Below are positions 1 to 40,988 of a DNA stretch of 40,988 nucleotides, one piece after another. The stretch spans positions 1-40,988 of the forward strand of contig NTJQ01000012.1 of NCBI GenBank assembly GCA_002457555.1. Direction: 5' to 3'. The stretch's first letter is position 1. Each line of letters begins with the position of its first letter. The notes under the pieces are model-generated. The model saw nothing but the letters and a program-made list of their open reading frames with translations. It had not been told where the DNA came from and did no database searches. A program made the translations under genes and the position numbers. The DNA is from Marine Group II euryarchaeote MED-G37 (GTDB lineage: Archaea > Thermoplasmatota > Poseidoniia > Poseidoniales > Thalassarchaeaceae).

Positions 1-524
1 AGGTCAGAAGATAGTAATTCGAGCCCAACATTTGGGCATCTTTGGTGCACTGCTTTGATACAATTTCGATAATGTTCAGCCCCTCCATCTGCTAAGTCGT
101 CGCGGTTGACTACAGTAATTACTGCATGACTAACTCCCATTCTATCAATCGCTTCAGCAAGTTCGATAGGCTCGTTTGGATTCAAAGGAGGGGGTGTTTT
201 CTCGGTACCAACTGCGCAGAATCTACAACCGCGTGTGCAGACCTCACCTGCAATCATGAAAGTGGCAGTCCCTCTACCCCAACAGTCGTGTATGTTTGGA
301 CATTGAGCTTCTTCGCAAACAGTATGCAGTCCATGCTTGTGAACATTAGATTTTGTTGCGTTAAATCGAGTTTGTGCGTTACCGGTGGGGAGGGTTGTTC
401 TGAACCAGGGTGGAAGTCGCTTTCTTTCCGCTTTCCGGCGTTCTTGAGCACTAATTCTTGCAGAGCCTCCGCAACCATCAGCAGACACTTCAGTCCCATC
501 TGCTTGGGGCAGCGGTACACCCAT
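1..524 (-). CDS. lipA: Lipoyl synthase, 3' end cut by window edge
   Basis: Radical-SAM enzyme that inserts two sulfurs into octanoyl groups on lipoyl domains of 2-oxoacid dehydrogenases and the glycine cleavage system. Translation from the ATG at 522-524 gives 174 residues before the left edge. It shows both iron-sulfur signatures of the family: the auxiliary-cluster C-x4-C-x5-C (CEEAQCPNIHDC, Cys70/75/81) and the radical-SAM C-x3-C-x2-C (CTRGCRFC, Cys96/100/103). The family-typical PPWFRTTLPTG segment sits near residue 40, followed by a VTVVNRDDLADGGA stretch. An in-frame TAA lies two codons upstream of this ATG, so the start is well fixed. The first 35 residues are poorly conserved and include a Gly-Cys-Gly-Gly. 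The gene is divergent from the folM-like/folB pair. Whether a lipoate ligase or dehydrogenase complex follows cannot be seen. Confidence 0.93.
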   Translation of the reverse strand, partial: MGVPLPQADGTEVSADGCGGSARISAQERRKAERKRLPPWFRTTLPTGNAQTRFNATKSNVHKHGLHTVCEEAQCPNIHDCWGRGTATFMIAGEVCTRGCRFCAVGTEKTPPPLNPNEPIELAEAIDRMGVSHAVITVVNRDDLADGGAEHYRNCIKAVHQRCPNVGLELLSSD

Positions 525-628
525 TGATTACGAGGAGTGGACATACGGCGTTAATCGTTCGCCTCAATCACCCAGATGAGGTTTCTCAAAACGAGGAGAG
601 ATATACCAGTCTTGACTCGGATGTACAT

Positions 629-1396
629 ATGGCTCGCAGTGCTGCACTCGTTACAGGAGGCGCTAAGAGAATTGGTGCAGCAATTTGTCTTCACCTAGCA
701 CAAAAAGGCCACTCAGTGGCAGTTCACCACAATTCATCTGCGAAAGCAGCCGAGCAACTAGTGCACAAAATCAGAGGGTTGGGTGTTGAGGCTTGCATGG
801 TAAAGGGTAATTTATCGAATCCGGAAGAAGTAGCAAAAATCATCGCTGAAGCATCTTCACAAATTGGGCCTATTCGACACCTTGTGAATAACGCTTCCAA
901 ATTCAGGCATGACGACCTAGAAACTTTCGATAATAACTCTTGGAATGAACACATGGATGTAAATGCAAAAGCCCCTCTAATGTTAACTCGCGAGGTATTG
1001 CATAATCTACCCGCTGACCTTGCGGGTTCAGTTGTCAATATCCTCGATCAAAAAATTGCCGCGCCTAATCCCGATCATATTTCTTACACCGCCTCGAGAT
1101 ATGCCTTGTTGGGTATTACCGAAGCTCTTGCAAGAGGTCTTGCGCCTAGGCTTAGAATTAACGCGGTCGCACCAGGTCACACCTTGGCCAGCCCAGACCA
1201 AACAGAAGCAGGATTCAGCCGGGCCCAGTCTGAAAGTCCACTTGGGTATGGGCCATCTCCCGACGATATTGCTCAGGCAGTAGTTTTTCTCGTTGAAGCG
1301 AAATCAATTACAGGACAGGTGATTTTTGTCGATGCTGGAGAAAGATTCCTTTCCAGAAGTCGAGACGTTGCATTTGAAACGGAGGATGTTAAATGA
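629..1396 (+). CDS. folM: FolM/PTR1-like short-chain reductase (putative pteridine/dihydrofolate reductase)
   Basis: Predicted 255-residue NAD(P)H-dependent short-chain dehydrogenase. The N-terminal TGGAKRIG is the TGxxxRxG dinucleotide-binding variant of the pteridine reductase branch. NNAS follows near residue 90, then NILDQK, whose Asp sits where PTR1/FolM enzymes have Asp in place of the usual Ser. The active-site helix reads YTASRYAL, so the normally invariant Lys of YxxxK is Arg. The frame is open further upstream, but the ATG at 629 places the Rossmann strand directly at the N-terminus, as expected. The stop overlaps the folB start in ATGA, implying translational coupling. The pairing with folB supports a role in pterin or folate reduction; the exact substrate is inferred. 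Another SDR function is possible. Confidence 0.8.
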   Translation: MARSAALVTGGAKRIGAAICLHLAQKGHSVAVHHNSSAKAAEQLVHKIRGLGVEACMVKGNLSNPEEVAKIIAEASSQIGPIRHLVNNASKFRHDDLETFDNNSWNEHMDVNAKAPLMLTREVLHNLPADLAGSVVNILDQKIAAPNPDHISYTASRYALLGITEALARGLAPRLRINAVAPGHTLASPDQTEAGFSRAQSESPLGYGPSPDDIAQAVVFLVEAKSITGQVIFVDAGERFLSRSRDVAFETEDVK

Positions 1397-1794
1397 CTTC
1401 CCATTCAGACGCGCTGATGCAAATTTTATCGCAAAATCAAGCGGCTACCAGTCTATTCCTCGAGAAGGTAATTAGACAGGTCGACATAGGTGTTCACGAC
1501 CATGAATTAGGTTCTCTTCAGCGCCTTTCTTTCGACATATATGTTATGTTATCAGGTGACAGTACACCTCAGGGCGATGAAATATCAGAAGTTCTAGATT
1601 ATGAATACCTAATCTCTGCTTTAGATGAGACTTTGAATCTACAAAGAGCTTCACTTTTGGAAACACTTGCAAACCGCTTATTGGATCGAATACTAAAACC
1701 TAGTTCGGTTGAAGCCGCTACGGTTGTCATCACTAAATTAGATGTCTTAGGCGGAGACGGCCAATTGGGCTGTTCTATTACTCGAATAATGTAG
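1393..1794 (+). CDS. folB: Dihydroneopterin aldolase
   Basis: A 133-residue FolB-type enzyme that cleaves dihydroneopterin to 6-hydroxymethyl-dihydropterin in folate synthesis. Family features visible are IGVHDHELGSLQRLSFDIYV at about residues 31-50 (the IGV..xE..xQ..F.D signature), DYEYL at about 72-76 (binding-site Tyr), LLETLANRLLDRIL with the pterin-binding Glu, and a C-terminal VVITKLDVLG carrying the conserved Lys. The first 20 residues are an extension beyond the compact bacterial enzymes. The gene overlaps the upstream reductase by 4 bases, so the two are one transcription unit. The stop codon abuts the encoded CCA end of the antisense tRNA-Leu with no spacer. The sequence resembles bacterial FolB rather than the unrelated archaeal dihydroneopterin aldolase, suggesting transfer. 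Confidence 0.9.
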   Translation: MTSHSDALMQILSQNQAATSLFLEKVIRQVDIGVHDHELGSLQRLSFDIYVMLSGDSTPQGDEISEVLDYEYLISALDETLNLQRASLLETLANRLLDRILKPSSVEAATVVITKLDVLGGDGQLGCSITRIM

Positions 1795-1880
1795 TGGTGC
1801 AGGGGGTGGGATTTGAACCCACGAAGCTCTACGCACCGGAGCTTAAGTCCGGCCCCTTTGACCAGCTCGGGTACCCCTGC
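1795..1880 (-). tRNA. tRNA-Leu(UAA)
   Basis: Minus strand. The acceptor stem GCAGGGG pairs with CCCCTGC, followed by discriminator A and an encoded CCA (1795-1797). The anticodon stem CCGGA/TCCGG encloses loop CTTAAGC, giving anticodon TAA. A long variable arm makes it class II, consistent with leucine. The T-arm contains GGTTCAAATCC. No intron is seen. Confidence 0.95.
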
Positions 1881-1923
1881 GAGGTCTCTGAGCACCTTAT
1901 CAGACTTGAACCGAGCGGAGTTT

Positions 1924-1943
1924 ACGCCCCCTTTGGGGGGCGT
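1924..1943. terminator. GC-rich hairpin between tRNA-Leu and the 980-residue surface protein
   Basis: ACGCCCCC (1924-1931) is complementary to GGGGGCGT (1936-1943) across a TTTG loop. It lies upstream of the minus-strand tRNA-Leu and about 65 bases before the plus-strand surface-protein gene. It could terminate folB read-through or act as a leader structure. There is no strong T-run after it. Confidence 0.4.
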
Positions 1944-2009
1944 GTCTAAATCGATGCAAAGAGCACTCGGACTTCACGAACGCTTTAACACCCCCGGGAG
2001 TGCCGGTGA

Positions 2010-4952
2010 GTGATGAACTGGAGCAGTACGCTGATTCCGAATGGCAAGTCAAGCCAACTTGCGGTGTTCCTCGCGATTCTGATGATTACCCCCCAAATAG
2101 CAACATTAGTCACAGAACCCACTCACCTAGTTGCAGACTCTCGGGCCGAGGCTTCTGAGGAAATCGAATCCAAACTTTACACACTATATTTTGCGGAAGC
2201 AAACTCATCTTCTGGAGGTGATGGGCACATCACAACAATGGTCCCCGAATCAGGTGGTCAATCGACTTCTAGTGCCCTAGATTCGACAATTGAGTTTACA
2301 ACAGGGGAATTGTTGAGTTCACTAGAAATTACTGGGCGACCAAAACATGGCTCTTCCAGTGGCCAATTTTACATTCCTCTACAATTTTTCTTACGAGCTC
2401 AGGGCCCTAGCAATTCCCAGGTGACTTGGGATATCGTGATTAGCGCAAATGGTAATACTGTTGGCTCGGAATCTTGGGAGGCAGACGCATGCAATCCAGG
2501 CATAACCAATTCTTGTAACTTTGATCACGAACTCTTCGAAGTTATACTAGATGGCGGTGATTCGTTTGTTATTCAAGACGGAAATGAATTGACCGTTGAG
2601 GTTTCCGCTGAAATGTCTGGCTGTGAAAGTTCGGGTGGACCATTTGGTAGTAGTTGTGAGGCAGAAGTTGCTTGGAACGAAATAGATGACGAAAGTAACC
2701 GATTTTCTCAGATGGAAGTTGAATCCAATGCAATTGCAGATAGCGAAGTGATACTTCAAAGGGATGGAGCAGAACTTGCAGATGGGGTAGAATTGGAATG
2801 GTATCCGAATGATGTTTTAGCAGATCGGACCATGCAATTCTCATTCGATGTTAAGAGTGCCTTTGGTAGAGAGGATATGGATTCTGTTAGATTACTAATG
2901 CGAGATCCAAATGGAAACTATCGGATAGACCATGAGATTTCAACTGATGATGATGGAATAAGAGATACTAGTCAGGGTATCTTTGGCACTTACACATGGA
3001 CCTATCCTACCGGCCTTCCATCGGGTGAGTATACGGTAGAATTGGAAATTACTGATGTACAAGGAAACGCATTCCTTGTTGAACACGAACCGGTTGAAAT
3101 GATTCAATGGGGCGTGGCGATTAATCATCGAGAAGATAGAACTGTAGAATATATCGCTCCAGACGAAACAACTCCGGTGCCACTTCAATTAGTTCACAGA
3201 GGAGACTCTACTAAATCGATGACTGTAGAACTTGAATTGCTTACCAATTTAGGTAGTTCTTGGCTTGTTGAATTTGACTCTCCAGGAGGGTACACGTTGA
3301 ATTCAGGTGGTGATATTCTGAATCCAATACTTACAATCACAGCTCCAGATGATCTGACAGGGACTCCCGATAAAATTGAGATTAGAGCGGTTGCTGAAGC
3401 CACAATAGAAGGTGTTCAAACGGTGGTGCATCAAGACCTATTGTCTTTAGATTTAGAAAAGCTCGAGGTCTATCAGCCCCCTGATATATCGGTTTGGAAT
3501 ATAGACCACGATATACCAATTGCGAACTCAAGCCGCCCTGGTGATATCGACCCAACAATACCAAGATATGTTGAAGAAAACCAATTCACTACATTCTTAC
3601 TTGAGATATTCAACACGGGATTCGATACAGATAATTTCAGAGTGGATATATTGAAGCGGTCTAAATCAATTATCCAGATTGTCAATAACGATACTGGCCA
3701 AAGAATTCTCGAAGATGATGGCGATGGAACTTTCCACATACCGCCTCTAGAGAGGCATTCGACTCAGATTCTAAGATTCAACGTAAAACCGTCAACAGAT
3801 AGGGAAGATCCAGATATTGGAACGATTGAGATCGAGGTAGTAAGCAGCGGAAATTCATCTCTTAGGACGACTGTTGAATTCACCATTCAGAGAACCTTTG
3901 GAATCCGCGCAGAAGTGTCTCAAGATTGTGATGGCACTCCACTAGGTCACATCCAGGTATCCCTTTGTTCTTCACTAAGTGACCCCGAAGTGAATCTTCG
4001 AGCTCGCATAACAAACAGTATGACTAGTGGTGAATCGGCCACTCAATGGCAAATTCTCAATCCAGCAAGTCTTGCCGAGAATACCGATAGGTTGGCCGCA
4101 TATGGTCAATGGGAATACCGAATTTTAGACCAAAATGGTTCGGCAGTACCTCAGGTCTCCCTTGGCCCAGGTGACTTCACTGAGATATTCGTAGTAGTTA
4201 CCCTAACCGATCAGGTAGTCGTTGGTAATCATACGGTTTATTTACGAATAAAGGAGGATACTTCTGATTCAAACCCAAGATACTTCGATTTGCCTATGGT
4301 TTTCGAAGTTGATGCGGATGAGCCTGACTTGACAATTGTTCAGGTCACATCAAACAGAAAACTAGCACCAGGCGGCCTCTATGACTTCCAATTCGAGGTT
4401 CGAAACAAAGGGAACAGCCCTCTAATTGTTCTTCTAGACGCCGAGTTCGAAGGCGCAAATGGTTGGAATGTTGACATCGCTGGACCTACCGGCTCTAGAT
4501 TGATTGAATTAGACGCCTTTGAAGAAGTGACGATCATTCTAGAACTAATGGTTCCATCATCAGCAAATAATGGGGATACAGCAAAAATCACAATTACAGC
4601 TGAACCACACGATACTGAGCAGAGTTGGCCTGATGAATTCACGGCAGAAAAGAATCTCAATATGGTCGTTGGAATAGATGGGATTTTTGATCGATTGGTT
4701 AACGAGGTGACCAATCCTCGTGGCTCTACCTTAATCGTTATGGTGGTAGCAATTTTACTAATGTTTGCTGGCATCCAAAGCCGGATGAATCGTAGGAAAT
4801 GGGCTGCCCATTTGGCGTTACTTGAGGCCATGAACGAGGCTGAAAATGACGATTTAGATGGAGACTCTGAAGAAGATTACCACATTCCTATTGTTGAAGA
4901 AGAGGAAGAAGAAGAGATGGTTTACGACGACGATGATATAGAACTCATCTGA
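2010..4952 (+). CDS. Large secreted type-I membrane surface protein with acidic cytoplasmic tail
   Basis: A 980-residue protein of unknown function. The N-terminus has a hydrophobic segment (about residues 17-35) that acts as signal peptide or anchor, followed by a long ectodomain rich in beta-strand, Asp/Glu and NxS/T sequons. Four cysteines in two pairs (around residues 166-175 and 199-211) could form disulfides. Segments such as VELELLTNLGSSW and FQFEVRNKGNSPLIVLLDAE resemble repeated Ig-like/NEW3-type domains. A single membrane helix (about 905-925, IVMVVAILLMFAGI) is followed by Arg/Lys stop-transfer residues and a tail ending in runs of Glu and Asp. GGTGAG lies just before tandem ATG codons at 2010 and 2013; either could start. 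Probably a cell-surface binding or structural protein; no enzymatic motif was seen. Confidence 0.85.
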   Translation: MMNWSSTLIPNGKSSQLAVFLAILMITPQIATLVTEPTHLVADSRAEASEEIESKLYTLYFAEANSSSGGDGHITTMVPESGGQSTSSALDSTIEFTTGELLSSLEITGRPKHGSSSGQFYIPLQFFLRAQGPSNSQVTWDIVISANGNTVGSESWEADACNPGITNSCNFDHELFEVILDGGDSFVIQDGNELTVEVSAEMSGCESSGGPFGSSCEAEVAWNEIDDESNRFSQMEVESNAIADSEVILQRDGAELADGVELEWYPNDVLADRTMQFSFDVKSAFGREDMDSVRLLMRDPNGNYRIDHEISTDDDGIRDTSQGIFGTYTWTYPTGLPSGEYTVELEITDVQGNAFLVEHEPVEMIQWGVAINHREDRTVEYIAPDETTPVPLQLVHRGDSTKSMTVELELLTNLGSSWLVEFDSPGGYTLNSGGDILNPILTITAPDDLTGTPDKIEIRAVAEATIEGVQTVVHQDLLSLDLEKLEVYQPPDISVWNIDHDIPIANSSRPGDIDPTIPRYVEENQFTTFLLEIFNTGFDTDNFRVDILKRSKSIIQIVNNDTGQRILEDDGDGTFHIPPLERHSTQILRFNVKPSTDREDPDIGTIEIEVVSSGNSSLRTTVEFTIQRTFGIRAEVSQDCDGTPLGHIQVSLCSSLSDPEVNLRARITNSMTSGESATQWQILNPASLAENTDRLAAYGQWEYRILDQNGSAVPQVSLGPGDFTEIFVVVTLTDQVVVGNHTVYLRIKEDTSDSNPRYFDLPMVFEVDADEPDLTIVQVTSNRKLAPGGLYDFQFEVRNKGNSPLIVLLDAEFEGANGWNVDIAGPTGSRLIELDAFEEVTIILELMVPSSANNGDTAKITITAEPHDTEQSWPDEFTAEKNLNMVVGIDGIFDRLVNEVTNPRGSTLIVMVVAILLMFAGIQSRMNRRKWAAHLALLEAMNEAENDDLDGDSEEDYHIPIVEEEEEEEMVYDDDDIELI

Positions 4953-5007
4953 CTTTACATTAGATAATCGTCCGAACGACGCTCCATTCCGCTTAAGACC
5001 CGTATGA

Positions 5008-5022
5008 ACCGCCGTAGGCGGT
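5008..5022. repeat. 15-base palindrome, CGTAG core (copy 1)
   Basis: ACCGCC GTA GGCGGT is a perfect 6-bp inverted repeat. It sits 15 bases before the preferred start of the giant surface protein. The same design, six-base arms around GTA or TAC with a C/G pair closing the loop, recurs at 18718, 30435 and 39522. It could be a transcription terminator or leader hairpin for the junction between the two surface-protein genes, or an operator. Confidence 0.55.
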
Positions 5023-5036
5023 ATAGGGTGTGCATT

Positions 5037-8000
5037 ATGTTCGGCTACTCGCGTCAGGATAATCTTGTAATCACTCGTAGAAAGGAGCGTTCAGCTGTTC
5101 TATTCAGCCTCCTTATGTTGCTAACCTCTTACTCTGCAATCGAATTTGCAGCGTGGGAGGCGATGGGTTCAACAGATGCCGATGGAGATGGTCTCCCCTA
5201 TGGTTTGGAATACTACATCAACACCCAACCTCAAGATTGGGATTCTGATGGGGATGGGTTGCCAGACGGCTGGGAATGGCAGTATGGTCTCGACCCTCTT
5301 TCAGCCTCTGGGATTAATGGTTCAACCGGAGATCCTGACGGAGATTCCCTAACAAATCTAAACGAATATCAATATGGAATACCTGCTAATTGGGATTCGG
5401 CAACTACGCCAAATAAGCTCGATAATGGGGTTTGGTGGAATGGTACAGTTCCAGTTAGCAATTGGGACGAAGAGAGTGCTATGCAGTTGATTCAAGGATT
5501 GAATTCAGATGGAGCCGATGAAGACCCTATGGGGAATATTTGCTTCAACACATTTGACGATGACCACGATGGAATGGTTGATAGTTGGGATGGCGACAAT
5601 GACGGTGATGTCGATTGTTCGAGCAATGATGATGATGGTGATAATTTAACCGACGAAGATCCAGATGGTTGGGACACAGATGGAGATGGGATGCCAGATG
5701 GTTGGGAGGTTGCTAACAATCTAGATCCAACTTCAAATTCAGGCGACGACGGTACTGCTGGAGACCCTGATGGTGATGGTCTGATCAATCTCTATGAATA
5801 CGTAAATCCGGCATGGGATACAAGGAATGGTACAACAAACCCACCAACTCAATATTGGAGGCCCGGCCCTGACAATCGAACCAACACTGAATCACCTTGT
5901 AATCCTGTTTTAGCTATCGGACCAGGTTCTCCACCTTGTTCACTATTTACAGCTGAAGTTGATGGAATCACCTATACCGATCCAAATAATAATGACACCG
6001 ATGGAGATGGATTAAATGATTCACACGAGGCATTAGTCCTTCTGACAGACCCTACAGCAGCAGACACTGATGGAGACGGAATCTCAGATGGTGTTGAAGT
6101 AAATGGGTCATATGGAAACCCCCCGCAAGCCTCTGACCCTCGAAATAACAACACGGATGGTGATCAATTCGATGATGGTGAAGAGGATACGAATTTCAAC
6201 GGAGTCGTTGACGCTAACGAAACCGACCCTACTAGGATAGAAGATTCAGGAGATTTTGACGGGGACGGAATTCAAAATTGGGAAGAAAATGCCACTTGTA
6301 CACTATGGGACACCGCAGACACAGATGGTGGAGGTATCGATGATGGCACCGAACTTTCTCCAGCTCATGCCAGCGATCCATGTACATCTACCTACGAATT
6401 ATATCTCGACGTCATCACATGGGTTCCCGTTGACTTTTCTGTAACTTTAAACAATACTAGCAAACTAGACCCCACTCCACTAGACTGGCGCCAAAACGGA
6501 GCTCCAATGGCGTATTTTGAATCTGGCACAGGAAATAGAACTCCCTTCCAATACTCCTCAATCGATGGCAATATATTGCGCTCTGTTTCAATTACTATGC
6601 CTTCCGATTCTATCTATGTAGTTGTTCTAAATGGCTCATGGTGTTGGGATGCTTCACTTGGTTCTGCTAATGAACAGCATTGTGATGATGATTATCGAGA
6701 TACTGATGGTGATGGTCTAGCCGATTGGGAAGAATCGTTGGGGTCTTGGGGCTTTGAATCATTACCCACACTAACCGATTCTGACGGAGATGGAGTAAAC
6801 GACCTAGATGAGGTGATCAATTCGACTGATCCTTTAGAGCCTTGTAGTAATCTAGCAGATTTTGATGGTGACGGTCTGAATAATTATTTCGAAAATACTA
6901 CTGGTTGCCCATTGATTTACGGTATTGAGAATGGAAATATGTCATTAGATAACTACACAACACTGTGGAATAATTCCGATACAGACAATGGCGGCGTAAT
7001 CGATTACCAAGAATATCTCGATGGAACTAATCCGCAAAATAATCCTGATGATGATTTGAACCCGTTAGATACCGATGGTGATGGGATCCCTGATACCATC
7101 GAACAAGAAATAGGCACTGATTGGTTAGATCCAGATACTGATGGTGGAGGTGTTCCGGATGGAGATGAATGCCTGCCTGAGTATTGGGATAATGGTTGTG
7201 TTGATTCGCTGTTCGATCCATGGGACCCGACGGATGACATTTCTACAAACATGCTATATTTCTTTGCCGAGAATACAACCACTGGTATTGATTACAACAT
7301 CACTCATTATTGGCGCTGGCACACATATGACTCCTATACAGGCGCTTCTTGGGGCGTCAATACTAGTTTAGTTGGGTACACGCCAATGTTCCCTACTTGG
7401 TCAACAACTCAAGGTGTTGCACATCCCGACTTTTGGGATAATTCAGCACTACATTCGTGGGAAATTTCATTCAGTAATAACGGAATATTAAGCCCTGGAG
7501 ATGAGTTGATTGCACCATACAATGCGGTCAATTACACCGGTTGGAGTGATGTAGCCGCAGGCTTAAATTTCTCAAATTATACTCGAGATGTTTTGATTGA
7601 TTCTTCTGTTGTCGACCAGTTATACGTCACAACTCCTCAAATTATTTTTACCGATGCTATTCGAGATAATACAACTGCATTCCAAAATAGCACTTATGCT
7701 ACCGATTATAGAGGATTTACCAATGTTACGACAATCACACAGGCTGTGCTGAATGAGAGTGGTTGGACTTCTGCGTGGGATCAGATTGAGGCCATACAAG
7801 AATTCCTAATTAATGGTAACAATAGTACTACATTCCTTAGAAACCACGCTGGTTCAAATGTGAATCGCAGCGACTCAGGCATTGTAACTTCACTAGATGA
7901 CACCTCGGTTTGGATACTTGAAGAAGCTCTTGAAGGTGATTGTGATGAGTTTGCGACAGTTTTCGCTGCGATGTTAAGAAGTATTGGATTACCAACTAGA

Positions 8001-11000
8001 AAGGTTACAGGCTTCTCCGGAGGGACATGGGTCGATAACGGATTCGAGGTATATGGTAATGATTTCACATGGTGGGTGGAAGTCCATCTACAGACAAATG
8101 CCAATCAAGGCGAATTAGACCTTGGTTGGATTCCATTCGAAGCTTGCCCCGACGTTTCAGTTGTCGAGGTAGTGGATGAAATTTGGTCACCAGATTCCTT
8201 GGAAAGGGATTATTCATCAGGTAATATCTCTCTTAATGGCACACTACAGTTTGTCAGTAACTCCTCAAGTATAGAGGGAATTACTCTAGAACTATACCTA
8301 GTACCTGATAATGAGACTGTAAATGTTCCAGGAAGTGCTGCATTGGCAACTAGACTAATAGGTACTACAACTACTGACTCTGAAGGATTCTTTTCATTCA
8401 ATGGCTCACTTTCTGAGATGATTGAGCCTGGTTTTGGTTCTCTAGTGGTATTAACGCAAAAGCAAGGATACGTTGGTGTTCAGGGGGTATCCTTCCCATG
8501 GTCAATTAATATCACAGACGATGTAAATTTGTCAATAAGTAGCCCCGCTCCAGCCGAACAACCTATGTTGGGGGTAGGGGTTAACTCAACGGTAACCGGA
8601 AGCATGACTTGGGCTAACCTTCCACAAACAGATCCGGCCATGCTGGATACTCTACAAGTCCTCCTTAATTACACAACAATTGAGGAGGGTGATGTTAACC
8701 TAATTGCTGATGTTGGTTCGGGTGGATACTTCGAGTTCGGTGTACCGATATCAGAAAATGAACCTCTTGGCCTAATTAATGCTAGTTTAGCATTCCTTGG
8801 TTGGCATCAAATCGATTTGAATAATGCTAGCAATCCAGAATATCATCTAAGGCCCAAAACAATTGATTTTAATTTTAATATAACACCTTCACCAAACCTA
8901 ACAATATCTCTAGAAGGTAGTGACTCAAACAACAGCATTTTGGATATTAATCAATTAGTTTTCATCAATGGTACTGCAGTTAGTAGAGGGCCATCGCCCG
9001 ATCCATTGAATGGCACACTTACTTTCCAGATGCGCAGAGCCGGAACCAATGGCCCCTATACTGATCTCGCTACTTGGGAACTTAATTCTAGTAATTGGAC
9101 AACAAATCCTGGTCAATTTGCTATCGAATGGGACTTCAATGAGTCATCTGTATCTATCCCCGCGGGTCTTGTTGAAGTGAAGTTCATTTATTCTGCAGAT
9201 GAGTTATTCGCTTCCGATGAGGAATCTTTCCAGTCTAGTTTTGGTATCAGATCATATGTGGAATTCTCCTATGTATTAATTGCAACCGAAAGAGGTACAG
9301 AGGCTTCCGTCGCAGTACAATTATCTGATCATACTGGAACATCAGTTGCCGATTTCCCTGGCCTATACAGTGTTGACTTTAATGGCACTGAAGTATTCAA
9401 TATTACCGACCCTGAATCGAGTAGTTTCAACGTAGTATGGGTGCCTAATTTGAATACAATCGCTGGAGATTACTTGTGGCAACTAAATTACACGGGGTCA
9501 ACATGGCTCAGGCCTACTTCTGCACTGGATAGTATTAGGATACAAGGCAGAGCTAACGTAACAGTTACACTGGGTTCCGAATGGACTGAGAGAGGAACCG
9601 TAACTTGGGTTTCAGGGGCGGCTCAGGATATTTTCCATCTTACTCCAATAACAGGAAATAACTCCTCAATTGTAGTCCAACTTGAGATCCCATCGGATTT
9701 ACCTCCAAGCCCTGATGGAAGCCCCGCACCCCCTGTCATCCGCACACTTGTCGGCGGCTGGATTAACGAGACAACAGGTGCGTATAACTACTCATTCACT
9801 ATGCCAACCGATGTTGGTTCAGGTGCCTACTTCTTACGCTTTGTTCTAGATTTTTCAACAAATGCCGAGGTCCTTGGCCCATTCTATACTACTCTTGCAC
9901 AAACAAGAGTTTTGACAGGAATTCAAAGCGAATTTGTAGTTAATGCAGAACCTCAATCAATCATTGTTATTGCCGGCAATACTCTAATTCTAAACGCCAC
10001 AATAACGGACATAGCAGATGATTCCGTGGTGCCAGATACAGATGTCGACTTATACTTCGATTGGGGCGGCCCTAATCAAATAATTATCGATTCAGCGACA
10101 ACAGATGTAGACGGTATTGCAAGGTTCAGTCCTTCTATTCTAGAAGACACCACTCCAGGATTCTATGACCTACGTGTCCAAGCTAATGATGACCTAACAG
10201 ATAATCTAACAGACGTCGATGCAGGGCGTTGGATTGGGAATGATACATTTGCAAATTTAACCGTGCAGGTAGACAGTCAAGTGGAAATTAACTCCATACC
10301 TCAAGAAGTCACTGCGGGGCAGTCATTTACCCTTTCAGGACGGATTTTAGACGGATTCGATAGTAATAGAAGTGTCAGTGGGCCAATGGCGGTCGAGGTA
10401 TTCTTCCTTAACGATTCTAGTGAAAAATTAGTATCCAGTCAAACAACAACAAACAATGGTTCATTCTCAGTATCGGTTCCAACAGACCCATTTGGTGATG
10501 GAGTTTCGAGTGGAACCAAGACAGTAGTCGTGAGCGTAATTGAAGGAAGTTCCCCATTCTATCTTACAGGTACTGGTAATGCATCTATTCTGGTAAGGGG
10601 AGTAACTCGATTTACTGATAGAACTCCTATAATCCAGACAGTTGTTGATCGCGGAACATCAATTACTTTCGGGGCTCGATTAACCGAATTCTCTGATAAT
10701 GACCTTGCTGTTGGAGATATGGAAGTTGGAGCTAAATTCCATGATACATGGTTGAATGGAGGAATAACCAACGGCCAAGGTTTGGTCAATTTCACCTTTG
10801 ATGTCCCACATTCACACCCGCTTGGTCAAATTGGAATCACTCTCTATTTCAATGGCTCTGCAACTCTACATTCAACAACCACTGTATTGAACCAAATTTT
10901 TGTCCGTTCGCCTACTAATCTGACGATCTCACCTGTAACGGAAAATCCAGTTGCTGGCGAATCCTTCAATGTTAGTGGAACTTTACTTTCTAGTAACGGT

Positions 11001-13970
11001 ACAGGAATAATGGATAGAACAGGTGCTGCTTTACCTTCATCCCTTACTTTCTCTATAGACGGCACCGATGCTGGGTTCCAAGCAACGGGAGGTGTTGTGA
11101 ATCCGAATGGCACTTGGAGCGCCGTAATTACGCTCGGGCTATCTTTCCCTAGAGGAACTCATAACATCACCGCGAGTTATACTCCAACTGTAAATTACTA
11201 CGGCTCAAGTAGTGGTACAGGCTCTTTCGATAGTAGGGGGTACTCCCTAATTTCAATATTAGATCCAGCAGACTTAGATCCCGATAGAAGAGTTGTTAGA
11301 GGCGAGGATGTTAGTGTAAATCTCTCAATTATAGATAATGCAGGTCAATTGGTAGAAGATGTCGAAATAGACATTCTAGTTGATGGTTCATTCATTCAAT
11401 CTGTGACCACCGATGCAATAGGAAGAGCAACTTTGGTAATTCCTGTAGATGCACAGAGAACACAAGGTCCAATGCTAATTTCTGCAGAATTCCCGGGAAT
11501 AAATGGTTCTACAGGTTTAATCGGAGATTCCACTTGGTCTAGAGTAATTGTTCTCGCTCCAACAATAATAGAATTCACAGAGCTATCTGGCTCCATGGTT
11601 GCTGGGGAAAACATTACTTTCACTGGCACCCTTCTAGATGAGCACGGCCAATTATTGACTGATAACGGTTTAATTTCTGGAGGCGTAATCCATATTTTGA
11701 TCGATGGAACCGATGTCGGTTCAATCTACACAACAGTTTCGAACGCCTCTACAGGGCAGTGGAGAGTGACCTATGATTTGCCATTAGATATGGATTACGG
11801 AGCTCATACAGTTACTGCTAAATTCCTTGGAGGATTTACTTGGGTAGATCCAATGGGACAAGGAGATTCGTTGAATCCTGAATATTACCTGCCCGCTGCA
11901 AGTACAGTCGAATTCAATGTGACACAAACATCTCAAGTTGTTCTCACAACTCCGCCCGGAGAGGTCGATAGGAACCAGTTACTTCTCATTGAAGGAATGC
12001 TTACGGATGGAGCGGGTCGTACACTTGGAGATAGATATCTAGAAGTCACCATGAATGATCAATTTCTGACCGGACTTCAGGTAGAAGAAAATGGCACATT
12101 CAGCATATATCTTCCAATCCCACCAGATATGCCCTTAGGTCCTAGATTGGTGAAGATTATTTTCCAGGGTGAGGAGTTCATACTCACTTCAAATTCAACC
12201 ACAGTATTCACAGTATACGCCCCTACTATAATTTCAATAGACCCTGTAAGTGCATACGCTGTAGGAGATGAAATGAGGCTTACTGGAACAGTTAGAGATA
12301 ATCTCCCTGATGGCGGGTTGGCTAATCACTCCATTGAAATTTTCATTGATGGCACTCTAGTTGGGATAACCACAAGTCGTGAAAATGGTGACTGGTCATT
12401 CAATTGGGTCATTTCAGACTTCTTGGACATCGGTTTCCATACCATAACTGTAACGGCGCCTGCACAAGGGTATTACAGGCCAGGAAGTGTAGACGCCAAT
12501 CTGACAATTGCTTACCATACTTCGATCAATTTGCAAGTGGATGATGTATCGGTTACTAGAGGCGAAAAATGGAACTTCACAGGTAGACTATTTGACTCAG
12601 ATACAGCAGGAGCGCCAGGTCTTTCCGGACGAGAAATTATAGTCATTCTTGATGGATTAGAAATTAATCGAATAACCACTGGCGAAGATGGTGTTTTCGA
12701 ATTGGAATATTCGATCGGCTACTTGATTGCAAGAGGCGGACACGATATTAGATTCACATTTGAGGGTCAAACATTCTACCTGCCGGTGGAGTATAACATG
12801 ACGGTTTATGCAAAGGCAGATATCCAAATCGAGGTTCTTTGGGAGACGGACTTGATTATTCGTTCAGATGATTCTAAGGAGATTAAATTAGTAGGCAGAA
12901 TAATCGAAGTTGGTGGAGAAAGCAACGTCATTGAAGGTATGGAGGTGGTATTGCTTTGGAATGGTTTAGCAGAACCATCAACCATAGTTTGGGACGAATC
13001 CACAGGTCACTTCGAACTACGTTCTCCTGCCCGCTCGACAATGCCGCCTGGTGAATTATCACTTACAATATCCGCAATTACCGATGCAGACAGATTCCTA
13101 AACGGTTTGGAAATTGAGCATATTGTCAACATCCGCGTTCCGGTGAGTTTTACATTTACCCCAGATAGTCATCATATCAAAGAAAACCAAAGGCGAATAA
13201 ATGGTACAGTGACCGTTACTGCAAACGACACCGGTCTGCCTGTAGAAGGTATTTCCATCGTTGCAAGGCTAGTCAATCAATCGGTGATACATTTCCAAAA
13301 CGTAAAGCTGACAGATTCAAACGGAATAATGGATTATGATTTCACAATTCAAAATCAACCGGCATTTTATGACCAAAATAAATGGGGAGAATTATCTCTT
13401 CTCTTCCAAACAGATTCTCAACTAATCAGTCCAAATGATCGATTGTGGTTAAACAACGATTATTCGGGTATTGAGATGACCTACGAGGACCCCGCTCCTC
13501 TCTTCACATTCTGGCAAATTATTGCTCTTATCGGGATGCTCTTGATTTTGGGGACTCTTATTGGACTTGGTTTATCCCTTAGAAGACGCCGATTAGCGGC
13601 ACTTGATGAGATGGCTGATATTTTCAGTTATACGGCTGAGTTACTAGCTGCTGGAGATGAGATACGAGAGGCTATATTCAATTGTTACGAGAGTCTATGC
13701 AATATATTGATGCGAAATGGATTCCTTCGTCGAGACTTTGAGACTGTTAGAGAATTTGAAATGGCGATAAGAAAGGCCCTACCAATTAGTGAAGAAGCAC
13801 TTGTGGCATTGGACCGAATTTTCGAAGAGGCCAGATATTCATCTCACAAGTTGGGCGATGGCCATAGACAAAATGCTCAACATGCACTTTCGATGGTATT
13901 GCAAGAAATCGATGAACTACAAGATGTCCCAGAGAGGGACTCATTTGATCTCAGTGAGGCAGTTGCTTGA
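5037..13970 (+). CDS. Giant surface protein: TSP3 repeats, transglutaminase-like domain, Ig-like array, TM, DUF4129
   Basis: About 2,977 residues. Order: basic N-terminus with hydrophobic helix (about 22-45); many calcium-binding thrombospondin type 3 motifs of the DxDGDGxxDxxE kind (about 45-725); a YTGASWG segment, then a transglutaminase-like domain around 960-1050 (GDCDEFATVFAAMLRSIGLP, Cys969, then RKVTGFSGG and GWIPFEACP); a long array of roughly 90-100-residue Ig-like repeats (about 1090-2810); a membrane helix (about 2823-2850) followed by RRRR; and a cytoplasmic DUF4129 helical domain. This order matches TgpA-like transglutaminase/DUF4129 proteins, hugely expanded. The catalytic His and Asp of the triad appear replaced (TWWVEV for HAWVEV; FEACP for FDPTP), so enzymatic activity is doubtful. 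An ATG at 5004 is in frame, but the ATG at 5037 has AGGGTG six bases upstream and lies after the hairpin. Likely a calcium-stabilised adhesin or surface scaffold. Confidence 0.85.
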   Translation: MFGYSRQDNLVITRRKERSAVLFSLLMLLTSYSAIEFAAWEAMGSTDADGDGLPYGLEYYINTQPQDWDSDGDGLPDGWEWQYGLDPLSASGINGSTGDPDGDSLTNLNEYQYGIPANWDSATTPNKLDNGVWWNGTVPVSNWDEESAMQLIQGLNSDGADEDPMGNICFNTFDDDHDGMVDSWDGDNDGDVDCSSNDDDGDNLTDEDPDGWDTDGDGMPDGWEVANNLDPTSNSGDDGTAGDPDGDGLINLYEYVNPAWDTRNGTTNPPTQYWRPGPDNRTNTESPCNPVLAIGPGSPPCSLFTAEVDGITYTDPNNNDTDGDGLNDSHEALVLLTDPTAADTDGDGISDGVEVNGSYGNPPQASDPRNNNTDGDQFDDGEEDTNFNGVVDANETDPTRIEDSGDFDGDGIQNWEENATCTLWDTADTDGGGIDDGTELSPAHASDPCTSTYELYLDVITWVPVDFSVTLNNTSKLDPTPLDWRQNGAPMAYFESGTGNRTPFQYSSIDGNILRSVSITMPSDSIYVVVLNGSWCWDASLGSANEQHCDDDYRDTDGDGLADWEESLGSWGFESLPTLTDSDGDGVNDLDEVINSTDPLEPCSNLADFDGDGLNNYFENTTGCPLIYGIENGNMSLDNYTTLWNNSDTDNGGVIDYQEYLDGTNPQNNPDDDLNPLDTDGDGIPDTIEQEIGTDWLDPDTDGGGVPDGDECLPEYWDNGCVDSLFDPWDPTDDISTNMLYFFAENTTTGIDYNITHYWRWHTYDSYTGASWGVNTSLVGYTPMFPTWSTTQGVAHPDFWDNSALHSWEISFSNNGILSPGDELIAPYNAVNYTGWSDVAAGLNFSNYTRDVLIDSSVVDQLYVTTPQIIFTDAIRDNTTAFQNSTYATDYRGFTNVTTITQAVLNESGWTSAWDQIEAIQEFLINGNNSTTFLRNHAGSNVNRSDSGIVTSLDDTSVWILEEALEGDCDEFATVFAAMLRSIGLPTRKVTGFSGGTWVDNGFEVYGNDFTWWVEVHLQTNANQGELDLGWIPFEACPDVSVVEVVDEIWSPDSLERDYSSGNISLNGTLQFVSNSSSIEGITLELYLVPDNETVNVPGSAALATRLIGTTTTDSEGFFSFNGSLSEMIEPGFGSLVVLTQKQGYVGVQGVSFPWSINITDDVNLSISSPAPAEQPMLGVGVNSTVTGSMTWANLPQTDPAMLDTLQVLLNYTTIEEGDVNLIADVGSGGYFEFGVPISENEPLGLINASLAFLGWHQIDLNNASNPEYHLRPKTIDFNFNITPSPNLTISLEGSDSNNSILDINQLVFINGTAVSRGPSPDPLNGTLTFQMRRAGTNGPYTDLATWELNSSNWTTNPGQFAIEWDFNESSVSIPAGLVEVKFIYSADELFASDEESFQSSFGIRSYVEFSYVLIATERGTEASVAVQLSDHTGTSVADFPGLYSVDFNGTEVFNITDPESSSFNVVWVPNLNTIAGDYLWQLNYTGSTWLRPTSALDSIRIQGRANVTVTLGSEWTERGTVTWVSGAAQDIFHLTPITGNNSSIVVQLEIPSDLPPSPDGSPAPPVIRTLVGGWINETTGAYNYSFTMPTDVGSGAYFLRFVLDFSTNAEVLGPFYTTLAQTRVLTGIQSEFVVNAEPQSIIVIAGNTLILNATITDIADDSVVPDTDVDLYFDWGGPNQIIIDSATTDVDGIARFSPSILEDTTPGFYDLRVQANDDLTDNLTDVDAGRWIGNDTFANLTVQVDSQVEINSIPQEVTAGQSFTLSGRILDGFDSNRSVSGPMAVEVFFLNDSSEKLVSSQTTTNNGSFSVSVPTDPFGDGVSSGTKTVVVSVIEGSSPFYLTGTGNASILVRGVTRFTDRTPIIQTVVDRGTSITFGARLTEFSDNDLAVGDMEVGAKFHDTWLNGGITNGQGLVNFTFDVPHSHPLGQIGITLYFNGSATLHSTTTVLNQIFVRSPTNLTISPVTENPVAGESFNVSGTLLSSNGTGIMDRTGAALPSSLTFSIDGTDAGFQATGGVVNPNGTWSAVITLGLSFPRGTHNITASYTPTVNYYGSSSGTGSFDSRGYSLISILDPADLDPDRRVVRGEDVSVNLSIIDNAGQLVEDVEIDILVDGSFIQSVTTDAIGRATLVIPVDAQRTQGPMLISAEFPGINGSTGLIGDSTWSRVIVLAPTIIEFTELSGSMVAGENITFTGTLLDEHGQLLTDNGLISGGVIHILIDGTDVGSIYTTVSNASTGQWRVTYDLPLDMDYGAHTVTAKFLGGFTWVDPMGQGDSLNPEYYLPAASTVEFNVTQTSQVVLTTPPGEVDRNQLLLIEGMLTDGAGRTLGDRYLEVTMNDQFLTGLQVEENGTFSIYLPIPPDMPLGPRLVKIIFQGEEFILTSNSTTVFTVYAPTIISIDPVSAYAVGDEMRLTGTVRDNLPDGGLANHSIEIFIDGTLVGITTSRENGDWSFNWVISDFLDIGFHTITVTAPAQGYYRPGSVDANLTIAYHTSINLQVDDVSVTRGEKWNFTGRLFDSDTAGAPGLSGREIIVILDGLEINRITTGEDGVFELEYSIGYLIARGGHDIRFTFEGQTFYLPVEYNMTVYAKADIQIEVLWETDLIIRSDDSKEIKLVGRIIEVGGESNVIEGMEVVLLWNGLAEPSTIVWDESTGHFELRSPARSTMPPGELSLTISAITDADRFLNGLEIEHIVNIRVPVSFTFTPDSHHIKENQRRINGTVTVTANDTGLPVEGISIVARLVNQSVIHFQNVKLTDSNGIMDYDFTIQNQPAFYDQNKWGELSLLFQTDSQLISPNDRLWLNNDYSGIEMTYEDPAPLFTFWQIIALIGMLLILGTLIGLGLSLRRRRLAALDEMADIFSYTAELLAAGDEIREAIFNCYESLCNILMRNGFLRRDFETVREFEMAIRKALPISEEALVALDRIFEEARYSSHKLGDGHRQNAQHALSMVLQEIDELQDVPERDSFDLSEAVA

Positions 13971-14441
13971 TTAGTCAAAACTCAGATGAAGCACTCCATC
14001 TGAAATTTTAGCCGATTCAACGTCCATTGTTGCTGGAACCGAAAGAGTACGAATCATACCTCCGAAGCGTTCAGGTGCAATTACTCGAACGAGTCTTCTC
14101 TCATCGTCTATGGAAGTTTTTACAGTAAGACTAGTCAAAGATTCGATATCTAAATTGATGTCGAACCCTGCTTTTGCGGACTCTTTATCCAACTCATCAA
14201 AGGCAACACTATCTGAATCAAAAGTTCTAGTGTGTTTTTTTGAATGTTCTATTTTTCCTGAAATTTGTTTCAAAATTTCGTTGTGATTACTTTTTGCGGA
14301 TTCAAGATGTGGAATGTCTGCCAAAAAACGGTGATGCATCGACTCAGCGTCGATGTCGAGTCCTCTATCCAGATTTTCATCGAGTACTTCCGCTAGGTCA
14401 TTGGAACCCACAACATCGACCTTCCGCCACATGCCCTTCAA
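13971..14441 (-). CDS. Small Hsp20/alpha-crystallin-like protein
   Basis: A 156-residue protein. The C-terminal 60 residues (VRVIAPERFGG, RTLSVPATMDVESAKISDGV, LHLSF) follow the end of an alpha-crystallin domain: beta strands, then the pattern in which small heat-shock proteins read vKAsyknGvL. The N-terminal 90 residues are charged, probably helical, and unassigned. The usual C-terminal IxI tail is missing. The start is uncertain: TTG at 14441 or ATG at 14432. The frame stays open up to the helicase stop at 14484, with no better start. It lies 42 bases after the XPD-like helicase and is probably co-transcribed with it. Its stop abuts the giant gene's stop, tail to tail. A chaperone or CS-domain role is inferred from the fold alone. 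Confidence 0.6.
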   Translation of the reverse strand: MKGMWRKVDVVGSNDLAEVLDENLDRGLDIDAESMHHRFLADIPHLESAKSNHNEILKQISGKIEHSKKHTRTFDSDSVAFDELDKESAKAGFDINLDIESLTSLTVKTSIDDERRLVRVIAPERFGGMIRTLSVPATMDVESAKISDGVLHLSFD

Positions 14442-14483
14442 CGCTGCGAAGAATCCGACTTTGATGAATCCATTGATTGAATC

Positions 14484-16502
14484 TCACTCAATAGCTGGAT
14501 CTGGAAAGCGTTGGAAGAACCTCTTTGCTAGACGTCCTGTTCTCTCTGCATCTTGACTTCTCATCACCTGTAAGTTTGTAGGGATGCAAAACCGGTATGG
14601 TCTTTCTCGAATTCGTTTTTCTAGGATTACTACAAGTGCCCTATCTTCTGCTTTTCTTATCGGTCGTCCAATCGCTTGTAGAACACTATTTACTGCTGGT
14701 TGGTGACTGGAGTACCTTCTGGCCGCGTTAGCTCCAAATTTGTCTTGACAATATTCAGTTAACGCCTTTTGTCGAGCACTAGGCGGCGGTACAGGAAGTC
14801 CAATACAAACTACTGCATCTAGAATATTTTCGGGATAATCAACTCCTTCCGCTAATTTACCAGAAAGTACCCCACAAAGCATGACTCTGTCTTTTGTTCT
14901 ACGTTTTTGATATAGATTATCTACCATCTTTGCGACCTGCCGTTTACTCATTCGAGAACTCTCTTTCTCTATTTGGACACCCCATGGTATCCAACGGTAA
15001 TCGTCCAATACCATATCTAGCATTGCATAACTTTGAGCAAATAGGGCAACATGACCGGGTGTATTTCGTAAAACCTCTATGATATGGTCTCGGATATTGT
15101 TTGTATTGTTTTGTCCACGTTCTGTATATCTCGAGGTAGTATTTTGGGCGACTAAAACAGGTCTTCTTTCTGACAAGAAGGGCGAATCATAGTCCTTAGC
15201 AATAAGTCCCCTTTCTGCATCATCAGGTAAGCGCAATAAATCTCTATACATTTCAGCAGGAAACAATGTCCCTGACATGAGTATAGATCCTCGACAAGCA
15301 GCGAAAAGAGGACCTGATACTACCCCTGGGTCAAGGAGAAAAGACCTCACTCTAGGCTCATCGAGTAATTTATCAAAAACCAATACAAGAGCAGCAGAGT
15401 CCTCGTATTGTCCGCATGTACTAATGAAAGAGGCTAACCTTTCGCTACTCGTCTCTCTCTCATCATCTTCTTCATTTTCCAAATCCACACGAACCGATAA
15501 TAGTTGTGCAACCAGTCTTCGGAGGCTAGAGAATCTTCCCTCTGGAATTTCCTCGAGTGTTTCATTCAGGATAGATTCCATCTCTTGCAATAGATCTCGT
15601 GTCTCGATTTGCATATCTTCCTCATCCAATCGAGCCAATTCTTTTTCTCTTGCTGAGAACCAAGTTGGCATCTTAGACTGAAGTCGTTTTAGCGACCGTT
15701 CAGCCCACTCCATTTCATCCAAGTTCATTTCTTCTCCTTGGGATGATGATAATTCAATGGCTGTTTCTAAGTGTTCTTGAACCTCGAACCGTGCATCTCT
15801 AAAAGTGTTTGAGATAATTCTACGTTCCATGCCATTCCGAACTCTATCTGGTAAATTGTGTGCTTCATCCACAATGAGAATGGTATTTTCAATATCTACT
15901 CCCATAGAAGGTAATGAAGCCTCTCTAACACTATCGATGAAAACATGATTGTAATCACAAACCAATATGTTGCAACTTTTTACCGCCTCTCTAGCAGTCG
16001 CCCAAGCACAGAGATTTATTCGTCTACTATTCTGTATCAAATCATCTACATGGGTTGGCTTTAGCAAAATGTTCGCTTGCATATCTGCTCTCAATTCATC
16101 TCTCATTGACCCCTCTAAGCTATCTTCACAATCACATTTCCCACTCATTCGGTCGACATTTTGACACATCCCCTCACGTCCGATTAAATCCACCAATTTG
16201 ATTGGTGGTTCAGTTTGACCAAGTTTCTGGTTTATTTTCTGAACCGTGTCAACAACTATCCTGTGTTGTGATTGACGACTTGTGAGGAATAATATCTTCA
16301 GATTGTCTGATGAAGCCCTCTGTACGCTAATTGCACTGGCTAATGCGGCAGCGGTTTTCCCTATTCCAGTGGGGGCCAAGGCCATCAATGACCCCTCTGA
16401 TAACAAAGACTCGATCCCATCCTCAATCATATCCGATTGAGATTCTCTAACTTCGGAATGAGCGAAGTATCTCACCGAGGAATCGACTCCTTTGGCGGTC
16501 AT
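14484..16502 (-). CDS. XPD/Rad3-family iron-sulfur DNA helicase
   Basis: A 672-residue superfamily 2 helicase related to XPD/DinG, predicted to unwind DNA 5' to 3' in repair. Walker A is APTGIGKT (43-50), motif II is DEAH (IVDEAHNLPDRVRNG), motif III has SGTLFPAEM, and motif VI is QAIGRPIRKAEDRA. Between motifs Ia and II are four cysteines suited to a 4Fe-4S cluster: Cys112, Cys122, Cys124 and Cys164. The middle pair is spaced C-x1-C rather than the C-x2-C I expect from XPD. The ATG at 16502 gives a normal N-terminus, with the Q-motif-like RESQSDMI near residue 19. A TATA-like AATTTAATT lies about 50 bases upstream. It precedes the Hsp20-like gene in the same direction. Length is typical for archaeal XPD-like proteins (about 550-700). 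Confidence 0.9.
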   Translation of the reverse strand: MTAKGVDSSVRYFAHSEVRESQSDMIEDGIESLLSEGSLMALAPTGIGKTAAALASAISVQRASSDNLKILFLTSRQSQHRIVVDTVQKINQKLGQTEPPIKLVDLIGREGMCQNVDRMSGKCDCEDSLEGSMRDELRADMQANILLKPTHVDDLIQNSRRINLCAWATAREAVKSCNILVCDYNHVFIDSVREASLPSMGVDIENTILIVDEAHNLPDRVRNGMERRIISNTFRDARFEVQEHLETAIELSSSQGEEMNLDEMEWAERSLKRLQSKMPTWFSAREKELARLDEEDMQIETRDLLQEMESILNETLEEIPEGRFSSLRRLVAQLLSVRVDLENEEDDERETSSERLASFISTCGQYEDSAALVLVFDKLLDEPRVRSFLLDPGVVSGPLFAACRGSILMSGTLFPAEMYRDLLRLPDDAERGLIAKDYDSPFLSERRPVLVAQNTTSRYTERGQNNTNNIRDHIIEVLRNTPGHVALFAQSYAMLDMVLDDYRWIPWGVQIEKESSRMSKRQVAKMVDNLYQKRRTKDRVMLCGVLSGKLAEGVDYPENILDAVVCIGLPVPPPSARQKALTEYCQDKFGANAARRYSSHQPAVNSVLQAIGRPIRKAEDRALVVILEKRIRERPYRFCIPTNLQVMRSQDAERTGRLAKRFFQRFPDPAIE

Positions 16503-16569
16503 GGATTCGAACCTGCCGATAGGCCGCCCAAGAAGATTGGCCTTATCAACGCTGAATTAAATTAGGTGT

Positions 16570-16592
16570 GTCCCGCCCGAATTGGGCGGGAC
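16570..16592. terminator. Perfect 9-bp GC hairpin upstream of the helicase
   Basis: GTCCCGCCC (16570-16578) pairs with GGGCGGGAC (16584-16592) around a GAATT loop. It is flanked by GGTGTG on both sides. It lies 68 bases upstream of the helicase start. It could be a terminator for minus-strand transcripts coming from the regulator, or part of a leader. Confidence 0.4.
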
Positions 16593-16773
16593 GGTGTGTG
16601 TTGAATTTCAATTTTCACGATTTTCTAGATCGTGATGTCTGCTACGTGTTGAGAGGTTTGGCCGCTTATGGCGAGGTGCATCGGAGGGCGAGTAACCTAC
16701 TGCGTTGGATAGTTTTGCTCTCTTTCGAAGGCCATTTAACCCTACAGTAAAAACTGCTCTGGATGAGGTGTGT

Positions 16774-16802
16774 GCGGAGGGGCGACTTTGCCGCCCCCCC
16801 GC
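16774..16802. terminator. GC-rich hairpin after the ribbon-helix-helix gene
   Basis: GGGGCG (16779-16784) pairs with CGCCCC (16792-16797). The stem is extended by GCGG/CCGC (16774-16777 and 16799-16802) across one A/C mismatch, giving ten pairs around ACTTTGC. It lies 41 bases past the stop of the minus-strand regulator gene, a plausible transcription-end structure. Confidence 0.4.
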
Positions 16803-16842
16803 GGAGTTTGAGTGCATCCCATTCTCACCCATGTCTCTCACC

Positions 16843-17208
16843 TCATTGTTCAGTCGACTCGTCGAATCGAGCCCGAAGCTCTTCCAGGCGCTTACTTAGC
16901 ACCGCGTCGACTGTTGCATCATCAGTAGAGGAGCGCCCTATGTGTTCGCGCGCTGCATATCTTAGGACGACATCTGGTTGTTCTCCATGTATACGACAAA
17001 AGTCGTCCAAACGAACACTCAGGTCAGGGCCTAATTCTACTTCGATGCGGGTGCCGGAAGAAATAGCAGGAGTTGCCAGGTATCTCCTGATGGCTTCTCG
17101 AATTACATCAGACTTGTTTCTCATCCCATCGAATCCAACTCTGCGCTCAAGTTCGAGCAAGTAGTCTTCTGGAATTCTTAACGAAATCATAGGACTTTGG
17201 CCTGCCAC
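16843..17208 (-). CDS. Ribbon-helix-helix (CopG/NikR-like) DNA-binding regulator
   Basis: A 121-residue protein. The N-terminal SPMISLRIPEDYLLELERRV..NKSDVIREAIRRYL (about 6-44) is a textbook ribbon-helix-helix domain: a beta strand that inserts into the DNA major groove, then two helices. The remaining 75 residues have two more helices, perhaps for dimer or tetramer contacts; the His/Cys arrangement of NikR is not present. The GTG start at 17208 is chosen because AGGAGGG (17216-17222) sits seven bases upstream, one of the best ribosome-binding sites in the window. It is divergent from the HD phosphohydrolase, with a repeat-rich 184-base region between them, so it probably controls itself and perhaps that neighbour. 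Ligand unknown. Confidence 0.8.
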   Translation of the reverse strand: MAGQSPMISLRIPEDYLLELERRVGFDGMRNKSDVIREAIRRYLATPAISSGTRIEVELGPDLSVRLDDFCRIHGEQPDVVLRYAAREHIGRSSTDDATVDAVLSKRLEELRARFDESTEQ

Positions 17209-17255
17209 TCTGCTTCCCTCCTAAGTCTGCGAGAGAGCCTAGGGGTATTAAGTGT

Positions 17256-17286
17256 ATTGCAAATGAAATGCAATTGAAATACAATA
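17256..17286. promoter_or_regulatory. Candidate operator: 11-bp tandem repeats with inverted repeat
   Basis: Two 11-base units, GCAAATGAAAT (17259-17269) and GCAATTGAAAT (17270-17280), are followed by a partial third (ACAAT). They overlap a perfect inverted repeat, ATTGCA (17256-17261) and TGCAAT (17269-17274). An 11-base period places copies on one face of DNA, as expected for cooperative binding by ribbon-helix-helix dimers. It lies about 50 bases upstream of the regulator start and about 110 upstream of the HD gene. Confidence 0.5.
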
Positions 17287-17392
17287 GGTGTGAAATTTGG
17301 CGCAATATTGCTAATGTGCCTAATATTCTCTATCCAGCCAGAGCAGTTCAGTTGAAGGGGGGGGAGTATCTCGGAATCCTGCAGGGTGTGTC

Positions 17393-20214
<2,822 letters not shown>

Positions 20215-20217
20215 AAA

Positions 20218-20964
20218 TCAGACACTTTCTTCGTTTATCGATGAAAGGAATTTCTGCAATCTTTCAGTCTTTGGCTCGTTGATAATCGAGGAAGGCCCCT
20301 CTTCCGCAACCTTCCCATGATCTAGGTAGACTATTCTGTCTGCCACATCCCTTGCGAAATTGATTTCATGGGTTACAATGACCATTGTCATTCCTTCGTC
20401 TGCCAACCCTCGAATAGTTTTCAGGACTGAACCAATCAATTCTGGGTCTAGTGCACTTGTGGGTTCGTCGAATAGAATAACCTCTGGCTTCATCGCTAGC
20501 GCTCGAGCAATTGCAACTCGTTGCTTTTGTCCGCCTGATAAATTACCAGGATATGCTTCTACCCTCTCTAACATATCGACTCTTTCTAGAACCTCTAATG
20601 CTACCTCTTCGGCCTTCGATTTACTCATTCTACGAACATGACGGAGACCTAGAGTGATATTGTCTAGAACTTTCAAATGAGAAAATAATTCGAATGACTG
20701 GAAAACCATTCCGATTCTGCTTCTAACTTGATTTACATCTGCTACAGGTGTGTTAATCTGTTCTCCTCGTAGTTCTATTACTCCATCTGTCGGCTCAATT
20801 AATCTGTTGATACATCGTAGAACGGTAGATTTTCCAGAGCCCGAAGACCCGATTATCGCTACTGATTCTCCTTCATGGACATCGAAAGTAACTCCTTTTA
20901 CCGCATGAACTCCCCCGGAGTAGATCTTCTGCAAATCACGAATTGAGAGAACTACATCTGCCAT
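20218..20964 (-). CDS. Polar amino-acid ABC transporter ATPase (GlnQ/HisP-like)
   Basis: A 248-residue cytoplasmic ATPase energising uptake of polar amino acids. Walker A is GSSGSGKST (about 39-47), Q-loop MVFQSFELF, signature LSGGQKQRVAIARALA, Walker B VILFDEPTSALDPE, and H-loop VTHEINFA. The THExxFA-type H-loop and NxLxLGxxHV-like segment are typical of the GlnQ group, though the protein may serve any polar amino acid. The ATG directly follows the permease stop with no spacer. GGAGGTG within the permease's last codons is the ribosome-binding site, so the two genes are translationally linked. No substrate-binding protein is encoded beside them. Confidence 0.93.
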   Translation of the reverse strand: MADVVLSIRDLQKIYSGGVHAVKGVTFDVHEGESVAIIGSSGSGKSTVLRCINRLIEPTDGVIELRGEQINTPVADVNQVRSRIGMVFQSFELFSHLKVLDNITLGLRHVRRMSKSKAEEVALEVLERVDMLERVEAYPGNLSGGQKQRVAIARALAMKPEVILFDEPTSALDPELIGSVLKTIRGLADEGMTMVIVTHEINFARDVADRIVYLDHGKVAEEGPSSIINEPKTERLQKFLSSINEESV

Positions 20965-23013
20965 TCATGCACCTCCTGAAATCCCTAATCCTGGAATACG
21001 TGTAGTTTCTTCTAATCTCCTCAGTAGAAGGGCTAGAGTCCAAGTTACTACAAAGTAAGAAATCATCACCAATCCCCATGCGGAGAAAATTTGAAACGTA
21101 GTGGCAATCATTAGTTTTCCTTGTCGTGAAAGTTCGGAATAACCAATTACCATCGCAAGTGAAGAATTCAATACTAAATTTACCATCTCGTTACCAATAG
21201 GTGGGATACAAATTCGGATCGCTTGAGGCATTATCACTAATCTCATTGTTCCCAAATAGGTCAGACCGATGCTTCTACCTGCTTCCATTTGACCCGAAGG
21301 TATGGCCGAAATCGCACCACGTATAGTCTCGCATTGGTACGCTCCTGAATTAAGGCCTAGAGTGAAAATTGCGCTGAGAAAAGTTCTGTCTCCATAAAAG
21401 AAGTAGTCAATTCCATCAATACCGGGGTCGCCAAAAGTTCCTTCCATCAATTGTTGAATTCGCATTCCTAACCTTAGTCCGAAGTGAATGAACATAAATT
21501 GTACAATCAGAGGTGTATTGCGGAAGAAATCAGTATAGACGGTTGCTAATGAGTTCAATGGTCGAACTTTGAAAAGACGCCCGGACAATTTTTTATCGGC
21601 TAGAATGAATTGAATAGAAATTACAACAATAGCTAATCCCAAGACAAACATCGCAAATCCTCGGGGGTCCCCTACAGGAGTGAAAATATACTCCAACCCC
21701 TCCAATTGTAATTTTGGAAATCTAGTGACTCCGGTGTATAATAACCATAATCCGATTATCAAACCGAATGCTCCAAGTCCCCTAATTTGATTTGTAGAAT
21801 ATTTTTCTAGTATGTTCTTGAAAGACGTAGGTGCAGTCTTTAACATCGCCAGGAGAACCCCAATTGTGAATCCTAATAAAATTCCGAATACCACGATTTT
21901 TACTGTTGCAATAAATCCAGATAACAGCATATCATCCGCGTATTCAACAAACTCTCCAAAATTATTGTAATCCGGAATTTGGAATCCAATATCTTCGTTT
22001 TCTCCTGCTCTATCGGTAAACAAGATGACACCTGAATCCCCAACTACAATTCCTGAAACATAGTCAAACATAGCATGATCATTGAACGAAGTATTTACTC
22101 CAGCGGGTAGAATGTTTCTTTCAACATTTAACCCCTGATCAAGACTTAATCCAAGGTATCCGTCTGGTCCAGCAAATAGAATTCTAGAAGATGAGACCAC
22201 ATCGATAGAGGAAAGGGTAGTTGCAAGCGTTGTATTGTACCCTACAGATTCAATCTCCCGGAGTTGCCATTCGAATCCACCAGGAGATGTGGAGTAGAGT
22301 ATTTGCCCAGAATCACTCACAGCAAACATTCGATATGGGTTAAAGTAAGAAATTGAAATAATTGTAGCATCCTCATCTGGAGACTCTCGATAATCCCACG
22401 TAGCACCTCCATTAGCTGTTGCTAGAATAGTCCCAGCATCACCAACAGCTAATCCTTCTTCATCCCCGTTGAAGTCAATATCGTGCAGGTTTTCAGTAAA
22501 ACTCGTTGTTCTATTCCACCAAGTCTCATCAATATACTGCCAAATATTACCTCCGTTTCCTACGATTACGAAGGAATCATCCCCGGTTAAAGCGATGCTA
22601 TTAATTCCTGTTTGGCTTGATTCGATTGTACCCCATTCATCATCTACACCTTCTTTCATGTAGATCACCCCCTCTGAAGAAAGTACAGCAATAGATTCTC
22701 CAAAGGAATCTGCAGAAATTAGATTTGCATCTCCTAAAGAAGTGTGATTTTGCCATGTGGCGCCAGAATCTTGACTAAATCTAACTACCCCAGAATCTCC
22801 GAATACCCAAGCTATTTCTCCTTGAATAACAGCTGAATTTAGATCTTTATCGGTCCAACTTTCAGCCTCGCCCCATCCTGTTATTGTCTCTTGACCACTT
22901 GAGTGCGGAATTGTACAGATTAACAAAGTGCAAACTAGGATAACCACCCTTGATTTTGAGTCAATTGCTGACCAAGAGAAGATTCTCTCGATACCCGGAG
23001 ACGCACTTTTCAC
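20965..23013 (-). CDS. Fusion: extracellular BNR/Asp-box beta-propeller plus amino-acid ABC permease
   Basis: A 682-residue protein joining two modules. After an N-terminal hydrophobic signal or anchor (about 22-40), residues 45-345 carry propeller repeats of the BNR/YCF48 kind, with Asp-box motifs SQDSGATW and TANGGATW and repeated GDxGxI/GxxGxI turns. From about 355 comes a HisM/GlnP-type permease: ATVKIVVFGILLGFTIGVLLAML, an insertion with two extra membrane helices, TDFFRNTPLIVQFMFIHFG, and the cytoplasmic EAA loop EAGRSIGLTYLGTMRLVIMPQA that docks to the ATPase. It starts with GTG at 23013. The propeller would lie outside the membrane at the permease entrance. This fusion is unusual; the propeller may bind substrate, a partner protein or the cell envelope. 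No separate binding protein is adjacent. Confidence 0.88.
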   Translation of the reverse strand: MKSASPGIERIFSWSAIDSKSRVVILVCTLLICTIPHSSGQETITGWGEAESWTDKDLNSAVIQGEIAWVFGDSGVVRFSQDSGATWQNHTSLGDANLISADSFGESIAVLSSEGVIYMKEGVDDEWGTIESSQTGINSIALTGDDSFVIVGNGGNIWQYIDETWWNRTTSFTENLHDIDFNGDEEGLAVGDAGTILATANGGATWDYRESPDEDATIISISYFNPYRMFAVSDSGQILYSTSPGGFEWQLREIESVGYNTTLATTLSSIDVVSSSRILFAGPDGYLGLSLDQGLNVERNILPAGVNTSFNDHAMFDYVSGIVVGDSGVILFTDRAGENEDIGFQIPDYNNFGEFVEYADDMLLSGFIATVKIVVFGILLGFTIGVLLAMLKTAPTSFKNILEKYSTNQIRGLGAFGLIIGLWLLYTGVTRFPKLQLEGLEYIFTPVGDPRGFAMFVLGLAIVVISIQFILADKKLSGRLFKVRPLNSLATVYTDFFRNTPLIVQFMFIHFGLRLGMRIQQLMEGTFGDPGIDGIDYFFYGDRTFLSAIFTLGLNSGAYQCETIRGAISAIPSGQMEAGRSIGLTYLGTMRLVIMPQAIRICIPPIGNEMVNLVLNSSLAMVIGYSELSRQGKLMIATTFQIFSAWGLVMISYFVVTWTLALLLRRLEETTRIPGLGISGGA

Positions 23014-23143
23014 AAGATGGTCACGCAGAAGTTAGGATATAGAATCGACCCGTATCACATTGTGTTATTCATTTAGTATCTTGAATAAATTGGAGTATTT
23101 CTATTCGTAATGTTCATGGTTGTCTTTCAAGGCCCATCTTCAT

Positions 23144-24055
23144 ATGGGCGAGATGATTTACCATGGTAAGGTGAAGCAAGTTTGGAGTACGGACAATCCA
23201 GATATTATTGAATTTAGATATACTGACCAAATTAGTGTCTTTGACCAAATTATTCCCAGCCTTATTCCTAGAAAAGGTGAGTCCCTAAACCGGACATCTT
23301 GCCATTGGTTCAAACTCGTCGAGGAAGCAAAAATTTGCGACACTCATGTAATCGAGATGAATGCACCTGACAGAGTTTTAGCCCGTAGGTTCGATGTAAT
23401 TCGTGAGCCGGGTGCGATTTCAAGGGATCAGGAAAATGTCTTCGTTCCTTTAGAGGTGATTTGTCGTCACTACCTTGCAGGTAGCGGTTGGAGAAGATAT
23501 GCAAGGGGTGACGCTCCAGCCGAAGAGTTTGGCTTTGAACCAGGGACTCAACTACAAGAAGGTGTGAAATTACCAAAACCCTACCTTGAGGTTTCAACTA
23601 AGTTTGAAAAATTCGATAGGTTACTAGATAGAGCGGAAGCCTTGGAGATTTCCAATTTAACCGATGAGGAATTTGACTCGATACTAGACATTGTAATCAA
23701 AGTCGATGAAATAATTGAAATCGAAGCCGCAAAGCGGGGGTTAATCCATGTCGATGGTAAGAAAGAATTCGCCTTAGGAGAAGGTCGAATTCCCGTTTTG
23801 GTAGACTCATTTGGAACCCTAGATGAGGATAGATGGTGGGATGCTGAAGCCTATGAGCTGGGAGAGATAGTACAACTATCGAAAGAATTTGTCAGAGGAC
23901 ATTATCTTGAGACGGGACACCACTCCGAGCTTTATGCGGCTAGAGAGGCCGGAATCGAAGAACCACCAATTCCAGCCTTACCTCAAGACATAATCGACCA
24001 AACATCTATGCTGTATGCTGATATGTACGAGAGATTGACCGGTCAGTCATTCTGA
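23144..24055 (+). CDS. purC: SAICAR synthase (purine biosynthesis)
   Basis: A 303-residue phosphoribosylaminoimidazole-succinocarboxamide synthase, joining CAIR and aspartate with ATP. It shows the family N-terminus MIYHGKVKQVWST, then RYTDQISVFD, IPRKGESLNRTS, VIEMNAPDRVLARRFDVI, VPLEVICRHYLAGS, KLPKPYLEVSTK and FALGEGRIPVLVDSFGTLDEDRWW. The open frame extends to a TTG at 23120, but the ATG at 23144 gives the MGEMIYHGK start seen in relatives. TATA-like GAATAAAT lies about 60 bases upstream. It is divergent from the propeller-permease gene and convergent with the unknown 207-residue protein gene. No other purine gene is in the window. Confidence 0.95.
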   Translation: MGEMIYHGKVKQVWSTDNPDIIEFRYTDQISVFDQIIPSLIPRKGESLNRTSCHWFKLVEEAKICDTHVIEMNAPDRVLARRFDVIREPGAISRDQENVFVPLEVICRHYLAGSGWRRYARGDAPAEEFGFEPGTQLQEGVKLPKPYLEVSTKFEKFDRLLDRAEALEISNLTDEEFDSILDIVIKVDEIIEIEAAKRGLIHVDGKKEFALGEGRIPVLVDSFGTLDEDRWWDAEAYELGEIVQLSKEFVRGHYLETGHHSELYAAREAGIEEPPIPALPQDIIDQTSMLYADMYERLTGQSF

Positions 24056-24065
24056 GATTGGTTTG

Positions 24066-24689
24066 TTAGTTGTGTTTTCTCATTAAAATCCCACAACGCC
24101 TTTTCTCTGCTCCACGTAAAATTATTGTCAGGTGTCTGAAAGCATCGGCAACTCCGCCATCTATTGGCTCACTGGGATTAACTGCCCATTTCCCCTTTCG
24201 GATTGCTCGACGGAGATTAGTTACGTCCTTAATATCCAGCCAGCCGCATAATTCCAAACCACCCTTCCCTAAAGAAAACCCACTTTCTCCAAGGAACTCT
24301 TCATCAAGCCCAAGAGTTAATTTTGCCAGCAAATCATGAAGACCATCATCGTTCTTTTCAATTGTATGATTAAGTAAATACTCTATCGCATTACCTCCTT
24401 CTATCGGAAATCTTCCAATCCTATCTCTACTTATCCCTCTGTCTAGAGGTTCTGGCATTCCACTATCTTCTTTCCACGCAACCGAACACAGGAATAACAT
24501 CATTGCAGGATCCATAGGTGGATTTTCTCCTTCTTCTAATTCAAGAATTGACGACGGAACTCGCTTTAGAGATTTTATTTCTGAATGGTCGCCGCCTTGG
24601 GATGATTGTATTGATGGTATCAAATCCAGGGGGTCATGTTGCAAAGGCTCGAAAGTGTAGAATGGACTAGGTGGGATATACCGGCTCAT
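24066..24689 (-). CDS. Unrecognised 207-residue cytoplasmic protein
   Basis: I do not recognise the family. The protein has no signal peptide or membrane helix. The N-terminal 60 residues are Pro/Ser-rich and probably flexible. The rest looks helical, with a C-terminal positively charged stretch (RRAIRKGKWAV, GAEKRRCGILMRKHN). LTLGLDEEFLGESG and GKGGLELCGWLDIKDVTNLRRAI may form a compact domain. It begins 17 bases after the stop of the 1,890-residue surface protein on the same strand, so the two are likely co-transcribed, which hints at a role linked to that surface protein. Its stop is 10 bases from purC's, tail to tail. Coding status rests on length, operon position and sensible composition. 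Confidence 0.7.
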   Translation of the reverse strand: MSRYIPPSPFYTFEPLQHDPLDLIPSIQSSQGGDHSEIKSLKRVPSSILELEEGENPPMDPAMMLFLCSVAWKEDSGMPEPLDRGISRDRIGRFPIEGGNAIEYLLNHTIEKNDDGLHDLLAKLTLGLDEEFLGESGFSLGKGGLELCGWLDIKDVTNLRRAIRKGKWAVNPSEPIDGGVADAFRHLTIILRGAEKRRCGILMRKHN

Positions 24690-24706
24690 GTTACTAGCAC
24701 CTGTGG

Positions 24707-27700
24707 TTAGTCGTCGTAGGTCAAGCGCTTCAACCTGCTCTCGAAGTCGTTCAATTGTTCTTCAATAACTTCAGGAACTTCTTCGACCGATTGGCTTCTT
24801 TCCGATTCAACTTCCTTCATTGATTCCTGGATATTATCTTGAGGTATTTTTTCAGAAGGGGGTGTAGGTTGTGGAAGACTCGATTCTTGTTTTTTCTTGC
24901 TAAGAATTGATTCGGTCATATCTAGCAATTTCTTCCTTTCTCTCTGGTTGTAGAGAATCCATGTCAAGGTGAGGGCTAATGCTATTACAAGAACAGCGGA
25001 ACCTATTGCCGTACCCCATTCAAAGCCTGAATCGTTATTTACCGATCCGCCGGTAAGAATCAATTTTGCTTCATTGTCGCTAGGGTCTGAATCAATATCC
25101 CAAGGGAAGTAGCATTGCACTGTGACAGTAATTTCCGTCCCATCTGGTGCATCATCTAGCGGGGGTCGATCCAACTTTGGTTCAGGTGGATAAGTCTTCG
25201 AGAAATCTATCTCATGGGTTGCAGTATGGCTACCGGCTATTACCAAAATACTACAATCAGCATCGGTTAATAGGTAGTGGTATTCTCTCTTAGTCAATAC
25301 CTTAATTTTCTGTGATTCTCCTTCCCCTTCAAGCTCAAGTCCAACTAAGCCAATGTTCCAATCATTTCTGCGAATTTCAAATGCATTATCATCAGAAGCA
25401 ATCACAATTCCCCTTTCATCTAATAACCGAATAATCAGACTCCGCATTCCAGGTTGAGGGTTCCATGACGTAGCGCTTAGGTTGACTTGACCGGAAGTCA
25501 TGTTTGCCCCCAAATCTCCTTCGAATGAGTCTAACAATTTACCCTGTTCGTCTATTAGAATTACACTGTATCTGAAGGGTTGGGTGCCATTTGCAACGGT
25601 ACATTCTGCACTTACGGAAACTGCAGTCCCGGTTATTGAACAGGTAGCATATCTAAGGGCAGGTTCGATAACATATGCTGTGTATGTTAGAACAGTTTCT
25701 GAATCTACAGTAAGTCCAGTTCCAATAGCTCCTAAATTCGCTTGCCAAATCCAACCTCCTTGCACATCCCAATGCAAACCGGACTGAACATCATCGACAA
25801 CCAAGGAATCAGGTGAAGTCCCGTGTATATCTAACAGGACACTATCTCCTTGAACCGATACAATCACCGGTGACGATGCCCATGAATAATCCTCATACTG
25901 AGTGTCTAAGAGAATGCTGCCTAGATTTCCCGCTTCATCCTCAGCATCTATTCTGATAGTTTTTGTTGAACCATCCCAATCTGAGGATGGGATGACCTCT
26001 AATGGGACTCCAGTAATTTCTCCTACACCAATTACTACTTGGGTAGGTCCTGAAACTTGCCAACCCGGTGGTAGGCTAAGAACATCGAGTGAAATTGTTG
26101 TTGGAGCATTTCCTTGATTATGTAATTCCGCATGAGGGTATCCTCCCTTATCTGAAACGATCCAATTCCCCGTCCCTTGTAGGCTGAATTGATGAATAAT
26201 CGCTACCCTTAGTGGTAGTGTAATCGTAGCCTCGCTACTACCATCTCCTTCCCTTAGTTTAACTAGTAATTCCACAGTTCGTCCATGTCTAGCAGTGGAA
26301 GGAGGTGTGATTTGTAAGTCTAGAGTTGCGGTACCCCCCGGGTCTAGGATTGGTAATTCTTCGGGTGTTTGGACCTCCCATCCATTTTCACCATCTACTT
26401 GGACACTTACGTATGGGCGGGTGGGGGAATTTCCTTCCTGAACAACTGTTAGGGAAACGATAGAACCAGAGGGGTCAATCTCTAACTCTGCATCTGATGC
26501 TATAGCATTCCAACCTGCGACGTGAGATACTTCTATTGTGAATGTAAAGGTGTAAACTTCGACATCAAAGGCAACTATCGAACCACTAACTTGGTAGGTC
26601 GTTCCATCCCAAGCCCCTAACGGAACTTCTACCACCAAATACAGTGTAGTGGAACTGTTAACTGGAATTGCAGAGGCATTATCTCCAAAGATCCCCCAAT
26701 CCGTATTTGAGTCAGCACCTTGATGATTTATTATACCCAGGCCAGAAGCGGAAATATCATCGTCTAGGTTTCCAATATTTGTTGCATTTATTTCTACAAT
26801 GAAGGAGTCACCGGGGTTAATCTCAAATGTACTCTCCTCAACATTCCCCAGCGATGAATGTAGTGAAATATCCCAGCGATGATCTTGTCTAGCTTCGAGG
26901 GTGATGATCACTGAATCCGATATTGTTGAATTGCCTTCAGACGTCATGAAAATTTCGATATTAACAGGGTTTCTTGCAGGCGTTGAATCTGGTAAGATTA
27001 TCTCTACAGGAAGAGTTCTCAAACTTCCGGAACTAAGAGTCACCCTAGAGTTACTAAACGTAACCAAGATGCCAGGGTCTTCTGTTAGATTCTGATCCAA
27101 TATTACCGAGTAGGACATGACGTAGGTATCTTCTCCATTTCCTGGATTATACAATCGAACCGTGGCTGGTATAGATTCCTCTACTTCTACTAAATGTGGG
27201 GACTCAGTAGGCGATACCAAAGTGAGAGAGGACCGGTAAATTTGCAAGACTTCAACAGATAGTCTAAGTGAATAATCTGAGCCTAAGCTACTAGAGTCTA
27301 AGAATGAGTGGAATGCAGGAGTCGCATCCATTGGAAGTTCTACAAATAAAGTCCCACTCACTCTTGAACCCGGAATTCCTTGCATAGTAATATCATCTCC
27401 ACTGATGGATAATGCTCCTGAACCGGACCAAATCCAATCATCTATTGACATTCCAGCGTCACTAACCTTCCAATCTAAAATCCCAGATGAGGCAGGAAAG
27501 TCGGCAATAACATTCCATTGTAATGTATTTTCAGGCATACTCCGTTGGTGGTCAGTTTCGGTTACCACACTTGTAGCGATGAATTGTAATAGAACGGTTT
27601 GACAGGTTTCATCTTCTCCACTTCCAACACACATTGTAAGCGGTGTAGAAACGCTATCTCCGAGGGATGCGTCTGTTGGTACGCTGAGTCTTGCAGAAAT

Positions 27701-30379
27701 GATTTTCTGTTCCCCAGCAGCCAGTGTCAATGCAGGAATTTCATTTCCACTTTCATCGTACAGCTCCAGACTATTTTCAACAGAATCCCAAGATGTACTA
27801 TCCCAGAACATTGAGATTGAATTTTCATCAGCATTCCCAAGGTTTTCTACAATCAACCACGCCTTCGCGGAATCCCCAATTAGGCCATAGCCATTACTTG
27901 CAGTGGTACCTGAAGGCCCTCTTATTGATAGTCCACGAGTGCGGTTTGCCTCTACTGGTAAAATCCCACTAACACTAACATTCTGATCTTCATCAAGTGT
28001 GAGACTAAGTGACAGATACCCTGCATCTGACCCTTCCGCACTTATCGGTGCATGAATTCTTAGTGATGGGGTCCAAGTTCCATCTGCTGCAATCTCTATG
28101 GATGTGATACCTCCGGGGGTATCATCACTCCAAGTCCACCCTTGAGGTAGATTACTTGCATCCACGCTCATGCTCCAAACACCTGCAAGTCGGCCAGTAG
28201 AACGAACAGTCGGCTGACCAATTGTCGATTCTCCAGGATTTGCTCTAACAGGATTCGTGGGCATCTCAAATGTCGCATTATACGGAGGTACAATCGCCAA
28301 GCTGGTGGATTGTGCATCGTTGTCATAACGTGATTGGGTGACGTTTTGGTATGGGTCTAGAACCAATTCAAAGGTATATTCCCCAAGTCCGCCAGACCAT
28401 TCTACAGAGAATGATTCGAACCCCGCAGACCCCGTGGGATCCGTCGGTTCTAGGCTATCTGCACGATGCCGGGCTATTTCGGTACCGTCTGCGTATAGTA
28501 TTGCGTCTACGGCCTCGTCAATTTCGATTGTTCCAGCATTTTCAAAGAAGGCTGTAATCGTAACGTCTTCGTTAGGGTTGGGTGCGCTTGGATTGAATTC
28601 TATTGCACGCCCATCTAGTAATGGCCTAACATCGGCTAGAGCCGTGGAGATTACCGTATCGCCAAGAACTATGTCTAAAGTCGCATCTCCATCGACATCT
28701 GCTAAAGATGGTGAAGACCAGGTTCTGTGCTCAACTTCAATCTCATTATTCCAATTGCTATTGATTGCCGCTTGAGTGCCAGTATCTCCATCCCAAGCCC
28801 AAAGAGTCCTTCCATACGCAACTAGTAATTCAGCAGCGCCGCTACCATCGATGTCCATCCAGACTGGCTGTGCGACGGCAATTTCGTCGTTAGGAGCTCC
28901 GCTGGATTGCTCCAAGTCATTGTACCAGTCAATTTGCGGGTTATTCCCTGAAACATCATGACAGCCTGCATGACCATGCCTAGCAGTAGTCTCCTGATAC
29001 CAGGTTACCCAGCATACCCTGTCGATTACATCATCGTCATCTGTATCTATCGCTAGTGGCGGAGCATCGGCGTATCCATTTACTGCCTCAAAAGACCATA
29101 TCTCCGTTCCATCGTCAATCTCCAATCCTCTAAACTCGGCCCCATCGACACTGCTTGAACCATCCGCGTCTGTTGGTATTGAAATTATCATTTCAGGAGT
29201 AGAGTCCGAATCTAAGTTAGCAATTACCGGACCAGGGAGTCTAATGTGTGGTACATCCGAATCTCCATCTAAATTGGATAAACTTAGTGACCATAATTGG
29301 TCCCCGGATTGAGAATTTAATTTCCAAACCCACATTGCTCCGCTAGAGGCATCAGTTGTAGTAAGCAAGACATAGGCAGTTTGGTCATCAACTTGAGCGA
29401 ATGCTGGGTCAGAGGGGTGGCTTCCGTCTTCGAGAGTCGATTGCCATATTGGCGTAGGCACTCCGTTTGCACCAAGAGGTAGGGCTACGACTACTGGTTT
29501 TTCGTTATCGTCGATTGCTGCGAGAACTAATTCAGCATCTCCGTCTAAGTCAAGATCGGCGAGCAAAGGTTGAGTTGTAGGTCTGTGCCCTCCCAACCAA
29601 GAAGAGGTGTAGGGGCCATTTGTACTTCCAATCTGTAAGGTATCGTCACTGTAGCTCCACAGCAACTCTCCACTTTTTGACCCTCCAGGTGACCAACCGG
29701 TTACTGAACAATGAAGTCTTGGTGAGTAAGCATCAACGTGTAGAGCGCTACCAGCGTCGTAAACAATGATGACTTCTTGCATTCCATCGTCATCTAGGTC
29801 AACAATTACTGGTGAAGCCTTGATAATCTCCGTGGCTCCTAGATCTACTTCCCAAGCCAAATCAGCGTCCTCACCCTCGATAATTTTCACGACACTGTGA
29901 TCGTTACCACCAACTACCTCGGTTTGGATTAGTACAATGAACAGAGAGTCGCCTCCACATCTTTCCATAGCTGCCTCATCGGTTACAATTTGTTGGCTGA
30001 AATCTGCAACTGGGGTGCCCAGTGCATCTGTGCCTATCGAATAGGTCCCATATTCCCAATTGATTACGGGGTTGACAACAGAGGATAATTCGGTTGCATT
30101 AGTTGGTATTTCCGTCCCAGCGCCGCCATCTGGGGAATGGGAAGGCCCTTCGGAGGTCCTTTGAGCTATTCTTCCTGGTTGAGGCCAAGGCTGTCCTCCA
30201 TCTACCCAAGGTTCTACAGTTCCGGTGAATGCTGTATCTTCCTGTAAATTGTCCAACTTTCTAACAAAATCCGAATCAATCACAATCAGGGGGGATAGTG
30301 AAAGAAGTAACAAACAGAATACTGCCAGCACCGCATTCTGCTGCCTAGTAGATCGCAAATTCGAACTCGGCATACTCAT
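24707..30379 (-). CDS. Giant surface protein with FG-GAP repeats, CARDB and Ig-like domains
   Basis: About 1,890 residues. The hydrophobic N-terminal segment (about 16-37) is a signal peptide or anchor. The first 550 residues hold six FG-GAP/VCBS-type calcium-binding blades, recognisable as VDLDDDGMQEV, ADLDLDGDAELV, ANLDSDSTPEMI, IDTDDDDVIDRV, MDIDGSGAAELL and ADVDGDATLDIV, a likely beta-propeller. A CARDB domain follows (NPSAPNPNEDVTITAFFENAG), then many NEW3/Ig-like repeats with NxS/T sequons. A membrane helix (about 1788-1812) precedes RERKKLL and a charged, coiled-coil-prone tail of about 80 residues. The ORF extends to a TTG at 30403, but the ATG at 30379 is the more likely start; an ATG at 30373 is also possible. 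Likely adhesion or ligand binding at the cell surface. Confidence 0.87.
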   Translation of the reverse strand: MSMPSSNLRSTRQQNAVLAVFCLLLLSLSPLIVIDSDFVRKLDNLQEDTAFTGTVEPWVDGGQPWPQPGRIAQRTSEGPSHSPDGGAGTEIPTNATELSSVVNPVINWEYGTYSIGTDALGTPVADFSQQIVTDEAAMERCGGDSLFIVLIQTEVVGGNDHSVVKIIEGEDADLAWEVDLGATEIIKASPVIVDLDDDGMQEVIIVYDAGSALHVDAYSPRLHCSVTGWSPGGSKSGELLWSYSDDTLQIGSTNGPYTSSWLGGHRPTTQPLLADLDLDGDAELVLAAIDDNEKPVVVALPLGANGVPTPIWQSTLEDGSHPSDPAFAQVDDQTAYVLLTTTDASSGAMWVWKLNSQSGDQLWSLSLSNLDGDSDVPHIRLPGPVIANLDSDSTPEMIISIPTDADGSSSVDGAEFRGLEIDDGTEIWSFEAVNGYADAPPLAIDTDDDDVIDRVCWVTWYQETTARHGHAGCHDVSGNNPQIDWYNDLEQSSGAPNDEIAVAQPVWMDIDGSGAAELLVAYGRTLWAWDGDTGTQAAINSNWNNEIEVEHRTWSSPSLADVDGDATLDIVLGDTVISTALADVRPLLDGRAIEFNPSAPNPNEDVTITAFFENAGTIEIDEAVDAILYADGTEIARHRADSLEPTDPTGSAGFESFSVEWSGGLGEYTFELVLDPYQNVTQSRYDNDAQSTSLAIVPPYNATFEMPTNPVRANPGESTIGQPTVRSTGRLAGVWSMSVDASNLPQGWTWSDDTPGGITSIEIAADGTWTPSLRIHAPISAEGSDAGYLSLSLTLDEDQNVSVSGILPVEANRTRGLSIRGPSGTTASNGYGLIGDSAKAWLIVENLGNADENSISMFWDSTSWDSVENSLELYDESGNEIPALTLAAGEQKIISARLSVPTDASLGDSVSTPLTMCVGSGEDETCQTVLLQFIATSVVTETDHQRSMPENTLQWNVIADFPASSGILDWKVSDAGMSIDDWIWSGSGALSISGDDITMQGIPGSRVSGTLFVELPMDATPAFHSFLDSSSLGSDYSLRLSVEVLQIYRSSLTLVSPTESPHLVEVEESIPATVRLYNPGNGEDTYVMSYSVILDQNLTEDPGILVTFSNSRVTLSSGSLRTLPVEIILPDSTPARNPVNIEIFMTSEGNSTISDSVIITLEARQDHRWDISLHSSLGNVEESTFEINPGDSFIVEINATNIGNLDDDISASGLGIINHQGADSNTDWGIFGDNASAIPVNSSTTLYLVVEVPLGAWDGTTYQVSGSIVAFDVEVYTFTFTIEVSHVAGWNAIASDAELEIDPSGSIVSLTVVQEGNSPTRPYVSVQVDGENGWEVQTPEELPILDPGGTATLDLQITPPSTARHGRTVELLVKLREGDGSSEATITLPLRVAIIHQFSLQGTGNWIVSDKGGYPHAELHNQGNAPTTISLDVLSLPPGWQVSGPTQVVIGVGEITGVPLEVIPSSDWDGSTKTIRIDAEDEAGNLGSILLDTQYEDYSWASSPVIVSVQGDSVLLDIHGTSPDSLVVDDVQSGLHWDVQGGWIWQANLGAIGTGLTVDSETVLTYTAYVIEPALRYATCSITGTAVSVSAECTVANGTQPFRYSVILIDEQGKLLDSFEGDLGANMTSGQVNLSATSWNPQPGMRSLIIRLLDERGIVIASDDNAFEIRRNDWNIGLVGLELEGEGESQKIKVLTKREYHYLLTDADCSILVIAGSHTATHEIDFSKTYPPEPKLDRPPLDDAPDGTEITVTVQCYFPWDIDSDPSDNEAKLILTGGSVNNDSGFEWGTAIGSAVLVIALALTLTWILYNQRERKKLLDMTESILSKKKQESSLPQPTPPSEKIPQDNIQESMKEVESERSQSVEEVPEVIEEQLNDFESRLKRLTYDD

Positions 30380-30635
30380 CAGAATCCAACTTCCGCTTTC
30401 CAAGCCACTTGAAGGTTAGGGGTATACTCTCATTCAGACCTACGGTCTGAGGGACTTTACACTTCGCGGAGAGTAATTCTATTGCAGAATCTCTTCCGTT
30501 GCGCTTATAGCGGGGTCTTTTGTCGGCGAACCGCACGGACCTCTCCTCTGGAGGCACAGCCGATGAGGGACGGGAGGGTTGACCTGCCTTTCCTCCGACT
30601 GAACTCGGAGCGGTCCGGCGATTGGAGGAAACCGA
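30380..30635. other. Divergent promoter/leader region between giant surface protein and rpo7
   Basis: No gene is supported; minus-strand frames of 70-79 codons here have no recognisable character. The region contains a palindrome at 30434-30450, a CTCCGA/TCGGAG stem at 30593-30610 (loop CTGAAC) and a GC-rich stretch from about 30520 on, which reads as a possibly structured leader of the rpo7 operon. GGAGG at 30624-30628 is the rpo7 ribosome-binding site, seven bases before the ATG. Confidence 0.5.
30434..30450. repeat. Palindrome with CTACG core (copy 3)
   Basis: CAGACC TAC GGTCTG (30435-30449) is a perfect 6-bp inverted repeat, extended to seven pairs by flanking T and A. It lies 55 bases upstream of the giant FG-GAP surface protein start and about 190 bases before rpo7. 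It is of the same type as those at 5008, 18718 and 39522. Confidence 0.55.
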
Positions 30636-31184
30636 ATGTACAGCCTAGTAACAATGGAGGATACCATCAGAATCCCTGCGGAATATATCCGAGCGGGACG
30701 CAAGTTGGAGGACCACATCGACGAATTGGCCCACGCAGCTTTTGAGGGACGATTTGATGAAGACGAAAATTACACACTGCTAACCTATGACCACGAAACC
30801 GTGGGCCGTGGAAAGATAATTCACGGCGATGGTGCAATCTATCAGAGAGTTCGCTTCAAGGCGCTCCATTTCACAATGGAAGCGAATGAGGTAGTAGATG
30901 GCGCAGTTTCAGAGGTGTCTGAATACGGCGCATTCGTCCGTATCGGCCCAATTGAGGCGTTGCTTCACAAATCACAGATACTTGATGAACCTGTACAGGT
31001 AAACATGGGAATTAGAAGAATCGAAGGTTCTCAGTCTGGCAAGCATATCGAAGAGGGTTCATATGTTCGTTCTCGAATCGTCTCAAAGGCGATCAACCAA
31101 AACGACCCTAGATCTAGTAAAATTGGCTTGAATTGCAAGATGGTGGGCCTTGGGGCTCTCGACTGGTTGACTAGAGGTGACTGA
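30636..31184 (+). CDS. rpo7: DNA-directed RNA polymerase subunit Rpo7 (RpoE')
   Basis: A 182-residue stalk subunit of archaeal RNA polymerase, partner of Rpo4, that contacts nascent RNA and aids promoter opening. The N-terminal MYSLVTMEDTIRIPAEY matches the tip domain start of the family. The S1-type RNA-binding domain spans about residues 85-165 (EVVDGAVSEVSEYGAFVRIGPIEALLHKSQI). The start is fixed by GGAGG seven bases upstream. It is the first gene of a tight operon with spt4 (2-base gap), rps24e and rps27ae, the standard euryarchaeal arrangement. Confidence 0.96.
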   Translation: MYSLVTMEDTIRIPAEYIRAGRKLEDHIDELAHAAFEGRFDEDENYTLLTYDHETVGRGKIIHGDGAIYQRVRFKALHFTMEANEVVDGAVSEVSEYGAFVRIGPIEALLHKSQILDEPVQVNMGIRRIEGSQSGKHIEEGSYVRSRIVSKAINQNDPRSSKIGLNCKMVGLGALDWLTRGD

Positions 31185-31186
31185 GG

Positions 31187-31402
31187 ATGGCCAAATCCTT
31201 CGCTTGCGGCGAATGCAACAGGATTCTTCCAGATCCTGAGAAGAAAAGCGACCCACCTCAATGCATGCACTGCCCTTCAGCGCCGGTAACCACCGATTGG
31301 TCGGGTTACGTAGTCATCATGCACCCAAAACGCTCAGAGGTAGCGCAGCGATTGAACATCGAAAACCCAGGCTCCTACGCTTTGAAGGTGAATATCCGTT
31401 AA
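31187..31402 (+). CDS. spt4: Transcription elongation factor Spt4 (RpoE'')
   Basis: A 71-residue zinc protein that pairs with Spt5/NusG to increase polymerase processivity. It has CGEC at residues 7-10 and CMHC at about 26-29 as the zinc ligands, then the conserved TTDWSGYVVIMHPKRSEVAQRL. GAGGTG precedes the ATG, with its last codons shared with the end of rpo7. It is second in the rpo7 operon, as in most euryarchaea. Confidence 0.95.
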   Translation: MAKSFACGECNRILPDPEKKSDPPQCMHCPSAPVTTDWSGYVVIMHPKRSEVAQRLNIENPGSYALKVNIR

Positions 31403-31415
31403 GGAGGAAATGAAT

Positions 31416-31793
31416 ATGGAAATTATTGAGAGAAAAGAGAATCCTTTGCTTAACCGAGTTGAGATTAGTTTCCGATGGGAGCATTCCAAAGGAGCGACTC
31501 CTAAACTTTCTGAAATGGTAGCTGCCGCTGCAAAGGCCGAACCAGGTTCCAAGAAAGAATTGACCTTCGTAAAAAATGTAAACACCCGATTTGGCAGACC
31601 ACAGACTACTGGAATCGCCGTAATTTACGGTGACGCAGAGGCGGCAGCCCTTGAGCCAGAATATGTTCACACCCGCCACAAGTCAACCAACTCTCCAAAT
31701 GAGGCGAAGGAACCAGCTATGCCAGAACCTGTTGCTGAGGATTCCCCTGCTGAAGAAGATGCAGCGGAATCAGAAGAGGGAGGCGATGAGTGA
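31416..31793 (+). CDS. rps24e: Ribosomal protein S24e
   Basis: A 125-residue small-subunit ribosomal protein found in archaea and eukaryotes. The N-terminal [19 protein letters not shown] and the central [21 protein letters not shown] are family signatures. The last 30 residues are an Ala/Glu/Pro-rich acidic tail beyond the conserved core. Two ATGs compete, at 31410 and 31416. GGAGG at 31403-31407 is two bases from the first but eight from the second, so the second is preferred. It lies between spt4 and rps27ae; its TGA shares its last base with the next ATG. Confidence 0.95.
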
Positions 31794-31966
31794 TGGGCGA
31801 AGGACCTAATCCAAACGGTAAGCATTCGAAATATTCTATCGAAGATGGCGAATTGATTCGAAAAGAGACTTGTCCAGAGCCTAATTGTGGCCCGGGCGTA
31901 TTCCTGGCGATTCACAAAGATCGTAAGTCATGCGGTAAGTGTGGATATACTGTCAAGAACGAGTAA
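31793..31966 (+). CDS. rps27ae: Ribosomal protein S27ae
   Basis: A 57-residue zinc-ribbon protein of the small ribosomal subunit. It begins [20 protein letters not shown], with zinc ligands in CPEPNC (about 27-32) and CGKC (about 47-50), ending GYTVKNE. Its ATG overlaps the rps24e stop (TGATG), so it is translationally coupled, and it closes the rpo7-spt4-rps24e operon. Its last 14 bases overlap the convergent propeller-like gene. Confidence 0.96.
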
Positions 31967-32864
31967 CTGCAAATTCGAACAATGTTCCATCGTTCGTAAG
32001 CACCTTGTCTGCTACAAACCCCACTCCTAGTTCTTCTCTGGAAGACATATCAAGGCCTAAATTGCTTAATCGGCCATCGAATCGCCAGCCTGTAAATTTC
32101 CACACTCCATTTCTTCTTATAGCTGCAAATAATGGCCCTGGAGTTGAGTAAGACTCCAGTATCTGCTCTCCATCTGAAATTAGAAATCCACCTCCCGATA
32201 GAGCCAATAGGTGGGATTCTCCCGAATGAAAAATCCTTTCAATTCTATCTGGAATGTTTAAGCTTCTCCTATCGATTTCAACCCCAGAATCTTCGGATAT
32301 ATCTACGACCAATCCATTGTCATACCAAATACTTAGGGAATTTTCTGATTTGGAAATTGAAATTGCGGTTTCAAGTCCTCGCAGTTTCCCGTCTATTGTG
32401 CTTGGCAGACTGGATCTCCAAACTTCGTTTGCATCCAAATCCATTTGATATATCCCTTTTCCACGTAAAACAAAACAGAAATTATCACCAAGGCTTGTTA
32501 TGCATGTCGGTTCTGAATCGAGAGCATGAGACCATACTGAGTTTTGAGGGTGTAAAGACATTGGATTCAGAGAGGTCCTTAAGTCACCACGCGAAACACC
32601 ATTTCCCCATAAATCATCTAATTTCATGCTAGCAATTCTTGCCAATCTCATTTCAGCCTCAACCCAAATTCCAATCCAATAATCTACCAATGGAGTTGAG
32701 TGAGTAATTGTAGAAGCGAATGGAATAGAAGATTCTCCAATCAATGTTCCATTTCGGTCAAGTTTTGCTAATTCTCCAAGGCTTCCGATTACAATGTAAT
32801 ATCCCCCACAGTCATCCACTCGCGTTGGAGTGAAGGGGACAGTTCGTTCCACGACTTGACTCAT
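31953..32864 (-). CDS. Cytoplasmic beta-propeller-like protein of unknown function
   Basis: A 303-residue protein without a signal peptide or membrane helix. Repeated short strands with patterns like [39 protein letters not shown] and [20 protein letters not shown] resemble PQQ/WD-type propeller blades (about six or seven), but no catalytic residues are evident and I cannot name a family. It is convergent with rps27ae, overlapping it by 14 bases, and divergent from dtdA with a 92-base gap that must contain both promoters. Possibly an interaction scaffold. Confidence 0.7.
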
Positions 32865-32956
32865 CGGCTATTGTGTTTGAACCTGTGGTGCTAACGAACC
32901 TCGTTATTACGTTTCTAATTGGATGGTTTCAAGTCATCAGGCTTCCAGCATGTTCT

Positions 32957-33889
32957 ATGGTGACACTTCTGCTAGCCTCTCGAGCAGATAACGCCTCAGT
33001 AAATCTCCATGAAGCGGTTGTAGAGCTTGGAGACTGGGAGGACCCAGAAAATTTGCAGCATGGATTGTTGATGCGACATTCTGTTCGCCCAGTTCATCTT
33101 CTTCTAATCGAAAAGTTACATATTCATGCTGATGGTATCGATTTAATTCATGAAAAAGAAACCGCTGTGTCTGTCGACGAAGTCCTAGTCCTCTCTCGTC
33201 ATGCGGCAAAGAGCGGAATCCCTTCACTTACCGTTCATGCAATAGGTGTGCCGGGTGAAGTACCTCACGGAGAAGTTGGATTTGCTGGGGGGGAAAAAGG
33301 GTTAGCAGTCCCTCCTTCACCTCGATTTTCTGCTATTTATTCAGCTCTAAGAGAAGAAGCCTCCAAATCAAATATGGCAAATGAATTTGAGGTTAGTTTA
33401 GAAACAACTCATCATGGTCCAGTACTAACTAAACCTACCCTCTACCTAGAGATTGGCTCAAAAAAATCAGAGTGGATTCGTAAAGATGCCTCAAGCCTGT
33501 GGGCGGTTGTAATCTCGAGGGTTCTGGGGTTGTCAGATAATTTAGCGGAAGGAGAGTGGCTTGGTGAAGGTGAGGTTATGGTTGGTTTTGGAGGAGGCCA
33601 TTATGCACCTCGACATTCGGATGTTGTAATCCGTAGTGGCATACCATTCGGTCACTTAATTGCAAATTATGCATTGATTTTTGATGACCAGAATCCCGAC
33701 TCGCCATCTGGCCCTTGGCGACATTCTTTGCATGAATCCATCAAAAAAACTCGTATTGCATTTCCAGGTGGAACCATCTTTGCACATTTAGACCGTAAAT
33801 CATTCAAAGGTTGGCAACGAAATGCAATCATTGAAGAATTATCCTCTCTTGACGTTGAAGTTCGCCGAGGAAAGGAGATTATTCCTTGA
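32957..33889 (+). CDS. dtdA: D-aminoacyl-tRNA deacylase, archaeal DtdA/DTD2 type
   Basis: A 310-residue enzyme that hydrolyses mischarged D-amino acids (and possibly aldehyde-modified ones) from tRNA. Family marks are VLSRHAAKSGIPSLTVHAIG, the central ETTHHGPVLTKPTLYLEIGS and GFGGGHYAPRHSDVV, all characteristic of the archaeal/plant GEK1 family, with the His-rich active site. The frame opens earlier at 32873, but that would add 28 hydrophobic residues; the ATG at 32957 gives the expected MVTLLLASRADNAS start. It is followed after 37 bases by proline dehydrogenase in the same direction. Confidence 0.94.
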   Translation: MVTLLLASRADNASVNLHEAVVELGDWEDPENLQHGLLMRHSVRPVHLLLIEKLHIHADGIDLIHEKETAVSVDEVLVLSRHAAKSGIPSLTVHAIGVPGEVPHGEVGFAGGEKGLAVPPSPRFSAIYSALREEASKSNMANEFEVSLETTHHGPVLTKPTLYLEIGSKKSEWIRKDASSLWAVVISRVLGLSDNLAEGEWLGEGEVMVGFGGGHYAPRHSDVVIRSGIPFGHLIANYALIFDDQNPDSPSGPWRHSLHESIKKTRIAFPGGTIFAHLDRKSFKGWQRNAIIEELSSLDVEVRRGKEIIP

Positions 33890-33926
33890 GCAACCGTGAA
33901 AGTGCGCCTGCTACACGGCTGGCAAT

Positions 33927-34901
33927 ATGGGGTTCATGGGCCGTCTCATCATGATGATGATGCCAATCACTCCAAAATTCATTGTAGGGTGGGTAGCTAA
34001 GAGATATGTTGCTGGTCCTGATTTAGAAAGCGCAATGCGAGTTATGCGTTCAATGAAATCTCAAGGTGCTTGTTTCACTCTAGATGTATTGGGTGAAGAA
34101 ATTACAAATTTAGAAGAAGCAGACTTTTTCGTCAACGAATATCATCGAGCTTTGAATGCGATCGTTTCTGAAGGAATGGATGCCAATATTTCTGTAAAAC
34201 CAACCGCCTTTGGCTTACTAATTGATGAAAATAAAGCATTAGAAAACATAGAAAAAATAACCTCCATTGCAGCAAATAACGATATTTTCGTCAGATTGGA
34301 TATGGAAGATCATCGAGTCACTCAGTCCACAATTGACATTGTTACCGATATGCACGATAGAGGATTAACTAATATCGGAACTGTACTTCAATCTCGGTTG
34401 TTTAGAACCTGTGATGATATCTCCTTACTCGCATCTAGACTAGACGGCAATTCCGATGTTAGAATTTGTAAGGGGATTTACCTTGAACCCGAAGGCATTG
34501 CGCACACGACGTATCATGACATTGTCGTAGCAACAAACAGGGCAGTTGACGAATTACTAGATTCTGGAGCATACACCGCTATTGCCTCTCATGACCTACC
34601 TGTGATCAACCATGCACTCGCGGCTTTGGATGAAAGGAAAATGGGTCCAAAAACAGCTGACCCTAGAGGAAATGCAAGACCTAAAACAATAGGTAAAGGA
34701 CCGGGGTATGAATTTCAAATGCTTCTTGGTGTAAGAGGAAATATACGACGAAAGTTGGCCAAAGATGGCCATCGAACTCGCGTATACCTCCCCTATGGTA
34801 ATATGTGGTACGAGTATAGTATGCGTCGCTTGAGAGAAAATCCAGATGTTGCATGGCATGTAGCAAAGAGCATCATTATGCCTTGGACAAATAGAAGGTA
34901 A
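33927..34901 (+). CDS. Proline dehydrogenase (FAD-dependent)
   Basis: A 324-residue single-domain ProDH that oxidises proline to pyrroline-5-carboxylate and passes electrons to the quinone pool. Barrel motifs visible are GACFTLDVLGEE, ANISVKPTAFGL, FVRLDMEDH, GTVLQSRL, VRICKGIYLEP and TAIASHDLPVINHAL. The C-terminal hallmark YLPYGNMWYEYSMRRLREN is where the substrate is gripped by the paired Arg. The N-terminal Met/Ile-rich segment is hydrophobic and may bind membrane. It stands alone, not fused to pyrroline-5-carboxylate dehydrogenase as in PutA. It is downstream of dtdA, probably in one transcript, and its stop abuts the convergent HVO_0476-like gene. Confidence 0.93.
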   Translation: MGFMGRLIMMMMPITPKFIVGWVAKRYVAGPDLESAMRVMRSMKSQGACFTLDVLGEEITNLEEADFFVNEYHRALNAIVSEGMDANISVKPTAFGLLIDENKALENIEKITSIAANNDIFVRLDMEDHRVTQSTIDIVTDMHDRGLTNIGTVLQSRLFRTCDDISLLASRLDGNSDVRICKGIYLEPEGIAHTTYHDIVVATNRAVDELLDSGAYTAIASHDLPVINHALAALDERKMGPKTADPRGNARPKTIGKGPGYEFQMLLGVRGNIRRKLAKDGHRTRVYLPYGNMWYEYSMRRLRENPDVAWHVAKSIIMPWTNRR

Positions 34902-35588
34902 TCATCGCCTATACTGTCTTCGATCTTCGTCTCTATTGTACGGAGGATGAAGATAAATTCGTCGAAGGTCGATTGCTGCTCGCTTGCCTCGAAGTGTTCT
35001 ACCCTTCCCTGTATGTAGCGCTCGTATCCTCCATCGTACTCCTTCAATTTCCATAATAGAACCACAGGAAAATACCTTATCTGGAGAGCATTCAAAAGAC
35101 GTTGAACTACTTTCTTCTCCATCCGTCATTGTTATACGAACTATGCATTTATCACAGCGAACCGCCCAAAGAGTTGAGATTTCACTAGCAACCATACTTT
35201 GTTGAGACCTTGTATCAGAATCATCTATTCGAGTCACTCTATAAAGGACTCCACTATGGTCGAATACATCGCCTACAGAAATTAATTCGTCATCATCCGA
35301 CTCTACAGTCTGAGTTTGACTTTCGGCACCATCAGAAAGTATCGATGTAATCTTGATTGGCTTACCGGGTCTCAAATGAATAGTTTGTACCTCATTACAT
35401 TCGAGACATTGGATTAGCAAATCTTCTCCTTCTCCCATGTTTACTCTTCGAAGTATATTGTGCTCTGTGAAATCTTCACAGTTTGAACATTCAGAGACAT
35501 CTATCGTCTCTTCGTCATCTAGACCTTCGTTCACATCTGCGCGGCTGACCTGCTGTTCTTGAAGCCATCCGCGAGTGGGATGGTTCAA
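34902..35588 (-). CDS. HVO_0476-like zinc-finger protein
   Basis: A 228-residue archaeal protein of unknown role. CSNC (about 34-37) and CLEC (about 61-64) form the zinc ribbon, flanked by THNILR-like and QTIHL elements. A second Cys pair, CDKC, lies near residue 147. The middle resembles the family's small beta domain (VGDVFDHSGVLYRVTRID, CGSIMEIEGVRWRIRAL). Only a TTG start at 35588 is available for the full frame; a GTG at 35534 is possible. The gene is nearly back-to-back with the methyltransferase-like gene, with only 24 bases between their starts, so promoters must overlap coding sequence. Family assignment is from the zinc motif spacing and domain pattern. Confidence 0.72.
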   Translation of the reverse strand: MNHPTRGWLQEQQVSRADVNEGLDDEETIDVSECSNCEDFTEHNILRRVNMGEGEDLLIQCLECNEVQTIHLRPGKPIKITSILSDGAESQTQTVESDDDELISVGDVFDHSGVLYRVTRIDDSDTRSQQSMVASEISTLWAVRCDKCIVRITMTDGEESSSTSFECSPDKVFSCGSIMEIEGVRWRIRALHTGKGRTLRGKRAAIDLRRIYLHPPYNRDEDRRQYRR

Positions 35589-35612
35589 GAGAGAGTCACT
35601 AGAGGCTGCAAT

Positions 35613-36407
35613 ATGGTCGATATAGGGGGTGGAATAGGTCTACCAACTATGTCCCAAAAGGAGATGTTCGAGCAACTTCTTGGAGACGACGAGTCTAGTG
35701 ATGCATCTGAACCAGAAATCGCTGCCGCAATTGGCGAACAAATGATTCACATGGACTTGAGGCCTTTGCCACGCTCTATCCGAAAAAGACTTCGCGACAT
35801 AACTAGCCGAATTCCTGCTAGAAATGTCGTAATTGTCGGTGGTGGTATTGGGCATCTAACCGCTTGGATGATGGATCTATGGTGTGGTGATCCTGCTATC
35901 GATGAATCAGAGGGTAGTAATCGTCCTGAGACACTTCGAGTAATAGAAGAAGGAGGCAAATTCGGTGTGATTATTGATAGATTACTTCGCCGATATAACG
36001 CCTCAAGTTGGGCACAGGTAATTTCAGATCCTTGGAGCGAAATCGTTGCTGAAACCGAATCGTGGAATGCAGCGAATGCAACCCTCCCTGATGTCGCTAG
36101 AAGCGCTCTATTACCTCAGCCAATAGATTTGGTAATTATCGATTTACCTGAGATAGAAAGAGTTTACGCAGCATCTTTGGCCTTCAATCTATTAGCGCCG
36201 GGTGGGGTAGTGCTGGCTTTGGAACCACAAGTGCCTACCGGGGATGTTGGTGAACCTGAACAGGGGGTTGAAATGACTCCTGCACAACAGGTTGTGGCAT
36301 CCTTCAATCAATGGATAGAATTCGTTCAGTCAGTTAACTCAAACCACTCAGCGGCTTTCGTTGAGCTCGCAGGTGGAACAATTGGTGTTTTCCTTCGTTC
36401 TGCCTGA
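35613..36407 (+). CDS. Class I SAM-dependent methyltransferase-like protein
   Basis: A 264-residue protein with a Rossmann fold. RNVVIVGGGIGHLTAWMMDLW holds the GxGxG nucleotide/SAM loop, IDLVIIDLPE matches the post-II acidic strand, and LAPGGVVLALEPQ is the strand-turn after motif III. It ends in a beta strand (GGTIGVFLRSA) as in O-methyltransferase-like proteins. The substrate is unknown. Starts considered were TTG 35559, ATG 35613 and ATG 35649. ATG 35613 is chosen for a weak AGAGG upstream. The last 82 bases overlap the convergent subtilisin gene, an unusually long overlap for two plausible coding frames. Confidence 0.7.
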   Translation: MVDIGGGIGLPTMSQKEMFEQLLGDDESSDASEPEIAAAIGEQMIHMDLRPLPRSIRKRLRDITSRIPARNVVIVGGGIGHLTAWMMDLWCGDPAIDESEGSNRPETLRVIEEGGKFGVIIDRLLRRYNASSWAQVISDPWSEIVAETESWNAANATLPDVARSALLPQPIDLVIIDLPEIERVYAASLAFNLLAPGGVVLALEPQVPTGDVGEPEQGVEMTPAQQVVASFNQWIEFVQSVNSNHSAAFVELAGGTIGVFLRSA

Positions 36408-37867
36408 TTCGAGCAGCAGTTAATGTCGCTATGTTGTAATTTCACGACGGAGTTTTCAGTCACTTCTTCCGAACTGGAATTGCTCAATGAATCAAGCATT
36501 AAATCGATTCTAAAAATCCCGTACCCAAAGCGATCATCATGTTCCGATTGTCCATCGTCCATTTGTGAATTATCACTTAATTTAGTTTTGATAAATTCAA
36601 TTGCATTAGGCCCTCCCGAAGCCCCCTCTCTTTGTAATTCGGGATGTGCTTCGAGTATTATCGCTAAACCACCAGATACCCAAGCAGTGGCAGCTGAAGT
36701 CCCACTCGCCCAACCCCACCATGAACCATCTCCACTACCTCCAGCGAATAGAATCGGCACTTCTGCTCCAGGTCCCAAAACTTCTGGTTTCATGTCGGGG
36801 TCAGAACGAGGCAGCATAGGGGGCCAGAGTCTTCCATCATTATCTCCCTCTGAACTTCCACTCCATAAATTACCCAATCTAGTCGCTCCACCAACACAAA
36901 TAACATCCTCGACAGAACCAGGGGAAGAAACATCTCCATCATCGTCTTGACCACCATCATTTCCCGCAGCCGCGACCACAAAGATTCCTTGTTCTAAGGC
37001 ATCTTGTACAGCATTTTCCAATTGATCGGTTGTAATTCCTCCTATGCTTATTCCTCCTTCTCCTCCGAGACTTAACGAGATAATATCGGCCTGATTATCC
37101 GCACACCAATCCACAGCTTCAGCAATTCCTGTATCAGTCCCCTGTCCATTGGAATCAATTGCTTTTGCAACTAATAGATCGACACCTTGAGCATTTCCAG
37201 TGAGACCGTTTTTCGCAACTATAATTCCCGCCATTGCGGTTCCATGACCCTCGTCATCATAGGGCTCATTTGCACCATTAATCACATCAAACCAACCAGC
37301 TAGGGCAAGATGTGTTAAATCAGGATGATCCATTTCGATTCCAGAATCCACTACACAAACCACCACACCACTTCCGTCCAAACCGCTGACCTCGTCAAAT
37401 CCAGTCAATTCTTGGTACGATTGCTCCCATCCGGTCAAGGTTGGTGGAGGCCCTCCAATCAATATCTCATCAGCCACTGATCTAAGCCAAAGGAAAATGA
37501 CTGAAGCCACTAGGATAAATGCTAATGTAGAAACTGAGCCGATCAACCATGGCAATGCGCTATTGTCGTTTGTTGGGTTGTTAACTTCAGATGAATTTTC
37601 GATTGTTTGCTCTAATCTATATTCACTATCTTGATATTCATTAGAATCTCTAAATGAATTATGAAAAAATGTCACCAAGCCTACAAGAACTAGCAGAATC
37701 CCAATCAGTAAGGCGATAATCTCTAAGAAATCATCATCAATGATTGAATAGGAAAAGATAAACAAAGCACCAATTGTTAACAAAATTATTGCTAAGATAT
37801 TCCGCATTTTGGGCGGAATAATATCTAGAAAATCGTCATAAAATAATAGTGCAAAATCTAGAAACAT
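36326..37867 (-). CDS. Membrane-anchored subtilisin-like serine protease (S8)
   Basis: A 513-residue protein. Three N-terminal membrane helices (RNILAIILLTIGALFIFSY, FLEIIALLIGILLVLVGL and ALPWLIGSVSTLAFILVAS) precede an S8 catalytic domain. The triad is Asp174 (VVDSGIEMDHPD), His208 (GHGTAMAGII) and Ser391 (SGTSAATAW), with oxyanion Asn in AAAGNDG. With three helices the protease domain should face outward if the N-terminus is cytoplasmic. No propeptide domain is evident. The frame opens at ATG 37900 inside the end of the upstream membrane protein gene. The ATG at 37867 has AGAGG seven bases upstream and is preferred. The last 27 codons overlap the methyltransferase-like gene. Likely role: surface protein processing or peptide foraging. 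Confidence 0.9.
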   Translation of the reverse strand: MFLDFALLFYDDFLDIIPPKMRNILAIILLTIGALFIFSYSIIDDDFLEIIALLIGILLVLVGLVTFFHNSFRDSNEYQDSEYRLEQTIENSSEVNNPTNDNSALPWLIGSVSTLAFILVASVIFLWLRSVADEILIGGPPPTLTGWEQSYQELTGFDEVSGLDGSGVVVCVVDSGIEMDHPDLTHLALAGWFDVINGANEPYDDEGHGTAMAGIIVAKNGLTGNAQGVDLLVAKAIDSNGQGTDTGIAEAVDWCADNQADIISLSLGGEGGISIGGITTDQLENAVQDALEQGIFVVAAAGNDGGQDDDGDVSSPGSVEDVICVGGATRLGNLWSGSSEGDNDGRLWPPMLPRSDPDMKPEVLGPGAEVPILFAGGSGDGSWWGWASGTSAATAWVSGGLAIILEAHPELQREGASGGPNAIEFIKTKLSDNSQMDDGQSEHDDRFGYGIFRIDLMLDSLSNSSSEEVTENSVVKLQHSDINCCSNQAERRKTPIVPPASSTKAAEWFELTD

Positions 37868-37889
37868 CCTAGGTCCTCTGACTTTGATA

Positions 37890-39044
37890 TTACCATGCAT
37901 CGGACCGTGAAAAATGACTCATTACAGTAGTGCTTGAACCGCATTCTCTACAAGAGATTCTTGCGGGAATTGTTGTGTTACATTCGGAACAAGTCGTACC
38001 GGGTGCGCCATTTCCGTCACATTGCGAGCAAGGCACCTGAATACTTCCATCTTGATTTTTGATGGCAACGGAATCAACACCACAAATCGGGCAAGATCCT
38101 TGCCTACGGGTAGACTTTTCTGGGACAAATTCACCAGCGACTTCCCTTGCTCGAACAGATTGAATTCTATCTTCTGCGGCACCTAGCATAAATTGTGGAT
38201 ACCACAGTATATGGGCTAACAAAGCCATAGAAAGAATTCCAAATAATGCATAAATTACTACGTATAGAGTCATATCATTCTCAATAGGGGGGCGAGGAGA
38301 AACCGCATGAGCTCCAGCCCAAGATGAAATATTCAGAAAAATCATCCAAGTTGCCAAATTCATACTCCATGCTTTCAAGCTGTGATCGCGCCATGCCTTC
38401 TGAACAACACGAGGGTCAGGGTGAGAGTGACGCTCCTCGACATGAATATCTCTAGTTTCGATTACTGCCCTGTGTACAACAATTACTGAAAGGAAAATTA
38501 GGACTAAGTTACCAATTGCAAAACCTGCCCAATCCCCAGTTTCTGCATCAAATGGAAAGTCGCTTGCCGACGAGTGACTGATTACAAATCCAAGTTGGAC
38601 TGCAAATGTTGCAGTTGTCAACCAAAGGAGATTTTCCCTCATCAATGGGAATCTAGTCCAAAGTAAAGCAAAGAATCCAATCCATGCAATCAGCGAAAGT
38701 AAAGCCAACATTAGTGAGAAATCATTGATGTGAAGGAATCCGGCATCATCACCGAAAAGACCCCATCTTTTGTAATCCCCTCCTGATGAGATTTCACCAA
38801 TCCCCAAATCCCACGCACCTAAGATTATCGATAGGGCACCGATGCCAATAATCAACGCTTCAGTGACTCCCCATTGTTGAGAAATCATCTTACCGTGAAA
38901 TGTGTATTCCTGGATAAGAGAGTCGAAGGGGGCCAATCTAGAATTGCGGTCTTCTAGCTTGAAAGGAACTTCTACATCACTCAATCGAACTTGGGTTACC
39001 TCACCCCAATCTTCGTCGATTGAATCGACCTCTCCTTCATCCAC
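37890..39044 (-). CDS. Six-helix membrane protein with DnaJ-like zinc knuckles
   Basis: A 384-residue protein of unknown function. An acidic 40-residue N-terminus leads into six predicted membrane helices (roughly 58-85, 105-130, 138-160, 170-195, 225-250 and 260-290). The cytoplasmic C-terminus has four CxxC knuckles, CPIC, CSQC, CSEC and CREC. The CSQCDGNG element has the CxxCxGxG form of the DnaJ cysteine-rich domain, so two zinc sites are likely. It starts with GTG at 39044 and lies immediately upstream of the subtilisin gene on the same strand, so the pair may be one operon, perhaps a membrane protein-handling unit. No family is recognised for the membrane part. Confidence 0.78.
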   Translation of the reverse strand: MDEGEVDSIDEDWGEVTQVRLSDVEVPFKLEDRNSRLAPFDSLIQEYTFHGKMISQQWGVTEALIIGIGALSIILGAWDLGIGEISSGGDYKRWGLFGDDAGFLHINDFSLMLALLSLIAWIGFFALLWTRFPLMRENLLWLTTATFAVQLGFVISHSSASDFPFDAETGDWAGFAIGNLVLIFLSVIVVHRAVIETRDIHVEERHSHPDPRVVQKAWRDHSLKAWSMNLATWMIFLNISSWAGAHAVSPRPPIENDMTLYVVIYALFGILSMALLAHILWYPQFMLGAAEDRIQSVRAREVAGEFVPEKSTRRQGSCPICGVDSVAIKNQDGSIQVPCSQCDGNGAPGTTCSECNTTIPARISCRECGSSTTVMSHFSRSDAW

Positions 39045-39139
39045 GTGTCACACCGCGTAGAATCAACCATAAGAAACAAACTTGGATTTGGGGTTGATAA
39101 ATGAAAAACTGAACCCTTTCGAATCGGGTTGAGTTGAAG

Positions 39140-39225
39140 TGGCGCCGAGAGGGAGATTTGAACTCCCGAGGGTAGAACCCACATGATTTCCAGTCATGCG
39201 CAATACCAGGCTATGCGACCTCGGC
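39140..39225 (-). tRNA. tRNA-Ser(GGA)
   Basis: Minus strand. The acceptor stem GCCGAGG pairs with TCTCGGC, followed by discriminator G and encoded CCA (39140-39142). The anticodon stem CATGA/TCATG holds loop CTGGAAA, giving anticodon GGA. A long variable arm (class II) and AGTTCAAATCT in the T-arm support serine. No intron is seen. Confidence 0.95.
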
Positions 39226-39318
39226 TCATTCTCTCCGAACTAAGACCTTAACTTGAGTCTGACGCAGCATTTCTTTGCAACCTAGACTGACCTGTAATGG
39301 CATAGCCCAACCCGCAGT

Positions 39319-39328
39319 GATTAAATTG
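39319..39328 (+). promoter_or_regulatory. TATA-like box for tRNA-Thr
   Basis: GATTAAATTG centred about 29 bases upstream of the tRNA-Thr 5' end, the normal position of an archaeal TATA box for a tRNA without leader. Confidence 0.55.
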
Positions 39329-39351
39329 GAACTTCGGGTGGCGCGCTCACC

Positions 39352-39426
39352 GCCACTGTGGCTTAGGGGTATAGCGTCGCCTTGGTAAGGCGAAGGTCGG
39401 GAGTTCAAATCTCCCCAGTGGCTCCA
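39352..39426 (+). tRNA. tRNA-Thr(GGU)
   Basis: The acceptor stem GCCACTG pairs with CAGTGGC, with discriminator T and encoded CCA (39424-39426). The anticodon stem TCGCC/GGCGA holds loop TTGGTAA, anticodon GGT. The D-arm has GGCTTAGGGGTATAGC and the T-arm AGTTCAAATCT. No intron. Confidence 0.95.
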
Positions 39427-39434
39427 AAAATATG

Positions 39435-39442
39435 TTTTTTTT
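39435..39442 (+). terminator. T-run terminator after tRNA-Thr
   Basis: Eight consecutive T residues begin 9 bases after the tRNA's CCA, the simple U-rich terminator used by archaeal polymerase. No hairpin precedes it. Confidence 0.7.
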
Positions 39443-39511
39443 GTAAATAGTCAGCCAATATACCGAATTATATCTCTTCTTTTCTCTAGTCAAAGGAAAC
39501 CACCCAATCGG

Positions 39512-39536
39512 ATTAAATACCCTGTTCGTAGAACAG
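39512..39536 (+). promoter_or_regulatory. TATA box with adjacent CGTAG palindrome (copy 4)
   Basis: TTAAATAC (39513-39520) is a good archaeal TATA box, 42 bases before the ATG of the last gene. Directly after it, CTGTTC GTA GAACAG (39522-39536) is a perfect 6-bp inverted repeat lying between TATA and the expected transcription start. A protein bound there would block polymerase, so a repressor operator is plausible. The shape matches the palindromes at 5008, 18718 and 30435. Confidence 0.55.
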
Positions 39537-39561
39537 TAACCGAGTGTTCTATAATCTCCCC

Positions 39562-40988
39562 ATGCTTGTAATGGCTATGACCGCCAGCCGCCGAAGACTA
39601 GCAACCGCCCTTGTAATGCTAATGATATTCGCTCCATTTGCCAGTGCAGGAGTTACAAATTGGAGCATTTCTACTCCGATTAATCCAGACGATGATGGAG
39701 TCACTTCAAACGCGTTTAGCGTCCCTAGCAACGAAACCATTGTCGATGGTTGGATATCAGTCAATAGTAACCCCATGGCTTCTTCTATGATGGATTCGAT
39801 TTCAATAAGCGGTGATGATTTCGATAATGGCACATACGACGGTGCTACTGATTCTCTCTTGGATGGCAACCTAACAATGTTTGATGATGGTTCCACATCG
39901 TCAGTTTGGAATTTTGATGATAATGGCAATTTCTCAATTGCTATGGCGGATGGTTATCATTCAGGTCCAGGTGCTCATCTATGGCTCTTAGAGAACCCTG
40001 TTTCCCCTTCCAATGAATGTGGAGATTTATTGCTGTACAACCTAACTTCTGGATTCGATCTTGACTTTGATATGTCTCTTGATGACGATGAGGTTACGTC
40101 TGTAGAAAATCTATGTCAAACAAATATGACAATAGAAAATGGAAGTGGTTTGCCTCCTTCTGGCGATGTGAATGGCACAGTTCAAAATAGTACTGTTGTC
40201 GTAGAGAGTACCACACTACAGACAGGCAACTCAACATGCCCATATGGAGGTACATACATCCAGTGGGGTAATGATTTTTCGATGTATTACGACAAGGTCG
40301 GTTCCCTCAATTCATCTGAAATCGAGGGAATATTCTATTTCTGTGATGGACAGGAAATTTGGTTTGCTACACTACTTGATTTAGGAGGGGCTATCTATGG
40401 GGACCAACAACAATTAGCTCACGGTGTAGCGCCATCCTCACCATCTGAAGGAGAAGTAGTAGTAGGCACTCTACCTGGCCAAGCAATAGATCCTGGAACA
40501 GATGCATGGCTACTTCTTCCAACGTCTGATATTCCTGCGAATCCGGCTACGCATGTGAATTACTCGTTCTCTTTCGATCATTGGCATGACTTGGAATCTG
40601 GTGATGGTGCTTGGGTCGAACACAGGTTGAGAAATGGTTCATCTGGTTGGGGTGGTTGGACGTGGACTGATCTAGAGTCTGGTTACTCACATTCAATTTC
40701 GATTGGTGACCTTGATGTCTCAGGTACACCAACTTCCAGCACAATTCCGGTTTTCGGTGGAGATGCAGTAAGTGGTTGGGTCTCGTCTTCCACAAACCTA
40801 TCTGACATTTCAGATATTGCCTCCTATACCGAAATTCAATTCAGATTCAGAATTGTAACCGCAGCAACCTCTACTGGCTCTGCAGGATGGTTCCTTGATA
40901 ACATAAATTATCACAATGATGGTGATAGTAGTGGGGCTTGGCATCATGGATGTGATGTTAATGGATACGCCGCTTACATGTACACAAA
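39562..40988 (+). CDS. Secreted surface protein, N-terminal part (right edge cut)
   Basis: At least 475 residues, open to the window end. A classic signal peptide reads MTASRRRLATALVMLMIFAP followed by FASA, so cleavage after Ala is likely. ATG codons at 39562, 39571 and 39577 are all possible; the first is listed. The mature part is Asp/Asn/Ser-rich with many NxS/T sequons and paired Cys. A beta-sandwich (about residues 340-460: WDLESGDGAWVEH-like strands, then GSAGWFLDNINYHNDG) resembles the MAM/immune-inhibitor-A jelly roll, often seen next to secreted peptidases or adhesins. A catalytic domain, if any, would lie beyond the edge. Confidence 0.82.
   Translation, partial: MLVMAMTASRRRLATALVMLMIFAPFASAGVTNWSISTPINPDDDGVTSNAFSVPSNETIVDGWISVNSNPMASSMMDSISISGDDFDNGTYDGATDSLLDGNLTMFDDGSTSSVWNFDDNGNFSIAMADGYHSGPGAHLWLLENPVSPSNECGDLLLYNLTSGFDLDFDMSLDDDEVTSVENLCQTNMTIENGSGLPPSGDVNGTVQNSTVVVESTTLQTGNSTCPYGGTYIQWGNDFSMYYDKVGSLNSSEIEGIFYFCDGQEIWFATLLDLGGAIYGDQQQLAHGVAPSSPSEGEVVVGTLPGQAIDPGTDAWLLLPTSDIPANPATHVNYSFSFDHWHDLESGDGAWVEHRLRNGSSGWGGWTWTDLESGYSHSISIGDLDVSGTPTSSTIPVFGGDAVSGWVSSSTNLSDISDIASYTEIQFRFRIVTAATSTGSAGWFLDNINYHNDGDSSGAWHHGCDVNGYAAYMYT

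Follow-up and report, generated by a model that had tools for sequence, protein, structure and literature searches.

The fusion gene and its neighbours

The window, by which we mean the whole stretch of 40,988 nucleotides analysed here, comes from a marine Thermoplasmatota archaeon of the Thalassarchaeaceae (MGIIb). It includes a gene with a GTG start codon and zero internal stops in the window's list of open reading frames (ORFs). Two Pfam domains score above their curated cut-offs within this one frame, PSII_BNR/YCF48 (PF14870, E=6.5e-13) and BPD_transp_1 (PF00528, E=2.9e-15), and the encoded parts follow each other in the order membrane helix, Ycf48-type propeller and GlnP/HisM-type permease. 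The features of the locus are as follows.

20965..23013, reverse strand: propeller-permease fusion gene, 682 aa (single open frame with PSII_BNR and BPD_transp_1; one frame in relatives too)
22909..22959, reverse strand: N-terminal signal/TM helix, residues 19-35 (hydropathy; AF2 helix 19-33)
21988..22890, reverse strand: predicted extracellular Ycf48-type seven-bladed beta-propeller, residues 42-342 (Pfam, phmmer, AF2, Foldseek, dN/dS)
21835..21918, reverse strand: permease TM1 and adjacent residues, residues 366-393 (alignment with 4yms; hydropathy)
21574..21834, reverse strand: insert with two extra predicted TM helices, residues 394-480 (hydropathy of window and MGIII proteins; alignment)
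20968..21573, reverse strand: core GlnP/HisM-type permease, residues 481-682 (Pfam, NCBIfam, PDB phmmer, alignment, dN/dS)
about 21214-21285, reverse strand: EAA loop, residues 577-600 (alignment)
20218..20964, reverse strand: GlnQ-type ATPase, 248 aa (ORF list, Pfam, NCBIfam)
23014..23119, no strand: intergenic gap between the fusion and purC, the site of a divergent permuted SBP_bac_3 gene in 16 retrieved MGIIb loci of other genera
23120..24055, forward strand: purC (SAICAR synthetase), a divergent neighbour that is not a transporter part (named by sequence and conserved synteny)
18784..20214, forward strand: glutamate dehydrogenase (GDH), a convergent neighbour conserved in several genera

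There is no gene for a substrate-binding protein (SBP) among the ORFs neighbouring the fusion, where purC lies upstream and GDH downstream. Two giant surface-type proteins are encoded elsewhere in the window, one of 2988 aa at 5004-13970 (transglutaminase core, Ig-like, TSP3) and one of 1898 aa at 24707-30403 (FG-GAP, CARDB), and relatives of the second are conserved near the fusion.

The permease part is matched by NCBIfam models of the GlnP/TcyL/HisM type, with HEQRo_perm_3TM over its cut-off, and a phmmer search of PDB sequences pairs it with the permease 4yms_D (2.1e-27). The EAA loop is intact (E577-A-G-R-S-I-G583...P596) and its motif is conserved in the alignment. The TGA stop codon of the permease is directly followed by the ATG of the ATPase, which matches the GlnQ model with E=2e-84 but remains under the equivalog cut-off. 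Judged from their sequences, the permease and the ATPase are parts of a PAAT-type (polar amino-acid) importer, and import of amino acids is predicted. Thus, a sequence-only reading of this DNA correctly described an uninterrupted frame in which a signal-like helix and a propeller run into a HisM/GlnP-type permease, with an intact EAA loop and an ATPase at zero spacing.

Hydropathy and alignment indicate that TM1 and the permease core are separated by two extra TM helices in the MGIIb fusions. The MGIII fusion lacks these helices, and therefore the fusion to a propeller is not tied to that insertion.

Distribution and authenticity of the fusion

The same one-frame fusion is found in the window's genus, in most MGIIb genera and in four MGIII loci (L142, L191-L193), single-cell genomes included, and it is accompanied by the ATPase. 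One genome of each species was scanned with short conserved patterns, which diverged analogues would escape and from which absence from all bacteria is not claimed, and 117 relatives were returned. There are 80 of these 117 that were kept, and all are titled as marine archaea (Euryarchaeota, Marine Group II, Poseidoniales, Thalassarchaeaceae, one Thermoplasmatota and one Poseidoniia MGIII). In other sampled Thermoplasmatota the homologous permease is mostly a standalone protein of about 220-275 aa, with a few in longer frames. Homologues of PAAT permeases in family f17 (e.g. G303, G289, G409 and G309) lie in open frames of 515-1285 aa and are possibly other permease fusions. No relative was found among viral contigs, no plasmid record covered 80% of the query (bacterial PAAT permeases give the best matches), and a PHROGs comparison added nothing.

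No relatives were found in which the propeller and the permease are separate complete genes. Among the apparent split cases, some are cut off at contig ends, G041 and G051 are listed as two matches owing to the insert although one frame is open, and in G177 the end of the permease falls into two frames. An in-frame TGA suspected in the fusions of genus g5 was rejected: full-length g5 loci have one intact ORF of 786-820 aa, and by its coordinates the TGA seems to be the ordinary stop codon, overrun by the match. In genus g14, GDH borders directly on purC without the fusion, which marks an empty site.

Within the window's genus, the propeller has a dN/dS of 0.09-0.12 and the core permease one of 0.01-0.03. 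Both values are well below 1, and therefore both halves are under purifying selection, although the propeller evolves faster. Every full-length fusion recovered keeps its propeller. Most genomes are metagenome bins, but the notion that an assembly or frame artefact joined two genes has practically no probability left and is refuted by uninterrupted frames in many independent assemblies from MGIIb and MGIII (roughly 40-90% identity), by single-cell carriers (e.g. AG-457-A01 and AG-422-I18) and by the dN/dS of both halves. The fusion is real, and homologues with the two parts always in separate genes, which the sequence-only reading had named as the sign of an artefact, are not what the relatives show.

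A Ycf48-type propeller

The repeats of the extracellular part had been described as BNR/Asp-box repeats. They are indeed propeller repeats, but there are only two strict Asp-box motifs (at 80 and 199) and most of the blades are of a degenerate Ycf48 type. The match to PF14870 reaches 49 bits against a cut-off of 27, and the phmmer match among PDB sequences is Ycf48 (2xbg, 1.8e-7). An AlphaFold model of the window's fusion protein, built with 42 relatives, gives residues 42-342 a pLDDT of mostly 84-94 and forms seven four-strand blades, as counted from its strand list. When this propeller model is compared with the PDB by Foldseek, the twelve best matches are all Ycf48 (TMt 0.69-0.77), including Ycf48 within a photosystem II assembly complex and Ycf48 bound to a D1 peptide. 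A photosystem is not expected in these archaea, and a role in photosystem II assembly is not read from the fold.

Unfortunately, the model of the permease core is poor (pLDDT <50) and the placement of the propeller relative to the pore is without confidence. Because the core is unreliable, no docking geometry is argued from this model.

A circularly permuted binding protein beside the fusion in relatives

The sequence-only reading noted that no binding protein is encoded nearby. This is true of the window's locus and of its genus (g1), where the gene is absent and purC abuts the fusion, but it does not extend to the relatives. A divergent SBP_bac_3 gene adjoins the fusion in 17 retrieved species loci (16 MGIIb and one MGIII) and in three further MGIII loci, and in MGIIb it sits exactly between purC and the fusion. 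Thus, a design free of an SBP is not supported for the family.

The locus SBPs are 319-331 aa long. Pfam order and PDB alignments reveal that both halves of the family are present in swapped order, both in these proteins and in an SBP_bac_3 domain encoded elsewhere that is described below. When the MGIII protein is aligned with the ancestral binding protein 4zv1, its residues 175-287 pair with positions 9-115 of 4zv1 and its residues 29-141 with positions 116-232. The locus SBP is therefore circularly permuted. By hydropathy, the N-terminus resembles a signal sequence, and the C-terminus has a hydrophobic helix, predicted to be a membrane anchor, with basic residues after it. The MGIII proteins retain the YPPF, SxMTxTxxR and lobe-2 GD motifs, whereas the pocket motifs (YPPF, TxxR, lobe-2 Asp) are lost in the MGIIb proteins. 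BLAST detected no homology between the MGIII SBP and the Aap receptor. At one MGIII locus (L142 4571-7180), the transporter genes are followed by a gene for an 870-aa secreted or membrane protein whose C-terminal region resembles a winged-helix regulator.

A permuted domain grafted onto a Liv-operon lipoprotein

The only SBP_bac_3 domain found in the window's genome lies outside the window (L051 6854-9934, G000:C1) and is part of a 1027-aa lipoprotein-like protein with three heads, namely a permuted SBP_bac_3 domain and two Peripla_BP_6/ANF domains. Its gene is located upstream of genes for a LivH-LivM fusion, LivG and LivF. LivH and LivM apparently form one 1249-aa protein with two permease domains there (L051 10024-13773).

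In the grafted domain, profile positions 39-131 come first and positions 1-37 follow, a permutation point that differs from that of the locus SBPs. The different points suggest permutation by tandem duplication and trimming. The grafted domain is 47% identical to the MGIII SBP, with the alignment running through the permutation junction, and its pocket motifs, common to the MGIII SBP and lost from the MGIIb locus SBPs, are conserved in 17/17 aligned sequences. A low-confidence model of this domain matches amino-acid-binding proteins. A profile of the locus SBPs matches only the grafted domain in g1 genomes. In six genomes of the genus (G000, G007, G009, G010, G012 and G016, with the window's own included), which are 57-92% complete, no PAAT-type permease other than the fusion and no SBP_bac_3 other than the grafted domain was found. 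Genus g15 has the locus SBP and the grafted domain together.

Another amino-acid importer, of an Aap-like type, is encoded at L053 3894-10143 (G008:C1). It has an SBP of its own and unusually long permeases (809 and 591 aa), and in the window's genus several genomes showed no sign of it. An 892-aa protein at L153 3-2678 (G060:C19) combines an SBP_bac_3 domain of canonical order with four LDL-receptor class A repeats.

Co-distribution of the fusion and the grafted domain

Tables for the fusion, SBP_bac_3 and Peripla_BP_6 were combined by hand across 194 genomes of the order, wherein strong matches were counted as the fusion, Aap permeases were left out, and SBP_bac_3 was counted by its permuted pattern. 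There are 90 genomes with a Liv-type SBP, and the grafted domain occurs in 49/49 of those with the fusion and in 3/41 of those without it (Fisher p about 3e-22, uncorrected for relatedness, so that this value overstates the evidence). The association rests on few independent evolutionary events, and all genomes are drafts.

The Liv SBPs of fusion-free genomes lack SBP_bac_3 and measure about 395 aa in g14 and mostly 750-1110 aa in family f2 and g3. Neither the fusion nor the grafted domain is present in G147, a genome of genus g6; its flanking genes are conserved, another ORF occupies the fusion site in the purC region, and its Liv SBP of 800 aa has no SBP_bac_3 part. The fusion-free carriers of the grafted domain are G004 (73% complete), G075 and G184, the last on an 8.5-kb contig. 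This contig is 82% identical to DNA of genus g16, and the counter-example is possibly due to contamination.

Two further observations concern these genomes. A Liv lipoprotein at L154 3855-7709 (G075:C38) has an N-terminal zinc ribbon. A protein of 584-586 aa, 81% identical between G075 and G147, is encoded next to the chimera in G075, and in G147 it occupies the empty site of the fusion (L171 8185-9942).

A candidate mechanism and its alternatives

We consider it somewhat more probable than all else that the locus encodes an SBP-dependent PAAT importer that has an N-terminal propeller outside the cell and receives its substrate in trans from a permuted SBP_bac_3 module; the propeller would probably act as a docking platform. 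As the unit has one permease gene and one ATPase gene, the simplest assembly would be a homodimer of the fusion joined by two ATPases, and two propellers would then stand around the mouth of the pore. Permeases of the PAAT family have their N-terminus outside the cell, and therefore a propeller at this end would be extracellular.

Ancestrally, the substrate may have been delivered by a separate, C-terminally anchored SBP that is divergently encoded, as in MGIII and some MGIIb genera. For the window's genus, the most likely feeding module would be the SBP_bac_3 domain that the Liv-operon lipoprotein carries in permuted form. On the most economical reading, the propeller would position a membrane-tethered SBP module, initially the anchored protein of the locus and later the grafted domain. 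We infer the pairing of the grafted domain with the fusion, the inward direction of transport and this order of events. A point against this model is that genera with the locus SBP also carry the grafted domain, and therefore the change was not a simple replacement. Perhaps, though this is tentative, one three-headed lipoprotein feeds both the Liv importer and the propeller-permease importer, wherein the propeller would be the dock for a shared receptor.

An unlikely but credible alternative is that the propeller serves assembly, stability or surface tethering as Ycf48 does, with no role in delivery, while the SBP docks on the permease as usual. The nearest solved folds, including Ycf48 with its D1 peptide, agree with this proposal, as does a propeller that evolves faster than the core yet is kept in every full-length fusion. 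However, a photosynthesis-related partner is not expected here, and covalent fusion to the pore of one importer would be an odd arrangement for general assembly help.

The position of the grafted domain in a Liv operon counts against our preferred model, as the domain could serve Liv only, and so do the three fusion-free carriers of the domain. It is doubtful that the domain feeds Liv alone and that the fusion uses another, undetected binding protein. This proposal is in keeping with the place of the domain in that operon and with the coexistence of both SBP forms in g15, but Liv permeases normally take their ligand from Peripla_BP_6 proteins, and the lipoprotein already has two such domains. 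In addition, the Liv SBPs of fusion-free relatives have no SBP_bac_3 domain, and in g1 genomes it is the grafted domain alone that the locus-SBP profile finds.

More improbable still is that the propeller itself captures the substrate in the window's genus, the locus SBP having degenerated and been lost as needless. The MGIIb locus SBPs without pocket motifs and the absence of the gene in g1 would fit such a course. However, MGIII has a propeller and an SBP with an intact pocket side by side, which indicates that the propeller is not inherently a substitute for an SBP. The presence of the grafted domain in every fusion genome with a Liv SBP, with pocket residues conserved in the aligned sequences, also speaks against capture, and we know of no propeller that replaces an SBP in the PAAT family.

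The docking platform, for a tethered binding module or its lipoprotein, is thus the most likely role of the propeller. The sequence-only reading had offered ligand binding, recruitment of a binding protein or a peptidase, and tethering to the cell surface as functions; recruitment of a binding protein fits best, and ligand capture is disfavoured. The same reading proposed a new transport system. The SBP_bac_3 gene beside the fusion in relatives and the permuted domain that tracks the fusion point instead to a variant of the PAAT importers.

Comparison with known systems

The uncultured Marine Group II ranks with the commonest archaea in sunlit ocean waters. Genes for amino-acid receptors belong to those that these archaea transcribe most strongly, and in Ca. 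Thalassarchaeaceae aapJ and livK are highly transcribed (PMC9723583). The main text of that paper has no mention of a propeller. In fusion-bearing genera, the livK-type gene is probably that of the chimeric three-headed lipoprotein. A literature search, with subscription papers and preprints outside its scope, returned nothing relevant on Ycf48- or propeller-permease fusions or on naturally permuted SBPs. Thus, as far as searched, the fusion is undescribed, and no published importer of this design, of which the sequence-only reading knew none, came to light.

The docking of a receptor on its importer appears to have been re-engineered here through domain fusion and circular permutation of the receptor, and MGIII, g15 and g1 offer natural variants at different stages. 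This makes it testable how far the binding protein of a type I importer can be permuted, re-anchored and shared, and what an extracellular propeller adds.

In zinc import by AztD/AztC, the extracytoplasmic AztD, a propeller-fold protein by the wording of the source, passes its ligand on to the binding protein that serves an ABC importer (PMC6689063), which resembles the arrangement proposed here. However, AztD is a separate protein with a metal ligand, and we claim no homology between it and the propeller of the fusion.

Ycf48/HCF136 is both the nearest solved fold and the sequence family of the propeller, but it is a free or lipid-anchored photosystem II assembly factor with no fusion to a transporter. 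The PAAT importers (HisQMP-J, Art(QN)2, GlnHPQ; TC 3.A.1.3) share the permease family with its EAA loop, the GlnQ-type ATPase and, in relatives, SBP_bac_3. They differ in that the permease described here has an N-terminal extracellular propeller, to which the MGIIb versions add two TM helices, and in that the SBP is circularly permuted and, at the locus, either C-terminally anchored or absent. In GlnPQ of Lactococcus lactis, two canonical substrate-binding domains are reportedly fused to the N-terminus of the permease. The extracellular domain is thus attached to the same end of a PAAT permease in both systems, but in the archaeal protein it is a beta-propeller, and the SBP would act in trans.
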